Assembly: GCF_000023065.1 (NCBI RefSeq)
Contig: NC_012691.1
Location: 2,462,501 to 2,526,500 of the forward strand
Source: Tolumonas auensis DSM 9187
GTDB lineage: Bacteria; Pseudomonadota; Gammaproteobacteria; Enterobacterales; Aeromonadaceae
DNA: 64,000 nucleotides
Reading direction: 5' to 3'
Part shown: positions 1-64,000 of the stretch, piece by piece
How positions within the stretch are numbered: position 1 is the stretch's first letter
How the letters are laid out: each line of letters opens with the position of its first letter
Position numbers and translations under genes: made by a program
Notes under the pieces: model-generated
Told to the model about the DNA's origin: nothing
Databases searched by the model: none
Seen by the model: the letters and a program-made list of their open reading frames with translations, nothing else

Positions 1-476
1 AGTGAATATATTGTGATTGGACGTGCTTCACGTTCAATCTCAATGCCTTCACGCGCGTACTCATACAAAGGGCGTCCCTGATGTTTTAATGCAGAAAACA
101 TCGATGGCACTTGCATGATATCACCACGGAATTTATCCAGTGCCTGCGCCAGCTGATCTTCGCTCACATCCACCGGTCGAACCGAAACAACAGAACCTTC
201 GGAATCACTGGTATCAGTGCGAACACCCAACCGTGCAGTAACCTGATAACGCTTATCAGCATCCAGCAGGAATTGAGAGAATTTGGTAGCCTCACCAAAA
301 CAGATTGGAAGCATACCCGTGGCCAGCGGATCCAAAGCACCGGTATGTCCGGCCTTTGCTGCATTATAGATACGCTTCACTTGTTGCAGCGCATCATTCG
401 AAGTGATACCGCCAGGCTTATCCAGCAGTATAATGCCGTGTACATCACGACCTTTGAAGCGACGTCGTCGAGACAT
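1..476 (-). CDS. truB: tRNA pseudouridine-55 synthase TruB (partial, 3' end outside window)
   Basis: TruB isomerises U55 to pseudouridine in the T-loop of elongator tRNAs. Only the N-terminal 158 residues are present; the frame runs open through the left edge. Translation begins [20 protein letters not shown], and the family motif [15 protein letters not shown] follows with the catalytic aspartate at residue 49. The ATG (474-476) lies 2 bases downstream of the rbfA stop, so the two genes are co-transcribed, as in E. coli (nusA-infB-rbfA-truB). The identification is secure; the C-terminal PUA part cannot be assessed. Confidence 0.96.
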
Positions 477-478
477 CT

Positions 479-883
479 TTAATCACGATCCTCCTCGTTT
501 TGATCCGGCGACTCGCCACGGCGAAGCTGATCATCACGAACAGTGTTAGTAACCAGGTTGGAGATTCGCATCCCTTCAACCAATGTTTTGTCATAGACAA
601 AGCGAATTTCCGGCACTACGCGCAGTTTCATCGCTTTACCCATCAGAATACGAATATAACCTGAAGCATCATTCAGCACTTTGACGCCGGCCTCAATGTC
701 ATCTACTTCATTCAGAAAGAAGGTCACAAAAATTTTGGCGTGCTGCAAATCGCGAGTCAATTCAACATCAGAGACAGTCACCATACCAACACGGGGATCT
801 TTCACTTCACGTTGCAGAATCACAGCAATTTCACGCTGAATTTGTTGCGCAACCCGATCTGCACGACCAAATTCTTTTGCCAT
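479..883 (-). CDS. rbfA: 30S ribosome-binding factor RbfA
   Basis: A 134-residue KH-like cold-shock factor that binds the 30S subunit and assists 16S rRNA 5'-end maturation. It starts [16 protein letters not shown] and contains the conserved [16 protein letters not shown] and [12 protein letters not shown] segments, with near-complete similarity in length and sequence to E. coli RbfA (133 aa). The reading frame is open 27 bases further upstream, but the start at 883 is preferred: GGAGC sits 5 bases ahead of ATG and the product then begins exactly like its orthologues. It lies 45 bases after infB and directly before truB. Confidence 0.97.
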
Positions 884-928
884 TTTTAGCTCCGGAACAA
901 ACGGGGGCATTCAAGCCCCCGGAACTGA

Positions 929-3661
929 TTATAGCGTACGCTGAATTTCGACTGTCTCGTAAACTTCAATCTGATCGCCTGGGCGAACATCATTGTAGTT
1001 CTTAACAGCGATACCACATTCGTAGCCGTTTTTAACTTCAGGTACGTCATCTTTAAAGCGACGCAGTGATTCCAGTTCACCTTCATAGATGACCACGTTA
1101 TCACGCAATACGCGGATCGGGCTATTACGTTTCACTGTACCTTCAGTCACCATACAGCCAGCAACAGCGCCGAATTTCGGTGAACGGAATACATCGCGAA
1201 CTTCAGCCAGACCAATGATTTGCTGTTTATATTCCGGCGCAAGCATACCGCTCATTGCCTGACGAACTTCATCAATCAAATCATAGATAACAGAGTAATA
1301 ACGCAGATCGATGCTTTCAGATTCGATGATCTTACGCGCAGAAGCGTCAGCTCGAACGTTGAAGCCCAGAACGATTGCGTTAGAAGCAGCAGCCAGACTT
1401 GCGTCAGTTTCTGTAATCCCGCCCACACCGGAACCGATGATTCTGACTTTAACTTCGTCAGTGGACAGTTTATTCAGAGAATCTGCAATTGCTTCAACAG
1501 AACCTTGTACGTCCGCTTTCAGCACAACATTCAGTTCAGAAACTTCACCTTCAGTCATGTTAGCAAACATATTTTCCAGTTTTGCTTTCTGCTGACGAGC
1601 CAGTTTCACATCACGGAATTTACCCTGACGATACAGAGCCACTTCACGCGCTTTCTTCTCGTCACGAACAACAGTTGCTTCATCACCAGCAGACGGCACA
1701 CCGGACAAACCCAGAATTTCCACTGGAATTGAAGGACCTGCAGCATCAATGCTACGACCTAATTCATCGCGCATTGCACGAACGCGGCCATATTCAAAGC
1801 CACACAGAACGATATCGCCCTGATGCAGAGTACCTTCCTGAACCAGAACTGTTGCAACCGGACCGCGACCTTTATCCAGGCGAGATTCGATAACCACACC
1901 GCTGGCCATCGCATCACGGACAGCACCCAGTTCCAGAACTTCAGACTGCAGCAGAATTGCGTTCAGCAGGTTATCAATCCCTTCACCACTTTTCGCTGAT
2001 ACTTTAACGAACTGGTTTTCACCGCCCCACTCTTCCGGAATAACGCTGTAACGAGTCAATTCGTTCATTACACGATCCGGATCTGCGTCAGGCTTATCAA
2101 CCTTGTTCACAGCAACCACGATTGGTACGCCAGCGGCTTTAGCATGCTGGATTGCTTCAACAGTCTGAGGCATAACACCATCGTCAGCTGCAACTACCAG
2201 AACAACGATATCGGTAGCCTGTGCACCACGGGCACGCATTGCGGTAAACGCGGCGTGACCAGGGGTGTCAAGGAAGGTGATACTTCCGTTTTCAGTATCT
2301 ACATGGTATGCACCGATGTGCTGGGTAATACCACCCGCTTCACCGGATGCTACTTTTGCTTTACGGATATAATCCAGCAAAGAAGTCTTACCATGGTCAA
2401 CGTGGCCCATGATAGTTACTACCGGAGCACGGCCTTCACGGGTAGCAGTAGAATCACGATCCTGCAATACAGCTTCTTCCAGCTCGTTTTCGCGGCGCAG
2501 GGTAACTTTGTGACCCATTTCTTCCGCAACCAGCTGTGCTGTTTCCTGATCGATGATTTGGTTGATGGTCGCCATAGCGCCCATTTTCATCATCACTTTG
2601 ATGACTTCAACCGCTTTGACTGCCATCTTCTGTGCCAGTTCACCGACACTGATGGTTTCACCTACCACGATATCGCGGTTAACAGGCTGAGCCGGTTTCT
2701 GGAAACCATGCTGCATAGAGTTTGGCGTATGCACTTTAGCGCGCTTGCCTTTTCTCGCACGGGAATTACGCTCTTCACGAGCTTCTTCATGCGGAGATTT
2801 TTTGGCTTTAACGACACCAGTACGACGACGGCCTTTGCTCTCATCCTGACGTTCGCGTTCGGCTTCTGCTTCTTTAACAAACTTCGACGCAGCTTCACCA
2901 ACATCATCAGTCAGTTCGGCACGACGACGAGCTTCTTCTTCAGCAGCCCAACGACCTTCATTTTCTACAGCTAAACGTCGAGCTTCTTCAGCAATACGCT
3001 GTGCTTCCAACTCGGTTTTACGTTGAGCTTCCAACTCGGTTTTACGTTGAGCTTCTTCTTCTTGTTTCTTGCGTAATGCTTCTGCTTCTCGCTTGGCATT
3101 TTCATCTGCGCGTTTATCTGCCTCAGCTTTCACTTTTCTGGCCTTCTCATCCGGAGATTTTGCTGCATCATCAGCAGCAGCTTCTGTCGATTGTTTTCTG
3201 GCCTCAGCTTCTTTGCGCGCTTTTTCTTCGGCTTCTTTGCGGGCTTTGGCTTCCGCATCCTTACGCGCCTGTTCAGCTTTGGCTAACTCTTCCTGACGCG
3301 TTTTTTCAGCTTCCTGACGCGCCTTTTCTTCTGCTTCTTTCTGTTGTTGAGCTTCGTCAATTACAGAACGATGAACATAAGTCTTCGACTTACGTACTTC
3401 AATTTGAACTTCTTTATTTTTACCACCAGCACCCGGAACACTCAGGGTACCTTTGGTTTTACGTTGCAGAGTCATACGTTTAGGCTCTGCATTATCAGCA
3501 CCATGTTGCTTTTTCAGATGCTCCAGCAGAGCTTGTTTTTCATGCTCTGTTACCATTGCATCTGCATCTTTATTTAAGCCTGCATCTTTAAACTGTTGTA
3601 CTAACCGGTCAACCGGCGTTCCCACTTCAATGGCTAGTTGTTTTACTGATAAATCGGCCAT
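929..3661 (-). CDS. infB: translation initiation factor IF-2
   Basis: The 910-residue GTPase brings fMet-tRNA to the 30S initiation complex. In order it has an IF2_N domain ([14 protein letters not shown]...), a long charged Lys/Glu/Ala/Arg linker at about residues 105-270 that looks helical or coiled-coil, a second IF2_N segment ([19 protein letters not shown]), the G domain with P-loop GHVDHGKTS at 419-427, switch motif DTPGH and NKVDK, then the beta-barrel and C-terminal fMet-binding domains. E. coli IF2 is 890 residues; the extra length is in the linker, which carries a 24-bp tandem duplication. It follows nusA by 17 bases in the rimP-nusA-infB operon. Internal starts giving short IF2 isoforms are known in E. 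coli but were not resolved here. Confidence 0.98.
3003..3050 (-). repeat. 24-bp perfect tandem duplication inside the infB linker
   Basis: Two adjacent identical 24-base units (3003-3026 and 3027-3050) encode the octapeptide AQRKTELE twice within the charged linker of IF-2. The unit is a multiple of three, so copy number could change without a frameshift. Confidence 0.9.
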
Positions 3662-3678
3662 TCACTACCCTCCGCAGT

Positions 3679-5178
3679 TTACTCTGCCTGCTCGCCGAAC
3701 CAGCAGATATTACGAGCTGCCATAATCAATTCACCGGCTTTTTCTTCGGTCATTCCCGGGATACCACTCAGATCGTCGATACCTTGTTCAGCCAAGTCCT
3801 CCAGAGTCGGTATACCACGGGCAGCCAGTTCATAGGCCAGATCCAGCGTCATACCTTGTAATGCCAGCAGATCATCAGCTGGCTTAGCACCGGCTAAAGT
3901 TTCTTCCTTAGCCAGAGCCTGTGTACTCAGAGCCTGCTTAGCCCGCTCACGCAGCTCTTCAATTTGCTCATTATCAAGTCCGTCGATACGTTGCAGTTCG
4001 CTTAAAGGAACATAGGCAATCTCTTCAACAGTAGAGAAACCTTCTTCAACCAGCAATTCTGCAAAGTCATCATCGATATCCAGAGCTTGTGTAAACAACG
4101 TCAGAATACGATCTTTTTCTGCCTGATGTTTAGTCTGCATATCTTCAACAGTCATCACGTTCAATTCCCAGCCTGACAGCTGAGAAGCCAGACGCACGTT
4201 CTGTCCGTTACGGCCAATTGCCTGAGCCAGATTGCTGGAAATCACGGCGATATCCATGGTGTGGTTATCTTCATCAACGATTAAAGATGCCACATCAGCC
4301 GGCGCCATTGCATTGATAACGAACTGAGCAGGATTATCATCCCACAAGACAATATCAATACGTTCACCAGCTAATTCACCGGAAACAGCCTGCACGCGGG
4401 CGCCACGCATACCAACACAAGCACCAACCGGATCAATACGACGATCATTGGTCTTAACTGCAATTTTTGCACGGGAACCAGGATCACGCGCCGCACCTTT
4501 AATTTCGATGATTTCTTCACCAATTTCAGGTACTTCGATGCGGAACAATTCTTTCAGAAAATCAGGGTGAGTACGGCTGATAAACAGCTGTGAACCACGC
4601 GCTTCCGGTTTGACCGCAGCCAGTAAGCCTTTGACACGATCGCCGTTACGAAATGATTCACGCGGCAGCATATCTTCACGATACAGAACGCCTTCAGCGT
4701 TACTACCCAGATCCATAATGATGCTGTCGCGGTTTACTTTTTTCACGACACCGGTAACGATAGTGCCTTCCTGATCGCGGAATTGTTCAACAATCTGCGC
4801 ACGCTCAGCTTCACGGACTTTCTGAACAATAACCTGTTTTGCAGTTTGTGTGGTGATACGGTCGAAAGTAATAGATTCTACTTGTTCTTCGACATAATCG
4901 CCTAACTGAATCGATGGATCATCATACTGAGCAGCATCTAATGAAATCTCGCGATATGGATTCTGCATGATCCCATCACCTTCCACGACCTGCCAGCGGC
5001 GGAAAGTATCAAAATCGCCGGTTTTACGATCAATTGTGACGCGAACTTCAATATCGCCTTCATATTTCTTTTTGGTTGCTGTTGCCAACGCGGTTTCCAG
5101 TGCCTGGAAAATCTTCTCGCGAGGTACTGCCTTTTCATTGGAAACGGCATCAACAACTAAAAGGATTTCTTTATTCAT
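3679..5178 (-). CDS. nusA: transcription termination/antitermination factor NusA
   Basis: NusA (499 aa; E. coli 495) binds RNA polymerase and modulates pausing, termination and antitermination. The sequence shows the N-terminal RNAP-binding domain ([20 protein letters not shown]), an S1 domain with [16 protein letters not shown] at about 135-200, two KH domains ([13 protein letters not shown] and [14 protein letters not shown]), and two acidic C-terminal helix-hairpin-helix repeats (residues 365-490), a feature of the gammaproteobacterial protein. It sits 15 bases after rimP and ahead of infB. Confidence 0.98.
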
Positions 5179-5193
5179 TATCCAATAGCCTCG

Positions 5194-5652
5194 TCAATCA
5201 AAGTTCGGGATCAGGTTTGCCTGTTGAATATTGGCAAAGGCCAGAATTTCATCTCGGCCATCAATAGTCAGGGTGATCATCTCTCCGTCAACCTGCTTAA
5301 TGGTACCCTTATATTTGCGTCGGTTATTCACTGCCATCCGCAATGTCACCGTCGCCACCTGGCCGATATACCGAGCAAAATGTTCTGGTTTGAGTAATGG
5401 TCGATCCATACCAGGTGATGAAACCTCGAGGTAATACTCAGTGGTAATCGGATCTTCCACATCCAGTAATGCGCTCACCTGATGACTGGCTTCAGCACAG
5501 TCATCTACCGAAATTCCATTCGCATGATCAATATAAACACGCAAAGTAGAATGTTTACCGGCACGGATAAATTCAATTCCCCACAACTCATAGCCTAATG
5601 CAACGATAGGTGCATCAAGTAATTCTGTCAGGCGTTGTTCCAAGGTAGCCAA
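5194..5652 (-). CDS. rimP: ribosome maturation factor RimP (TTG start)
   Basis: RimP is needed for maturation of the 30S subunit. The product contains [22 protein letters not shown]-type and [10 protein letters not shown] motifs. The frame is open from an ATG at 5664, but the start is placed at the TTG at 5652: a strong GGAGGG lies about 5 bases before it, and the protein then begins (M)[11 protein letters not shown], matching E. coli MSTLEQKLTEM and its length (150 versus 152 residues). The upstream ATG has only a U-run from a terminator hairpin in front of it and no ribosome-binding site. First protein gene after tRNA-fMet. Confidence 0.93.
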
Positions 5653-5664
5653 TAGACCCTCCAT

Positions 5665-5690
5665 AAATAAAAAAAGGGCATCGACGGCCC
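5665..5690 (-). terminator. hairpin plus U-tract immediately upstream of rimP (possible attenuator)
   Basis: On the minus strand GGGC, a 7-base loop and GCCC are followed by a run of seven T and TATTT, ending at the rimP start region. The stem is short. Together with the hairpin at 5734-5760 it could limit transcription from tRNA-fMet into rimP-nusA-infB; this role is inferred. Confidence 0.5.
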
Positions 5691-5733
5691 AATATTATGC
5701 CCACCAGAGTGGTGGTAACAGAATCCGGATAAC

Positions 5734-5760
5734 AAAAAGCCCCGTTCAAAGAACTGGGGC
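5734..5760 (-). terminator. Rho-independent terminator after tRNA-fMet
   Basis: On the minus strand GCCCCAGTTC and GAACGGGGC pair with one bulged A around a TTT loop, followed by TTTTT. It lies between tRNA-fMet and rimP. Terminators with read-through between metY and rimP are known in E. coli; a similar role is inferred. Confidence 0.7.
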
Positions 5761-5798
5761 CTTGAGCCTGATCACCCTTAAATAGTGATCATATAAAA

Positions 5799-5875
<77 letters not shown>

Positions 5876-5888
5876 TCAAATTACGCAT

Positions 5889-5918
5889 ATAATAGCACAC
5901 TGAGGTTAGTGCTATCAA
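5889..5918 (-). promoter_or_regulatory. sigma-70 promoter for tRNA-fMet / rimP operon
   Basis: On the minus strand a TTGATA (5913-5918) and TATTAT (5889-5894) are separated by 18 bases, with the tRNA beginning about 13 bases after the -10 box. It lies between the two tRNA genes, so tRNA-fMet need not depend on secG/tRNA-Leu transcription. Confidence 0.6.
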
Positions 5919-5924
5919 CTAAAT

Positions 5925-6009
5925 TGGTGCCCAGCGCGGGACTTGAACCCGCACGCCTACTGGCACTACCCCCTCAAGATAGCGTGTCTACCAATTCCAC
6001 CAGCTGGGC
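5925..6009 (-). tRNA. tRNA-Leu (GAG)
   Basis: An 85-nt class II tRNA with a long variable arm, acceptor GCCCAGC...GCTGGGC, anticodon loop TTGAGGG (anticodon GAG) and encoded CCA. It begins 7 bases after the secG stop, so the two are probably co-transcribed; E. coli has the same secG-leuU arrangement. Confidence 0.97.
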
Positions 6010-6016
6010 TTAAATC

Positions 6017-6364
6017 TTAATTTGGAACGTCAGCGTCTTTCTTAACGTCTACAGCTTTTTCTGCTGGTTTATCAACAGTCTGCTCAGTAGTAGCAGGTTT
6101 TGTCAGATCAGACCAGTTGTCAGCAGGCTTATTACGATTGTTAGTCATCGCACCTAAAGCAAGGCTGATCACAAAAAACAAAATTGCCAAAATCGCAGTG
6201 CTTTTGGTCAGGAAGTTACCTGAACCAGATGAACCAAAGACTGTATTAGAAGCTCCAGCACCGAAAGAAGCACCCATTGAGGCACCTTTACCATGCTGTA
6301 CCAGCACCAGACCAACCAGTGCAATAGCAACTAACAAATAAACTACCAGCAGAACTTCGTACAT
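6017..6364 (-). CDS. secG: preprotein translocase subunit SecG
   Basis: SecG is the small accessory subunit of the SecYEG channel. The 115-residue product has two membrane segments ([19 protein letters not shown] near residues 4-22 and a second near 55-75) joined by the conserved [20 protein letters not shown] loop, followed by a hydrophilic tail of about 40 residues rich in Lys/Ala/Asp. The start at 6364 is preceded by AGAGGAA; an upstream in-frame extension (to 6478) lacks homology and crosses the promoter. Followed directly by tRNA-Leu. Confidence 0.96.
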
Positions 6365-6425
6365 GTTATTCCTCTGACGCCCGTAAGCGAACAATTTTGC
6401 TGTTTCAGCAATGCAAAGCGGCAGG

Positions 6426-6454
6426 ATACTAGCATCGAAAAAATAAATTCTCAA
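6426..6454 (-). promoter_or_regulatory. sigma-70 promoter for secG
   Basis: TTGAGA (6449-6454) and TAGTAT (6426-6431) on the minus strand, 17-base spacer, 62 bases before the secG start and downstream of glmM. Confidence 0.55.
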
Positions 6455-6576
6455 TCTCGCTAGTTTTATTCCTAGCATGGCCGCGAAAGCGAGGCAATAC
6501 TAGCCAGCCTTTCTGATGCTGACAAGCAGATTTTCAAAAAAGCCGACTAATTGCATATTTTTACAACAAAAAATGA

Positions 6577-7911
6577 CTATTTAGCAGCGGTAACCTCTGC
6601 GGCAATCTTTTCAGCTAATTGCCGGACCTGCTGTTCATTTTCACCTTCAACCATGACCCGAAGCAGCGGTTCTGTACCTGATTTGCGTAGCAAGACGCGG
6701 CCAGTCTGTCCTAATATTTTCTCTGCATCACGTACCGCTTGCTGCACTGAAGCTGACAACAAAGGATCATGATCTCCGACAAATCTGACATTGATAAGAA
6801 TTTGCGGGAATTTTCTGATATCGCTGCGTAATTCAAACAATGTTTTTCCCGCGCGGCTGGCCGCTTTTAGTACCTGCAAAGCAGCCACAATTCCATCACC
6901 GGTGGTAGTCTGATCCAGGCAGATAATGTGTCCGGAATTTTCACCACCCAGACGCCAGCCTTTTTCCTGCAGAAGTTCCATAACATAGCGATCGCCAACC
7001 TTAGCACGCACTAATGGAATATCACGCTTAGCTAAAGCTACTTCCAGCCCCATATTTGTCATTAAGGTGCCCACAACCCCACCGGTCAATGATCCCTGTT
7101 GCTGCAGATCACAGGCAATAATGTATAACAGCTCATCACCATCGACTTCATATCCGGTATGGTCGACCATAATCAGGCGATCACCATCCCCATCAAAAGC
7201 AATCCCGAGATCCGCTTTTTCCTGTAAAACTCGTTCAACCAAGGCCTGTGGTGCCGTAGACCCCACATGATCATTGATATTCAGTCCGTCCGGAGCACAA
7301 CCCATGGTGATAACATCAGCACCTAATTCACGGAATACTGATGGCGCAATATGGTACGTAGCGCCATGGGCGCAATCCACCACAATTTTCAGCCCATCCA
7401 GGTTTAGCTCACCTGGAAATGTACTCTTACAAAATTCAATGTAGCGGCCGGGAGCATCATCAATACGTGATGCCTTGCCCAATTGTGCAGACTCTACACA
7501 ACGAATGTCTTCATCCATTGTTTTTTCAATGGCATTCTCGATTTCATCCGGCAGCTTGGTGCCTTGTGCAGAGAAAAATTTAATTCCGTTATCATAGTAA
7601 GGGTTATGTGAAGCACTAATAACCACACCCGCTTCAGCGCGGAAAGTTCGGGTAAGATAGGCCACCGCAGGCGTAGGCATAGGGCCAAGCAATACGGGCT
7701 TCAAACCCGCGGCAGAAAGCCCGGCTTCCAGCGCAGCTTCCAGCATATAGCCGGAGATGCGGGTATCTTTACCGATTAATACTTTCTTACTGCCCTGCTT
7801 CGCCAGCACTTTACCCGCAGCCCAACCTAGCTTCATTACAAAATCAGGAGTGATCGGCATTTCACCGACCTTGCCGCGAACCCCATCTGTACCAAAATAT
7901 TTTCTGCTCAT
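6577..7911 (-). CDS. glmM: phosphoglucosamine mutase GlmM
   Basis: GlmM converts glucosamine-6-phosphate to glucosamine-1-phosphate for peptidoglycan and LPS precursor synthesis. The 444-residue protein (E. coli 445) begins [20 protein letters not shown], has the phosphoserine loop [13 protein letters not shown] (catalytic Ser101), the metal-binding loop FDGDGDR and the sugar-binding GGENSGH, and ends with the phosphate-binding [14 protein letters not shown]. An ATG-open extension to 8082 overlaps folP and lacks homology, so the start at 7911 is used. It follows folP by 19 bases, the usual folP-glmM order. Confidence 0.97.
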
Positions 7912-7930
7912 TCGTTTTATCCGGATAAGT

Positions 7931-8776
7931 TTAGTTAGTATGTGATATCTGGTATTGCTGAGCATGCCAGAAGACCCGAACCGCATCACGGGTAGCCCGT
8001 ACATCATGAACACGGATAATACGCGCGCCCTGCGTAAGTGCATAGAGTGCCGCACCAATACTTCCGGATAATCGCTCATCAACAGAACAGTTCAGAAAGT
8101 TTCCGATCATGCTTTTGCGTGACATGCCAACCAAGACCGGATATTGAAAATCTAATTCTTTCATTCGGCCCAGCAGCTCATAGTTTTGCTCTAATGTTTT
8201 ACCAAACCCAAAGCCAGGATCGAGAATCAGCTTTTCAGCTGAGATGCCGGCCTGAAGGCAAGCATTCACCCGGTTATTGAGGAAGGATGACACTTCAGTG
8301 ATCACATTTGTGTAAGCTGGTTGCTGTTGCATGGTTTCCGGATCGCCCTGCATATGCATCAGACAGATTAGTGCATCGCTTGCAGCAGCAACATTCAGCG
8401 CACCTTCTTCCTGTAATGCTTTGATATCATTAATCAGATGAGCACCGGCACGGCAGGCTTCTGCCATAACTGCTGGCTTATAGGTATCGACAGAGATCAT
8501 AACATTCAGTTTACGGGACAACTGTTCAATGATCGGAACAACACGATCCAGTTCTTCCTGTTCAGACACATAAGCTGCACCTGGCCGGGTTGACTCTCCG
8601 CCAACATCAATAATATCCGCGCCTTCAGCCACCATCTGTTCTGCTCGAAACAGGGCTTTATCCAGTTGATTAAAATGAGAACCGTCAGAGAATGAATCTG
8701 GAGTTATATTCAGGATCCCCATGATTCTTGGTTGCGACAGATCCAGATCACGTCCACAGCCAGTCAATATCATCAT
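7931..8776 (-). CDS. folP: dihydropteroate synthase FolP
   Basis: FolP condenses p-aminobenzoate with dihydropterin pyrophosphate in folate synthesis; it is the sulfonamide target. The 281-residue TIM-barrel protein carries [15 protein letters not shown], the pterin motif [12 protein letters not shown], and [13 protein letters not shown] near the middle. Two adjacent ATGs follow GGAGA; either may initiate. It is separated from ftsH by a terminator and followed by glmM. Confidence 0.97.
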
Positions 8777-8787
8777 TTTTCTCCAAT

Positions 8788-8815
8788 AAAAAAACCCCAG
8801 ACTAACTGTCTGGGG
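8788..8815 (-). terminator. Rho-independent terminator after ftsH
   Basis: A perfect 8-bp stem CCCCAGAC/GTCTGGGG with a 5-base loop is followed on the minus strand by seven T. It separates ftsH from folP. Confidence 0.88.
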
Positions 8816-8831
8816 TTAATGCTAAACAATA

Positions 8832-10757
8832 CTAATGCGAGGTATCAGAAGGTGTTGAGCTATTATTGCTGTCGTTATTAGCAGAGTTACTTTCAGTGCC
8901 TGTTGTAGCTGCACCGCCGCCGTTCTGCGAATTATAATCACGCTCATAATCCGCAGGTAACCGCACCTCTCTGCGGCACATTAGATCATCAATCTGATGT
9001 GCATCAATGGTTTCATACTTCATCAACGCATCTTTCATCGCATGTAAAACATCCATGTTATCTAATAACAGTTGTTTTGAGCGATCATAGTTACGGTTGA
9101 TGATCTGTTTGATTTCGGTATCAATAATACGAGCCGTATCATCAGACATATGCTTCGCTTTGGCCATTGACCGACCCAGGAAAACTTCACCGTCTTCCTC
9201 TGCATACAGCATTGGACCTAACCGATCAGACATCCCCCACTGTGTCACCATTTTTCTGGCTAATTCAGTGGCACGTTCAATGTCATTTGATGCGCCGGTA
9301 GTTACCTTTTCACTGCCATAGATAATTTCTTCGGCTAAACGGCCACCGTAGAGACTGGAGATCATTGACTCAAGATACTGCTTTGAATGACTCCAACGAT
9401 CCTGTTCCGGCAGATACATGGTTACACCCAAGGCACGACCACGAGGAATGATCGATACCTTATAGACTGGATCATGTTCCGGTACCAGACGACCAATGAT
9501 GGCATGACCTGCCTCATGATATGCCGTCATCTCTTTTTCTGATTCAGACATCACCATGGACTTACGTTCGGCACCCATCATGATCTTATCTTTCGCACGC
9601 TCGAATTCAGCCATGCTAACCAGACGTTTATTACCTCGTGCAGCAAACAGAGCGGCTTCATTGACCAGGTTGGCCAAATCGGCACCGGAGAAACCCGGTG
9701 TACCACGAGCAATCAGTGATGCATCAACATCATCACCCAGTGGCACTTTGCGCATATGAACTTTCAGGATCTGTTCACGACCACGGACATCCGGCAAGCC
9801 AACAACAACCTGACGGTCAAAACGGCCCGGACGCAGTAATGCAGGATCAAGTACATCAGGACGGTTAGTTGCCGCAATCACAATGATAGCTTCGTGACCT
9901 TCAAAACCATCCATTTCAACCAGCATCTGGTTCAGTGTTTGCTCACGTTCATCGTGACCACCACCAAGACCTGCACCACGCTGACGACCTACTGCATCAA
10001 TTTCATCGATAAAGATAATGCACGGAGATGCTTTCTTCGCTTGTTCGAACATATCACGGACACGGGAGGCACCGACACCAACGAACATTTCTACGAAATC
10101 AGAACCTGAGATGGAGAAAAACGGGACTTTAGCTTCACCAGCAATCGCTTTTGCCAGCAAAGTTTTACCTGTACCCGGTTGACCGACCATCAGGATACCT
10201 TTAGGTATCTTACCGCCCAGTTTCTGGAACCGGGATGGATCCCGCAGATAATCGACCAGCTCTTTCACTTCTTCTTTAGCTTCATCACACCCTGCGACAT
10301 CAGCAAAAGTCGTTTTGATCTGATCTTCACCCATCAACCGCGCTTTGCTTTTACCAAAAGACATGGCGCCTTTTCCGCCACCGCCTTGCATCTGACGCAT
10401 GAAGAATACCCATACGCCAATCAGTAGAAGCATTGGGAACCAGGAAATGAAAATGCTTGCCAGCAAGCTAGGCTCTTCAGGTTTATCACCAACAACGCGA
10501 ACGTTATGATTCAGCAAATCATTAATCAGCTGATTATCCTGCATCGGCATAACAGTCGTGAATTTCTCACCGTCACGCTTCTGACCATTGATTACCTTGC
10601 CATCAATGTGCACTTCACGAATTTGATCTTGTGCCACATCACGGACAAAACTGGAATAATCCAACTGCCGTCCTGAGTTATCACTGGGACTAAAACTCTG
10701 GAACAATGACATCAGTACTACTGCGATAACTAACCACAGGATCAGGTTTTTCGCCAT
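8832..10757 (-). CDS. ftsH: ATP-dependent membrane zinc metalloprotease FtsH
   Basis: FtsH is the inner-membrane AAA+ protease that degrades LpxC, sigma-32 and misassembled membrane proteins. There are two membrane segments (residues 4-22 and about 97-120), an AAA domain with Walker A GQPGTGKT at 192-199, Walker [10 protein letters not shown] and [22 protein letters not shown], and the zinc protease motif HEAGH near 414. The Walker A second residue is Gln where E. coli has Pro. The C-terminal tail is Ser/Asn/Thr rich and low complexity. Start chosen as MAKNLILW to match E. coli; a TTG three codons upstream is also possible. rlmE lies just upstream. Confidence 0.97.
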
Positions 10758-10808
10758 ATCACTCAATTCTCTAACCTCGCAATTGATGGCTAAGATAGTT
10801 TCAGGTTA

Positions 10809-11438
10809 CTACAGTTTGAAACCTGTAGCCACAATATAGACTTCCCGCGAACGGGATCGTGATGAATCAGGTTTACGAATTTTGACCACAGAAAACAATG
10901 ATCTGACTTCCTTTAGGTACTCTTCAAAACCAGCACCCTGAAACACTTTTACCACAAAGCTGCCTTTGGCAGCCAGAACCTGTTTACACATTTCCAGCGC
11001 AAGTTCCACCAGATACATCGACCGTGGCTGATCCACAGCCGGAGTTCCGGACATATTGGGTGCCATATCAGAAAGAATAATATCCACTTTCTGTTCGCCA
11101 ACCCGTCCCAGCAATGCACTTAATACTGCCTCTTCACGGAAATCGCCCTGTAGAAAATCTACGCCGGCGATTGGATCCATAGGTAGAATATCGCATGCTA
11201 TCACCCTGCCATGAGGTCCGACCTGTTCAACACAGAACTGTGACCAGCCTCCGGGAGCGGCACCAAGATCTACGACCGTCATGCCTTGTTTGATCAATTT
11301 GTCTTTTTGCTGAATCTCATCAATTTTAAATACAGCACGGGATCGCAGCCCCTGTTTTTGTGCCTGCTGCACATACTTGTCATCAAAATGTTCTTTTAGC
11401 CAACGTGTTGAGCTGGCGGTACGCTTCTTTTTACTCAT
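10809..11438 (-). CDS. rlmE: 23S rRNA 2'-O-methyltransferase RlmE (RrmJ/FtsJ)
   Basis: RlmE methylates the ribose of U2552 in the A-loop of 23S rRNA; it is a heat-shock protein in E. coli. The 209-residue product, same length as E. coli, begins [20 protein letters not shown] and has the SAM-binding [11 protein letters not shown], the acidic DMAPNMSG motif and VVKVFQG, consistent with the K-D-K catalytic set. An open extension upstream to 11507 has no homology and runs into the divergent yhbY promoter region. Precedes ftsH as in E. coli. Confidence 0.97.
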
Positions 11439-11532
11439 GTAAACGACTCTGGGAACGAACCCTATTAGTATTAAAGTGTAGATGGGGTTAAAATGTGGCG
11501 TTTTCAATATTTAATAAAGAAGAAATAGTGCC

Positions 11533-11826
11533 ATGAATTTAACAACCAAACAAAAGCAATATTTGAAAGGACTGGCTCATGATCTGAAACCAGTTGTCAT
11601 GCTGGGACAGCATGGACTGACTGAAGGTGTGCTGGCCGAGATAGATGCGGCACTAAACCACCATGAGCTAATCAAGGTTAAAGTATCTGCCGCTGATCGC
11701 GAAACCAAGAAATTGATCGTTGACGCGATTGTCCGCGAAACCAATGCGGTACAGGTGCAGGTGATGGGGAATGTCTTAACTCTGTTCCGTCCTTCCGAAG
11801 AAAAGAAAATCCATATTCCGAAGTAA
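11533..11826 (+). CDS. yhbY: CRM-domain ribosome assembly RNA-binding protein YhbY
   Basis: A 97-residue protein, same length as E. coli YhbY, made almost wholly of one CRM domain: MNLTTKQKQYLKGLAHDLKP followed by the RNA-binding GxxG-type VMLGQHGLTEGVLAEI and the HELIKVKV strand. It associates with pre-50S particles. It is divergent from rlmE, across a 94-base gap, and convergent with greA. Confidence 0.95.
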   Translation: MNLTTKQKQYLKGLAHDLKPVVMLGQHGLTEGVLAEIDAALNHHELIKVKVSAADRETKKLIVDAIVRETNAVQVQVMGNVLTLFRPSEEKKIHIPK

Positions 11827-11834
11827 CTAACAAC

Positions 11835-11867
11835 GCCATCTGCTGCTTTGTTTCAGTAGCAGATGGC
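11835..11867. terminator. convergent hairpin between yhbY and greA
   Basis: A 10-bp perfect stem GCCATCTGCT/AGCAGATGGC, extendable by a wobble and a G-C pair, sits 8 bases after the yhbY stop and 17 bases before the greA stop. U-tracts are poor on both sides, so termination is likely but not certain. Confidence 0.6.
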
Positions 11868-11884
11868 GTCATCCTGCACAGCCG

Positions 11885-12361
11885 TCAGATATATTCAACC
11901 TGAACAATTTCAAAATCAACTTTGCCTGCAGGCGTCGTGATAGTTGCTACGTCATCGACTTCTTTACCGATTAAGCCACGAGCAATCGGCGAATTGATAG
12001 AGAGCAAACCAGACTTGATATCAGACTCATCATCACCAACGATCCGGTAGGTAATTTCTTCTTCTGTATCGCATTTCAACACAGTAACTGTTGCACCAAA
12101 AATAACGCGGCCATTTTTTGGCAATTTAGTCACATCAATGATTTGAGCCTTAGATAGCTTGGCTTCAACTTCCTGAATGCGACCTTCACAGAAACCTTGC
12201 TGCTCACGGGCTGCGTGATATTCTGCATTTTCTTTCAAATCACCATGCGCGCGGGCTTCCGCAATTGCCTGAATGATTTGTGGGCGTTGTACTGTCTTCA
12301 AATACTCGAGTTCTTCGCGTAATTTCTCCGCGCCGAGCACGGTCATTGGAGTCTGATTCAT
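11885..12361 (-). CDS. greA: transcript cleavage factor GreA
   Basis: GreA enters the RNA polymerase secondary channel and stimulates cleavage of backtracked RNA. The 158-residue protein equals the E. coli length and has the N-terminal coiled coil with the [15 protein letters not shown] tip, then the C-terminal FKBP-like domain with VGDDE and [14 protein letters not shown]. It is monocistronic here, facing yhbY. Confidence 0.97.
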
Positions 12362-12414
12362 AACCTTGGACCTAATCGTTCTTTCTTAGCGTTAAGAAAA
12401 CGCAATAAGAGAAA

Positions 12415-12439
12415 GATGATATGAAAAACTCATATCATC
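12415..12439 (-). terminator. hairpin downstream of dnaJ
   Basis: A perfect 10-bp stem GATGATATGA/TCATATCATC with a 5-base loop is followed on the minus strand by TTTCTCTTATT. It lies 67 bases after the dnaJ stop, in the gap before greA. The stem is A+T-rich, so strength is uncertain. Confidence 0.5.
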
Positions 12440-12505
12440 TCACTACAAAATGGAATACCCGACTATACCTCAGCGCCTGCCCGAAACAAACAGACACCCG
12501 CATTA

Positions 12506-13636
12506 TTAGCCTGTCAGATCATCAAAGAATCGTTTTACGCCCTCAAAGAATCCATCTGCTTTTGGCTTATGTGTTTTCACACCTGAACCGTTCAGTGAAT
12601 CTTCAAGTTGCTTCAGTAATTCTTTCTGCTCGTCACTGAGTTTTACCGGTGTTTCCACCACAGCTTTACATAGCAGATCACCTTCAGCACCAGAGCGTAA
12701 TGAGCGAACCCCTTTACCACGCAGGCGGAACATACGGCCAGTCTGTGTTTCAACAGGGATCTTAAGCATTACTCTGCCATCCAGAGTCGGCACTGCAACT
12801 TCGCCACCCAAAGCAGCCGTGGTGAAACTGATCGGGATTTCGCAGTACAGGTTATTGCCATCACGAACAAAAATCGGATGCTCTTTTACATGAACCTGTA
12901 CGTACAAATCACCGGCTGGAGCACCAAACTCGCCTGCTTCACCTTCACCAGCCAAGCGGATACGATCACCTGTATCAACGCCAGCCGGAATTTTAACGGA
13001 CAGGGTTTTGGTTTTTTGCACACGGCCATCGCCATGACATTTACGGCACGGATCAGTGATGATCTTACCTTTACCATGACAGTGTGGACACGCTTGTGTA
13101 ACCGCGAAGAAACCCTGACGCATTTGTACCTGGCCGGAACCGTGGCAGGTTGGACAGGTTTGTGCTGATGTTCCCGTACGGGCACCTGAGCCATGACATT
13201 CGTCACACTCTACCAGCGTAGGAACTTTGATCTCTTTGCTTACACCCCGAACAGCCTCTTCCAGAGTCAGTTCCATGTTGTAGCGCAGATCAGAACCTCG
13301 TGCAGCTCGCTGACTACGACGACCACCACCAAAGATATCGCCAAAGATATCGCCGAATACATCACCAAAATCAGCACCACCGCCAAAACCACCCGGGCCA
13401 GCCTGATTCGGATCAACACCTGCATGACCAAATTTGTCATACGCTGCGCGTTTTTGAGCATCAGAGAGAATTTCGTATGCTTCTTTAGCTTCTTTGAATT
13501 TTTCTTCTGATTCAGGGTTGTCGGGATTGCGATCCGGGTGGAACTTCATCGCCAGTCGCTTGTAAGCTTTTTTGATTTCCCGCTCATCGGCAGAGCGTTC
13601 AACCCCTAATATTTCGTAATAATCTCGCTTTGCCAT
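12506..13636 (-). CDS. dnaJ: co-chaperone DnaJ
   Basis: DnaJ (376 aa, the E. coli length) delivers clients to DnaK and stimulates its ATPase. The J domain has HPD at residues 33-35, followed by a Gly/Phe linker ([24 protein letters not shown]), four CxxCxGxG zinc repeats ([32 protein letters not shown]) and the substrate-binding C-terminal domain. It follows dnaK by 86 bases with a strong hairpin between. Confidence 0.98.
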
Positions 13637-13668
13637 AGTGAGTCATCCATACCTTTTTGTATAGACAG

Positions 13669-13694
13669 ACGGGCGTTGGTCTCCCAACGCCCGT
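13669..13694 (-). other. strong intergenic hairpin between dnaK and dnaJ
   Basis: A perfect 11-bp G+C-rich stem ACGGGCGTTGG/CCAACGCCCGT with a 4-base loop begins 29 bases after the dnaK stop. No immediate U-tract follows, so partial termination or protection of the dnaK mRNA 3' end is possible. The function is inferred. Confidence 0.6.
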
Positions 13695-13722
13695 GATTAC
13701 TGCCAATAGCTGTTAATGATGC

Positions 13723-15657
13723 TTATTTTTTGTCGTCTTTAACTTCTTCAAATTCAGCATCGACAACGTCATCATGTGCTTTACCACCAGCAGTATCTGC
13801 ACCAGCGTCAGCGCCTTGATGTGCATGCTGATGCTGCTGTGCTTGCTGTTGAGCAATTTCCATCAGTTTCTGAGATGCGGTCATCAGCTCTTGCTGTTTA
13901 GCTTCGATGGTTGCTTTGTCTTCGCTCTTCAGTGCATCTTCCAATGCTTTTACTGCTGCATCGATTTTCGCTTTTTCATCCGCTGGCAACGCAGTACCTG
14001 CTTCGGTGATCTGCTTACGAGTAGCATGGATCAACGCATCGGCATGGTTACGCGCCTGAACTAACTCTTCGAATTTCTTGTCTTCAGCTGCATTAGCTTC
14101 CGCTTCACGTACCATGCGCTGAATTTCATCATCAGACAGACCAGAAGATGCCTGAATAGTGATGTTCTGCTCTTTACCTGTTTCTTTATCTTTCGCAGAA
14201 ACATGCAAAATACCATCCGCGTCGATATCGAAAGTTACTTCGATCTGTGGCAAGCCACGTGGTGCAGGACGGATGCCTTCCAGGTTGAATTGACCCAGAG
14301 ACTTGTTATCAGTCGCACGTTTACGCTCACCCTGCAGTACATGGATAGTTACTGCTGACTGATTGTCATCTGCTGTAGAGAACACCTGTGATTTCTTAGT
14401 TGGGATCGTGGTATTTTTCTCGATCAGCGTAGTCATCACGCTACCCATGGTTTCGATACCCAGTGACAGCGGGGTAACGTCCAGCAGCAGTACGTCGTGT
14501 TTTTCACCAGCCAGTACCGCACCTTGAATAGCCGCACCCATTGCTACCGCTTCATCAGGGTTTACGTCTTTACGAGGCTCTTTACCGAAGAAATCAGCAA
14601 CCGCTTTTTGCACCATCGGCATACGAGTCTGACCACCGACCAGGATGATGTCATCCAGCTGGCTGACTGATAAACCCGCATCTTTCAGTGCTGTTTTCAG
14701 TGGTTCGATAGTTTTCTTAACCAGATCTTCAACCAGAGATTCCAGTTTAGAACGGGTTACTTTGATATTCATGTGCTTAGGACCAGTAGCATCTGCGGTG
14801 ATATACGGCAGGTTTACTTCGGTCTGCTGAGCAGATGACAGTTCAATTTTTGCTTTTTCTGCAGAATCTTTCAGACGTTGCAGTGCCAGCTGATCTTTAC
14901 GCAGATCGATGCCCTGCTCACGTTTGAATTCATCTACCAGATAGTTGATCAGGCGGTTATCAAAGTCTTCACCACCTAAGTGGGTGTCACCGTTGGTAGA
15001 CAGAACTTCGAAGGTTTTTTCACCGTCCATTTCATCAATTTCGATGATGGAAATATCGAATGTACCACCGCCCAAGTCATAAACAGCGATTTTACGTTCG
15101 CCCTGCACTTTGTTTACGCCGTAAGCGAAAGCGGCTGCAGTTGGTTCGTTGATGATACGTTTTACGTCCAGACCCGCGATACGACCAGCATCTTTAGTTG
15201 CCTGACGTTGCGCATCGTTGAAGTAAGCCGGAACAGTAATAACTGCTTCAGTGACTGGCTCACCCAGGAAATCTTCGGCTGTTTTCTTCATTTTTTTCAG
15301 CACTTCAGCTGAAATCTGTGGTGCAGCCAGTTTGCGACCTTTTACGTCTACCCATGCATCGCCGTTATCAGCACGCACGATGTCGAATGGCATAATTTTA
15401 ATGTCACGCTGTACTTCTTCGTCTTCATAACGACGGCCAATCAAACGCTTGATTGCGTACAGGGTGTTTTTCGGGTTAGTGATTGACTGACGTTTTGCTG
15501 GTTGACCAACCAGAATTTCACCATCATCGGTGTAAGCAATGATGGAAGGAGTTGTACGATCGCCTTCCGCATTTTCAATTACACGAGCCGTGTCACCATC
15601 CAGAATAGCCACGCATGAGTTGGTGGTGCCCAAGTCAATACCGATGATTCTACCCAT
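13723..15657 (-). CDS. dnaK: Hsp70 chaperone DnaK
   Basis: The main Hsp70 (644 aa). The nucleotide-binding domain begins [18 protein letters not shown] and contains the phosphate-2 motif [13 protein letters not shown]; the substrate-binding domain starts after the [13 protein letters not shown] linker region, and the C-terminal lid ends in a His/Gln/Ala-rich tail closing with the EEVKD signature. It is preceded by a sigma-32 promoter and followed by dnaJ. Confidence 0.99.
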
Positions 15658-15705
15658 TTTGATATGTCTCCAGAATTTCTTACTACATTTAAACCGTTAT
15701 TTATT

Positions 15706-15733
15706 AAGTGGGGGCTGAACCGCAATTTTCAAG
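15706..15733 (-). promoter_or_regulatory. sigma-32 heat-shock promoter for dnaK
   Basis: On the minus strand CTTGAAA (15727-15733) and CCCCACTT (15706-15713) are separated by 13 bases, close to the sigma-32 consensus CTTGAAA-N13-CCCCATNT. It lies about 50 bases before the dnaK start, between grpE and dnaK. Confidence 0.85.
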
Positions 15734-15802
15734 TTAACCCACCAAACGGCGTTGACAGTTATATGGTGTTATCCCCTCATCTATTCAAGGGGAAATAATA
15801 AA

Positions 15803-16396
15803 TTAAACTTCTGCGCTGGCTGCTGGTGCTTTGCTAACCATCACCATGGCCGGACGAATCACCCGGCCATTCAATTCATACCCTTTTTGCATTACAGCAA
15901 TAACGGTATTCGGCGCTACATCGCCATTTTCAATCATGCTCATAGCCTGATGCTGATTCGGATCAAATGCCTGCCCCTGCGGGTCAAGCGCGATAACACC
16001 GAATTTAGCAACACTGTTAGCCATTGATTTTAGTGTCAGTTCCACACCTTCCAGCAATGGTTTTACTGCGTCATTTTGTTTGTCCGCAACCTGGATTGTG
16101 CGCTCCAGATTATCCAGAACAGGAAGCAGTTCAGTTACAAATTTCTCTAAGGCAAACTTATGTGCTTTTTCAACGTCTAATGCTGTACGGCGACGCAGGT
16201 TTTCCATTTCAGCAACGGTTCTCAGCGCGCGATCTTTTTCTTCCGCAGCAATGCTACTGGCTTGTTCCAGCTTCTGTTCAAGCTCGACAACATAAGCGGA
16301 ATCAATAGCTACACCTTCGATCGCCACTGTTTCTTGCTGGTCCGCGGTCTGAGTTTCCTGATTGATGGGTTCCTGAACTTGTTCCTGATTAGTCAT
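15803..16396 (-). CDS. grpE: nucleotide exchange factor GrpE
   Basis: GrpE (197 aa, the E. coli length) releases ADP from DnaK. The N-terminal third is acidic/Gln-rich and disordered-looking, followed by the long dimeric coiled coil (ELEQKLEQASSIAAEEKDRA) with AEMENLRRR, and the C-terminal beta domain with GYELNGRVIRPAMVMVS. It is upstream of dnaK in the same orientation, whereas in E. coli grpE is unlinked from dnaKJ. Confidence 0.97.
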   Translation of the reverse strand: MTNQEQVQEPINQETQTADQQETVAIEGVAIDSAYVVELEQKLEQASSIAAEEKDRALRTVAEMENLRRRTALDVEKAHKFALEKFVTELLPVLDNLERTIQVADKQNDAVKPLLEGVELTLKSMANSVAKFGVIALDPQGQAFDPNQHQAMSMIENGDVAPNTVIAVMQKGYELNGRVIRPAMVMVSKAPAASAEV

Positions 16397-16429
16397 CTCT
16401 CACTACCTGAATGTTACGTAATGGCACAA

Positions 16430-16457
16430 ATATGGGGATGCCATTGTTATTTTCAAG
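16430..16457 (-). promoter_or_regulatory. sigma-32 heat-shock promoter for grpE
   Basis: On the minus strand CTTGAAA (16451-16457), 13 bases, then CCCCATAT (16430-16437): an exact fit to the sigma-32 consensus, 34 bases before the grpE start and divergent from nadK. Confidence 0.9.
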
Positions 16458-16485
16458 AGGCTATTTTTCATCTGCAGGTAATTTA

Positions 16486-16513
16486 TTGGTTCAACAGGCA
16501 AAAGAGTTATACT
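16486..16513 (+). promoter_or_regulatory. probable sigma-70 promoter for nadK
   Basis: TTGGTT (16486-16491), 16 bases, TATACT (16508-16513), 30 bases before the nadK start. Confidence 0.5.
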
Positions 16514-16542
16514 GAAACCACAGTATTTTCCGGAATGAACTC

Positions 16543-17427
16543 ATGTCTCAGGCTTTTCGTACGCTGGCATTACTCGGCAAAGCAAACAATGATGATGTTA
16601 ATCAAACCATCAATGCATTGTATAAATTCCTGCGCGAGCAAAACTACAACGTCCTGACTGAGACCCGCCTGGCACATCAATTACCATGTCCGGCTGAGCA
16701 TTGCATGGATATAGTGGAACTTGGAAAAAATGCAGATCTGGCAATAGTGGTGGGTGGCGACGGCCATATGCTGGGCGCAGCCCGCGTCTTGGCTCGTTAT
16801 GATGTTCCGGTGATTGGTGTTAACCGCGGTAATCTGGGGTTTCTGACTGATTTATCTCCGCATGATTTCGAAGTGTCATTACAGCAGGTGCTATCCGGTG
16901 ATTATCAGACTGAACATCGTTTTTTACTGGAGACAACCATCTATCGCCATGGTGAACCGAAATCATCAAATACTGCACTCAACGAAGCTGTACTGCACCC
17001 GGGCAAAATAGCCCATATGATTGAATATTCAGTCTATATTGATGATAGTTTTGTTTTCAGTCAGCGGGCTGACGGCATGATTGTATCAACACCAACCGGA
17101 TCAACTGCTTATGCCCTTTCTGCGGGTGGACCGATCCTTATGCCACAACTGGATGTTATGACGCTGGTACCAATGTTTCCACATACACTGAGCTGTCGTC
17201 CGATCGTAATTGATGCACATCGTCAGGTTAAACTGGTTATTTCACCTGATAATCCTGATGAGCAGTTGCATGTAAGCTGTGATGGTCACGTTACACTTTC
17301 AGTTCATCCCGGAGATGAAATTATTATTCGCCGGGCACCGCACCAGCTAACTTTGCTGCATCCTAAAGATTATGATTATTTCAATGTATTACGCACTAAA
17401 TTAGGTTGGAGCAATCAACTGTTTTAA
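16543..17427 (+). CDS. nadK: NAD kinase
   Basis: NadK phosphorylates NAD to NADP. The 294-residue protein (E. coli 292) has GGDGHML at 71-77 with the catalytic Asp73, [10 protein letters not shown], the NE-LxD-type [10 protein letters not shown], and the [22 protein letters not shown] nucleotide-binding region. Start ATG at 16543 follows the divergent grpE promoter. An SOS box overlaps its stop codon and belongs to recN. Confidence 0.97.
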
Positions 17428-17434
17428 TATACAG
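17419..17434 (+). promoter_or_regulatory. LexA (SOS) box 1 upstream of recN
   Basis: CTGT-N8-ACAG with an A+T-rich centre, overlapping the end of nadK and 40 bases upstream of the second box. Confidence 0.75.
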
Positions 17435-17454
17435 TAAATTTATTCACTGCCCTC

Positions 17455-17482
17455 TTTACTGTATCTATATACAGTATATACT
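17455..17482 (+). promoter_or_regulatory. recN promoter with embedded LexA box 2
   Basis: TTTACT (17455-17460) and TATACT (17477-17482) with a 16-base spacer; the spacer contains CTGTATCTATATACAG (17459-17474), an almost ideal SOS box that would block polymerase binding. E. coli recN is likewise under multiple LexA boxes. Confidence 0.85.
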
Positions 17483-17517
17483 CAAAGTCAGTTTATCTGC
17501 AGTGGAGTCTGCCCGGT

Positions 17518-19185
17518 ATGCTGACACAACTCACCATTCATAACTTTGCGATTGTCCGATTTCTGGAACTGGATCTGCGTGATGGCATGACCTGCGTCAC
17601 CGGAGAGACTGGTGCGGGAAAATCAATAGCCATTGATGCGTTAGGTCTTTGTCTTGGTGAACGGGCAGATGCCGGTATGCTGCGCCATGGCGCAGATAAA
17701 GCTGATGTCATCGCCCGCTTTAATATCGAAAAAAATCTGAACGCACAGCAATGGTTGCGCGCTAATGAACTCGACACACAGGATGAATGCATTCTGCGGC
17801 GGGTTATCACAAATGAAGGGCGTTCCCGGGCTTATATCAACGGCACTCCGGTTCCTCTGGCACAGCTGAAACAACTGGGCAATACGCTGATCAATATTCA
17901 TGGTCAGCATGCACATCAGTTATTACTGAAATCTGAATATCAGCTGACCGTGCTGGACGCTTATGCTAACCATCAGGGATTACTGGACTCAACCCGTCAG
18001 CATTATCAAAGCTGGCGTAGTTTGCATGCGGAACGCCAACGTTTGCGTCAGGCTCAGGAACAACGTCAGTCACGCTTACAACTTCTGGAATATCAGGTTC
18101 AGGAGCTGGATGAATTTGCACTGCGTCCCGGTGAATTTGCAGAAATTGAAGTTGAACACACCCGGTTAGCAAACAGCGAATCGCTGCTTCATGACAGTCA
18201 GTTTTGTCTGCAATTACTGCATGATGGCGACGACATTACGATTGGTACATTGATGCAAAATGTTCTGGATAAACTGGAGCAGTTGGGGGAGATGGATCCG
18301 CTGCTGAAAAATGTCGCTCAGATGCTGCAGGATGCAAAAATCCAGATTGAAGAAAGTCATTATGAGTTGCGCAGTTATCTTGATAATCTCGATATTGACC
18401 CTACCCGCTTCATTGAAGTCGAAAATCGTCTTTCAAAGACAATGGAGTTAGCCCGTAAGCATCATGTCAAACCTGAAGAACTGGCAGAAAAACATCGGCA
18501 ATTACGTCAGGAACTTCAGGAGTTAGGTGCGGCAGATGAACGTTTACAGGAGTTAGCTACCGCACTACAACAGGCCCGGGATGAATATCTTGATGCGGCA
18601 CAAAAGTTATCCGCCAGCCGGAAACGTTATGCGGCAGAACTCAGCCAACAAATCACAGAACAGATTAGTCAGCTGAATATGCCGGATGGACGATTAGAGA
18701 TCGTATTTCATCCGCAAGAAACGCCGACACCGACTGCATTAGGGCTTGATATCCCTGAGTTTCAGGTATCAACCAATCCGGGACAACCTTTGCAGGGGCT
18801 GGCAAAAGTAGCATCCGGGGGGGAATTATCCCGGATCAGTCTGGCGATACAGGTGATTACGGCACAACGCGTAGCAACACCAACCCTGATTTTTGATGAG
18901 GTGGATGTGGGGATCAGTGGCGGAACTGCATCTATTGTAGGGAAAATGCTACGTAAACTTGGTGAATCGACACAAGTTCTGGTCGTAACGCATTTGCCTC
19001 AGGTGGCTGGGCATGGACACCAGCAATATCTGGTTGCTAAACAAAATGATGGTCAGCAGACAGAAACATCAATGCAATTGCTGGATAAGGAAATGCGGCT
19101 ACATGAATTAGCCCGCTTACTGGGAGGCAACCAGATCACATCTAATACACTGGCTAATGCCCGTGAGTTGCTGATCAGTGGCTAA
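17518..19185 (+). CDS. recN: DNA repair protein RecN
   Basis: RecN is an SMC-like ATPase used in double-strand-break repair and is strongly SOS-induced. The 555-residue product (E. coli 553) begins MLTQLTIHNFAIV with Walker A GETGAGKS at 29-36, a central coiled coil (about 155-360), then the ABC signature VASGGELSRISLAIQ and Walker B TLIFDEVDVGISGGTA. Upstream are two LexA boxes; bamE follows. Confidence 0.97.
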   Translation: MLTQLTIHNFAIVRFLELDLRDGMTCVTGETGAGKSIAIDALGLCLGERADAGMLRHGADKADVIARFNIEKNLNAQQWLRANELDTQDECILRRVITNEGRSRAYINGTPVPLAQLKQLGNTLINIHGQHAHQLLLKSEYQLTVLDAYANHQGLLDSTRQHYQSWRSLHAERQRLRQAQEQRQSRLQLLEYQVQELDEFALRPGEFAEIEVEHTRLANSESLLHDSQFCLQLLHDGDDITIGTLMQNVLDKLEQLGEMDPLLKNVAQMLQDAKIQIEESHYELRSYLDNLDIDPTRFIEVENRLSKTMELARKHHVKPEELAEKHRQLRQELQELGAADERLQELATALQQARDEYLDAAQKLSASRKRYAAELSQQITEQISQLNMPDGRLEIVFHPQETPTPTALGLDIPEFQVSTNPGQPLQGLAKVASGGELSRISLAIQVITAQRVATPTLIFDEVDVGISGGTASIVGKMLRKLGESTQVLVVTHLPQVAGHGHQQYLVAKQNDGQQTETSMQLLDKEMRLHELARLLGGNQITSNTLANARELLISG

Positions 19186-19256
19186 CGCTTTCCCTGATGA
19201 TATTTACCCGTTATCATCTGGACAGCTTAATCGACCGTCAGACAAGAAGAACCGAC

Positions 19257-19598
19257 ATGCAAAATCGCAAATGGATAGCGGCACTGTTAGCCGGCGTGAT
19301 GATGTCAGCCACTACTGGTTGTGTCTATCGTATTGATGTTCCACAAGGTAATTATGTCGAACAGAAACAAGTGGATCAGCTTCGCGTTGGCATGACCCGC
19401 GAACAGGTAATATATGTGATGGGTAGCCCGATGGTCACCGATCAGAATGATCCAAATGTCTGGTATTACATTTATTATCTGAAACCGGGCTGGGATAAAG
19501 CAGAGCGCAAAGACATGCGCCTCATGTTTAAAAATGATCGTCTTGCTGCTGTTTCCGGTGATTTTCGTCCTCCGGCAGATTTCTACAGACCGCTCTGA
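19257..19598 (+). CDS. bamE: outer membrane assembly lipoprotein BamE (SmpA)
   Basis: BamE is a small lipoprotein of the BAM complex that folds outer-membrane beta-barrels. The 113-residue product has a lipoprotein signal peptide ending at the lipobox ATTGC (Cys22), then the SmpA/OmlA fold with QGNYVEQKQVDQLRVGMTRE and VMGSPMVTD. The start at 19257 follows AAGAAG; the earlier in-frame ATG at 19199 region would bury the signal peptide. Located after recN as in E. coli and followed by a terminator. Confidence 0.95.
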   Translation: MQNRKWIAALLAGVMMSATTGCVYRIDVPQGNYVEQKQVDQLRVGMTREQVIYVMGSPMVTDQNDPNVWYYIYYLKPGWDKAERKDMRLMFKNDRLAAVSGDFRPPADFYRPL

Positions 19599-19625
19599 TT
19601 TCCCCTATCAGACGGGGAACTGAGA

Positions 19626-19660
19626 TAAGCCGTCGCCACTCGACGGCTTATTTATTTCAG
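19626..19660 (+). terminator. Rho-independent terminator after bamE
   Basis: A perfect 10-bp stem TAAGCCGTCG/CGACGGCTTA with a 5-base loop is followed by TTTATTT. A smaller TTCCCC/GGGGAA hairpin lies just before it. Convergent with rnfH. Confidence 0.85.
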
Positions 19661-19951
19661 CGATTGCAGCTTTGCTTTCTCAGCACGCTGTCTGCGGATT
19701 TCTTTTGGATCAGCAAGTAGCGGACGGTATATCTCAATGCGGGTTGGCCGCTCAAGACGGGTGCTCAATGCCACTGCCCGGCCAAATAGCCCCACTTTAT
19801 TAACTGCCAAATCAATTTCCGGATGTCTCGCAAGAATTCCTGATTCCCGGATAGCGTCTTCAACACTGCTCCCGGTATTTATTTTCAGAGTCAATGTTGT
19901 CTGACGCATCGGTAAGGCATATACCACCTCAATCTGAATTTGATCAGGCAC
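19652..19951 (-). CDS. rnfH: RnfH family protein (YfjF; GTG start)
   Basis: A 99-residue ubiquitin-like-fold protein of uncertain function, always paired with ratA. It contains IQIEVVYALP, the AIRESGIL segment, NKVGLFGRAV and the C-terminal YRPLLADPKEIRRQRAEKAK typical of the family (E. coli 96 aa). The start is the GTG at 19951, preceded by an AAGGAGG ribosome-binding site; it overlaps the ratA stop by 8 bases, indicating translational coupling. The longer frame upstream is entirely inside ratA. Confidence 0.92.
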   Translation of the reverse strand: MPDQIQIEVVYALPMRQTTLTLKINTGSSVEDAIRESGILARHPEIDLAVNKVGLFGRAVALSTRLERPTRIEIYRPLLADPKEIRRQRAEKAKLQSLK

Positions 19952-20378
19952 CGTAAACCTCCTTTGCTCGTTGAGTGAACGCCTGCACCATTGCGCCTGT
20001 AAGCTCTCTGAAAATCTTACCGAAAGCCAGTTCAATCAGCGGGGACATAAATTCGAATTCCAGATCCAACTCAATTTTGCAGGCATGCTCATCCAGGGAA
20101 ACAAAACGCCAGATCCCTCGTAACATTCTGAACGGACCGTCAACAAGCTCCATATTAATGGAATTGTATGGGGTCAACGTATTTCGCGTCGTAAATGTTT
20201 TATGAATACCGGCTTTGGATACACTGACTGCTGCAACCATTTGACCATCTGATTGCTCCAGCACCTTTCCGGTTACACAGCCCGGCAGGAAATATGGATA
20301 GGCTTCTACATCATTGACTAATCTGAACATTTGTTCTGCACTGAACATCACCAGCGCACTGCGGTTAACTCGCGCCAT
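19944..20378 (-). CDS. ratA: START/Coq10-domain protein RatA (YfjG)
   Basis: RatA belongs to the polyketide cyclase/START family; E. coli RatA is reported to interfere with 70S formation, while orthologues are Coq10-like. The 144-residue product begins MARVNRSALVMFSAEQMFRL and has VEAYPYFLPGC, VDGPFRMLRGIWRF and LIELAFGKIFREL. GAGGAG lies 6 bases before the ATG at 20378; an in-frame start two codons earlier would cover that site. Divergent from smpB. Confidence 0.95.
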   Translation of the reverse strand: MARVNRSALVMFSAEQMFRLVNDVEAYPYFLPGCVTGKVLEQSDGQMVAAVSVSKAGIHKTFTTRNTLTPYNSINMELVDGPFRMLRGIWRFVSLDEHACKIELDLEFEFMSPLIELAFGKIFRELTGAMVQAFTQRAKEVYGA

Positions 20379-20448
20379 AATCACTCCTCTTACTGCGCTG
20401 ATTCTAGCATGAGGCCGTGACCAATCACTAAACCTGTGTGGCTTTGGT

Positions 20449-20476
20449 TTTACAGCATTATTACAGTACGTATAAT
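20449..20476 (+). promoter_or_regulatory. sigma-70 promoter for smpB
   Basis: TTTACA (20449-20454), 16 bases, perfect TATAAT (20471-20476), 33 bases before the smpB start. Confidence 0.7.
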
Positions 20477-20509
20477 AGAAGACCTAAGTTTATAAAAGGT
20501 TTCAGCGAC

Positions 20510-20992
20510 ATGAGTAAAAATAAAACGAAAAAAGGCGGTGACAGTACCATCGCGCTGAACAAAAAAGCCCGCCACGATTATTTTATTGAAGATAAATACG
20601 AGGCTGGTCTGGCATTGCAGGGCTGGGAAGTCAAATCTCTGCGAGCAGGTAAAGCCCATATCGGCGACAGCTATGTGTTACTGCAAAATGGCGAAGCCTT
20701 CTTATTCGGGGCGACGATTACACCATTGAACGTTGCTTCTACTCACGTAGTTTGTGATCCCACCCGGATCAGAAAACTATTATTGAAGAAAAGCGAATTA
20801 GAGCGCCTGATTGGTCTGGTCGAACGCCAGAGTTACACCTTGATCCCTCTGTCTATGTACTGGAGTCGTGCCTGGGTCAAAGTTGAAATTGGTTTGGCTA
20901 AGGGTAAGAAAGAACACGACAAACGAGAAGATCTGAAAGAGCGTGAATGGCAGCGGGATAAAGAACGAATGATGAAAAACAAAGGCAGATAA
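20510..20992 (+). CDS. smpB: SsrA-binding protein SmpB
   Basis: SmpB binds tmRNA and escorts it to stalled ribosomes. The 160-residue product (E. coli 160) begins [20 protein letters not shown] and contains [27 protein letters not shown], ends in the basic tail [20 protein letters not shown] that occupies the mRNA channel. The start at 20510 is chosen over an upstream in-frame codon at 20438 because the upstream part overlaps the promoter. ssrA follows after 45 bases. Confidence 0.97.
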
Positions 20993-20994
20993 CC

Positions 20995-21023
20995 TTGGAT
21001 AGCATTTGTTTCTGAGGTATAGT
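20995..21023 (+). promoter_or_regulatory. sigma-70 promoter for ssrA
   Basis: TTGGAT (20995-21000), 17-base spacer, TATAGT (21018-21023); tmRNA 5' end is 14 bases further on. Confidence 0.55.
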
Positions 21024-21037
21024 AGCAGTAACACATT

Positions 21038-21398
21038 GGGGCTGATTCTGGATTCGACGGGACACTCGAAACCCAAGGTGCATGCCGAGGTGCGGTAGGC
21101 CTCGTTAACAAACCGCAAAAAAATAGTCGCAAACGACGAAACCTACGCTTTAGCAGCTTAATACCCTGCTCGGAGCCCTTCTACCCTAGCTTGCCTATGT
21201 CCTAGGGGATTGGAAGGTCATCTTTCATAGGATCGCGTGGAAACCTTGTCTGGGGTGGAAGCGTTAAAACTAATCAGACTAGTTATTCAGTAGCGTGTCG
21301 GTCCGCAGCTGGGTGGCGAATTTAAAGATTCGACTAAGCATGTAGTACTGAGGATGTAGGTTTTTCGGACGCGGGTTCAAATCCCGCCAGCTCCACCA
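21038..21398 (+). ncRNA. ssrA: transfer-messenger RNA (tmRNA)
   Basis: A one-piece tmRNA of 361 nt, beginning GGGGCTGATTCTGGATTCGA and ending in the T-arm GGGTTCAAATCCCGCC, acceptor AGCTCC and encoded ACCA, which pairs with the 5' GGGGCT. The tag reading frame at 21129-21161 encodes ANDETYALAA followed by TAA; E. coli has ANDENYALAA. The 3' end is the attachment site of the island that follows, and the gene is intact after integration. Confidence 0.98.
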
Positions 21399-21400
21399 AA
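21385..21400 (+). other. attL-side attachment sequence (ssrA 3' end)
   Basis: The last bases of ssrA, CGCCAGCTCCACCAAA, recur in imperfect form (CGCCAGCCCACCAAAA) at 48140-48155, 26.7 kb away, each followed by an ssrA-type terminator. ssrA 3' ends are standard targets of P4/CP4-57-type integrases. Confidence 0.75.
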
Positions 21401-21432
21401 TACTTGTACGAAGCAGTACAAAGAAATACAAA

Positions 21433-21466
21433 AACCCGCGCAGCATAAGGCTTCGCGGGTTTTTTA
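21433..21466 (+). terminator. ssrA Rho-independent terminator
   Basis: AACCCGCG and CGCGGGTT form a perfect stem around a 13-base loop, followed by a T-run and ATTGTC. A near copy lies at 48198-48231. Confidence 0.85.
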
Positions 21467-21512
21467 TTGTCCGATGTAATCCACAATAGTTCACCTAGAG
21501 CCAATAAAAATA

Positions 21513-21560
21513 GTAACATTATTGGTAACACCGGTCTGGTAACATCAATTTTGGTGTTAC
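21513..21560 (+). repeat. GTAACA-type repeats upstream of the integrase (candidate arm sites)
   Basis: GTAACA at 21513, GGTAACACC at 21524-21532, GGTAACAT at 21538 and the inverse GGTGTTAC at 21553-21560 crowd the 50 bases before the integrase gene. The same GTAACAC(C) word occurs twice at 48057-48075 near the other end. Placement fits integrase arm-type binding sites, with possible autoregulation; this is inference. Confidence 0.55.
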
Positions 21561-21578
21561 TGTTGTGGAGATGCCTCT

Positions 21579-22826
21579 ATGAGTAAAGACAAATTAACCG
21601 ACTCCAAGCTGCGAACAGCAAAGCCGGAAGACAAAGAATACAACCTCGGTGATGGGGATGGTCTGTATCTAAGGATCAAGCCCAACGGTAACAAAATGTG
21701 GTTATTCAACTACTACCGTCCAGACAATAAAAAAAGAGCTAATTTAAGTTTTGGCCCCTACCCTGATGTTACTTTGGCGGCTGCCAGAGAGCGGCGTAGG
21801 CAAGCACGTGCGTTGTTATCTGAAAACATTGACCCACAAACCTACTTGCAAGAACAAATCGCAATTACCAAAGCCAGAGATGAGGCAAGTAGTAACACGT
21901 TCGTTAAGATTGCTAGGCAATGGCTGGATATGAAGCGCCATGATGTTTCTGAAGACTATGCAGAAGACACATGGCGTTCACTCGAAATGTATATCCTTCC
22001 AGAGCTAGCGAACAAAACCATAGATCTCATCCGTGCCCCGATGGTTATTTCTCTACTGCGACCGTTAGAAGCCGATGGCAAGCTGGAAACAGTCCGTAGG
22101 CTTTGCCAGCGTGTAAATGAAATTATGTCTTATGCCGTTAATCACGGGCTTCTCGATGCAAACCCTTGCGCTGATATTCGAAAAGTATTCAAGAAACCAT
22201 CTAAAAAACACATGCCAACAATCAGACCCGATGAATTACCGCTTCTGATGGCAGACATTATCAATGGTCGTTTAGATGCCACCACCCGCTGCCAGATTGA
22301 ATGGAGTCTTCATACCCTAGTCCGACCGAACGAGTCAGCCGGTACGCGATGGGATGAGATCGACTTAGAATCTAAGATATGGACTATTCCGGCAGAACGG
22401 ATGAAGATGGATCGAACGCACCGGATTCCATTAACAAAACAAGCCATTGCCCTGCTTGAAAGAATGAAACCAATCAGTGGTCATCGACCCCATGTATTTC
22501 CCAGTTATCGTAATCCACTTGGTCATATTCATGAACAAACTGCAAATGCAGCATTGAAACGCCTTGGCTATGGCGGTCGACTGGTCGCTCATGGTCTGCG
22601 CTCTCTTGGAAGCACAACGCTAAACGAGCAGGAATTTAACCCTGATGTTATTGAGGCTGCGCTGTCTCATGCAGATGATAATGAGATCCGTCGGGCCTAC
22701 AACCGAAGTGATTACTTTGAACAACGCATAAAAATGATGCAATGGTGGAGTGATCATATCGAGGCTGCGGCCCAAGGATGGTTCAGTCTGGGTGGCAGTA
22801 AGGGATTAAAAATAGTAAATAGTTAG
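21579..22826 (+). CDS. P4/CP4-57-type tyrosine recombinase (integrase)
   Basis: A 415-residue site-specific recombinase that would catalyse integration and excision at ssrA. N-terminal DUF4102 arm-binding domain (KLTDSKLRTAKPEDKEYNLG, GLYLRI), a core-binding domain at about 105-205, and the catalytic domain with Arg249 (LVRPNE), His338 and Arg341 (HGLR), His364 (LSHADDNE) and the nucleophile in the AYNR motif (Tyr374). All catalytic residues are present, so it looks functional. It sits at the ssrA end and reads into the island; a strong terminator follows. Confidence 0.95.
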   Translation: MSKDKLTDSKLRTAKPEDKEYNLGDGDGLYLRIKPNGNKMWLFNYYRPDNKKRANLSFGPYPDVTLAAARERRRQARALLSENIDPQTYLQEQIAITKARDEASSNTFVKIARQWLDMKRHDVSEDYAEDTWRSLEMYILPELANKTIDLIRAPMVISLLRPLEADGKLETVRRLCQRVNEIMSYAVNHGLLDANPCADIRKVFKKPSKKHMPTIRPDELPLLMADIINGRLDATTRCQIEWSLHTLVRPNESAGTRWDEIDLESKIWTIPAERMKMDRTHRIPLTKQAIALLERMKPISGHRPHVFPSYRNPLGHIHEQTANAALKRLGYGGRLVAHGLRSLGSTTLNEQEFNPDVIEAALSHADDNEIRRAYNRSDYFEQRIKMMQWWSDHIEAAAQGWFSLGGSKGLKIVNS

Positions 22827-22863
22827 CTAACCTGTGATCGGTTTAACAAGCATTAACTGCATA

Positions 22864-22903
22864 AACAAGTCGGTACTGAATATCAGTACCGACTTGTTTT
22901 TTC
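22864..22903 (+). terminator. Rho-independent terminator after the integrase
   Basis: A perfect stem of at least 14 bp (ACAAGTCGGTACTG/CAGTACCGACTTGT) with a 5-base loop and six T. The A-run on the other side makes it potentially bidirectional for the convergent HEPN gene. Confidence 0.9.
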
Positions 22904-22943
22904 TCAGCTATTCAGCAGACCTCGACTTTCATTCTTGCACTAG

Positions 22944-23330
22944 TCATTGAATGAAGCGTGTATTCAACAATTGGTATAGCGCCATCATTGCGGCAAAATG
23001 TGCGGGCAAGCGGCGGTAGATTTCTAAGGCTAGATCATCTTTGTAAGTTTGAGATGTAAGCACGCGATCTTTCAGCATACTTAGCCATTCAGACTCATCA
23101 TTTAACCAATGAATTGCATACGCCTGCTGGATACTTTCTCGTGGAGTGTTAACTTCGATACCTTCAATTGCTAAACATTTCTTTAGCATTTTCCATGTTA
23201 GTTCAATAGAAAACTCAAATCGCTGGATACAGGCATCGACAACCAATGGCTGAGAAAGATCAAAGGCAAGAGATTCTTCCAGACGTTTTAATGCATTACC
23301 TAATGCATCAATTTTTAATTGGGCGTTCAT
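22944..23330 (-). CDS. HEPN-type protein, HI0074 family (nucleotidyltransferase partner / putative toxin)
   Basis: A 128-residue all-helical protein with the HI0074-family core RFEFSIELTWKMLKKCL and the LTSQTYKDDLALEIYRRLP segment. Such proteins pair with minimal nucleotidyltransferases; several HEPN/MNT pairs work as type VII toxin-antitoxin systems in which the MNT modifies and silences the HEPN RNase. An R-x4-H string (RRLPAH) is visible near residues 105-112, resembling the HEPN catalytic motif, but HI0074 members often lack a defined active site. Its start overlaps the MNT gene by 23 bases, implying coupled translation. Confidence 0.85.
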   Translation of the reverse strand: MNAQLKIDALGNALKRLEESLAFDLSQPLVVDACIQRFEFSIELTWKMLKKCLAIEGIEVNTPRESIQQAYAIHWLNDESEWLSMLKDRVLTSQTYKDDLALEIYRRLPAHFAAMMALYQLLNTRFIQ

Positions 23331-23619
23331 ATAGCAGCCTCTTATCCTTTTCTATCTGAATCCGTAACGGGCTGCTTAGCTGTTCGTGATCTAAACGGAT
23401 GCAATCTATTGGCAACAAGGTATCTGCATCATCAACAATATTTACTATTGTCTGCCAATTTCTCTCGCTAGCATTAGGACACAAAATAGCGAGATCGATA
23501 TCCGAACGCTCACGATGATCCCCTCTTGCTCGAGAACCAAACAGGTAAATAGCTTCTACAAATGGCAGATCCGCTATTTGCTGTAGAAAGTGATAATTCG
23601 TTAACTGCATAGCTCCCAC
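23308..23619 (-). CDS. minimal nucleotidyltransferase, MntA/HI0073 type (putative antitoxin)
   Basis: A 103-residue protein with the polymerase-beta-superfamily signature GSRARGDHRERSDIDLA, the GSx10DxD motif that binds nucleotide and metal. Family members adenylylate (AMPylate) the HEPN partner. Either the GTG at 23619 or the ATG three codons on (23610) could initiate; neither ribosome-binding site has ideal spacing. It lies 86 bases after the HerA gene and overlaps the HEPN gene. Confidence 0.88.
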   Translation of the reverse strand: MGAMQLTNYHFLQQIADLPFVEAIYLFGSRARGDHRERSDIDLAILCPNASERNWQTIVNIVDDADTLLPIDCIRLDHEQLSSPLRIQIEKDKRLLYERPIKN

Positions 23620-23680
23620 TTAACCTTGTCAAAACTAAGCAAAGTCTAGCATATGGCGCATGTTCCTCTAATAGTTGGAT

Positions 23681-23710
23681 TGTAGTAACCAAATTAATTT
23701 GGTTACTACA
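23681..23710. repeat. 30-bp perfect palindrome at the 3' end of the HerA gene
   Basis: The sequence from 23681 to 23710 is its own reverse complement, core ACCAAATTAATTTGGT, without a spacer. It spans the HerA stop codon (23706-23708) and separates the SIR2-HerA block from the HEPN/MNT pair. As RNA it would form a hairpin; as DNA it could bind a dimeric protein. Confidence 0.85.
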
Positions 23711-25490
23711 TGTTGCTTTCATTGCTCCACAACTTCATTAAATTAACATCCTCACTATCTGGCTGTTTTTCTCTTTCTAACAGATCAACCTGTAGAACCA
23801 TGGGGAGATCAAATGAGGTTCCTGTCACAATGCAACACCCACGAGATAAGTTAGGTATCATATTCCTCGATATACTATCTAATGTGCTGATTGAATTATC
23901 TATAAGTTGTAAATCTCTCTCATTGACTAACCTATGGATAAAGAAGTTATGCACTTGTGAAATAATAGTTGGAGAAATATCTGCGGGGCGCTGACTTGAT
24001 AAAGTCAGAAAAAATCCGAACTTTCTCCCCTCTTTAATAATCTCTTCAAATTGTTCTAAGCGATAGTCTTTCCAGCTTTCACTTTCACGAGTTGACTGAT
24101 GAGATAAAATATTATGCGCTTCATCAATGATCAAATGAACTGTATTTTTCGGCGGATTATCAACATTATCCCTGTGAGGATGATAATAGTGCTTCGCAAT
24201 TAGCAATGGGAGTACTTTCTTTATACTTTGATTGCACTTTCTAAATGAGATAATTGTAACAGTTTTTTTATTGACTTCTTCATCCACCACAGAAATAACT
24301 TTTTTAAGTGCATTTAGAGATGCGTCTATTCTTTTTAATAATGGCTGAATAAACTCATATTGAACATAGCCAAAAATCAAATCGTTAATTAGCTGCAAGT
24401 CACAACGAAGCTTTAGTTCCTCGAAAGCATCTATCGTTTTTAGTTTCAAGCTGTCGACTTTAGACTTAAATACTAAGTTATAACCATTAGATTCTGAATT
24501 AAAGTAAACCGTAGAACCACCAAACAAGCAATAAAAATTTGATCGAGTAGTGTTCCAACCAACAGACTTCAATAAGATGTTTATATCATCCAACTCCAAC
24601 AAACTAGCTACATTTCTAACCAAATCCAATGAGTCAGCCTTGGGTTGCGCCGCGGTAAATATTCTTTCAAATGTTTTCTTTAAATAAATCTCCAAGCTAT
24701 TATCTATGCTTTTATATTTATCCTTGCTGTTAATTATTCTATTTATAAATGGCTTTTGAGTATTGGCAGTAGCCTGAAATAGAATGCAAAGTGATTCCAA
24801 ACTCCAGAATTCATTTTTAGATAGTGGGAATTTATCTGATTCATCTTTTGTGTTTAGATTGTAAATGGTTTTGTATTTTTTAGATACCAGTTGATTGGTT
24901 GCGTACTCTCCATTAAAATCCACTACAACAAACCTACTTTTCCCGCAAATTTGTTCAATTTTATGTTCAAATAAAGTAGTATATAACTTTGTTAACGTAT
25001 TTGATTTCCCACTACCAGTATTGCCAAAAACACCAATATGAGTATTAAATAATTTATCCCACTTCAAAGAGATTGGTATTTCTTCTTTCAATAACCGACC
25101 TATTATGAAATCTTCGTCCACTGGTTTACCATAAATATCTGAAACTCTCTCTTCCTCAAGAAGATATACTCTATCTTTGATAAGAGGCAGGTACTTGATA
25201 CCCTCGAAAAAAACTCCCTTTTCAAAATAACCTATTGGTTTTAGCTCTACTCTCCTAATATAATATCTCTTTTCTTCATTATCTTCATAACGTTTCTCAT
25301 CAAGAAACTCTCCCTCAACAAGACAAATAATTTCTTTAAATCCGCGCTCTATTTTTACGAACTCTCTGATTGATATACCTTTTAATAATTTCCCACCGTA
25401 GAATAAAGTATCTTTGTTAGATTCCTCATAAAGTCTAGCCGTGACAGTTACACCATTTACGCCAACTACCTCACCAACCAATATAGACAT
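23706..25490 (-). CDS. HerA-type ATPase of a SIR2-HerA defence system
   Basis: A 594-residue protein: N-terminal HAS-barrel (MSILVGEVVGVNGVTVTARL), then a HerA/FtsK-type ATPase with Walker A GNTGSGKS at 156-163, VVVDFNGEY, Walker B HLIIDEAHNIL at about 455, and the HerA-typical LSSQRPADISPTIISQVHNFFIHRL with sensor and arginine residues. HerA ATPases form hexameric rings. It begins 9 bases after the SIR2 gene, with GGTGG before the ATG. SIR2+HerA pairs (also called Nezha) are known anti-phage systems that act by NAD depletion or DNA degradation. Markedly A+T-rich compared with hsdR. Recognition of the family is firm; activity is inferred. Confidence 0.88.
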   Translation of the reverse strand: MSILVGEVVGVNGVTVTARLYEESNKDTLFYGGKLLKGISIREFVKIERGFKEIICLVEGEFLDEKRYEDNEEKRYYIRRVELKPIGYFEKGVFFEGIKYLPLIKDRVYLLEEERVSDIYGKPVDEDFIIGRLLKEEIPISLKWDKLFNTHIGVFGNTGSGKSNTLTKLYTTLFEHKIEQICGKSRFVVVDFNGEYATNQLVSKKYKTIYNLNTKDESDKFPLSKNEFWSLESLCILFQATANTQKPFINRIINSKDKYKSIDNSLEIYLKKTFERIFTAAQPKADSLDLVRNVASLLELDDINILLKSVGWNTTRSNFYCLFGGSTVYFNSESNGYNLVFKSKVDSLKLKTIDAFEELKLRCDLQLINDLIFGYVQYEFIQPLLKRIDASLNALKKVISVVDEEVNKKTVTIISFRKCNQSIKKVLPLLIAKHYYHPHRDNVDNPPKNTVHLIIDEAHNILSHQSTRESESWKDYRLEQFEEIIKEGRKFGFFLTLSSQRPADISPTIISQVHNFFIHRLVNERDLQLIDNSISTLDSISRNMIPNLSRGCCIVTGTSFDLPMVLQVDLLEREKQPDSEDVNLMKLWSNESNM

Positions 25491-25499
25491 ATTTCCACC

Positions 25500-26648
25500 C
25501 TACACCAAAGGGGTAATAGAAAAAACATTATTATTGAATTCGCTGAAGTTTAAGTTTTGTTCGATCTTAATAAACTTAACATTGGCATATTCAGCAAAAT
25601 AGCTTTTCATCTTTGAAAGCTGGGAATCATCAAAACAGCATATATACATTGTAAGATAATTGTTGGATAGAGACCTTTTAACTAAATGTCTAATATGTTC
25701 ATCTGCAAATGAAAAACCAAAAACAATTAATGTCGATTGTCTTTTTTCTAACTGGTAACTCATATACCTTAGCATTTGATAGTAATGCTCCTCAAATACT
25801 GTTTCATAAAACTTCCATTTTGTGGGATTAACAATTGGAAGTTTATTGTACTTAACCCAGAATTCCTTTTCTATTTCGTCAAAATCAGAGGAGAATTCAA
25901 TTTTTAGCTCTTCTTTTTTTGAGTCAGATTTTTTAATAAAAGATTTAAATATTTTCAATTCGCTTTCTGGAAATCGCTCAATCAATCTATCATTATTGTT
26001 ATTATGGTATTGGACTTCTATTGATTCACCTTTCTTTCTCCAATAAGCAGATCCATGCAGGTGAATAATGTTTACCTGAGGAACTATAGTGGCATTCTTA
26101 TCAAAAGTGCTTTTCCTAACCTGTATTGAATCAAAATTTCTAGCTTCGACCACTTTTCGCTTAAAACCATTTGACCCGTCATTTAAATTTAACTGAGTTT
26201 TATTTTCTTCAAGCAACTCTTCGTAAGCTTCAACAAAACAAGAATCATAATTGGTTGTAAATATATTAACCTTTTTTTCTTGATGATGTTTTTTATCCAA
26301 AATAGAAAACAGTGTAAATAATAGCGCTTTGTAATTACTCATTACCTCTAATTCAATTCTATCATCAAAGTCAATATGCCAACCTTTGTTTTCGCTCCAG
26401 TTAAATTTCATTACAGGCTCAATACATTCTTTGTAATAGTACATGAACAATAGAGAGTTTAAATTTTTTTTGTTTTTTGATTCAAAATAATGAGCAAGCG
26501 TTTCGATGGTTTCATAATTGCCATTTTCATCTTTCATTTGTGTTGCCAATGTTGGAAACAACCCAAATGAAGCTCCAGCACCAAATAAAAAATTTAAATC
26601 CTGCTCGTATATCTTACTTATATCTATTTTATTTATAATTTCGGACAT
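25500..26648 (-). CDS. SIR2-like NADase of a SIR2-HerA defence system
   Basis: A 382-residue SIR2-family protein with the NAD-binding GAGAS at 23-27, TTNYD at 131-135 and the catalytic-histidine motif HLHGS (His198), plus VFGFSFADEHIR near 320, typical of SIR2_2 defence effectors. The Rossmann elements are intact, so NAD hydrolysis is plausible. It is followed by HerA after 9 bases and starts 29 bases after hsdR, same strand, so it may ride on the R-M transcript. A+T-rich like HerA, unlike hsdR, suggesting the pair arrived as a unit. Confidence 0.87.
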   Translation of the reverse strand: MSEIINKIDISKIYEQDLNFLFGAGASFGLFPTLATQMKDENGNYETIETLAHYFESKNKKNLNSLLFMYYYKECIEPVMKFNWSENKGWHIDFDDRIELEVMSNYKALLFTLFSILDKKHHQEKKVNIFTTNYDSCFVEAYEELLEENKTQLNLNDGSNGFKRKVVEARNFDSIQVRKSTFDKNATIVPQVNIIHLHGSAYWRKKGESIEVQYHNNNNDRLIERFPESELKIFKSFIKKSDSKKEELKIEFSSDFDEIEKEFWVKYNKLPIVNPTKWKFYETVFEEHYYQMLRYMSYQLEKRQSTLIVFGFSFADEHIRHLVKRSLSNNYLTMYICCFDDSQLSKMKSYFAEYANVKFIKIEQNLNFSEFNNNVFSITPLV

Positions 26649-26677
26649 ATTGTTCTCACTTCTTATCTAATAAACCA

Positions 26678-29600
26678 TCACACCCCAACCATTCTCTGCA
26701 CGCTTTGCATCCATGATGTTTTAAATGCTGCATCGTTGGCGAACAGCTTGTAGAGCTCCAATTCATCTTTACGGCGCAGTAGCATCACTTCTTTCAAGAT
26801 CTTTTCGAATGCCAGTTCGCGGTTGATTGGGTCAGGGTTGTTCTGATATTTCGCTTCGAAATCAGGGTGTTTTTTCACGCTGTCGGCGATGTTCACGAAC
26901 TTCACTTTTTGCTCTTCTGGCGTTGAGCTCCAGCCTTGGAACCATTTCTCGTTGAAGTTATTGATGATCGCGTCCAGCGGATCTGTCTCGACATCACCGC
27001 CATGCCCACCACGCGGGTTCGGGTTCTGCGGGTCAACGGTGGTTTCTTGTGCATCTAAATCAATGGTGTAATTCAGTTTGACGCGCTGTAGGCCGTAAGA
27101 GGCCAGATCGACTGAGTTGAGCAGTTCATCCAGCAGATCGCTTTCTGGATCTTGTACTTTCAGTTTCGGGATCAGGAATTTGAGGAACCAGAACAGTTTC
27201 TCCCACAACAACATGTCGTAAGGAATAATCGATGCCATCTGGCCGTAGATTTTTACGAACTGCTTGGCTTTGATTTTAAAATCAACTTGCTCTGCGTTGG
27301 TGAGTTCCAGCTCTTGATTGAAGCGCTCGGCAGCGACATCGATAATGCCGCTGAGTAGTTGGGCGTCATCGCCTTTGAAATAACGCTGAACGAACTCTTC
27401 GACTTCATACCACTCATACACGCCCACGTCATCGAGCGCGTCTTTTAGCTCATGCAACACGTTAATGTCGGTCGCCTGTGATAATGATGTCGCAGTGTAA
27501 AACGGGTCGAAGGCGGCCTTGATATCATCCACCGCATTAAAGAAATCGAGAATAAATAAATCTTCGGTTTTCTTACCCCATTTCGGTGCTGCTCGGTTCA
27601 AACGTGATAATGCTTGCACGCAAAGCACACCAGCCAGTTTTTTATCGACATACATCGCGCAGAGTTTCGGCTGATCGAACCCTGTCAGATATTTGTTCGC
27701 GACAATCAGCAGGCGGTATTCATCAGTATCAAATTTATCGCGGGTGTCATTTTCAGCAAAACCATTCAGATCAGCTTCGGTATATTCAATGCCATCGACC
27801 TCTTTTGTGCCTGAGAATGCGATCAGAACTTTGAAAGGGTTGCCTATCGCGTCGAGCTGTTTGGTAATGGCTTTGAAATAACGAATGGCAGACACGATGT
27901 TCTGCGTCACCACCATCCCCTTGCCTTTCCCTTTCAGCTTCTTGGCATTCACAACATGCGGAATAAAATGCTCCAGCATGATTTCGGCTTTCACATTAAT
28001 GGTTTCCTGACTGCCTTCGACATATGCACGTAACTTCTTCTGTGCCTTTTTACTGTCGAATTGCGGATTGTCTTCGACCGATTTACTGATTTCGTAATAA
28101 CTGCGATAGGTGGTGTAATTCGCCACCACATCCAGAATAAAGCCTTCTTCGATGGCCTGTTTCATTGAATACAGGTGGAATGGCCGATAGCTGCCATCTT
28201 CCTGTCGCTGACCGAACTTCTCTAATGTGGTGTTCTTCGGTGTTGCTGTGAACGCCAGATAAGAGGCATTGCCCCGCATCTTGCGTGATAGCATCGACTG
28301 CAAGATCAGATCTTGAATATCTTCAGCTTCTTCTTCCGTTTTCCCCATCGCTTCGTTCATTTTGCTGTGCGCGGTGCCCGATTGTGAGCTGTGCGCTTCG
28401 TCGATGATCACGGCAAAACGTTTGTCGCTGAGGTCGCTAATGCCATCAACAATGAACGGGAATTTCTGGATGGTGGTGATGATGATCTTCTTGCCATTTT
28501 CGAGGGCCGATTTCAGCTCTGATGATTTATTCGCTGGCGCAATGATGTTTTTCACCTCAGAGAACTCTTTGATGTTCTCTCTGAGCTGTTTATCTAGCAG
28601 GCGGCGGTCAGTCACGACAATCACAGAATCAAATAACGGCTGATCGATGCCATGACTGCCATGCACATCATTGGTTGCTGGGTACGCCTCTATCAGTTGA
28701 TAGGCGGCCCATGTGATCGAGTTTGATTTGCCTGAACCGGCAGAGTGTTGGATCAGATAGGTGTGCCCGACACCATAATGTGCGGCATGATCGACCAGCC
28801 TGCGCACCACATCAAGCTGGTGATAACGGGGGAAGAACAGGGTGCGTTTGTTGAGTAAGTCTTTCGATGAGCCATCTAAACGCACAAAGTGCTGAATGAT
28901 GTTGGCCAGACTCACTTTGGTGAAGACCTCTTCCCACAGATAGGCCGTTTTGTGGCCGAACAGGTTGGGTGGGTTGCCCTGACCGTGATTATTGCCTTTA
29001 TTAAATGGCAGGAAGAAGGTCTCTTTACCAGCCAGTTTGGTGGTCATATAGACTTCATCGGTATCCACCGCCATATGCACCAGACAACGGCCAAAGTTCA
29101 GCAAAGGCTGATTGATGTCGCGATCTTCACGGTATTGTTTCTGGCCGTGGTAACGCGCGGTTTGACCCGTCCACGCGTTTTTCAGTTCGAGTGTCACCAG
29201 CGGGATGCCGTTAATAAACAGCACCATATCAATTTCTTGCAACGGGTTGAGTTGCGAGTAACACACCTGTCGGGTGCAACTGAAAATATTCGCGGTGAAA
29301 TTCTGTTTCACTGCCTGACTGCTGCTGGCGAGTGGCGCCGGATACATCAGGGTCAGGTAAGCATCATCCACACTTAAGCCTTTCTTGAGCAGATGCAGCA
29401 CACCGTGTTTTTTGATCAGACGGTCGAAACGCTCTAACACTTTGCGCTGCCAGTCGTTGGCATGATGCACTTTCAGCTTAGCTAATTCTTCAGCTTGCGT
29501 GTTTTCAAGAAACTGCCAGAACAAGCGTAAATCGAGGGCATATTGCTTATCGATATCAGCCGGAAAACCTTGCTGGAAACCATTATGCTGGGTGATATAA

Positions 29601-29707
29601 GCACCAGCAGGTTCATTAATACCCGCTTTCACCTCTTCCATACACAGGCCGGTTAAGGCTTTCTCTATGGCTGCTTCCAGCGCTTGTTCGTTGGTGTGGC
29701 TTACCAT
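26678..29707 (-). CDS. hsdR: type I restriction enzyme, R subunit (HsdR)
   Basis: The 1009-residue motor/nuclease subunit. The N-terminal nuclease region has EIDMVLFINGIPLVTLELKN, a PD-(D/E)xK-like core with ELK; the helicase has Walker A HSAGSGKSNSI (about 325), DEAH in IIDEAHSSQSG, the SAT-like LAFTATPKNTT and motif VI region QALSRLNR; a helical C-terminal domain follows for HsdM contact. It cleaves DNA after translocation when HsdS sites are unmethylated. AGGGAG precedes the ATG. Last gene of hsdM-hsdS-fic-hsdR. Confidence 0.95.
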   Translation of the reverse strand: MVSHTNEQALEAAIEKALTGLCMEEVKAGINEPAGAYITQHNGFQQGFPADIDKQYALDLRLFWQFLENTQAEELAKLKVHHANDWQRKVLERFDRLIKKHGVLHLLKKGLSVDDAYLTLMYPAPLASSSQAVKQNFTANIFSCTRQVCYSQLNPLQEIDMVLFINGIPLVTLELKNAWTGQTARYHGQKQYREDRDINQPLLNFGRCLVHMAVDTDEVYMTTKLAGKETFFLPFNKGNNHGQGNPPNLFGHKTAYLWEEVFTKVSLANIIQHFVRLDGSSKDLLNKRTLFFPRYHQLDVVRRLVDHAAHYGVGHTYLIQHSAGSGKSNSITWAAYQLIEAYPATNDVHGSHGIDQPLFDSVIVVTDRRLLDKQLRENIKEFSEVKNIIAPANKSSELKSALENGKKIIITTIQKFPFIVDGISDLSDKRFAVIIDEAHSSQSGTAHSKMNEAMGKTEEEAEDIQDLILQSMLSRKMRGNASYLAFTATPKNTTLEKFGQRQEDGSYRPFHLYSMKQAIEEGFILDVVANYTTYRSYYEISKSVEDNPQFDSKKAQKKLRAYVEGSQETINVKAEIMLEHFIPHVVNAKKLKGKGKGMVVTQNIVSAIRYFKAITKQLDAIGNPFKVLIAFSGTKEVDGIEYTEADLNGFAENDTRDKFDTDEYRLLIVANKYLTGFDQPKLCAMYVDKKLAGVLCVQALSRLNRAAPKWGKKTEDLFILDFFNAVDDIKAAFDPFYTATSLSQATDINVLHELKDALDDVGVYEWYEVEEFVQRYFKGDDAQLLSGIIDVAAERFNQELELTNAEQVDFKIKAKQFVKIYGQMASIIPYDMLLWEKLFWFLKFLIPKLKVQDPESDLLDELLNSVDLASYGLQRVKLNYTIDLDAQETTVDPQNPNPRGGHGGDVETDPLDAIINNFNEKWFQGWSSTPEEQKVKFVNIADSVKKHPDFEAKYQNNPDPINRELAFEKILKEVMLLRRKDELELYKLFANDAAFKTSWMQSVQRMVGV

Positions 29708-29724
29708 GTTTTCTCCCTGATTTT

Positions 29725-30720
29725 TTATTCTTGTATAACCTGCCAGTAACCATCTTTTTTCGGCCCGATAAACGCTATACGGCCTTGTGTTTTCAGCTTG
29801 GCAACGGCGCGTTCGACGGTCGTGACTGATTTTTCTATCTGCTGTGCGACCTCGGCCAAACTCATTTGCGGATGCTCGCTTAACAAAGCCAAGATCAGTT
29901 CCGGCGTTTGTACCCGCGTTTGTACCCGCGTTTGTACCCGCGTTTTTTCGGTATCAGGTTGGGTGTTAATGGCTTCTTGCAGGCTGTCTTCTATCGCTTG
30001 CAGCAAAAATTCGATAAAAGCCGAACAATCGCTTTTCTGATCAGATTCGGTCAGTAATTGGTAATAGGTTTGCTGGCGATGTTTGATAACGGTTTCAACC
30101 GGCAGGAACGCCAGCATCGGCTGCCAGTGGCTTAAAATAAGCGTTTGCCATAAGCGCCCGATGCGGCCATTGCCATCACCAAACGGGTGAATAAATTCAA
30201 ACTCGTAATGAAAGGCCGCCGAGGCAATCAGCGGGTGGGCATCGGTGTTGGCTAGCCAAGCGAACAGATCGGCCATGAGGCGTGGAATTTGGCTGGCTGG
30301 TGGGGCCATATGTACGAGTTGCTCACCGCGATAGATGCCCGCCCCTTTGCTGCGCCAGTGGCCTGCGTCATCAATCAGGCCATGCAGTAATAAGGCGTGT
30401 GCGGCCAGTAAGTCGTCGATGTGCTGCGGGTGCCAGCGCTCTAACGCTTCATAAGCGGTAAAGGCATTGCGCACCTCCTGAATCTCTTTTGGCAGGCCCA
30501 GCACGGTTTTGCCTTCGATTACCGCCGTTACCTGTTCCAGTGTCAGCGTGTTTTGCTCGACTGCCAGCGATGCCTGAATGGTTTTAATACGGTTGCCACG
30601 GCGCAGCTCGGGCACCAACTGGTTTTGATTAGCCGCCTTCCATGTGCCAATCAGTTCGCCGATGTGGGCCACATGGCGCATCATGGTGTGGGTGAGCTGA
30701 AACGGTGGCTGATAGCTCAT
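29725..30720 (-). CDS. Fic-domain protein inserted in the R-M operon
   Basis: A 331-residue Fic-family protein. The N-terminal part has the inhibitory-type segment ASLAVEQNTLTLEQVTAVIEG: the regulatory Glu of the (S/T)xxxE(G/N) motif is kept but the last position is Gln. The Fic core has HPFGDGNGRIGR starting at His178, the complete AMP-transfer loop. A short repeat region RVQTRVQTRVQT (about 260-272) is followed by a C-terminal winged-helix DNA-binding domain (LSLAEVAQQIEKSVTTVERAVAK-like). Fic enzymes AMPylate protein hydroxyls. Fic genes are recurrently found between hsdS and hsdR; the role there is not established. Confidence 0.93.
   Translation of the reverse strand: MSYQPPFQLTHTMMRHVAHIGELIGTWKAANQNQLVPELRRGNRIKTIQASLAVEQNTLTLEQVTAVIEGKTVLGLPKEIQEVRNAFTAYEALERWHPQHIDDLLAAHALLLHGLIDDAGHWRSKGAGIYRGEQLVHMAPPASQIPRLMADLFAWLANTDAHPLIASAAFHYEFEFIHPFGDGNGRIGRLWQTLILSHWQPMLAFLPVETVIKHRQQTYYQLLTESDQKSDCSAFIEFLLQAIEDSLQEAINTQPDTEKTRVQTRVQTRVQTPELILALLSEHPQMSLAEVAQQIEKSVTTVERAVAKLKTQGRIAFIGPKKDGYWQVIQE
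29904..29945 (-). repeat. 12-bp tandem repeat in the fic gene
   Basis: Three perfect copies of GCGTTTGTACCC (plus-strand reading, 29904-29939) plus a partial fourth encode (RVQT) repeats between the Fic and winged-helix domains. A 12-base unit lets the linker lengthen or shorten without a frameshift. Confidence 0.9.
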
Positions 30721-30722
30721 GG

Positions 30723-31988
30723 TTACACCACTTTGATTTTGCCGGTAACGGCGCTGTTAATGAGAGTGGTTTTGTATTCCTGATATTTAGTGATCTGCCC
30801 AATAAATATCTCTGTTGCTTTATTTATCTCATCGACCTTAGATTGAATTGCTGAAAATATCGCGCGCTGTTCATCAATAGGCGGAATGAATAAATCAACC
30901 TGAGAAAAATTATCAAAATTCAAATCTTGCCCATCACGGATAAAACTTGCCGTCATTTGTAAGGCATTAATGTAACTGGGTAGTTTTAGTAAATAACTAA
31001 AAAACCCCGCGTCTATCTCTTCAGAATTTACAGGCCGTAACACGACATAAGAGGATCGAATACACCCAGAGGCCCAAGCCCTCTCGAGACCACCTTGAAA
31101 ACTACGCATGCTGATAACAAAGTCATTTATTTCTACATGTTTTCGTTTGTCTAAATGAAAAGAAATTTTAACAACCTTTCTACCAACCATTTCCTCATAT
31201 TGCTCTTGAGGAATGACACCATAGGCTTGAGTTGCGGACAACTGAACATCATTTGATCTAGCTCTTTCTTTTCGCTGACAAAAAACAAATCTACTTCGAC
31301 GAACTTCCCAATGCGCCGGAATCTTCCCAATCCATTCCACACCAGAGTCTTTCATCGGCACAGTCGGGTCTAAGCCTTGTGTGACAGCCTGTTGAATGAT
31401 GATCTGTTTGCGTTCTTTCAGCAGTTCAATTTGCTTTTCTTTGATGGCAATCGCTTCGTCGATTTTGGCTGTTTTTTCATCGAGGAAATTAGCGATGGCG
31501 GTTTGAGCTTCTAATGGCGGAAACGTGACAAAAATCTCTGCCATTTCGCCATTCATTATTTTTGCACCGTTTGTATCAGGTCTCTTGTAAAATTGAGCCG
31601 CAATTGATAATGCGTTTTTTAAAAACTCTAGACTTATTTTCTGCTTGTTAATTGGTTGCAATGTACCGCAAACATTTGTGCAATTATGCTTACCTTTTCG
31701 AAGAAAGACGGTTCCTGCATTGGCACCATCTGTCGTCCAAGTAATTTGCTCACAATCAAAATCAAAAGTTGATATGTATCCTAGTATCCCATCATTTTGA
31801 GTCTGAGATGAATACACTGGATAACACCCATTATCATCAAGTTCTTGCTGCGAGATAACACGCCCTCGACCAATACGGAACAAATATTTTACTTTTCGAG
31901 TGCTCCATTCTTCTGGTATTTCTCCTAACCAATCAACACCAGAATCTTTATACGCCTCATACTTCGGCATTACAGTGAACGTCGTCAT
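30723..31988 (-). CDS. hsdS: type I restriction-modification specificity subunit (HsdS)
   Basis: A 421-residue DNA-recognition subunit with two target-recognition domains, each opened by the standard motif (DSGVDWLGEIPEEWSTRKV at about 12-30 and DSGVEWIGKIPAHWEVRRS at about 213-231) and each followed by a helical spacer (EKTAKIDEAIAIKEKQIELLKERKQ and the C-terminal equivalent). The two half-sites cannot be read from sequence. AGGAG precedes the ATG; it is 15 bases after hsdM and its stop is 2 bases before fic. Confidence 0.95.
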   Translation of the reverse strand: MTTFTVMPKYEAYKDSGVDWLGEIPEEWSTRKVKYLFRIGRGRVISQQELDDNGCYPVYSSQTQNDGILGYISTFDFDCEQITWTTDGANAGTVFLRKGKHNCTNVCGTLQPINKQKISLEFLKNALSIAAQFYKRPDTNGAKIMNGEMAEIFVTFPPLEAQTAIANFLDEKTAKIDEAIAIKEKQIELLKERKQIIIQQAVTQGLDPTVPMKDSGVEWIGKIPAHWEVRRSRFVFCQRKERARSNDVQLSATQAYGVIPQEQYEEMVGRKVVKISFHLDKRKHVEINDFVISMRSFQGGLERAWASGCIRSSYVVLRPVNSEEIDAGFFSYLLKLPSYINALQMTASFIRDGQDLNFDNFSQVDLFIPPIDEQRAIFSAIQSKVDEINKATEIFIGQITKYQEYKTTLINSAVTGKIKVV

Positions 31989-32003
31989 GCTTGCGTCTCC
32001 TGC

Positions 32004-34397
32004 CTATACCGTTGCCGAGTGGGTTGTCAGCCCTAAAATCTGCGCAATCAGACCATCGGCCTGTTTTTCCAGATCAATGATTTCTTGTGCCACCGCTTCA
32101 AGTTTACGCAGTGGTTTATGGCGGTAGAAATATTTATTAAAGCTGATTTCACAGCCAATCTTCACCGATTCCATATTCAGCCAAGCTTCAGCAACATGCG
32201 GTTTTACTTCATCAAGGAAATACTGATAGATGCTCTGTTTCAGTGGCACGGACTCGGTGTCGCGCAAATCGCTGCTGCTTTCATACGTGACGAATTCGCC
32301 TTTCTTGCCATGCGGGTAATAACCAAAATCAGGCAGGTCGCCCTCTTCGCAGCTATAGAGTTCCAGTAATTCCGCCAGTTTATCAGCAGAGAGTTTGAGC
32401 ACCTTCTTCACCACTTTTTCTGCGGTTTCGTCATACCAGCTCACGGCATTTAAAATGGCATTCTTTTCGGGCGCGGATAGTTTCAAACTGCTGGCTTTCA
32501 GTGCTGCATCGACCTTGTCTTTAAACAGATTGAAATCGGTAAACTCAGCCTCACCCACACCTTCCATCAGCGTTTGTGCGGCATCGAGTAACTTGCGTGA
32601 ACTGAGCCAGAAAGCGGTATCGAGCAGCTTTTCTTTGGCTTTGTTATTTAAGCTGATGTCGTTTTTCTCGCACCAATCGGTAATGTGTTTACCCTGTTCT
32701 GCCAAGAAACCAGCTTGATAGACCTTGTCGTTATATTCGCCATAGCAATATTCCATCGCTTCGCTGAGTGATTTGTCAAAACGCAGCGGCGCAATGCGCT
32801 CGGCGCTGAACTGCGCTTTACGGCGATCAGGGCGCTCGACGGTGACTTTGAAATAACCGAAATCTTCGTTATTGAAAATTTTACTGGCTAAACCGATGGC
32901 GTCGCCATTGGCATCAAGCTGGCGTTCCACCTCGTTAAATTCAAGGTAGGTTTGCATGATTTCGGCGATATGTTCCGGCGCAAATTCGCAGTTTTTATTG
33001 CCTAAATTTTTACGCAGTTTGCGGAATAACTGACTGGCATCGATCAGTTGCACTTTCCCTTTGCGGCGTTCTGGTTTGTTGTTGTTCAGCAACCAGATAT
33101 AGGTGGTGATTCCGGTGTTATAGAAGAGGTTATTCGGCAGTTGCACGATGGCTTCGAGCATGTCGTTTTCAATCAGATAACGGCGGATGTTACTTTCACC
33201 ACCACCGGCATCGCCGGTAAACAGGCTTGAACCGTTATGCACCGAGGCGATACGGCTGCCAATGGTGCCATTAACCGGCGCCTTCATCTTGCTGACCATT
33301 TCCATCAGAAACAGCAATTGCCCGTCACTGGAACGTGGCGTGGCATCACTGCCTTTCGCATCCACTTTGCCCCAGTAATCAGTCAACTGCACTTTAAAGC
33401 GCGGGTCGATGACCTCGGTTCCCTCTTTAATATTTTTCTGCTCCGACGCCCAGCTTTTGCCATAGGGCGGGTTTGAGAGCATAAAGTCGAACCGCATGTG
33501 CGAGAATTCATCGGTCGAGAGGGTTGAGCCGATTTTGATATTGGCGGGATCATTGCCCTTGATCATCATGTCTGACTTACAAATCGCGTAAGTCTCGTCG
33601 TTGATCTCTTTGCCGTAGAGGTGAATGTCGCGGCTCGCACCCACTGCCGGATATTTCTCTTCAATGAAGTTCTGCGATTCGGTAAGCATGCCACCACTGC
33701 CACAGGCGGGGTCGTAGATGGTCATGGTGAGCGGTAACTGATCTTTGAGCGGGTCAAACACCAGATGCGTCATCAGCTCGATCACTTCACGCGGGGTAAA
33801 GTGTTCGCCCGCCTCTTCGTTGTTCTCTTCGTTAAATTTACGGATCAACTCTTCAAACACATAACCCATGCCGAGGTTGGTCAGTGCCGGAAGTTTGTTG
33901 CCAGAGGCATCTTCGCATTCCTGCGGTGTCAGGTTGATGTTGGGTGAAATGAACTTTTCCACCACATCGAGCAACACCTGTTTTTCAGCCATATGGCGGA
34001 TCTGCGATTTCAGGTTAAAACGCCCAACGATCTCTTTGACGTTGTCGCTAAAACCATTCAGGTATTCATTAAAATTCTGCAACAAGATCTGCTGATTATT
34101 GGTGGCCGCCGCATGTAGGGTTTTCAGCGTCCATTTCGAGATGTTGTAAAACACATAACCCGATGCCGCTTTTAATGGCTCGTCATCCAGTTCCACCGCG
34201 TTCATTTCTTCCTGCTGGAAACGAACCTCTTCCAACACCGCTTCTTTCGATGGCTCAAGCAAGGTGTCTAAACGGCGCAGCACCACCATCGGCAGAATCA
34301 CGTCACGGTATTTGCCACGCACATAGACATCCCGCAGGCAGTCGTCGGCGATGCTCCAGATGAAAGAAACCAGTTTGTTGTGAACGCTGTGATCCAT
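32004..34397 (-). CDS. hsdM: type I restriction-modification DNA methyltransferase (HsdM)
   Basis: A 797-residue N6-adenine methyltransferase subunit. It has the HsdM N-terminal helical domain, the SAM-binding motif IYDPACGSGGMLTES near 235-250, and the catalytic NPPYG (MLSNPPYGKSW) near 310. It is longer than classical EcoKI HsdM (529 aa); the extra C-terminal 250 residues are charged and helical, as in a known long subfamily. AGGATAAC precedes the ATG. First structural gene of the R-M cluster, 43 bases after the WYL regulator. Confidence 0.95.
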   Translation of the reverse strand: MDHSVHNKLVSFIWSIADDCLRDVYVRGKYRDVILPMVVLRRLDTLLEPSKEAVLEEVRFQQEEMNAVELDDEPLKAASGYVFYNISKWTLKTLHAAATNNQQILLQNFNEYLNGFSDNVKEIVGRFNLKSQIRHMAEKQVLLDVVEKFISPNINLTPQECEDASGNKLPALTNLGMGYVFEELIRKFNEENNEEAGEHFTPREVIELMTHLVFDPLKDQLPLTMTIYDPACGSGGMLTESQNFIEEKYPAVGASRDIHLYGKEINDETYAICKSDMMIKGNDPANIKIGSTLSTDEFSHMRFDFMLSNPPYGKSWASEQKNIKEGTEVIDPRFKVQLTDYWGKVDAKGSDATPRSSDGQLLFLMEMVSKMKAPVNGTIGSRIASVHNGSSLFTGDAGGGESNIRRYLIENDMLEAIVQLPNNLFYNTGITTYIWLLNNNKPERRKGKVQLIDASQLFRKLRKNLGNKNCEFAPEHIAEIMQTYLEFNEVERQLDANGDAIGLASKIFNNEDFGYFKVTVERPDRRKAQFSAERIAPLRFDKSLSEAMEYCYGEYNDKVYQAGFLAEQGKHITDWCEKNDISLNNKAKEKLLDTAFWLSSRKLLDAAQTLMEGVGEAEFTDFNLFKDKVDAALKASSLKLSAPEKNAILNAVSWYDETAEKVVKKVLKLSADKLAELLELYSCEEGDLPDFGYYPHGKKGEFVTYESSSDLRDTESVPLKQSIYQYFLDEVKPHVAEAWLNMESVKIGCEISFNKYFYRHKPLRKLEAVAQEIIDLEKQADGLIAQILGLTTHSATV

Positions 34398-34440
34398 GTT
34401 GTTATCCTGTTGCCAGGCTGATGCCCAGCTAAAATAAAAA

Positions 34441-35331
34441 TTAACTCATGCCTGGTGCTAATAGGGCGTTATGCGCCACCGCCAGACATGCTGAATTGCG
34501 TAACCAGAGCTGATATTCAGCCCCTGTCAGGTGATGGTCTGCCGAACAATCAACATTCCATAACCGTAATAAATAACCGGCCATCGCGGCCCTGATCTGA
34601 ATGGTTTTCAGGCCATCAGTCATGGCGTAATCAAGTGCAATCGCTTCTTTATGTTTGAGATTCGGGTGTGGCACTAATTCGAGCGAAATAAGGGCGCTCC
34701 ATTGCTCATCGTTCATTGATTGCTCTGCTTCGTTCAGCGTTGAATCAGTAACGAACGTACATTGTTTTACCCGCGTCAGTACAAAATCTCTGAATGCGTG
34801 TTGTAAGCGATCATAAGCGCGTACATGCCAGCGTAAGCCACTATCAACCAGTGTATGCGGCACAATCTCACGCAGCGTTTCACCACTGCTCAGTGAGACA
34901 TAGTTGATCTGAACTGCTTTGCGTTTGTGAATAGCTTCGGTCAAGGTCGCGATAATAGACAGTGCAGGCTGATTGAGATGATGTGGCGCTTCACAAGGGA
35001 ATGGCACACCACGTTTGCCAGAGAAACCATCACCAAAGCCCTGACTCAACGTTGCCAGTGTGCGTAGCGGGTCGTATTGAAACAGAGAATGGAACTGAGC
35101 GCTGCGAACATGCAACCGGCGTTGTGCATCATACTCAATGTTCTGAGGTGCCAATTCACGATAGAGAGTGAAATCTTTCGTCACCTGAGCGGGTGCGATG
35201 TTGAAGCGTGCGATCAAGTCAGCCCGCACCGCTTCACCTTTAAACATCAAGGTAAAGTCGATATGCGCAAGCCGCTCCCGAGTTGCCTGCGGGAGTGCAT
35301 CTAAACGCTTTTCAGTGACGTTTGCAGGCAT
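34441..35331 (-). CDS. WYL-domain transcriptional regulator (BrxR/CapW-like)
   Basis: A 296-residue protein: N-terminal winged helix (LIARFNIAPAQVTKDFTLYRELAP), central WYL domain (VQINYVSLSSGETLREIVPHTLV with SGLRWHVRAYDRLQHAFRDFVLTRV) and a C-terminal WCX-like extension. This layout is that of the BrxR/CapW repressors that head BREX, CBASS and other defence loci and respond to an unknown nucleic acid or nucleotide signal. Being just upstream of hsdM, it probably represses the defence operon and itself. A perfect dyad lies 13 bases before its ATG. CP4-57 carries a related WYL gene (yfjR). Confidence 0.88.
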   Translation of the reverse strand: MPANVTEKRLDALPQATRERLAHIDFTLMFKGEAVRADLIARFNIAPAQVTKDFTLYRELAPQNIEYDAQRRLHVRSAQFHSLFQYDPLRTLATLSQGFGDGFSGKRGVPFPCEAPHHLNQPALSIIATLTEAIHKRKAVQINYVSLSSGETLREIVPHTLVDSGLRWHVRAYDRLQHAFRDFVLTRVKQCTFVTDSTLNEAEQSMNDEQWSALISLELVPHPNLKHKEAIALDYAMTDGLKTIQIRAAMAGYLLRLWNVDCSADHHLTGAEYQLWLRNSACLAVAHNALLAPGMS

Positions 35332-35343
35332 GTAAAGGCTTGC

Positions 35344-35364
35344 ACCTAATAAAATGTATTAGGT
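35344..35364. promoter_or_regulatory. candidate WYL-regulator operator
   Basis: A perfect 7-bp inverted repeat ACCTAAT/ATTAGGT with a 7-base centre lies just upstream of the WYL gene, where BrxR-type repressors bind their own promoter. Assignment is by position and symmetry only. Confidence 0.55.
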
Positions 35365-35460
35365 TAATCCTACTGCGTTATAGCGCGTTTGGGAAGCAAT
35401 TGGCACGGATATATCAAAGTTTTTAATTCATCAGCGCCAGATCATCATTTGCCTAATCAA

Positions 35461-36147
35461 TCACAATGAATAAACGGGAAACTGACTACAGCCAAAATTA
35501 CGAAAACCATCATCTGTCGTTTTCGTATCGACTTTAGAGAGATATAAGAATCGCTCTAAAGCCCATATAAATTTCTCATCCTGTAATGTCGCATTTTTAC
35601 CTTCTAGGTTATACGCACAGTTATCAGGAAAATGCACCAATGTTGCATATTCTGGAAAACTCACTCTTAAAGCACTACACCAAGCCTTTTGAATCATAGC
35701 TGCAATCCCAGATGAGTTATCAGGTGAGCAATCACCTAAATGATAATAAACATCCTTATCAAACAATAAAACAAGATGGTAGTGATGATGAAATGATTCA
35801 TCCTTCTCTCTTGTCCAGATATATTTAAAATCATCTCTACTTACCATTATATTTTTATTTTTACGATATACCTTTAATTGACTCTTAAGTGATTCAAAGA
35901 AACGAGTAATTGCCTTCGGGTCTGCTTGTTGAAAATGGGATGGAGTATCTACATCTCCATCCATGTAATCATTGGCAAAACGTAAGTCTATCCTGAATGC
36001 TCTTACCCTACTATAATACCGTAAGCTTTTCTGCACTGTCTCTATGATTCTATTAACCTTATACAGATCTAAAGATCCATAGTTCTTAGTCATTCTGTTT
36101 GTTAAATTATTATATTCAATGGTTGTCAGTTGATTATCGAAATACAT
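35461..36147 (-). CDS. YfjJ/inovirus Gp2-like protein with HUH-type motif
   Basis: A 228-residue protein of the YagK/YfjJ C-terminal (inovirus Gp2) family known from CP4-type islands. It has the N-terminal RAFRIDLRFANDY strand and FHHHYHLVLLFDKDVYY, whose HYH fits the HUH motif of rolling-circle relaxase/replicases, with tyrosines near the motif; whether one is a nucleophile is unknown. The start is placed at the ATG at 36147, where GAGG precedes by 5 bases, rather than the first ATG 21 bases upstream, which lacks such a site. It may initiate replication of the excised island; this is inference. Confidence 0.7.
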   Translation of the reverse strand: MYFDNQLTTIEYNNLTNRMTKNYGSLDLYKVNRIIETVQKSLRYYSRVRAFRIDLRFANDYMDGDVDTPSHFQQADPKAITRFFESLKSQLKVYRKNKNIMVSRDDFKYIWTREKDESFHHHYHLVLLFDKDVYYHLGDCSPDNSSGIAAMIQKAWCSALRVSFPEYATLVHFPDNCAYNLEGKNATLQDEKFIWALERFLYLSKVDTKTTDDGFRNFGCSQFPVYSL

Positions 36148-36351
36148 ATACACCTCAATAAACGGCATAGATAACCCCTAACTATGCCGTTATTAATTAA
36201 ATGAATTACATTAAGAGTAGAAATGTATCATTGGCATATATTACAATACCAACAAAAATTAATATAAAAATAAGACGTTACGTAAGAAAACCTCCATCAA
36301 TTATGAGAAAAATCCATGAAGGATGTTAATTAAACACTCTGAAGTTATTTT

Positions 36352-37797
36352 TTAAACCCTAGGTGTGCCATATGGCAAATATTGAATATAGTTTGTTTTT
36401 CCATGTTTAAATACATTAATCTTTCCCCGTTGAAAAAGTGTGGCTAAGGCCTTCTCCAGTGAACATTTTGAGCGAACACTATTGGGGCCGAACTTTAGAA
36501 GATGATTTTTTGGAAATACACAATTCGGATAATTATGTATTTTGTGTTGCAACCAACTATCAAGTAAATCTGCAAATCTAATTTCTTCTGGAATACAACT
36601 TTTACTCATCAAATAGATGAAGGAATCAAAATACCAGTTCGCTATTGTTATAGCTGCATACATGATCTGGTCAGAAACCAATGCATCACCACTACAAAAT
36701 CCCTCCAAAACCCCAGCGATTCTGGATACATGTTCAGCATGCTTTGAAGCATAATCACGAAAATTCTCTAGCGAACCCAACGGCGTGCACAGTGATTCAA
36801 CGCGATTAAATTCAGCAGACCATCTCGCACTAGCTTCAGGAGAAAACCGAATAATGTCTCGAGGTTGTCCTGTAATTCTTCGCCATACAGCTTTTTGTAA
36901 TCGTTCTCTAATTCGCTTGTTAAAAGCCTCCAACGCCATTGGATTTGAGTTATTAATTAACCATTCTTCTTTGTCGCTTGTTCTCTGTCCTATCGTCGAA
37001 AGAGGTGCACAAAATAGCGTCCGAGCGAAGAATCCTGAAGCTCGCGACTGTTCGCCTTTTTTCGCCATGTATGCTTCAAACAGTTGTGGCTGAACCATGA
37101 ACATACAACTGAGTCTAGCATCTTCGATTTTAAACACCTCAGTACTGGCACGATCAACCTCAATGGAACTACCATTCCACAATGAGTTCAGTAAAGCCGA
37201 ATCACTGAGTAATTCACCGAACAAAATACTACCGGCTTCATCAGAATAAAGACCTAAAGACGGCCAACCAGTGCCCAACATTTTTTTAATAGCCGCCGTC
37301 GTGATGTCATTAATCACGACACGTTTACGAACTGGTTCTTTAGGTTTTGCATTTGAACATTCAATTAGTGCTTTTATCGTTTTCTCTGGATCTTCGCCCT
37401 TCTTGATATCTTGCTGTAACTTTTTACGAAGTGCGTGATATTGCACTTCCCATACTGAAATATCAGTTTTATTGTTTGATACGTGGTCTTGATGCTCTAT
37501 TTCCCACTCTGCTTCAAGTTCACGAATCCCACTCATTAGCAATCGATCTACGGTCGATTTACGTTCTCCAGATTCCGCTAATATCATTTGGTATAGCGAA
37601 ATTGGGTAACGCATTTTTTCCTTTGGTTCCACGTCAAAAAGGTCTTGGCAAGACAGCGACATTGCTCCAAGTAACGAAGATGCAATCAAAGGTAATGGTG
37701 CCTGAGTTTCTGCATGTACCCTCTGGATTACCTGTTGCAACCCAATAGGTAATACATGAAAAGGAAATTGCACTGGATTTTTGTCAAAAGTATTCAT
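36352..37797 (-). CDS. DUF3987 (YfjI-like) protein
   Basis: A 481-residue protein of the DUF3987/YfjI family common in phage-plasmids and satellite islands, often beside primase/helicase genes. It shows a P-loop-like ILAESGERKSTVDRLL near residue 75, close in pattern to the family's Walker A, and SLGLYSDEAGSILFG near 190 as a probable Walker B. GGAGCGTAATT precedes the ATG at 37797, chosen over one seven codons upstream. It follows alpA closely, the order alpA-yfjI-yfjJ being the same as in CP4-57. A role in island DNA replication is likely but not shown. Confidence 0.8.
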   Translation of the reverse strand: MNTFDKNPVQFPFHVLPIGLQQVIQRVHAETQAPLPLIASSLLGAMSLSCQDLFDVEPKEKMRYPISLYQMILAESGERKSTVDRLLMSGIRELEAEWEIEHQDHVSNNKTDISVWEVQYHALRKKLQQDIKKGEDPEKTIKALIECSNAKPKEPVRKRVVINDITTAAIKKMLGTGWPSLGLYSDEAGSILFGELLSDSALLNSLWNGSSIEVDRASTEVFKIEDARLSCMFMVQPQLFEAYMAKKGEQSRASGFFARTLFCAPLSTIGQRTSDKEEWLINNSNPMALEAFNKRIRERLQKAVWRRITGQPRDIIRFSPEASARWSAEFNRVESLCTPLGSLENFRDYASKHAEHVSRIAGVLEGFCSGDALVSDQIMYAAITIANWYFDSFIYLMSKSCIPEEIRFADLLDSWLQHKIHNYPNCVFPKNHLLKFGPNSVRSKCSLEKALATLFQRGKINVFKHGKTNYIQYLPYGTPRV

Positions 37798-37814
37798 AAT
37801 TACGCTCCAAAGAA

Positions 37815-38168
37815 TCAATTTGTTGAAGTTAAAGAACTAATCCACGCAGCAACATCGACTAAGTGCCAGCCAATCGCTGACGCACCAAGTTTGATGGGTC
37901 TAGGAAAAGTAGGGTCGAATCGTGGTGACTTTGGGTTTAAGCGGTCATAGATCGTTGAACGACTAAGACTGATCATTGCAGCAAACTCTTTGATTCGAAT
38001 GATCCGATCACCATCACCGAAGATTGGGGAACACCTATGGCCTACCAAAGGCGTATGTTCTTTTGTAGTGACGATATGATTTCCACAATTTGAAGTGGAT
38101 AGCATTTGACTAAGATGGTTTAAATGCATTGGTATCAGCTTGATGCTTGTATCCTTTAATTTTTTCAT
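37815..38168 (-). CDS. alpA: AlpA-family excisionase/regulator with N-terminal extension
   Basis: A 117-residue product whose C-terminal 65 residues are an AlpA-type winged helix (DRIIRIKEFAAMISLSRSTIYDRL, then PIKLGASAIGWHLVDVAAWI). In CP4-57 AlpA activates the integrase and so triggers excision. The typical protein is about 70 residues; the first 50 residues here have no recognised domain, and translation may really begin at an internal start, though none with a clear ribosome-binding site stands out. It precedes the DUF3987 gene by 17 bases and is divergent from the 585-residue orphan. Confidence 0.85.
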   Translation of the reverse strand: MKKLKDTSIKLIPMHLNHLSQMLSTSNCGNHIVTTKEHTPLVGHRCSPIFGDGDRIIRIKEFAAMISLSRSTIYDRLNPKSPRFDPTFPRPIKLGASAIGWHLVDVAAWISSLTSTN

Positions 38169-38260
38169 GTTTTTTCCTTCGCTCGTTGAGTTAAAACAAG
38201 ACTAGAGTTTTTGGATTTATGTAACCTCCGAAAATCTGCAGAGACAAGGAGAAAAATTTA

Positions 38261-40018
38261 GTGATAGTAAAATCAATTAATTATGAGGAAATCATTTCAT
38301 CGCTTTTTGATGCTTGTGATTTAGTTGATGACAGAAAAGAACAACTTTCCATAAAGCGTAGCTTCACAACAAAACAAGATATTTTTTCTGATGTATTACT
38401 TAACCGGCTAGTTTCTTTTCTTTCAGGTAATGATGAACAGCTGATGGTTCAACTTGGTGGTGTATTAGAACTTGTTGAAGAAGCAATGAAAAATTTAAGT
38501 TCTTCACCATATCTGCTTGATATGGAAAAAGAAGATTACAACAAGGAATTTCAAAAGAAATTAATAGTTCCTTTTTCTGCACTACTATTATTTAATTTAA
38601 TTGAAAACTTTAGTACAAACAGCCCTATTTATCATTTTATAAACCTTATTAACTCAAAATTAGAAACAGAAGAAAAAACGCCACTTGATGTACTGATTCG
38701 AAATTACATAAAGGCAATCTTAAAAAATAAAAATTTAACAACTGAAGAAACAACAGAGTTCAATGAATTTATAGGGAAAATATCTTTAAAGTCAGCATTA
38801 AAACAAAAAACAATTAATGAAAGAGTTGAACATTTAATCACACAACACAAAACACTCAACAAAAAAGGAAATAAAGACTCTAAAAATGCCAGTAAAGAAC
38901 TATTTTTATTGATATCGTCCGCTCTACAAGGAATGCGTCTTGCTTTATATTTTAGAGATCACATTGATGAATTCTCTTATTATTACCTCTCCGCAATAAA
39001 CAAATCAAAGCACACAAAAACCGAACACTGGAAGTCATTAAATAACTTAACAACTGAAATAAATAGATCTATAAAAAAAGGAAAAAAGAATCAACAAAAA
39101 ATAATAAACATGACAGAAAACTTATCTATCAGATATCATGCAAATCTAAATGATAAATACATGAGCAAATCCGCACACATTTTACATTATTTAATCCACC
39201 ACAGATTCGACAGGGAAAACTCATGTTGGTTCCAGAGGCAAAACCTTAAATATAAAAATAGTTCCCCCTATTACATGCTCGACACCCTAATTAAAATTTA
39301 TGATCTCAATTTCGACTCCGCAGCAATGGAGTCATTAAAGATAATTAAAAATAGCGAAAACCATCCCAATTACAGACTAACATCCACTTATACAAAGATA
39401 TATATCTGTCTACTTATTAAAACCAGCAACTCCAATATTAAAAATAACACATTAACTCCTTACATTTACAAGATAGTTTCAACAGAAAACTTCAAAGAAA
39501 AAGCAATTCCATCTCATGGGATGAGCTTTTTCAATAAATCATCAATCTTTTCAAATGACGTGGAGTTCTTTACATTAATTGATTGCTTATCTGAGTGGAA
39601 TATAAACCTAAAAGAAGAATTAGATATAGGAACAGAAAAATCAGATGAATATGATATTAATTTCACATCTAAGATTGAAAAATCTCTCAATAAAATATAC
39701 ACAGCCTTAGGAAGTAAAGATTTAGCATACAATGAAATAGATGATGAAAGCCTAAGAAAAGCAGTGAACTCAACACTTACAACAAATGAGTTAATAGAGT
39801 GCACAATAGGATTCATCCCTAATATGTCATTGTATTTTTCGCTGAGAGAAATGGCATTCATTTATTCCGCAATGAGCTACAAGATGATAATTGAGTCACC
39901 TTCAATATGTCGATTTGTTTCATGGCCATTGAATTTGAAAAAAAAACTACTGAAAGCTATAAGTCCAAACGAATACATTAACGACGAAAAAAACGAAACA
40001 ACTAACTCATCAAAATAG
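38261..40018 (+). CDS. unrecognised 585-residue protein, A+T-rich
   Basis: I do not recognise this protein. It starts at a GTG (AAGGAG nine bases upstream) and reads as a mostly helical, Lys/Asn/Ser-rich soluble protein without signal peptide or clear membrane segments. No P-loop, HEPN, nuclease or SIR2/TIR motif was found by eye. A basic stretch lies at about 270-285 (NRSIKKGKKNQQK). It is far richer in A+T than the neighbours on its right, is transcribed opposite to alpA, and stands alone, bounded on the right by a 17-bp perfect hairpin. The position between alpA and the DUF932 block is a typical cargo slot, so a defence or anti-satellite role is possible but unproven. Confidence 0.75.
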   Translation: MIVKSINYEEIISSLFDACDLVDDRKEQLSIKRSFTTKQDIFSDVLLNRLVSFLSGNDEQLMVQLGGVLELVEEAMKNLSSSPYLLDMEKEDYNKEFQKKLIVPFSALLLFNLIENFSTNSPIYHFINLINSKLETEEKTPLDVLIRNYIKAILKNKNLTTEETTEFNEFIGKISLKSALKQKTINERVEHLITQHKTLNKKGNKDSKNASKELFLLISSALQGMRLALYFRDHIDEFSYYYLSAINKSKHTKTEHWKSLNNLTTEINRSIKKGKKNQQKIINMTENLSIRYHANLNDKYMSKSAHILHYLIHHRFDRENSCWFQRQNLKYKNSSPYYMLDTLIKIYDLNFDSAAMESLKIIKNSENHPNYRLTSTYTKIYICLLIKTSNSNIKNNTLTPYIYKIVSTENFKEKAIPSHGMSFFNKSSIFSNDVEFFTLIDCLSEWNINLKEELDIGTEKSDEYDINFTSKIEKSLNKIYTALGSKDLAYNEIDDESLRKAVNSTLTTNELIECTIGFIPNMSLYFSLREMAFIYSAMSYKMIIESPSICRFVSWPLNLKKKLLKAISPNEYINDEKNETTNSSK

Positions 40019-40024
40019 AGAACT

Positions 40025-40062
40025 TATTGCCACTTCTGCTACTAATAGCAGAAGTGGCAATA
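40025..40062. terminator. 17-bp perfect hairpin after the 585-residue gene
   Basis: Arms 40025-40041 and 40046-40062 are perfectly complementary around a CTAA loop (core GCCACTTCTGC). There is no U-tract. It begins 6 bases after the stop codon and separates the A+T-rich gene from the DUF932 block. Confidence 0.7.
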
Positions 40063-40155
40063 GATTAGTGCCCCACTAAAAAACAGTCAATCCGAATTTA
40101 TTACAAATATATATCATTCCTTAGACGTAAATACCAAACAACAAGGAATATATTT

Positions 40156-41106
40156 ATGGCTCATGAAATATCATCCATGGCTTATATCGGTGCAACACCA
40201 TGGCACGGTTTAGGCAATCAACTCACCGAACAACAACCAATTAATATCTGGCTTAAAGAGGCGGGTATGGATTGGTCTATTCAACAGTCGGACGTTTTAT
40301 TTAATGCGGACTCTGCTGCGTTAAATATTCGTTCTCATTCCGATGCCAAGGTACTTTATCGTTCTGATTCGTTAGAGCCGTTATCGGTGGTCTCCAATCG
40401 TTATAAAGTCGTGCAGCCGCATGAGGTGCTGAACTTTTATAAAGACTTGGTGTCTGTCGGTGGTTTTGAATTAGAAACGGCGGGGGTATTAAAAGGCGGG
40501 CGTAAACTCTGGGCGTTAGCGAAAACCGGTCAAGAAGCACGCATTAAAGGCAATGACCGTATTAAAGCCTATCTGTTATTAGCCACCAGTTGTGACGGTA
40601 CGTTATGTACGACCGCGCAATTCACCTCAGTTCGCGTGGTGTGTAATAACACCTTGCAGATGGCAACGCGGGAGAGCTCCGGTGCCGTGAAAATACCGCA
40701 CTCCACCAAGTTTGACCCAATGCAGGTGAAAGAAGCATTAGGGCTGGGCTTTTCCAATTGGGATGCGTTTATGCGCAATCTCAAGCAGTTGGGACAGCGC
40801 TCTGTATCGCCGGAGGAAGCAGACCAATATTTACGTATTGTGTTGAATGAACCGGAGTACAGCGAAGCCAATGCCGATTCCAAAATCTTCCAGAAAGTGA
40901 GTGGTTTGTATCTGGGGGAAGGCATGGGGTCAGATTACTCGGCTGCCAGTGGCACGGCGTGGGGGTTACTGAATGCGGTCACGGAATATGTCGACCATCA
41001 TCGTCGAGCACGCAATCAAGACAATCGCCTTGATTCCGCTTGGTTTGGTCAGGGCGCACAACTGAAACACAAAGCGTTAGAACAGGCGTTAACGCTCGTT
41101 CACTGA
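40156..41106 (+). CDS. DUF932 phage/plasmid-like protein
   Basis: A 316-residue member of the DUF932 (TIGR03299) family, seen as YfjQ/YafZ in CP4-type islands and in conjugative elements. It begins MAHEISSMAYIGATPWHGLGNQL, the standard opening, and includes SVVSNRYKVVQPHEVLNFY, KLWALAKTG and RVVCNNTLQMA. Function is not established; its constant partners are recombination genes. AAGGAATATATTT precedes the ATG. G+C-richer than the gene to its left. An attenuator-like terminator separates it from the exonuclease. Confidence 0.9.
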   Translation: MAHEISSMAYIGATPWHGLGNQLTEQQPINIWLKEAGMDWSIQQSDVLFNADSAALNIRSHSDAKVLYRSDSLEPLSVVSNRYKVVQPHEVLNFYKDLVSVGGFELETAGVLKGGRKLWALAKTGQEARIKGNDRIKAYLLLATSCDGTLCTTAQFTSVRVVCNNTLQMATRESSGAVKIPHSTKFDPMQVKEALGLGFSNWDAFMRNLKQLGQRSVSPEEADQYLRIVLNEPEYSEANADSKIFQKVSGLYLGEGMGSDYSAASGTAWGLLNAVTEYVDHHRRARNQDNRLDSAWFGQGAQLKHKALEQALTLVH

Positions 41107-41145
41107 TTTATTTTCTTTATCCCCTTTATTCCATTCATTCAGTAG

Positions 41146-41174
41146 CCCCGAACGGCCTTGCCCTCGGGGTTTTT
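41146..41174 (+). terminator. Rho-independent terminator between DUF932 and YqaJ genes
   Basis: CCCCGA/TCGGGG stem with a 12-base loop followed by TTTTT, 17 bases ahead of the next ATG; may act as an attenuator within the block. Confidence 0.75.
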
Positions 41175-41190
41175 CATTTCTGGAGTTTCT

Positions 41191-42174
41191 ATGAAAGCAC
41201 GTTATTACCAAGCCATTCGGTTGGCCTCGACCACTGATTTAGGCCGTGAAGCATGGTTGAAAATCAGAGCGCAAGGGATTGGTTCTTCGGATGCAGCAGT
41301 AGCCGTGGGGCTATCGCCGTATAAAAGCCCGTTATCGCTGTGGCTTGAGAAAACCAATCGTAAGCCAGCCGCGGATTTATCCGAGAAGGAAGCCGTGATT
41401 TGGGGAACGGTGTTAGAGCCGGTATTAGCCAAAGTGTATGCCGCCAGAACAGGCCGACGTGTACGACGGGTCAATGCGGTACTTCAGCATCCAGATTATC
41501 CGTTCATGTTGGCGAACCTTGACCGTGAAGTGGTGGGTAAAGCAGATTGCGGGATATTGGAAATTAAAACGGCGGGTTATCACTCGGCACCTCAATGGGA
41601 AGACGGGATACCGATTGCTTACCAATGTCAGGTATTACATCAATTGGCGGTGACGGGTCATGCGTGGGCCGATGTAGCGGTGTTGATTGGTGGGCAGGAT
41701 TTTCGGATTTATCGTATTGAACGCGATGATGACAAAATTGCGGATTTAATCGAACGGGAGTCGCAGTTCTGGGCCTGTGTGCAAGACAACCGACAACCTG
41801 AGCCCGATGGCTCTGATGATGCAGGCAAAGCACTGTTATCCCTGTTTCCAGCGGATAACGGTCAAACGCTCGATTTATCGGAGTCGCCGGAATACAACCA
41901 ACTGTTTGCCGAATTACTCAATTTACGTGAACAGAAGGAAGTCGCTGAGCGCAAAGAGTCCGAAATCAAACAACGCATTCAAGTGGCGTTAGGCACCTGT
42001 ACGGCGGCGTTATTCCAACAAGGCAAAGTCACTTGGCGCAAAGCCAAAGACCGGCTGGTAGCTGATGTCGATAAAATCAGTCAAGAACACCCTGAGTTGA
42101 TCCAACAATATTGCAAACCTGTTCCGGGCTCGCGTCGCTTCACCATTCAAACCACTGCTCATCCTTCTCATTAA
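41191..42174 (+). CDS. YqaJ-family viral recombinase (lambda exonuclease-like)
   Basis: A 327-residue nuclease of the lambda-exonuclease/RecB superfamily. It has IRAQGIGSSDAAVAVGLSPY near 25, the early active-site segment, WGTVLEPVLAKVYAARTG, and the metal/catalytic core ANLDREV then ILEIKTA (D, E-x-K), followed by YQCQVLHQLAVTG. A C-terminal helical extension follows after residue 230. GGAG lies 6 bases before the ATG at 41191; an earlier in-frame codon crosses the terminator. It would resect double-strand ends for single-strand annealing, but no clear annealase gene is beside it. Confidence 0.9.
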   Translation: MKARYYQAIRLASTTDLGREAWLKIRAQGIGSSDAAVAVGLSPYKSPLSLWLEKTNRKPAADLSEKEAVIWGTVLEPVLAKVYAARTGRRVRRVNAVLQHPDYPFMLANLDREVVGKADCGILEIKTAGYHSAPQWEDGIPIAYQCQVLHQLAVTGHAWADVAVLIGGQDFRIYRIERDDDKIADLIERESQFWACVQDNRQPEPDGSDDAGKALLSLFPADNGQTLDLSESPEYNQLFAELLNLREQKEVAERKESEIKQRIQVALGTCTAALFQQGKVTWRKAKDRLVADVDKISQEHPELIQQYCKPVPGSRRFTIQTTAHPSH

Positions 42175-42192
42175 CCCATATTAGGAGTCCGT

Positions 42193-43125
42193 ATGATTAA
42201 AGGACTGGCAATTACCCCGCCCGTTATCGGGCGTATCTCGATTGGCCGTTTAGTGTGTAAAAACGATAAATGGCTACCGGAAAAAGACGATAGTTTTACC
42301 TTAACCACACAAATCAAAAACAAGGGGGAATGGTTACTGCACCCGCTGCATCAAAAACTCTCAGAGGCCGCGCCGAATCAGAAAATTCGCGCGATACCGG
42401 TTCGGATGCTGTTTAATGACACCGACTTAAATCTGCGTGCGGAATACAGTGCGTTTGACCGACAAACCGGACGACCGCTGTGTGTTGGCGATGGAGAGAA
42501 AGCCCGACGAGTGAGTGCAGCCGGTGGCACAGAAGAACAGCCTTGTGCGGGCCCGCAGTTTTGCCCGTATGCGCGAGAACATGGTTGCAAATTGTATGGC
42601 CGATTGAATGTGCAGGTTGATGGTCAAGGCGATGAGTTAGGCAGTTTCATCTTCCGAACAACCGGTTATAACTCGGTGCGAACCTTAGCCGCCCGTCTGC
42701 AATACTTTCAGGCATTGAGCGGCGGTAATACGCGTTATCTGCCCTTACTGCTCAAGCTTCGCGCCAAGACCACCACACTGTCGTATCAAACACCGGTGTA
42801 TTACGTGGACCTTACTTTGCGGGAAGGTGCGGAGCTTGCCACTACCATCAGCCAAGCCAAAGACGCTGCTGAATCCGATTTAGAGGCGGGTTTAGGCATG
42901 ATTGAACTGGAGCATACAGCCCGACAATTGCTGCAAAACGGCCAGTTCGAAGACTCGGAGGAAGAAATACCATTGGTCATGGAAGAGTTCTATCCTGACG
43001 GACCAGTTCACGATGACAAAACGGCTGTTTTCACTCATCAGATAGCCAGTGAACAGCCTATTCAACAGCGGAGAAAAACAACGTTAACGCCTAAATTGGG
43101 GAAACAGGCTAATACAACCAATTAA
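42193..43125 (+). CDS. putative metal-binding protein / recombination directionality factor-like
   Basis: A 310-residue protein of the family usually annotated 'hydrolase or metal-binding protein' and related to phage recombination directionality factor-like proteins. The centre carries a cysteine cluster (PCAGPQFCPYAREHGCKLYG, three Cys within 16 residues) that could bind zinc, followed by GSFIFRTTGYNSVRTLAARL. The C-terminal 60 residues are acidic and poorly ordered. AGGAGTCCGT precedes the ATG, 18 bases after the exonuclease. The DUF932-YqaJ-this-protein trio recurs in integrative and conjugative elements. Exact function unknown. Confidence 0.7.
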   Translation: MIKGLAITPPVIGRISIGRLVCKNDKWLPEKDDSFTLTTQIKNKGEWLLHPLHQKLSEAAPNQKIRAIPVRMLFNDTDLNLRAEYSAFDRQTGRPLCVGDGEKARRVSAAGGTEEQPCAGPQFCPYAREHGCKLYGRLNVQVDGQGDELGSFIFRTTGYNSVRTLAARLQYFQALSGGNTRYLPLLLKLRAKTTTLSYQTPVYYVDLTLREGAELATTISQAKDAAESDLEAGLGMIELEHTARQLLQNGQFEDSEEEIPLVMEEFYPDGPVHDDKTAVFTHQIASEQPIQQRRKTTLTPKLGKQANTTN

Positions 43126-43146
43126 GTTAACTACAAATACTCATGC

Positions 43147-43494
43147 TTAAGAATCAGCAAGTCGTTCAACCAGTTGCATCATCGTATTAAGTAATAGTTT
43201 CCGGTCAGTATCATTCAATCTGGCTAGTTGCTGACTTAATATAATGCTTTGCTCAGTAGGACGATTGCTGGTTTCACGTAGGAAATCAGTTAACTCACAG
43301 TCAAAAAGTTGAGCCAATTCAGCCAGTCGGACAATGGTTGGCACCACAATACCTCGCTCCATTCGGGAAACAGCTTCCATACCGATATTTAGGTACTCTG
43401 CCACTTCCTCCTGCGTCATGGCTTTTTGCTGTCGTTGGCGCGCAATTGCTTTCCCAATCGCCTTGGTCAGCAGCTTAATGTTGATCTCGGTCAT
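43147..43494 (-). CDS. XRE-family helix-turn-helix regulator
   Basis: A 115-residue repressor-like protein. The HTH is at about residues 10-65 (LTKAIGKAIARQRQQKAMTQ, then EEVAEYLNIGMEAVSRMERG and VPTIVRLAELAQLF), with a C-terminal helical dimerisation region. GGAGG lies 5 bases before the ATG at 43494, so the five-codon longer frame is rejected. Two palindromes in the upstream intergenic region are candidate operators that also face the divergent membrane-protein gene. Confidence 0.9.
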   Translation of the reverse strand: MTEINIKLLTKAIGKAIARQRQQKAMTQEEVAEYLNIGMEAVSRMERGIVVPTIVRLAELAQLFDCELTDFLRETSNRPTEQSIILSQQLARLNDTDRKLLLNTMMQLVERLADS

Positions 43495-43513
43495 GAGTCC
43501 TCCAGTCAACCTT

Positions 43514-43567
43514 TATAGTTGGCTATAGACTCATTGACCGTAAGGGCTTAAAAAGGTGATTATCACC
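43514..43567. promoter_or_regulatory. candidate operators of the XRE regulator
   Basis: TATAG-TTGG-CTATA (43514-43527) and the 13-bp palindrome GGTGAT-T-ATCACC (43555-43567), with CAACCTT and AAGGTTG arms nearby. They lie 20-73 bases upstream of the regulator start. Confidence 0.45.
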
Positions 43568-43726
43568 CCTGAAGGTTGATTATTAACGCAAAACAACCAA
43601 TTTTTACGTTAATCGATACATGTCACATCCTTCATTTCATGCGTCTGCACTCATCCTCGCATGGCTGGTTACCTTCGCTTTCAGTCCAGATGAACAGACT
43701 CCACTACAAATACTAAGGAAAAAACC

Positions 43727-44050
43727 ATGATCCGTTATCCGATTATTGCCACACTTTTTATTTTAGTTTCCACGATTTATTCACTCTTTACTGGCGGCTC
43801 ACCTCACCTCGGATTCTGGGGGCATTTTTGGTTCTTTGTCTTTGGCTCACTTTTCTTGTCACTGGGTTTGATGGGCGGTGAACTATTCCGTCGCTTCGTC
43901 AAACCGGATATCTTGATAGCAAATGGAGCTCAAGATATGTTCAAACAACGTCTATTCTGGAAAGTTGGTCCACAACTCATCGGTGGCGTTATTGGCATTA
44001 TTGCTTGTAGTGGTTTTATGCAAAATGTGCTGGGTTATTACATTGGATAA
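43727..44050 (+). CDS. small inner-membrane protein, unknown
   Basis: A 107-residue hydrophobic protein with three probable membrane segments (about 6-23, 32-52 and 80-102) separated by a short charged loop (FRRFVKPDILIANG). No family recognised. AAGGA precedes the ATG. The next gene begins 12 bases later with a similar ribosome-binding site, so the two form an operon whose second product is exported. Confidence 0.7.
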   Translation: MIRYPIIATLFILVSTIYSLFTGGSPHLGFWGHFWFFVFGSLFLSLGLMGGELFRRFVKPDILIANGAQDMFKQRLFWKVGPQLIGGVIGIIACSGFMQNVLGYYIG

Positions 44051-44062
44051 GGAAAACAAATA

Positions 44063-44512
44063 ATGAAAGCATCATTACTTTTACCAATAGTTGCGTTGCT
44101 GAGTAACAATGCGCTGGCGTATGGCGAAGCTGGTCAATGGAGCAGTGGTTGGGGTCAGGGAACAACCGAATACACCGCCGTGGTTGATGCGCACAACAGC
44201 CTATATATCGCATGCAGTGATATTGCCAAGGTGTCTATGACCGCCACTGTCAAAGGGCAAGAATATGGCTCTTATGCCGCTAAAGGTTTTTCGTTGATAG
44301 TTAACGGAAGCGAATATGAAGCGCCTTATGAAACTAACTCTCGTGTCGGTGAAAACAACTTTTACGACATGTGGGCTAAGTTACGTAAAGCCAAATCAAT
44401 AACAATCGTCACCGCAGATGGTCAGAAACTCGCCCTACCAGTTAAAGGTGTTTCAGTCACGCTGCCTGCAACCAACACATCAGCGTTTAGCTGTCTGATG
44501 TGGGACAACTGA
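44063..44512 (+). CDS. exported protein with signal peptide, unknown
   Basis: A 149-residue protein with a clear Sec signal peptide (MKASLLLPIVALLSNNALA, probable cleavage before YGEAGQW). The mature part is beta-rich, with two cysteines (IACSD and FSCLMWDN) that could pair in the periplasm. No catalytic motif seen. Encoded 12 bases after the membrane protein and followed by a terminator-like hairpin. Function unknown. Confidence 0.72.
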   Translation: MKASLLLPIVALLSNNALAYGEAGQWSSGWGQGTTEYTAVVDAHNSLYIACSDIAKVSMTATVKGQEYGSYAAKGFSLIVNGSEYEAPYETNSRVGENNFYDMWAKLRKAKSITIVTADGQKLALPVKGVSVTLPATNTSAFSCLMWDN

Positions 44513-44536
44513 TTACCTTAGTCAACATTTGATACC

Positions 44537-44566
44537 AAGGGAGGCTCATCACCTCCTTCTATTTTT
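44537..44566 (+). terminator. terminator-like hairpin after the exported-protein gene
   Basis: AAGGGAGG pairs with CCTCCTT (one bulged G) around a 7-base loop, followed by CTATTTTTC. The rest of 44567-44757 shows no gene. Confidence 0.55.
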
Positions 44567-44757
44567 CACTGCACCGCATTCACCCTTCCCAAAAATATTT
44601 CTCTGAAAAACCAACTTCGTATAGCAATAGCAACACCTACGAAACCCATCAATAAACCCAATACAAAACTGGAACGGCTGAAGGCCAATTCTCAGGTTTA
44701 TCTTTCATCCTATTTTGCCTCTGTTGGGGCATTTTATTTCCTTATGAGGACAAAACG

Positions 44758-45267
44758 ATGGAAATCGCAGACCACATCATTACCTATCAGGGTGATGTTC
44801 CACAGCACGGTATTTACGCAGGAGAAAACAATGTTATTTATTTTGATAGCAAAAATACTCGTTCAATTCTTGTTGAAAATATGGACCATTTTTGTCAGCA
44901 GAAAGGATGCTTTATCCGCAATTATCCGTTCCGCCCGTATGCGAGGCCGGAAAGTTTAGACAGAGCATTTGAACAGATGAGTAAGATGACAGAACACCCG
45001 TTTTCTTCAGATGAACAGTTTGTTGCGTGGTGTATTAAAGGTGATTTAAACCCCAAAACACACCGTAGTGGCAGGAACGAACACGAAGAGGAAATCATTA
45101 AAATGACAATCAAGAAAATTCTAACATCCGCAGTGGATGTGCTGGCGCAGCACCCAAAATGGCAACAACAAGCCGAGACCGCCAATAAATATTTGCCCGT
45201 TATCATCGGTTCTATTCAGTTGGGGATAGAGATAAAAAAGATGGTGGATGCCAAGAAGCAGTTGTAG
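44758..45267 (+). CDS. LRAT-like (NlpC/P60-superfamily) domain protein, probably catalytically altered
   Basis: A 169-residue protein. The first 105 residues resemble the LRAT/H-rev107 fold: ADHIITYQGDVPQHGIYAGENNVIYF matches the GDHI...HHGIYVG...VIHF opening with the conserved His, and DEQFVAWCIKGD aligns with NCEHFAxWCxxG. The catalytic Cys of NCEHF is replaced by Asp, so classic acyltransferase/hydrolase activity is doubtful; the later Cys in WC is kept. A helical C-terminal part (residues 115-169) has no known domain. GAGG precedes the ATG by 8 bases. The family assignment rests on motif reading only. Confidence 0.65.
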   Translation: MEIADHIITYQGDVPQHGIYAGENNVIYFDSKNTRSILVENMDHFCQQKGCFIRNYPFRPYARPESLDRAFEQMSKMTEHPFSSDEQFVAWCIKGDLNPKTHRSGRNEHEEEIIKMTIKKILTSAVDVLAQHPKWQQQAETANKYLPVIIGSIQLGIEIKKMVDAKKQL

Positions 45268-45290
45268 ATCATGATTTTTACTGCGGGGAT

Positions 45291-45314
45291 AGCAAGGGGC
45301 GAAAGCCCTTTGCT
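45291..45314. terminator. 10-bp hairpin after the LRAT-like gene
   Basis: AGCAAGGGGC and GCCCTTTGCT pair (one G-U) around GAAA, a stable tetraloop. The T-rich tail is 14 bases further on, so termination is plausible but not certain. Confidence 0.5.
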
Positions 45315-45445
45315 GTTGGAACATTCTTTTTTTATTCTAAGTTGTTTTTGGACAAAAATGAGTTAAGGGTTTACGTAAGTCAGCTTTGTAAGACTTGGGG
45401 GGGAGATGTATCGTGACAATAAGCCTTAAGTTGCCCAATAGTAGA

Positions 45446-45463
45446 AAGCCCCATACGGGGCTT
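45446..45463 (-). terminator. terminator of the three-gene operon
   Basis: AAGCCCC/GGGGCTT 7-bp perfect stem with a 4-base loop; on the minus strand it is followed by TTTCTAC and lies 10 bases after the stop of the last gene. Confidence 0.65.
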
Positions 45464-45473
45464 ACACAAATGG

Positions 45474-46277
45474 TTAGTTAATGTCTTTCAACGATGGAAT
45501 AGTCTTTCCATCACTGGCAATTGAAAGTGGCGCACCAGCATCAGTAATATGAAAACGCTCTAAATGATTTTCGATGAATTTTTGACCTTGATTGGTCAGC
45601 CTGTCAATGCTTTGGTTTAAGCTAACAATGTCTCTATTCAGTTCTTCTAGGAAACGAGTTGAAGTATGAATAATGTTACCCATTTTAGTATCAACAGCTC
45701 GAATTAGAATGTCTTTTGCTCTTTCATTATCACCAAATTTATCTTCGATTCTAATGAAATCGTTCATCGCTTCTTCGATTGCGGTATTTTGAAGTTGTTT
45801 ATACTGAATGGTTTTTTCATAAACAAGCTGTTGAGCACGTTCCTTTAGCTCAAGTTGCATATGACCTATCGCATTGATTGTTTCAACGTTTAGCTTCGTT
45901 AACTGTTCAAGATAAAGAGCAATAGCTACGGTAGTGCGCTCCATTCGCTCAAACTCTTTTTCTTTTTTCCATTCTTGGATTTCGGCGACTGCCTTTTCGA
46001 TTTCACGAACTCTACGGACCTCAAGATCTACGTCTAGCTCTTTCTCTTTTGCCCTTAGTTCATGTTCAAGCTCCATCTCCTTTGTTCTGATTTCGTGTTC
46101 AGAACGTTTTTGAGCAGTTAATGTATCCATGTTGCGTTTATGTTCAGATTCTCTTGAGGATTCGCTCCTTTCGTGAGATCTGGATTTTAAAGGCTCACTA
46201 GCCCATTCACATAAAACATCTACTGGTTTGCTGATACAATTGAGCAATGCACCACCAATACGACTAAATATCCCCAT
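45474..46277 (-). CDS. unknown coiled-coil protein (third gene of an unrecognised operon)
   Basis: A 267-residue protein of no recognised family. It opens with a possible amphipathic or membrane-peripheral helix (MGIFSRIGGALLNCISKPVD), then a long highly charged coiled coil at about 35-115 (KEMELEHELRAKEKELDVDL), a second helical region, and a Thr/Asn-rich stretch with LNRDIVSLNQSIDRLTNQGQ. Its start overlaps the preceding gene by 14 bases. No enzymatic motif is visible. Confidence 0.78.
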   Translation of the reverse strand: MGIFSRIGGALLNCISKPVDVLCEWASEPLKSRSHERSESSRESEHKRNMDTLTAQKRSEHEIRTKEMELEHELRAKEKELDVDLEVRRVREIEKAVAEIQEWKKEKEFERMERTTVAIALYLEQLTKLNVETINAIGHMQLELKERAQQLVYEKTIQYKQLQNTAIEEAMNDFIRIEDKFGDNERAKDILIRAVDTKMGNIIHTSTRFLEELNRDIVSLNQSIDRLTNQGQKFIENHLERFHITDAGAPLSIASDGKTIPSLKDIN

Positions 46278-46881
46278 TTTGTTCTCCTAAAAGTCTATTA
46301 AATTCTCTTTCAAAGAGAACTTGATCTTTCCTTCTTATGTAATTGATTTCTTCAAGCCTATCTTTATCTTTATCAAAGATTGAGAATATCTTTTCGATTT
46401 GTTTTACTTTATCTTCCAAAAAGAATGAGTCTATACAAGATGTGCTTTTTGACTGTTTGAAGCTTACAAATTCTTCTGTGATATGCTTTAACTTTCTCTG
46501 CGTAACTTCATCATTTATATCAGTTATACGGATTGAAAGTTTTTCCAGATTGGCATTAATAAATATTGAATATTCTCTTTCAAATGAGAGTGATAAAAGG
46601 TTTTCATTCTTTTCATATTGGAAGAAAGACGAATAGAGTTGAGGATCTTCATTAACACTTCGAAAAACTAGGTCTTCCCTTGCCTCTCGTAAAGCTGTTA
46701 GTAGCTCCATCATGACGGTTGGAGCCACTTTCGATTCTGCTAGTTTATCTTGCATGATTCTATATAACACTCGCAATAAATGTTCTCTGGTTCTCTTGCC
46801 TAAATCTTCGTGAACAGCTTTGAGTTGCTTGACTAAGTGAAGCACACAAACCAGATGCTTTATGTGAGTGTCATATTCCAT
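46264..46881 (-). CDS. unknown helical protein (second gene of an unrecognised operon)
   Basis: A 205-residue, mostly helical and charged protein with no recognised domain. The N-terminal half (HIKHLVCVLHLVKQLKAVHE, then TREHLLRVLYRIMQDKL) looks like a helical bundle; the second half has KVKQIEKIFSIFDKDKDRLE. Its ATG shares a base with the stop of the upstream gene (TAATG), and its own end overlaps the next gene by 14 bases, so translation of all three is coupled. Confidence 0.75.
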   Translation of the reverse strand: MEYDTHIKHLVCVLHLVKQLKAVHEDLGKRTREHLLRVLYRIMQDKLAESKVAPTVMMELLTALREAREDLVFRSVNEDPQLYSSFFQYEKNENLLSLSFEREYSIFINANLEKLSIRITDINDEVTQRKLKHITEEFVSFKQSKSTSCIDSFFLEDKVKQIEKIFSIFDKDKDRLEEINYIRRKDQVLFEREFNRLLGEQNGDI

Positions 46882-47351
46882 TAATGGTTATCACTAGAGG
46901 CGACAGAAGGCTTATTCAACTTAGCCTCAGCACGAATCTTACCGATAGTATCAAGTGTATGTTCTTCAATTAGGCTGCTGCTAAGATCTAGGCTCTTGGT
47001 GTAACTATCAACAAGTTCTTTGAGCCATTTTGATGCAACATCACCATCAACCTGAGATTCGCTTAGAGTATGGGAAACTTCTTTTAATGTTTCAGAGAAG
47101 AATTTTGATCGCTCTTTACGTAAATCTTCTTGCAAGGTAGAAGCAAACTTGATTTCCTCTTTGTATTCTTTGACGAGTTCCAGATAGTTTTTTTCGAAGT
47201 TGTATAATACTTCTAACTTGGTCTTTAATAGTTCGAGATTTACGTAGCCACTCAGTTCTTTCTTAAGGGATTCAGTCAATTGAGATTTGATTGAGTCATC
47301 CGCACCTGATTCTTTTACAGCCGATGCGATTAGTTGGTTCAGATCTGTCAT
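46881..47351 (-). CDS. unknown helical protein (first gene of an unrecognised operon)
   Basis: A 156-residue acidic, helical protein starting MTDLNQLIASAVKESGADDS. No domain recognised; a central region (KLEVLYNFEKNYLELVKEYK) could be coiled coil. The ATG at 47351 is preferred because GGAAAG lies about 6 bases upstream; the frame stays open to 47420 but that part contains the promoter. First of three coupled genes. Confidence 0.75.
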   Translation of the reverse strand: MTDLNQLIASAVKESGADDSIKSQLTESLKKELSGYVNLELLKTKLEVLYNFEKNYLELVKEYKEEIKFASTLQEDLRKERSKFFSETLKEVSHTLSESQVDGDVASKWLKELVDSYTKSLDLSSSLIEEHTLDTIGKIRAEAKLNKPSVASSDNH

Positions 47352-47388
47352 TACGTACTTTCCATTGATATTAAGAATAGACATAAAG

Positions 47389-47416
47389 GTTATATTCAGA
47401 CTAATGCGTATGTAAA
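47389..47416 (-). promoter_or_regulatory. promoter of the three-gene operon
   Basis: TTTACA (47411-47416), 16-base spacer, TATAAC (47389-47394) on the minus strand, 37 bases before the first start codon. Confidence 0.5.
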
Positions 47417-47587
47417 TCAAAGCATTGTGTAACTTAACATGATCTCGCTCATGCTCAACGCGAGTAATAGTTCAAAGTTTAACCTCATAACATTCACTTA
47501 GAGCCTTGAGGATAGTTAGATTAAGGCTGGTCGTAAAACAAAATGGGGCAGAAACGTGTTAGCTCAGTGAACTTACACACCGATTAA

Positions 47588-47776
47588 CAGTACGAATGGA
47601 AACCCAACAGGGCTAATTATCGCTACATGAAAGGCGGTGTCATGCTGAATGACTTTTATGATGCTGGTATTTATCAACCTGATCTATTCAGCGATACGGC
47701 AGTAAAAGCTCACTTTGAGCCATTGATGCGAGTGCTGGACAAATTAACCACTGTGGAAAAGGCAAGGTCTGACTAG
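47588..47776 (+). pseudogene. umuC (DNA polymerase V catalytic subunit) C-terminal remnant
   Basis: A 63-codon stretch between stops reads NYRYMKGGVMLNDFYDAGIY then QPDLF, close to the UmuC C-terminal segment (HRYAKAGVMLGDFFSQGVAQ, then LNLF in E. coli) and on to PLMRVLDKLT. The polymerase domains are missing upstream and the extreme C-terminus is lost. There is no start codon with a ribosome-binding site. It marks decayed DNA at the right end of the island; the rest of 47421-48139 holds no intact gene. Confidence 0.7.
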
Positions 47777-47937
47777 CCTGAGAAGGGATCGCGAAAGCGT
47801 AGTCGATGACTGCGTACACAACAAGCGGGGAAGAACTGCTTAAGATAAAGTAGAAAGAATAGTCGCATAGCTTTTATATAGCGTATGTTTTATGTAGTGG
47901 TTTCGGAAAAAACTAGACAGATAAACCAGCCTCTTAG

Positions 47938-47996
47938 GGAGTTGAACCGATGTTTTTTTGAGGAGTTGAACCGAGCCTTCAGGGAATTGAACCGGT
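47938..47996 (+). repeat. three iteron-like direct repeats
   Basis: GTTGAACCG at 47941 and 47965 and ATTGAACCG at 47986, each preceded by GGA or GGGA, with 24- and 21-base periods. Spacing is near two helical turns, so a protein could bind all three on one face. They lie 150 bases inside the right boundary. Confidence 0.7.
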
Positions 47997-48056
47997 ATCC
48001 TATATCTCTAGTTTTGGCTAAGTAGACAGCTAAGAATATGGGTGGAATAGTCAAAA

Positions 48057-48075
48057 GTAACACCAAGAGTAACAC
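48057..48075 (+). repeat. right-end GTAACAC repeats (candidate integrase arm sites)
   Basis: GTAACACC (48057-48064) and GTAACAC (48069-48075) repeat the words clustered upstream of the integrase gene. Confidence 0.5.
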
Positions 48076-48139
48076 AACAACAAGCAATCAATCACAAAAA
48101 ACCTTTAAATTCAAATTGATAAAACTCAAACTCAGACGA

Positions 48140-48156
48140 CGCCAGCCCACCAAAAA
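48140..48156 (+). other. attR-side attachment sequence (degenerate ssrA 3' end)
   Basis: CGCCAGCCCACCAAAAA resembles the ssrA 3' end (CGCCAGCTCCACCAAAT) with one base missing. It is followed 42 bases later by a second ssrA-like terminator. Preceding T-arm sequence is not recognisable, so this copy cannot make tmRNA. Confidence 0.65.
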
Positions 48157-48197
48157 TTGGTTTTGAACAGTACCAGAATGTTTCAAAACATACATTG

Positions 48198-48231
48198 AAC
48201 CCGCTAGCTGAAAGGCTTTGCGGGTTTTTTA
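48198..48231 (+). terminator. displaced copy of the ssrA terminator
   Basis: AACCCGC/GCGGGTT stem with the shared loop end (AAGGCTT) and the tail GGGTTTTTTATTGTC, nearly identical to the terminator at 21433-21466. It is probably the original chromosomal ssrA terminator, displaced by integration. Confidence 0.8.
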
Positions 48232-48551
48232 TTGTCTAGTGGTTTTCATTAACTCTCATTAGAATCCGCACTTTTTAGGTATATGTTTAGGCATATCTCT
48301 TCCACATCGACAGCCAGCCGTTATTCCCAAAGGAACATGCTCAGCATGTGGTGCTCCTAACTCACTGATCAGCCTGTATTGCAACACGGCTAACTCTTTT
48401 GAAAACAATCATTATTTTTCTCAGAATGCGAGACAGATACCATCCCGACTGCGTTGGCCGTCAATTAAAGTTAATTTTGGTGATGTAAGTTTGATTCAGG
48501 GAGGATTAGGTCTGTTATAACAAAGACTCAGTGAACCACAGGAGAGCACTT

Positions 48552-48776
48552 ATGGTTAATGTTGAAAAATTACAAAAAGCGCATTTTATTAGTCATGACC
48601 TTGTATTGCCTCATTTCCATGGTTATCCAATCAGGGTTATTACAGCATCATGTCCATGGTCAGAAGAAAAAGTTACTCCCAACATACTCAATGTGGCCGT
48701 TTCTCTTCCTGGTGAAGACGGAATTGCGCAATTGAAGCAAATGTTAAGATCTATTGATGTAACACCAGGTGAATAA
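48552..48776 (+). CDS. small unknown protein (74 aa)
   Basis: A 74-residue soluble protein starting MVNVEKLQKAHFISHDLVLP. GGAG lies 7 bases upstream of the ATG at 48552, so the longer frame beginning at 48531 is not used. No family recognised. It is the first gene outside the island and is followed by a terminator and two other hairpins. 48232-48551 between it and the island end shows no gene. Confidence 0.6.
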   Translation: MVNVEKLQKAHFISHDLVLPHFHGYPIRVITASCPWSEEKVTPNILNVAVSLPGEDGIAQLKQMLRSIDVTPGE

Positions 48777-48843
48777 CAATTATTCATTTCTTGTCACTGT
48801 CATCCTGCATTATCTCAATCAGTTGACAGTGTCGTACCCAGCT

Positions 48844-48933
48844 AACGGGGAGTTCCCGTTAATCGAACGAGGTCGCATATCGCGACCTTATTTCGTACGC
48901 ATGCTGCGTTATCTCAGCATGCGTACGAAATAA
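48844..48933 (+). other. three consecutive stem-loops after the 74-aa gene
   Basis: Hairpin 1 AACGGG/CCCGTT (48844-48860); hairpin 2 GGTCGC/GCGACC (48871-48887) followed by TTATTTC, a Rho-independent terminator; hairpin 3 a perfect 19-bp stem (48888-48906 with 48915-48933, loop of 8). Hairpin 3 starts directly where hairpin 2 ends. Confidence 0.7.
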
Positions 48934-49026
48934 CCACTCATAATTCCTGCCATACACTATTTGTTTTTCCGAAATGAAGTATCCGTTTATATTCGTTATT
49001 ATTTTTAATAATCCGTCTGTTATGGG

Positions 49027-50007
49027 ATGAATCAAATGGCTATGCCATTACTAGCTATAATATTAGGTCTGGTTGTACTGGTCTGGAGTGCCGAGCGGTT
49101 TGTTGACGGTTCAGCGGCAACAGCTCGCTATTTTGGAATGCCCCCGCTACTGATTGGTATGGTGATTGTCGGTTTCGGTACTTCAATGCCGGAAATGGTA
49201 GTATCTGCGCTGGCAGCCATACAGGGAAATCCCGGCATCGCTCTAGGTAATGCTTACGGTTCCAATATTACTAACATCGCCTTAATTCTTGGTCTGACTG
49301 CAGTCATTTGTCCGATTACTATTCATTCACAGATATTACGTAAAGAATTACCAATTCTGACAGCCATAACCGGTGTCGCTATCTATCAGCTATGGGATGG
49401 TGTGCTGAGCAGACTTGATGCCATCATGCTGATTGTCATTTTTCTTCTACTGATGGGCTGGACTGTCTGGCAAGGCATGAAACAGCGAAGCGATGCTTTC
49501 GCTGATGAAATGAATACCGAATTATCAAGTCAGCCGAACATACCTGTTCGCCTTGCATTATTCCGGATGATTAGCGGGTTAATTATTTTGATCATCAGCT
49601 CGCGGTTTCTGGTATGGGGAGCGGTTAGCATCGCGCAACAACTTGGCATCAGTGATTTAATTATTGGCCTGACTATTGTTGCTATTGGAACCTCCTTACC
49701 AGAACTGGCCTCTTCGATTGTTGCAGCACGCAAAGGTGAAGACGACATCGCTTTGGGCAACATTATCGGTTCAAATCTTTTCAATACACTGATGGTTGTC
49801 GGTATAGCCGGTTCAATTTCACCACAGCAGACCGATCCTGAAATTTTATCCCGCGATATTCTGGTAATGACGTTACTAACCCTGTCATTATTCATATTCG
49901 GTGTTGGCATGAGAAAGAAAAAAATGATCAGCCGATCCGGCGGAATTTTACTGCTGGGCTGCTTTTCGGGTTACACATCTTATCTGGTAGTGACTACATT
50001 TGCCTGA
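49027..50007 (+). CDS. calcium/sodium:cation antiporter, YrbG family
   Basis: A 326-residue inner-membrane exchanger with two inverted five-helix repeats. Each has the alpha motif: GFGTSMPEMVVSA with GNAYGSNITNIALILG in the first half, AIGTSLPELASSIVA with GNIIGSNLFNTL in the second; the Glu in each PE pair is the cation ligand. A hydrophilic loop at about 150-170 joins the halves. Several ATGs (codons 1, 4 and 6) could start it; a GGGA lies upstream of codon 4. A YrbG paralogue is common in Gammaproteobacteria; substrate not provable. Confidence 0.93.
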   Translation: MNQMAMPLLAIILGLVVLVWSAERFVDGSAATARYFGMPPLLIGMVIVGFGTSMPEMVVSALAAIQGNPGIALGNAYGSNITNIALILGLTAVICPITIHSQILRKELPILTAITGVAIYQLWDGVLSRLDAIMLIVIFLLLMGWTVWQGMKQRSDAFADEMNTELSSQPNIPVRLALFRMISGLIILIISSRFLVWGAVSIAQQLGISDLIIGLTIVAIGTSLPELASSIVAARKGEDDIALGNIIGSNLFNTLMVVGIAGSISPQQTDPEILSRDILVMTLLTLSLFIFGVGMRKKKMISRSGGILLLGCFSGYTSYLVVTTFA

Positions 50008-50066
50008 GCCGGATTAATTCGAATAATCATCTCCCCAGAAACTCAATGATCTGAATTTTGGTGGGT

Positions 50067-50108
50067 AGCAAGTGCATTTACTAAAATAATTCACTAAATG
50101 CACTTGCT
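50067..50108. other. 14-bp hairpin in the 341-base gap after the exchanger
   Basis: AGCAAGTGCATTTA and TAAATGCACTTGCT form a perfect 14-bp stem with a 14-base loop, 60 bases after the exchanger stop. No U-tract. Nothing else with clear function is seen in 50109-50348. Confidence 0.6.
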
Positions 50109-50348
50109 ATGCGGGCGATAACCCTATAGATTAGATTCTGCTCAATGATTAAGTAATAACTGCGTTGTCTTTTCTCGCTACACCGTCTCTTCTAAATCAT
50201 CTCTAGAAAGTCTCGTTGTTCCGGCACAGCCTTCCATCTTATGGACGTTATCTCTGCATTTTGCTTTTAGCACTTACATGTGTATTTATCTTTAACCAAA
50301 CTAAAAATTAGCAGCCCGGCATGGGCACATAATTATTAAAGGAAACTT

Positions 50349-50573
50349 ATGTTTATTAATATTTCAAATAATATCAGCGTATCAAAACACCTTGGTCATC
50401 AACAAAACAGCTGGATCTGCTATGAACCTCTGGAAGGTAATGATCAGCGTAAAAAGCCGCTGTGGAAACGCCAAACCGGATTAATGTCGGCAAATGCCAT
50501 GCACAACTGGTTAATGCACCAATATGCAGATCAGAATGCAGCTTCTGCCTTTCAGCATATTGCTGGTATGTAG
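50349..50573 (+). CDS. small unknown protein (74 aa)
   Basis: A 74-residue protein starting MFINISNNISVSKHLGHQQN, with a Trp-rich, basic middle (WICYEPLEGNDQRKKPLWKR). AAAGGA precedes the ATG by 5 bases. No family recognised and no obvious membrane segment. It stands alone between the exchanger and the alcohol dehydrogenase. Confidence 0.6.
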   Translation: MFINISNNISVSKHLGHQQNSWICYEPLEGNDQRKKPLWKRQTGLMSANAMHNWLMHQYADQNAASAFQHIAGM

Positions 50574-50760
50574 CCTGTTGCAAAATGTCTACTGTTCTCA
50601 ATTAATTACTTTTTACCAACACAGTTCGTATCATGCAGCGCACTCTGCACGCTGAATACAACAAGCTTCAAATATAGAAAAAACTTATTGAATTTTAATA
50701 ATTAAAATAAAAATTCTGTTAAGTAAATCAAAGACGCACCTCCTGTTCTGAATGAAGATG

Positions 50761-50797
50761 ATATCAACCTGAGACTCATTAAAATCTCATTTGATAT
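50761..50797. promoter_or_regulatory. nested dyad upstream of the alcohol dehydrogenase
   Basis: ATATCAA (50761-50767) pairs with TTGATAT (50791-50797), and inside it TGAGA pairs with TCTCA. It lies 37 bases before the start codon; it could be a regulator site or an mRNA leader hairpin. The remainder of 50574-50834 shows nothing else definite. Confidence 0.45.
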
Positions 50798-50834
50798 ACA
50801 TCTTTCATTATCAAGTTAATAACAGGAGCTCCTC

Positions 50835-51986
50835 ATGAGCGTAATGCACTTTTCTGTTCCCCGCGATATCGTCTATGGCGAAAATGCCCTTCAAACCCTT
50901 AGTACATTAAAAGGCAAACGAGCAGCACTGGTCACCGGTGGTAGTTCAATGAAGCGCTTTGGTTTTCTGGAGCAGGCACAGGCACTGCTGGCAAAAGCCG
51001 GCATGACCAGTATCGTCATTGATGGCGTGGAACCTAATCCGTCAGTAGCAACTGTTCAACGCGGCGCGCAAGCAATGCTGGAGTTTGAACCTGACTGGAT
51101 TGTCGCAATTGGTGGCGGTTCGGCGCTGGATGCGGCCAAAGTGATGTGGTGTTTTTATGAACATCCTCACCTGAAATTTGAAGATATTATTGCTGTCGGC
51201 TCTATGCCGCCTCTGCGTAATAAAGCCCGTTTTGTTGCAATCCCTTCCACCAGCGGCACCGCTTCAGAAATCACTGCGTTTTCTGTTATTACTGACACCG
51301 AAAATCATATCAAATACCCGATTGTAGCAGCCGATATGGTGCCTGATCTGGCGATCCTTGATCCGGCTCTGCCTGAATTGATGCCACCGCATATCACAGC
51401 AAATACCGGTATGGATGTACTGGCTCATGCAACCGAGGCTGTTGCGTCTATCGCTGCGACATCATTCACAGATCCTTATGCCATTGAAGCCATCAAGCTG
51501 GTGCTGGAAAATCTGGAAACAGCGTATAGCGATCCGCATAACAAAGAAGCCAGATTCAACATGCACAATGCGTCTGCGCTGGCAGGCATGGCATTTACCA
51601 ATGCGTCTTTAGGTCTGGTACATTCTCTGGCACATAAAATCGGTGGTGAATTCGGTGTCACTCACGGTCTGGCAAATGCCATTCTGATGCCTTATATCAT
51701 CAACTTTAATCGCCGGTTCAGCGACAAATATGATCGGGTGGAGAAATTGCTGGGTCTGACTGATCTGGCGGAATCGGTACGGCAACTGAATGCCAAACTA
51801 GGCATTCCATGCTGTTTCAAAGCGTGTGATGAGGTGGATTTTGCTGAAGCCAAATTCCGCGATGTACTGGATCGTATGAGTGTGAATGCACACGCAGATC
51901 CTTGCACACTGACTAACCCGGGCAAACCGACTGTAGCTGATGTTAAAGCACTTTATACTGCCGCTTATTACGGTACCGCTATTTAA
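50835..51986 (+). CDS. iron-dependent alcohol dehydrogenase
   Basis: A 383-residue group III (Fe-ADH) enzyme that interconverts alcohols and aldehydes with NAD(P)H. It has the nucleotide-binding GGGSALDAAK near 96-105 and STSGTASEIT, and the metal-ligand residues in GMDVLAHATEA and HSLAHKIGG plus THGLANAILMP (Asp and three His). AGGAG precedes the ATG. A terminator follows. Substrate is not clear; butanol-dehydrogenase-type members are similar. Confidence 0.94.
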   Translation: MSVMHFSVPRDIVYGENALQTLSTLKGKRAALVTGGSSMKRFGFLEQAQALLAKAGMTSIVIDGVEPNPSVATVQRGAQAMLEFEPDWIVAIGGGSALDAAKVMWCFYEHPHLKFEDIIAVGSMPPLRNKARFVAIPSTSGTASEITAFSVITDTENHIKYPIVAADMVPDLAILDPALPELMPPHITANTGMDVLAHATEAVASIAATSFTDPYAIEAIKLVLENLETAYSDPHNKEARFNMHNASALAGMAFTNASLGLVHSLAHKIGGEFGVTHGLANAILMPYIINFNRRFSDKYDRVEKLLGLTDLAESVRQLNAKLGIPCCFKACDEVDFAEAKFRDVLDRMSVNAHADPCTLTNPGKPTVADVKALYTAAYYGTAI

Positions 51987-52004
51987 CTTTATCTAATCAC
52001 CCAT

Positions 52005-52037
52005 AAGCGGATGATGGCAGCATCGTCCGCTTTTTTA
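52005..52037 (+). terminator. Rho-independent terminator after the alcohol dehydrogenase
   Basis: AGCGGATGATG/CATCGTCCGCT stem with one G-T pair, followed by TTTTTTATT. Confidence 0.85.
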
Positions 52038-52096
52038 TTGCTGCAACAATGCTACTATGCCGCCTCGCTGATTATTTAAATGAGGAGTCACAGGTC

Positions 52097-52708
52097 GTGT
52101 GTCAACACCACTGCACAGCAATTACCCAGGCCCCGCAAGCTCAGCTGGCCATTCATCTGCCGGATTGGATCAATCAGGTAGTGGACTGGCAACAAGCCCT
52201 GCATTCCGATGAAGAAAAAATGACCCTGGCAATTGAACTGGCACGTCAGAATGTTCTGCGTGGCACCGGTGGCCCGTTCGCCAGCATCATTGTCCACCGT
52301 CAGAGCGGCGTCTTATTAAGTGTCGGTGTAAATCAGGTTGTAGCGCAGAATAACTCCACACTGCATGGCGAAGTCATGGCTATCATGCTGGGTGAGCAAC
52401 GTCTGCAACAGTTCAGCCTGAACAGCCAGTCCGGTGAATATGAACTATTCACCTCCTGTGAACCATGTGCCATGTGTATGGGGGCGATCCTTTGGTCTGG
52501 AGTCAAACGTTTGGTCTGCGCCGCTACGGGAGAAGATGCCCGTGCTATTGGTTTTGACGAAGGCCCGGTATTTGAACAATCGTATGAATATCTGAGTAAC
52601 GCCGGGATTGAAGTGAGCCGTAATGTGCAACAACCGGCAGGAAAAGCCGTACTTGAACTCTATTTGCAGGAAGGCGGTAAACTTTATAACGGCAAAGCAA
52701 ATAGCTGA
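52097..52708 (+). CDS. nucleoside deaminase (cytidine deaminase superfamily)
   Basis: A 203-residue zinc deaminase. HGEVMAI supplies the His ligand and catalytic Glu, CEPCAMCMGAI the two Cys ligands; FASIIVHRQSGVLLSVGVNQV is the substrate region. The arrangement matches guanine deaminase/TadA-like proteins. The start is taken as GTG at 52097 because GAGGAG precedes it by about 9 bases; an ATG at 52049 is open too but without such a site. Its stop overlaps the next start (TGATG), so thpR is translationally coupled. Confidence 0.88.
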   Translation: MCQHHCTAITQAPQAQLAIHLPDWINQVVDWQQALHSDEEKMTLAIELARQNVLRGTGGPFASIIVHRQSGVLLSVGVNQVVAQNNSTLHGEVMAIMLGEQRLQQFSLNSQSGEYELFTSCEPCAMCMGAILWSGVKRLVCAATGEDARAIGFDEGPVFEQSYEYLSNAGIEVSRNVQQPAGKAVLELYLQEGGKLYNGKANS

Positions 52709-53244
52709 TGCAACGCCGTCTCTTTTTTGCACTACCGGCACAATCAGTGGCCAGTGCCTTACATCATTGTCAGCAACAACTGCATGAAGAAGGACACCGC
52801 AAACCAGTCAATGCAAACAATTTTCATCTTACATTGCATTTTCTGGGCATGCAGGACGAGCATATTCTGCCGCAACTTTATCAGGTTGCCGCAGAACTAC
52901 GCAGTCCACCCTTTGAGCTAACACTGGATCAATACGGTTTATTTCGTCATGCCCACTGCTTGTGGCTGGGACCGCAACACCCTGCCCCGCCCTTGCTGCA
53001 TCTGGTAAACCGCTTAGGGGAATCGCTGACACAACTTGGCTTGCCTGTCAGCACAGATTATCGCCCTCATATCACATTGTTTCGTAACGCGCGCGCTATG
53101 ACGCAGTGCCCTGCGCCTGCCCTGCGATTGCAGGTTTCAGAGTTCATTTTGTATGAATCGATCTCCGCTGCCGACGGTGTCTGGTATAAGCCATTACGGC
53201 GCTGGCCGTTACTTAATCAATCAGTTGATGAAAAGCAGCAATAG
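52708..53244 (+). CDS. thpR: RNA 2',3'-cyclic phosphodiesterase ThpR (2'-5' RNA ligase)
   Basis: A 178-residue member of the 2H phosphoesterase superfamily with both signature motifs, FHLTLHFLG (about 35) and HITLFRN (about 122). It starts MQRRLFFALPAQ, like E. coli ThpR/LigT (176 aa). The ATG shares a base with the stop of the deaminase gene. E. coli ligT likewise lies near sfsA/dksA. Confidence 0.93.
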   Translation: MQRRLFFALPAQSVASALHHCQQQLHEEGHRKPVNANNFHLTLHFLGMQDEHILPQLYQVAAELRSPPFELTLDQYGLFRHAHCLWLGPQHPAPPLLHLVNRLGESLTQLGLPVSTDYRPHITLFRNARAMTQCPAPALRLQVSEFILYESISAADGVWYKPLRRWPLLNQSVDEKQQ

Positions 53245-53477
53245 TTCATATTTCTGCTATATAACCGGACATTCATAACCATGCGGGACTAAAATAGTAG
53301 AAAACCAGTACATGTTATCAATTCTCATTTTGAGAAATTATTTTGCCGATAGCATTGAAATGGTAATACCGAGTCCCCATAAAGTGGTGCCTGTTTGAAA
53401 TCACAATCGGGAATCAGGCATTTCATGTGAGGTTGTGATGAAGTTTCAGGCTTGGCTAACATTTTTTGCCAACGGAT

Positions 53478-53506
53478 TTGCGAGGCGAGGCTGCATCTGA
53501 TATAGA
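53478..53506 (+). promoter_or_regulatory. sigma-70 promoter for dksA
   Basis: TTGCGA (53478-53483), 17-base spacer, TATAGA (53501-53506), 68 bases before dksA. The leader contains a CAGCAC/GTGCTG hairpin at 53529-53548. The rest of the 329-base gap 53245-53573 shows no gene. Confidence 0.65.
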
Positions 53507-53573
53507 TACCGGCCTCAAAATTCATCGCCAGCACACAGTGACGTGCTGTGTCATGTAAAAGTAGGAGATAGGC

Positions 53574-54023
53574 ATGTCAGCAGAAGATAACAAAAAATCT
53601 CTGGGACCGCTGGCCATCGCGGGCGTCACCCCTTATCAGTTAGCCCCTGGTGAGGAGTACATGAATGACCAGCAGAAAGAGCACTTCCGGAAAATTCTGG
53701 AAGCATGGAAAAACCAGCTGCGTGAAGAAGTTGACCGTACCGTTGATCATATGAAAGATGAAGCGGCTAACTTCCCGGATCCGGTAGACCGTGCAGCACA
53801 GGAAGAAGAATTTGCGCTGGAATTACGTGCCCGTGATCGTGAGCGTAAATTAATCAAGAAAATCGAAAAGACACTGAAAAAGCTGGAAGAAGATGACTTC
53901 GGTTATTGCGAATCCTGCGGTGTTGAAATCGGTATTCGTCGCCTTGAAGCGCGCCCGACCGCTGAACTGTGCGTCGATTGCAAAACACTGGCTGAAATCA
54001 AAGAAAAACAGCTGGTTGGCTAA
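53574..54023 (+). CDS. dksA: RNA polymerase-binding transcription factor DksA
   Basis: DksA works with ppGpp on RNA polymerase to shut down rRNA and activate stress promoters. The 149-residue product (E. coli 151) has the coiled coil with acidic tip [13 protein letters not shown] (the Asp-x-Ala tip conserved) and a C-terminal four-cysteine zinc finger CESCG...CVDC. AGGAG precedes the ATG; a terminator follows, then gluQ as in E. coli. Confidence 0.98.
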
Positions 54024-54039
54024 ATTGCAACAAGATGAC

Positions 54040-54064
54040 AAGGGAGCTGCGGCTCCCTTTTGTT
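54040..54064 (+). terminator. Rho-independent terminator after dksA
   Basis: Perfect AAGGGAGC/GCTCCCTT stem with TGCG loop, followed by a T-rich tail, 16 bases after the dksA stop. Confidence 0.88.
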
Positions 54065-54083
54065 ATTTTATAAACTTGACGCT

Positions 54084-54953
54084 ATGACTTATATCGGACG
54101 CTTTGCCCCTTCCCCATCAGGCCCGTTACATTTCGGTTCTCTGATTGCTGCAGTTGGCAGTTATCTGCGTGCCCGTTCACAACAAGGACGCTGGCTGGTA
54201 CGCATCGAAGATCTCGATCCGCCACGTGAACAACCCGGCGCGGCTGCAGGTATTTTACGTACACTGGAACAATTCGGCCTGTACTGGGATGGTGCGGTGA
54301 TGTATCAGAGTCAGCGCCATGAACGCTATCAGGCTGTACTGGATGACTTATACCGGCAGGGAAAAACCTATCATTGCCACTGTACCCGGGCACAGATCCA
54401 GGCTGCTGGTGGTTTCTACCCCGGCACCTGCCGTGACCGGCATTATCCGCCGGAGAATGCTGCCGTACGTCTGAAAGTCGATGCTCCTTGCCTCTCCTTT
54501 CATGATCAATTGTTAGGCTTGGTAGAAGTTGAACCGCATCTCGCCAGCGAAGATTTTATCCTGAAACGCCGGGATGGTTTATTTGCCTATAATCTGGCGG
54601 TCGTAATTGATGATGCCGACAGTGGCATTACCGAAGTGGTGCGGGGCGCTGATTTACTGGATCCGACGGTTCGGCAGATCACCTTGTATCAGCAACTCGG
54701 CTGGAAAGTACCGGACTGGCTGCATTTGCCACTGGCACTGCAGGATAATGGTCTGAAACTGTCAAAACAAAACCATGCACCATCGATTGAAGAATTACCG
54801 GTGGCTGCAACGCTGTGCCGGGCTCTGGCCTTTTTGGGCCAGCCGCTGCCGGAACAGGCCGCTGATATGAGTGCAGAAGCATTATTGAAATGGGCGGTAA
54901 AACACTGGCAGTTATCGCTGGTGCCGACAGCAGCCAGTGTTCATCATCATTAA
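54084..54953 (+). CDS. gluQ: glutamyl-Q tRNA(Asp) synthetase GluQ
   Basis: GluQ is a truncated glutamyl-tRNA synthetase that attaches Glu to queuosine in tRNA-Asp. The 289-residue product starts [20 protein letters not shown] with the HIGH-like HFGS, has zinc-finger cysteines CHC and TC (YHCHCTRAQ ... YPGTCRD), and KLSKQNHA as the KMSKS motif; no anticodon-binding domain. The start at 54084 matches the family; the frame open to 54060 lies in the terminator. Its last 3 bases overlap the end of the convergent RND gene. Confidence 0.95.
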
Positions 54954-57900
54954 GAGCGGAAATTCAGCTTAGCGTGCCATGGTGCCAGATAATGATAAAT
55001 AACCGGTGTCAGATAAAGCGTGACAATCTGCGACAGCAATAATCCGCCGACGATCGAAACACCGAGTGGCTGACGTAATTCAGCGCCGGCGCCATAACCC
55101 AGCGCTATCGGTAACGCGCCAGCCAGAGCGGCAATACTGGTCATCATGATCGGCCGGAAACGCACCAGACAAGCCTGATGTATCGCATCATCCGGCGTCA
55201 TCCCATCCCGCTCCCGATCCAGTGCAAAATCGATCATCATGATGGCGTTCTTCTTCACGATGCCAATCAGCAACAGGATGCCGACAAAGGCATACAGTGT
55301 GACCGGAAACTGGAATAACCACAGTGTCAGCAACGCCCCCAGACCCGCCGAGGGCAAGCCGGAAAGAATAGTCAGCGGATGTACAAAACTCTCATACAGC
55401 ATTCCCAGCACACCATAGACCACCAGCAAAGCCAGAACCAGCAACACCATCATGCCGGATTGCGAACTGGCAAATGCGGCAGCACTGCCCTGCAAACTGG
55501 TGACTACTGAGGCTGGCGGAAGCAGTTCTTCTTTTACCTGATCCAACGCTTTTAAGGCATCGCCAAGCGCCATTCCGGAACTCATATTAAAAGAGATAGT
55601 CGCTGCGGGTAATGTCCCCAGATGATTGACAGTGAGCGTCTGGGGCTGACGTTTGAAACTGGCGACAGTATCCAGACTGATCAGGACACCATCATTATTT
55701 CGTACCCGGATCCGGCTTAAATCTGCAGCCTGCTGCTGCCGTTCCGGTAATACTTCCAGAATCACAGCATACTGATCCGTATCAGCATAAATGGTAGACA
55801 CCTGACGTGCGGCAAATGCACTCTGCAGTGCCGTTTCAACCTGACTATACGTCAATCCGTAGCTGGCAAGCTTATCGCGATCTACGGCCACGGAAAGACC
55901 GGCACCAACGACCTCCTGGTCACTGGTCACATCACGCAGCCCCGGAATCGCTCTGATTGCCGTAAGGAAACGATCATGCCACTGCGTCAGTTCATTAAAA
56001 TCATTACTCTGGACGGTGAACTGATATTCGGATGCCGTCGACATGCCGCCGATACGAATCGACGGCGGATTACGCAGATAGACGCTGAGCCCCGGAATAT
56101 GGTTCACCTTCTGCCGCAGTTCAGCAATCACCTGATCAGCGGAAAGACGCTGCTCCCGCGGAACCAGCCGGATCGTCATGGATCCACCGTTGGCACTGCC
56201 ATTCGGGCCAGTACTGCCAACCGACGACATAAATGCAGCAACGTTGGGATCCGCCTTCACGATTTCAGCAACCTGCTGCTGCATGCGGGATAAGGTTGCA
56301 AAAGAAGTATCCGGTGCCGCTTTGGTGGTCAGAGTGATCTGGCCGCTGTCTGTGCTCGGTAAAAAATCCTTTGGCAATTGCTGATACAGCAGCACCGTTA
56401 ATGCCATGCTGACAAAAAAAGTGAACATCACCCAGCGGGGATGACGCAGAACGGCAACCAGAGACACGCTGTAACTTTCCGTTAATGTGCTGAAACCTCG
56501 CTCCAGCCATTGAGACAACCGACCCTGCGTTGCGGTTGTTTGTTCCGCCCGTAACACCCGGCTGCAGAGCATCGGTGTCAGTGTTAACGAAACCAGACCT
56601 GATACTGCAATGGCAGCACTAATGGTGACCGCAAACTCATGCAGCAGACGCCCCATCAACCCGCCCATAAACAGAAGAGGAATAAACACGGCAATCAGCG
56701 ACAGCGTCATCGACAAGATGGTAAAACCGATCTCCCGGGCCCCTTTCCTTGCTGCCTGCATCGCCCCCATGCCCTGCTCCATGTGGCGGACGATATTTTC
56801 CATCATCACGATAGCATCATCGACCACAAAACCGACCGCAAGAGTCAAAGCCAGCAAAGAGAGGTTATCCAAACTGTAATTCAGTAAATACATTACCGGC
56901 ACCGCACCTAATACTGACAGCGGCACAGCCAGTGCCGGGATCACGGTTGCAGACAGATTACGCAGGAATAACCAGATAACCAGTACGACCAGCGCACAGG
57001 AAAGTAACAAGGTAAATTGCACATCATGGATAGAGGCGCGGATCGACTCGCTGCGATCGTATAAGATATCCATCTGGATCGAATCAGGCAGGATCGACTG
57101 AAATTGAGGTAACGCCTGACGTACAGCATCAACGGTGCTGATCGTATTGGCACCCGCCTGCCGCTGTACCGCGAGAATGATACCTGGCTTATCAATAAAC
57201 CAGCTGGCAACACGGGTATTTTCCTCACTATCCAGCACATTCGCGATACTGGAAAGATAAAGCGGCGCGCCATTGCGGTAAGCAACGACCAGCTTACGGT
57301 ATGCGGCTGCATTTTTAAGCTGTCCGTTACTCTTCAGACTTAAGCTACGGAATTCACCGTCCAAATCACCCAGTGGCTGATTAACATTATTATCCGCAAC
57401 CGCGGTGGCCAGCTCATCCAGTCCCAGATTATGGGCGGTCAGTTTATCCGGATCAGCCTGAATACGAACCGCGTAAGGTTTCGAACCATATACCGAAACC
57501 TGCGCTACTCCGGGCAGCATAGAAAGTGATTGTGCCAGCTTACTTTCGGCATACTCAGTCACCGTAGAAATCGGCAAGCTATCAGAGTGCAACGCAATAA
57601 GAAAAACGGGAGCATCCGCCGGATTCGATTTACGCATCGACGGCGATGACGTCATGTTCTGGGGCAATTTGCGTTGTGCGGAGCTGAGCGCACTCTGCAC
57701 ATCCAGCGCTGCCGCATCAATATTTCTGTCGAGATCAAATTGCAGCGTGATCCGGGTGATACCCTGAGAACTCGAGGAGCTAATGTTATCGATACCGGAA
57801 ATGGTCGCCAGCTGCCCTTCCAGTGGTGTTGCGACCGCCGAAGCCATCGTTTCCGGTGACGCCCCTGACAAACTGGCTGTGACGTTAATAGTCGGAAAGT

Positions 57901-58021
57901 CGATCTGCGGTAATTCACTGACCGGCAATGCCCGGTAAGCCAGAATGCCAAACAGCGTAAAGAATGCCATCAGCAGGCAAGTCATCACCGGCCGGCGGAT
58001 AGATAACATCGAGAGTTGCAT
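54950..58021 (-). CDS. RND-family multidrug efflux transporter (MdtC-like)
   Basis: A 1023-residue proton-driven inner-membrane pump. It has the N-terminal TM1 ([20 protein letters not shown]), the porter motif [17 protein letters not shown] with [14 protein letters not shown], the TM4 proton-relay [14 protein letters not shown] with the Asp pair, and the second repeat [15 protein letters not shown]. The first 500 residues resemble E. coli MdtC/MdtB more than AcrB. One pump gene plus one adaptor is present and no outer-membrane channel gene, so TolC-type partner must be elsewhere. Substrates unknown. It and the adaptor sit between gluQ and pcnB, which are adjacent in E. coli. Confidence 0.94.
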
Positions 58022-58026
58022 GATCT

Positions 58027-59148
58027 CTACTCCGCTCCGGATTTGGTAGTTGAAGCAATACTGACCGGTGAACCATCATTCAGCCGGAATTGCCCTTCGG
58101 TGACCACCAGATCACCCTGTTGTAATTCACCCTGAATTGCACTCCAGCCATCGTTTGCGGCCAGTTCTTCAACCATGATCCGCTGTACAATCCCATTATC
58201 AACCACAAACAGTTGCAATCCTTCCGGTCCCTGCTGCAACGCCTTTCCCGGTATAACCAGCACTTGCTTTAAGGTTCGTGCTGCCATCTGCACCGTAACA
58301 TATTGCCCGGGTAACCAGTCGCCTGACGGATTGGCAAAGTCGGCTTTCAGTGTGATCGTGCCACTGCTGCTATCAACGTTATTATCCAGGAAAGTAACCG
58401 AGCCGTGACGCTGTTCGACCGCTGTGCCGGAGTTAATCTGCGCGGTGACATCCAGTGCACCGGTACGTAATGATTCCTGTAAATCAGGAAGATATTTTTC
58501 CGGTAAGGTAAAACTGACCGATATTGGATCCAGCTGATTCAGCGTAGTCAGTATGGTGTTATATGCCTGCACGGTGGCACCGGCAGAAACCAGATGTGCG
58601 CCGGTACGTCCACTGAAAGGTGCTTTGATTTTGGTGTAATCCAGATTACGGGCCGCAATAGCCAGACTGGCTTCGTCCTGTTTTACCTGTGCGGCAGCCG
58701 ATTGTTCGGCAGCCTGATAACCATTCATATCTGCTTCAGATACAAACTTTTTCTGCAGCAATACTTTCGCTCTGCTCAAATCAGCCTGCGCTTTTTTCAA
58801 CAAAGCCTGATCCTGCTGCAGAACCGCTTTTGCCTGCTGCCATTTATTGCGGTAATCACTGTCATCCAGCTCAATCAGTACTTGTCCTGCGCTGACCGAA
58901 GCCCCCTCGTTAAAGAAAATTTTCGAGATCTGGCCTTCTATCCGGGGCTTCAGTTCCACCGACGATTTCGCAACAACACGCCCGACAGCTTGCCAGCCAG
59001 CCTTAAAATCTTCTCTTTTTACCGGCGCCACCACGACCTGCGTTGATTTCTTTACTGATGCAGCAGGTTGTTTCTGTTCATTTAAGGAAAAACGATACCC
59101 GACGACAACAATCACAGCGGCTAATACAATCCAACGCCAGATGTTCAT
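58027..59148 (-). CDS. RND efflux periplasmic adaptor (membrane fusion protein)
   Basis: A 373-residue HlyD/AcrA-type adaptor. N-terminal single membrane anchor (IVLAAVIVVVGYRF), lipoyl halves (VELKPRIEGQISKIFFNEGA and IKAPFSGRTGAHLVSAGATV), a coiled-coil hairpin at about 105-170 and a beta-barrel domain. No lipobox is seen, so it is probably anchored by the membrane helix. Its stop is 5 bases before the pump gene start; same operon. Confidence 0.94.
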   Translation of the reverse strand: MNIWRWIVLAAVIVVVGYRFSLNEQKQPAASVKKSTQVVVAPVKREDFKAGWQAVGRVVAKSSVELKPRIEGQISKIFFNEGASVSAGQVLIELDDSDYRNKWQQAKAVLQQDQALLKKAQADLSRAKVLLQKKFVSEADMNGYQAAEQSAAAQVKQDEASLAIAARNLDYTKIKAPFSGRTGAHLVSAGATVQAYNTILTTLNQLDPISVSFTLPEKYLPDLQESLRTGALDVTAQINSGTAVEQRHGSVTFLDNNVDSSSGTITLKADFANPSGDWLPGQYVTVQMAARTLKQVLVIPGKALQQGPEGLQLFVVDNGIVQRIMVEELAANDGWSAIQGELQQGDLVVTEGQFRLNDGSPVSIASTTKSGAE

Positions 59149-59297
59149 ATTTTCTCCATTACTTATAATTGAACAACCCCTGACCGGCCCAGGATGGTAG
59201 TCTGCATGTTAATGGTGGTAAAAGTGTGTCAGGCAGCAGGATCAGCGCCATAAATTACCGTGCCACCTGAAAAAAGCATGATCAGGCCGCCCCGATG

Positions 59298-59326
59298 TTC
59301 GCATTTACGCTGGGGTGCGCTATCAT
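59298..59326 (+). promoter_or_regulatory. probable sigma-70 promoter for pcnB
   Basis: TTCGCA (59298-59303), 17-base spacer, TATCAT (59321-59326), 43 bases before the ATT start of pcnB, in the region divergent from the adaptor gene. Confidence 0.4.
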
Positions 59327-59368
59327 ACCGCCCGCTCTTTTTTTGTGTCAGAAATTCCGAGGTGTACT

Positions 59369-60880
59369 ATTTTTTCCCATATCGCCAATTTGTATCGCAA
59401 AGTGCTTGGTAAAGAAGAGACACCAGCGACGCCAAAAACAACCCCGACTGAACCCGCTGCGCCAAAGCGTCAGCGCGCTGTCAGCGAGAAAAAAACGGCT
59501 GTCAGCTCAGGCTCACCACGACGTATTTTAACCCGGGACCAACACAGCATCTCTCGTAGCATGATCAGTGAAAACGCACTGAAGGTGCTTTATCGTCTGC
59601 ATAAAGCCGGTTATCAGGGATATCTGGTTGGTGGCGGGGTGCGTGATTTATTGCTGGGAAAAATACCGAAAGATTTTGATGTGGTCACTGACGCACATCC
59701 TGAACAGATCCGTAAATTATTTAATAATTGCCGCCTGATTGGACGCCGTTTCCGACTGGCTCATATCGTATTTGGCCGTGATATCATCGAAGTTGCCACC
59801 TTCCGCGGACATCACCATCAGGTTAACACCAGCAAAAATATTGCTGAACAATCCGAAGAAGGTATGCTGCTGCGCGATAACGTGTACGGCACCATCGAGG
59901 AAGACGCAGAACGCCGCGACTTCACCGTGAACGCGCTGTATTACAACATCAAAGATTTTTCACTGCATGATTTCCATGGCGGACTGAATGATCTGGCTGC
60001 AGGTAAGCTGGAACTGATCGGTGATCCGGAAACCCGCTACCGGGAAGATCCGGTACGGATGCTGCGTGCCGTTCGCTTTGCCGCAAAACTGGGCCTGACC
60101 ATCAGTGACCGCAGTGCTGAACCGATCTCCCGGCTCGCCCCTCTGCTGCAGGATATTCCGTCTGCCCGTCTGTTTGAGGAAACCATCAAACTGTTCCTGG
60201 CAGGGCACGCGCTCAGCACTTATCAGCTACTGCGTAAATTCGGTCTGTTCCAGCAATTGTTCCCGCAAGCGGCAAAACTGCTGACACCGGATAATAATTC
60301 AGCCTATGAGCGCTTCCTGGAAAAAGCATTAGCGAACTCAGATAAGCGGGTAGCAACCGAACAGCCGGTTACCCCGACATTCTTCTATGCCACCCTGCTG
60401 TGGGGTGTAGTGGCAATGCGTCAGCGTGAAATCAGCAACGAAAGCAATCTGCCCTATCTGGATTCCATGCAGATGGCGATGAACGAAGCGATTGAACAGC
60501 AGATCCATAGGGTTGCCATTCCACGTCGTTTTACCAGCGATGTACGGGAAATCTGGTTGCTGCAGGAACGTCTGCCGCGCTATTCCGGCAAGCGGGCCGA
60601 AAAACTGTTTGCCCAGCCAAAATTCCGTGCCGCTTTCGATTTCCTCGAATTACGGGCGCATGTTGAACCACGTCTGCGCGATATCGTCGCCTGGTGGCAG
60701 GATTATCAGCAGACACATGACTTTATCCGTCCGGAACATACGCATGCCCGCCCGGCACGTACGGCCACGGCAACTACTGCTGCTGTTGAACAACCTCAGA
60801 GCGAAGAACATGCGCCGCGCAAACGACCACACCGCCGTCGTCGTTATCCGCAGCAATCCGGCCAGCGTCGCCATGACTGA
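59369..60880 (+). CDS. pcnB: poly(A) polymerase I PcnB, ATT (AUU) start codon
   Basis: PcnB adds 3' poly(A) tails that promote RNA decay and sets ColE1-type plasmid copy number. The nucleotidyltransferase core GGGVRDLLLGKIPKDFDVVT and RRDFTVNALYYN region are intact; the C-terminal tail is basic (RKRPHRRRR). The in-frame ATG-like start at 59315 lacks homology. The family N-terminus (E. coli MFTRVANFCRKVL) aligns with IFSHIANLYRKVL beginning at an ATT at 59369, with GAGG ending 6 bases before it. E. coli pcnB is known to initiate at AUU, so the rare start appears conserved. Product 503 residues. Overlaps folK by 8 bases. Confidence 0.95.
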   Translation: MFSHIANLYRKVLGKEETPATPKTTPTEPAAPKRQRAVSEKKTAVSSGSPRRILTRDQHSISRSMISENALKVLYRLHKAGYQGYLVGGGVRDLLLGKIPKDFDVVTDAHPEQIRKLFNNCRLIGRRFRLAHIVFGRDIIEVATFRGHHHQVNTSKNIAEQSEEGMLLRDNVYGTIEEDAERRDFTVNALYYNIKDFSLHDFHGGLNDLAAGKLELIGDPETRYREDPVRMLRAVRFAAKLGLTISDRSAEPISRLAPLLQDIPSARLFEETIKLFLAGHALSTYQLLRKFGLFQQLFPQAAKLLTPDNNSAYERFLEKALANSDKRVATEQPVTPTFFYATLLWGVVAMRQREISNESNLPYLDSMQMAMNEAIEQQIHRVAIPRRFTSDVREIWLLQERLPRYSGKRAEKLFAQPKFRAAFDFLELRAHVEPRLRDIVAWWQDYQQTHDFIRPEHTHARPARTATATTAAVEQPQSEEHAPRKRPHRRRRYPQQSGQRRHD

Positions 60881-61358
60881 GGTTTTTGTTGCTCTCGGGG
60901 CTAATCTGACTGAACCCCGGGTGCAGATCTTGCGGGCGATTAAAGCGCTGCAGCAGCTACCGGCAAGTGAACTGGTCTCCTGTTCTCCGCTGTATAGCTC
61001 AGCCCCGATGGGACCACAGGATCAGCCGGACTACATTAATGCCGTAGCCCGGTTGAATACATCGCTGGCCCCCCATGCACTGCTGGATGAATTGCAACGC
61101 ATTGAGCTGGAACAAGGGCGTGAGCGTAAAGATGAGCGCTGGGGTCCGCGGACACTGGATCTGGATTTACTTTTGTATGGACAGCAGATTATTCAGGATG
61201 AACGTTTGACCGTCCCTCATTACGGTATGACTCAGCGGGCTTTCGTACTGGTGCCGTTATTTGACATAGCACCACAGCTGGCATTACCGGATGGACGTCA
61301 GTTAGCCGGACTGGTTGCTGCCTGTGATCGCAGTACACTGTTCCGCCTACCGGATTAA
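60873..61358 (+). CDS. folK: 2-amino-4-hydroxy-6-hydroxymethyldihydropteridine pyrophosphokinase
   Basis: FolK transfers pyrophosphate to the pterin in folate synthesis. The 161-residue product (E. coli 159) starts [20 protein letters not shown] and has [19 protein letters not shown] and the signature [15 protein letters not shown]. Its ATG lies within the end of pcnB, so it is translationally coupled; it is followed by panB. Confidence 0.97.
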
Positions 61359-61380
61359 TTATTGTTTCACAGGAGTCGCT

Positions 61381-62175
61381 ATGAGCAAAATCAGCCTGAC
61401 CCAGGTGCAGAAAATGAAACAAAGCGGAGAAAAGATCGCCATGATCACCGCTTACGATGCCACCTTTGCCCGTCTGTTTGATGATGAAGGTGTTCATTCC
61501 ATTTTAGTTGGCGACTCGCTGGGCATGGTGGTTCAGGGTCATAACGACACACTACCGGTAACAGTAAACGATATGGTTTATCACACCGCTAACGTAGCCC
61601 GTGGCGTACAAAACGCCCTGCTGATTGCCGACCTGCCATTCATGAGTTACAGCGATGTGCACTCCGCATGCATCAACGCAGGCCGTCTGATGGCTGCGGG
61701 TGCCAAGATGGTGAAAATTGAAGGTGGCGACTGGCTGTGCGACACCGTAAAACAACTTAACCGCAATGGCATTCCTGTCTGTGCGCATCTGGGCTTAACC
61801 CCGCAATCCGTGCATCTGTTCGGTGGTTTCCGCATTCAGGGCCGTGACGCACAGCGGGCAGAAGAAATTTATCACCACGCATTAGCATTGCAAACCGCCG
61901 GTGTTCAGATGGTCGTGCTGGAATGTGTGCCAGAACAACTGGCTGAACGGATCACCAAAGCATTACGTATTCCGGTGATCGGTATCGGTGCCGGTGCGCA
62001 AACTGATGGCCAGGTATTAGTCATGCAGGATGCATTAGGTGTAACAACCGGTTATATCCCTAAATTCAGTAAAAATTTCCTGGCAGAAACGGGAGATGTA
62101 CGAAAAGCTATCCAGCTCTATGTCGAGCAGGTAGCCAACGGCCAATTCCCGGCTGCTGAACATACCTTCAATTAA
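61381..62175 (+). CDS. panB: 3-methyl-2-oxobutanoate hydroxymethyltransferase
   Basis: PanB makes ketopantoate from alpha-ketoisovalerate and methylene-THF, the first step of pantothenate synthesis. The 264-residue product equals E. coli in length and contains [26 protein letters not shown] (metal/substrate Asp), [15 protein letters not shown] and [20 protein letters not shown] precedes the ATG. panC follows after 12 bases. Confidence 0.98.
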
Positions 62176-62187
62176 GGAAGTCCGATC

Positions 62188-63054
62188 GTGTTAGTCACCG
62201 AACAGATCGACGCCCTGCGCGCCGTTATCCGGGAACATCGTCAACAAGGCAAACGCATCGCGTTTGTCCCGACTATGGGAAATCTGCACAATGGTCACCT
62301 GACCCTAGTGCGTGAAGCCAAGAACCATGCTGATGTCGTTATCGTCAGTATTTTTGTTAACCCGATGCAGTTTGATCGGGCAGAAGATCTGGTTAATTAC
62401 CCGCGCACGCTGAGTGACGACTGTGCATTACTGGAACAGGAAGGTGTAACGGCTGTATTCACGCCGACTCCGGCCATCATGTATCCGCAGGGTCTGGAAA
62501 CACAGACTTTTGTGGAAGTTCCGGAGATCTCTTATTTGCTGGAAGGTGCCATGCGTCCCGGCCATTTCCGCGGTGTCAGCACGGTCGTTACCAAACTGTT
62601 CAATATCGTACAGCCGGATGTGGCTTGTTTTGGTCAGAAAGATTACCAACAACTGGCGCTGATCCGTAAAATGGTACGTGATATGACCATGCCGATTGAA
62701 ATTATCGGAGTCCCAACAGTACGGGCAGAAGATGGTCTGGCGCTCAGCTCCCGGAATGGTTACCTGACCGCAGAAGAACGCCTTATTGCACCAACACTGG
62801 CGAAAGTTATGGGTTGGATCGGCGAACAATTGCCAGCACGGCAAACTGCTATTCCGGCACTGATTACCGAAGCAGCAGACAAACTGAATTCGGCTGGTTT
62901 CCGTACCGATGCAATTGATATTGTGGATGCTGAGACGCTGCTGCCATTGAGCGGACAAAGTACCGAAGCTGTTATTCTGATGGCCGCATGGCTGGGCAAT
63001 CGAGCTCGTTTGATCGATAATTTAGTGGTCAATTTGCGCGCAACCACCAGATAG
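62188..63054 (+). CDS. panC: pantothenate synthetase (GTG start)
   Basis: PanC ligates pantoate with beta-alanine using ATP. The 288-residue product has the nucleotidyl-transferase motif [13 protein letters not shown] (HIGH-like), [12 protein letters not shown], and [10 protein letters not shown]. It starts at a GTG with AAGGA 9 bases ahead. Length and motifs match the family (E. coli 283). Confidence 0.97.
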
Positions 63055-63118
63055 TTTATAGTCGCGCCGCTGGTGTGATCTGTGGCACACCGAAGCCGAG
63101 TTACGTAAGGAAAAAGCA

Positions 63119-63499
63119 ATGCAACGAATCATGCTGCGAGGCAAACTGCATCAGGCCCGTGTTACCCATGCGGTACTGAATTATGAAGGCTCCTGTGGAA
63201 TCGATCAGGACTTTCTGGATGCTGCCGGTATCGTCGAATATGAAGCGATTGATATCTACAACATTGAAAATGGCGAGCGTTTTTCCACTTATGCTATTTC
63301 TGGTGAGCGCGGTTCCCGCATGATCTCCCTGAATGGTGCTGCTGCACGTAAAGCTGCTGTGGGCGACCGCATCATCATCTGTGCCTACGGGCCGATGACC
63401 GAAGATGAAGTCGCACAGCATAAGCCGCGATTGGTTTATCTGGATGCCCAGAACAACATTGTCCGCACCAGTAAAGACATTCCGCTGCAACTGGCCTGA
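63119..63499 (+). CDS. panD: aspartate 1-decarboxylase proenzyme
   Basis: PanD makes beta-alanine for pantothenate. The 126-residue proenzyme, the E. coli length, has the self-cleavage site Gly24-Ser25 in YEGSCGID, which yields the pyruvoyl cofactor, and [19 protein letters not shown]. The complete panB-panC-panD order is preserved here in one strand, with 64 bases before panD. A terminator overlaps the end. Confidence 0.98.
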
Positions 63500-63519
63500 T
63501 AAAGGCCAGTTTTCTTTCT
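63489..63519 (+). terminator. Rho-independent terminator overlapping the panD stop
   Basis: AACTGGCC/GGCCAGTT perfect 8-bp stem with loop TGATAAA, where the loop contains the stop codon, followed by TTCTTTCT. Confidence 0.75.
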
Positions 63520-63539
63520 ATCTGCCGGAACTGTTTGTT

Positions 63540-64000
63540 ATGACACAACCAATACAGCTGATTGTCGGGCTGGGCAATCCCGGTCCGGAATATGCCAATA
63601 CCCGCCATAATGCCGGGGCATGGTATGTTGCTTCGCTGGCTGAACGTTACAACGGCAGTCTGCGCGAAGATCCTAAATATTTCGGCCTGACCGGACGCAT
63701 TCAGATCAACGGGCAAGATGTCCGCTTGCTGATCCCGACTACGTTTATGAATCTGAGCGGAAAATCAGTCGTCGCCTTGGCTAAATTTTTCCAGATCCCG
63801 CCAGAGAGTATTCTGGTGGCGCATGATGAACTGGATCTGCCGCCGGGTGTTGCCAAGTTTAAACAAGGCGGTGGCCACGGTGGGCATAATGGCCTGAAAG
63901 ATATCATCAATAAACTGGGCAATAACAATCAATTTCATCGCCTGCGTTTAGGTATCGGCCACCCCGGAACAAAAGAACAAGTTGTTGGTTTTGTGCTGAC
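63540..64000 (+). CDS. pth: peptidyl-tRNA hydrolase (partial, 3' end outside window)
   Basis: Pth cleaves peptidyl-tRNA released from ribosomes. The first 153 residues are present: [20 protein letters not shown] with the catalytic His23, [19 protein letters not shown] and [13 protein letters not shown], then the frame runs off the right edge. The ATG is at 63540, 40 bases after panD. Only the C-terminal part is missing. Confidence 0.97.

Follow-up and report, generated by a model that had tools for sequence, protein, structure and literature searches.

Three overlapping genes on the reverse strand of the window (the whole stretch of 64,000 nucleotides of Tolumonas auensis DSM 9187 that was analysed) form a fixed accessory module that moves as a unit between chromosomal islands, plasmids and integrons. 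The copy in the window sits in an exchangeable slot of a genomic island, and the same slot is filled by defence systems in sister islands. The trio is a good candidate defence system because it is located where related elements carry anti-virus defences, and an anti-phage role is regarded here as fairly probable. The features that this analysis was concerned with are collected in Table 1.

Table 1. Coordinates, in window positions, of the three genes and of the island that carries them
Feature	Positions	Strand	Basis or remark
Gene 1 (P0001)	46881..47351	-	156 aa; acidic two-helix hairpin (predicted)
Gene 2 (P0002)	46264..46881	-	205 aa ORF
Gene 3 (P0003)	45474..46277	-	267 aa
Gene 3 residues 5-31, predicted amphipathic helix	46185..46265	-	Hydrophobic moment, AlphaFold2; start MGIFSR in the window copy
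Terminator-like hairpin AAGCCCC GTAT GGGGCTT	45441..45463	-	3' of gene 3, by eye; weak T tract
Left attachment repeat	21447..21471	.	End of tmRNA gene, at its terminator; 24/25 identical to 48212-48236
Right attachment repeat	48212..48236	.	25-bp repeat, 24 identical to left
Island tyrosine integrase	21579..22826	+	Pfam PF00589
Other defence cargo: HerA, SIR2, type I restriction (R, S, M), Fic	23706..34397	-	Pfam, PADLOC; left part of island
Island core: DUF932, YqaJ recombinase, RDF-like protein	40156..43125	+	Query for sister islands
169-aa ORF	44758..45267	+	Most sister islands, other genera included, keep it at the cargo border
Left border of exchangeable cargo	45337..45365	.	Sister islands L030 and L028 diverge here

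Organisation and products of the three genes

The first-pass annotation had described three leftward genes of 156, 205 and 267 residues, joined by a TAATG junction and a 14-base overlap, and the sizes, the positions and both junctions were found as claimed. Genes 1 and 2 have a single base in common within TAATG, genes 2 and 3 overlap by 14 bases, and AGGAG is found just upstream of the ATG of gene 3. The G+C content of the trio is 36.5%, that of the neighbouring part of the island is 42% and that of the flanking chromosome is about 47-50%. The promoter-like signals that were also claimed for the operon were not borne out, since the promoter scan returned 5 sites against the 7.7 expected by chance; the nearest upstream same-strand promoter-like site lies about 270 nt before gene 1. 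The terminator claim survives in part. A hairpin follows gene 3 by eye, and Citrobacter (L009) has a similar one in the corresponding place, but the window hairpin has a weak T tract and is absent from the list of the consensus scan.

The statement that none of the proteins matches a known family was upheld by every sequence library used. Nothing in Pfam or NCBIfam exceeded the curated cut-offs, PHROGs gave nothing credible, the PDB contained no relative by sequence, and PADLOC-DB gave no specific match; only gene 1 had a hit there, of coiled-coil type, to an MTase_I tail (E 0.0023). None of the three had, by sequence, a homologue among housekeeping or phage-structural proteins, no catalytic domain was recognised in the trio, and profile comparisons among the three genes gave no internal duplication. 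The weak sequence matches that did appear (STIM/SOAR, SlyX, EF-hand, uS15 and similar) were below cut-offs and were rejected as coiled-coil or chance matches. PGAP names the plasmid homologues of gene 1 (for example L004:3258-3737) "nickel transporter". This identity was also rejected, as the protein has no transporter domain in Pfam or NCBIfam and is an acidic helical hairpin; the label is likely a propagated naming error.

The three genes differ in their rate of divergence. Gene 1 is the most conserved, with 39-94% identity to its homologues, and gene 3 (38-93%) decays in step with it. Gene 2 diverges much faster than either, with 17-89% identity overall and 17-27% identity to distant homologues. 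All three evolve under purifying selection, and the dN/dS values against a 93%-identical copy (L015) are 0.07, 0.11 and 0.10 for genes 1, 2 and 3. Conservation is poor over the first 42 residues of gene 2, which are absent or out of frame in other copies. Because this N-terminal part is out of frame in L008 and L015, the conserved core of gene 2, as judged from the sequences, probably starts near Met-43 (46755-46264) and comprises about 163 residues, so that the 205-residue length is probably inflated.

AlphaFold2 models of genes 1 and 3 were built from alignments of 9 sequences. The earlier claim that all the products are helical agrees with the models of these two genes, which are the ones covered. 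The gene 1 model is a two-helix hairpin (pLDDT 77.5). The gene 3 model (pLDDT 73.5) has a short N-terminal helix, a helix of 139 residues (42-180) and a return helix of 59 residues (185-243). Foldseek searches with both models gave no significant match and no known effector fold. A membrane-binding helix at the start of gene 3 is possible, in that the amphipathic segment is kept in 11 of 11 homologues, with a maximum hydrophobic moment of 0.50-0.65; the model predicts this helix (residues 6-31) at low confidence, with block pLDDT values of 40-59.

The same N-terminal segment suggests an alternative. The trio could be an envelope-stress or membrane-maintenance module of the PspA/Vipp1 kind, which would help the host or the mobile element and would not act against phages. 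Gene 3 begins with MGIFSR and a predicted amphipathic helix, like host PspA, and VIPP1 chains were at the top of the PDB fold search for gene 3, at non-significant E values of 0.19-0.9. This reading is distinctly unlikely, for several reasons. First, PF04012 does not match gene 3 up to E 1. Secondly, the profile comparison aligns residues 1-31 only, with a probability of 5.7%. Third, the top VIPP1/PspA matches reach a TM score of at most 0.31 (0.30 for the top VIPP1 chains), in a comparison with a monomer model of only moderate confidence. Lastly, the MGIFSR letters are lost in distant homologues of gene 3. Membership of gene 3 in the PspA family was therefore rejected on Pfam, profile-profile and fold comparison, the likeness stopping at residue 31.

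A further alternative comes from the fold searches against viral proteins. T7-like internal virion proteins were among the non-significant matches of gene 3 in the viral library (E 0.04-0.9), and T7 particle chains were among the weak fold matches of genes 1 and 3. The trio might on this basis be a set of phage-structural or ejection-type proteins, either a prophage remnant or a mimic of T7-like internal virion proteins. We consider this most improbable, since a search of 50,697 phage genomes gave no sequence match for any of the three genes, PHROGs gave nothing credible, a single IMG/VR contig carries a relative, and fold searches are biased by long helices. A phage-structural origin was rejected on the phage genomes and the PHROGs, neither of which gave a credible sequence match to genes 1-3. 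The LXG/Lap-type secretion trio and the T7 ejection proteins were likewise set aside as candidates, because they gave only non-significant fold matches and long helices attract chance matches.

The exchangeable slot in the Tolumonas island

The trio lies in an island at ssrA. The 25-bp attachment repeats at 21447 and 48212 place the limits of the island at 21447-48236 (26.8 kb) and make the trio its last cargo before the right repeat. The island had been called CP4-57-type, and the integrase, AlpA, a YfjJ-like protein and the repeats, with 24 of 25 bases identical, are in accord with this. In the left part of the island, SIR2 and HerA genes stand in one run with the type I restriction subunits and a Fic gene (23706-34397). 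Beside AlpA, a 585-residue open reading frame (38261-40018) has no Pfam match above cut-off and shows a weak Csm6/CARF-like similarity (E 0.0065). The 169-residue protein (44758-45267) has a weak LRAT-like match (E 0.03).

Sister islands were retrieved through the DUF932-YqaJ-RDF core. Two islands from the same genus, L030 and L028, match the window at 97% identity as far as 45365 in one case and at 95% as far as 45337 in the other. Their identity ends about 110-140 bp from the trio, and other genes lie beyond, Druantia II in one case. The proposal that the trio occupies a cargo position was supported. As a raw count, PADLOC identified defence genes to the right of the core in 13 of 18 same-core islands. 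These comprised type I restriction (5), type III restriction (3), a type II methylase (1), CBASS (2), Dpd (1) and Druantia II (1). Four of the 18 had no clear defence gene within the part scanned, and in one (L044) the cargo region holds an apparent arsenic-resistance cluster, named by eye.

Two other observations were made in the sister islands. A pair of proteins of about 406-409 and 670-692 residues is found near the cargo slot in L028 (6582-7802 and 8113-10191) and in L033 (8633-9862 and 6482-8494); three of these four proteins were scanned against PADLOC and gave no match. In two islands of another genus, the cargo region carries CBASS with a patatin-like effector and a DrmD-like helicase (L036:5749-13034 and L039:5575-12851).

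Occurrence on plasmids, in other phyla and in integrons

The trio is rare and patchy. It was found in 12 distinct contexts when all ColE1 plasmids are counted as one. In draws of 296 and 398 genomes it was present in the window's own genome only, in a third draw, from the class, it was present in 2 of 369 genomes, and among the 11 genomes of the genus that were searched the other 10 were without it. In E. coli it was found in 15 of 5,426 genomes and was plasmid-borne every time. When 84,980 species genomes were scanned, complete trios with the genes in order were also found in Shewanella, Citrobacter, Pseudoalteromonas, Colwellia, Methylomonas, Sulfurovum (Campylobacterota) and Desulfobacter (Desulfobacterota). 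The scans of viral contigs gave a sole relative, the 93% copy on L015, a contig of the IMG/VR viral collection. The trio is thus conserved outside the Tolumonas genome in several phyla, and in several cases it adjoins defence genes. For example, a type II restriction system lies upstream of the trio in Shewanella (L008); no known defence gene was found in the stretches looked at in L009, L012, L013 and L014. In a gammaproteobacterium (L065) the trio is near relaxase-like and primase-like genes, named by eye.

Gene order is 1-2-3 in every context except an Azospirillum plasmid, where it is 3-1-2 with gaps. The first-pass annotation had concluded from the tight coupling that the products form a complex of fixed stoichiometry; coupling does not prove such a complex, given the Azospirillum arrangement. 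Two observations concern the surroundings of single copies. Near the trio in L065, a run of four genes (14934-18782) has weak similarity to ZorA (E 7e-6), and a direct repeat of about 0.2 kb (L014:9267-9468 and 11503-11704) lies downstream of the Desulfobacter trio.

Searches of plasmids by tblastn identified gene 1 in 19 records, gene 2 in 16 and gene 3 in 17. Most of these are ColE1-like mobilizable plasmids of E. coli and Salmonella (about 17, of about 5.4 kb) with identical order and the same 14-base overlap, and some copies are broken or partial. The ColE1-like plasmids pSe-Kan, pSBardo-Kan and pO111-110512_6, which fall in two plasmid groups, have been reported to carry three low-G+C open reading frames to which no function was assigned (PMC9282650). 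These frames are direct homologues of genes 1, 2 and 3 (71%, 57% and 77% identity), with the gene order and the 14-base overlap unchanged; the published account does not link them to chromosomal islands, integrons or other phyla. The trio had been called unrecognised. This holds in that it belongs to no known family, but it is not quite right, because that paper (PMC9282650) had already noted the plasmid copies, as "3 ORFs of unknown function". No functional description of them was found in the open-licence literature.

In sister ColE1 plasmids, with backbones about 93-96% identical, the slot of the trio is taken by a type II restriction system (two plasmids), by colicin E1 together with immunity and exclusion genes, or by ParA-like genes. 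Since the slot also hosts colicin E1 and exclusion genes, the trio might serve plasmid biology or competition, as an entry-exclusion, bacteriocin or immunity module. The cargo of these sister plasmids (colicin E1 with immunity, Exc-type proteins or ParA) fits such a role. We consider it very unlikely, as no lysis gene or colicin domain was recognised and plasmid functions are of no use in the chromosomal islands and integrons that also carry the trio. The cargo of sister elements nevertheless includes arsenic-resistance-like (L044), colicin and ParA-like genes, and position by itself is no proof of defence.

In two genera the trio is an integron cassette. In Sulfurovum (L013) it is flanked by a core site GTTAGGT (531) and an attC site (2247-2310), the outer boxes of which are perfectly complementary once the cassette is closed. 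The bottom strand of this attC folds at -32.2 kcal/mol, compared with -13.5+-2.8 in shuffles, and another attC of the array has the same core. The divergent open reading frame beside the trio is a fragment of an IntI4-like integrase (2-304, minus strand, E 6e-21), and the trio is in the first cassette position, adjoining IntI. Further attC-like sites are found downstream (L013:3875-3959 and 4661-4731), and the second is very stable (-38.3 kcal/mol). In Pseudoalteromonas (L010), GTTAGGC precedes gene 1 and an attC (3121-3222) overlaps the end of gene 3, with a fold of -45.8 against -18.4+-3.1 for shuffles; the contig is too short to show an integrase. L011 has the upstream box only. The trio of the window has no downstream RYYYAAC/GTTRRRY pair and no attC.

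Addiction modules are common in integron cassettes and small plasmids. The trio could accordingly be a toxin-antitoxin module in which one protein, gene 3 at the membrane, would be a toxin held by the others, stabilising the carrier element. Its small overlapping genes and predicted membrane-targeted helical protein are consistent with this. Several points argue against it: no toxin or antitoxin family was matched, ColE1 plasmids are multicopy and have little need of stabilisation, and three conserved genes with a long coiled coil last would be an unusual layout. A toxin-antitoxin module is on balance rather unlikely.

Proposed mechanism and comparison with known systems

The reading we prefer is a mobile accessory antiphage module with a division of roles among its genes, and as a whole it stands slightly better than an even chance. 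The division of roles and the action at the membrane are put forward tentatively. Gene 3 would be the effector, bound to the inner membrane by the amphipathic helix at its N terminus, with a long coiled-coil rod projecting from there. Gene 1, which is conserved like gene 3 and forms an acidic hairpin of helices in the model, may hold or assemble the effector. Gene 2 is the putative sensor or specificity part, which would detect a signal of infection, because it is the fastest evolving of the three. Once triggered, the assembly made by genes 1 and 3 would alter the membrane and stop phage production by abortive infection, and the carrier cell would be protected against phages or competing elements. 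A bolder version is doubtful. It would be a wholly new defence without a known enzymatic domain. Triggered by the gene 2 sensor, a membrane-anchored coiled-coil assembly made by genes 1 and 3 would either disable the membrane or keep the phage genome out, possibly by mimicking podophage ejection proteins, and the system would spread across phyla as a three-gene integron cassette. In the open-licence literature nothing specific was found on an antiphage operon of three genes with coiled coils or on an abortive system resembling PspA.

If the trio defends, it is a new system made of three families that none of the searched libraries of defence systems, phages or domains contains. As it also has no recognisable enzyme, such annotation tools would miss it. 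Small transferable plasmids of E. coli and Salmonella already carry it, and it has crossed phyla, twice as an integron cassette. Even if it is not a defence, it is a conserved, selected and mobile unit in enteric plasmids.

The trio can be compared with three sets of known systems. First, Druantia II, type I and type III restriction, Dpd and CBASS occupy the same cargo region of DUF932-YqaJ-RDF islands, but they have no protein family in common with the trio, which is without a recognisable nuclease, helicase, methylase or cyclase. Secondly, gene 3 resembles PspA/Vipp1 (bacterial ESCRT-III, PF04012) in that an N-terminal MGIFSR segment, a predicted amphipathic helix, is followed by long helices, but gene 3 has one 139-residue helix and a return helix in place of the ESCRT-III series of hairpins, and the trio has two extra conserved partner genes. 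Third, integron cassettes are known to serve as a reservoir for antiphage genes, and a review notes that the integrons studied contained no defence system with more than two genes (PMC12409362). The Sulfurovum and Pseudoalteromonas trios resemble these antiphage cassettes in lying in cassettes with attC sites, and differ in that three genes, with an antiphage role that is only predicted, are placed in one cassette. If that role is correct, integrons would be shown to be able to carry a three-gene defence unit.
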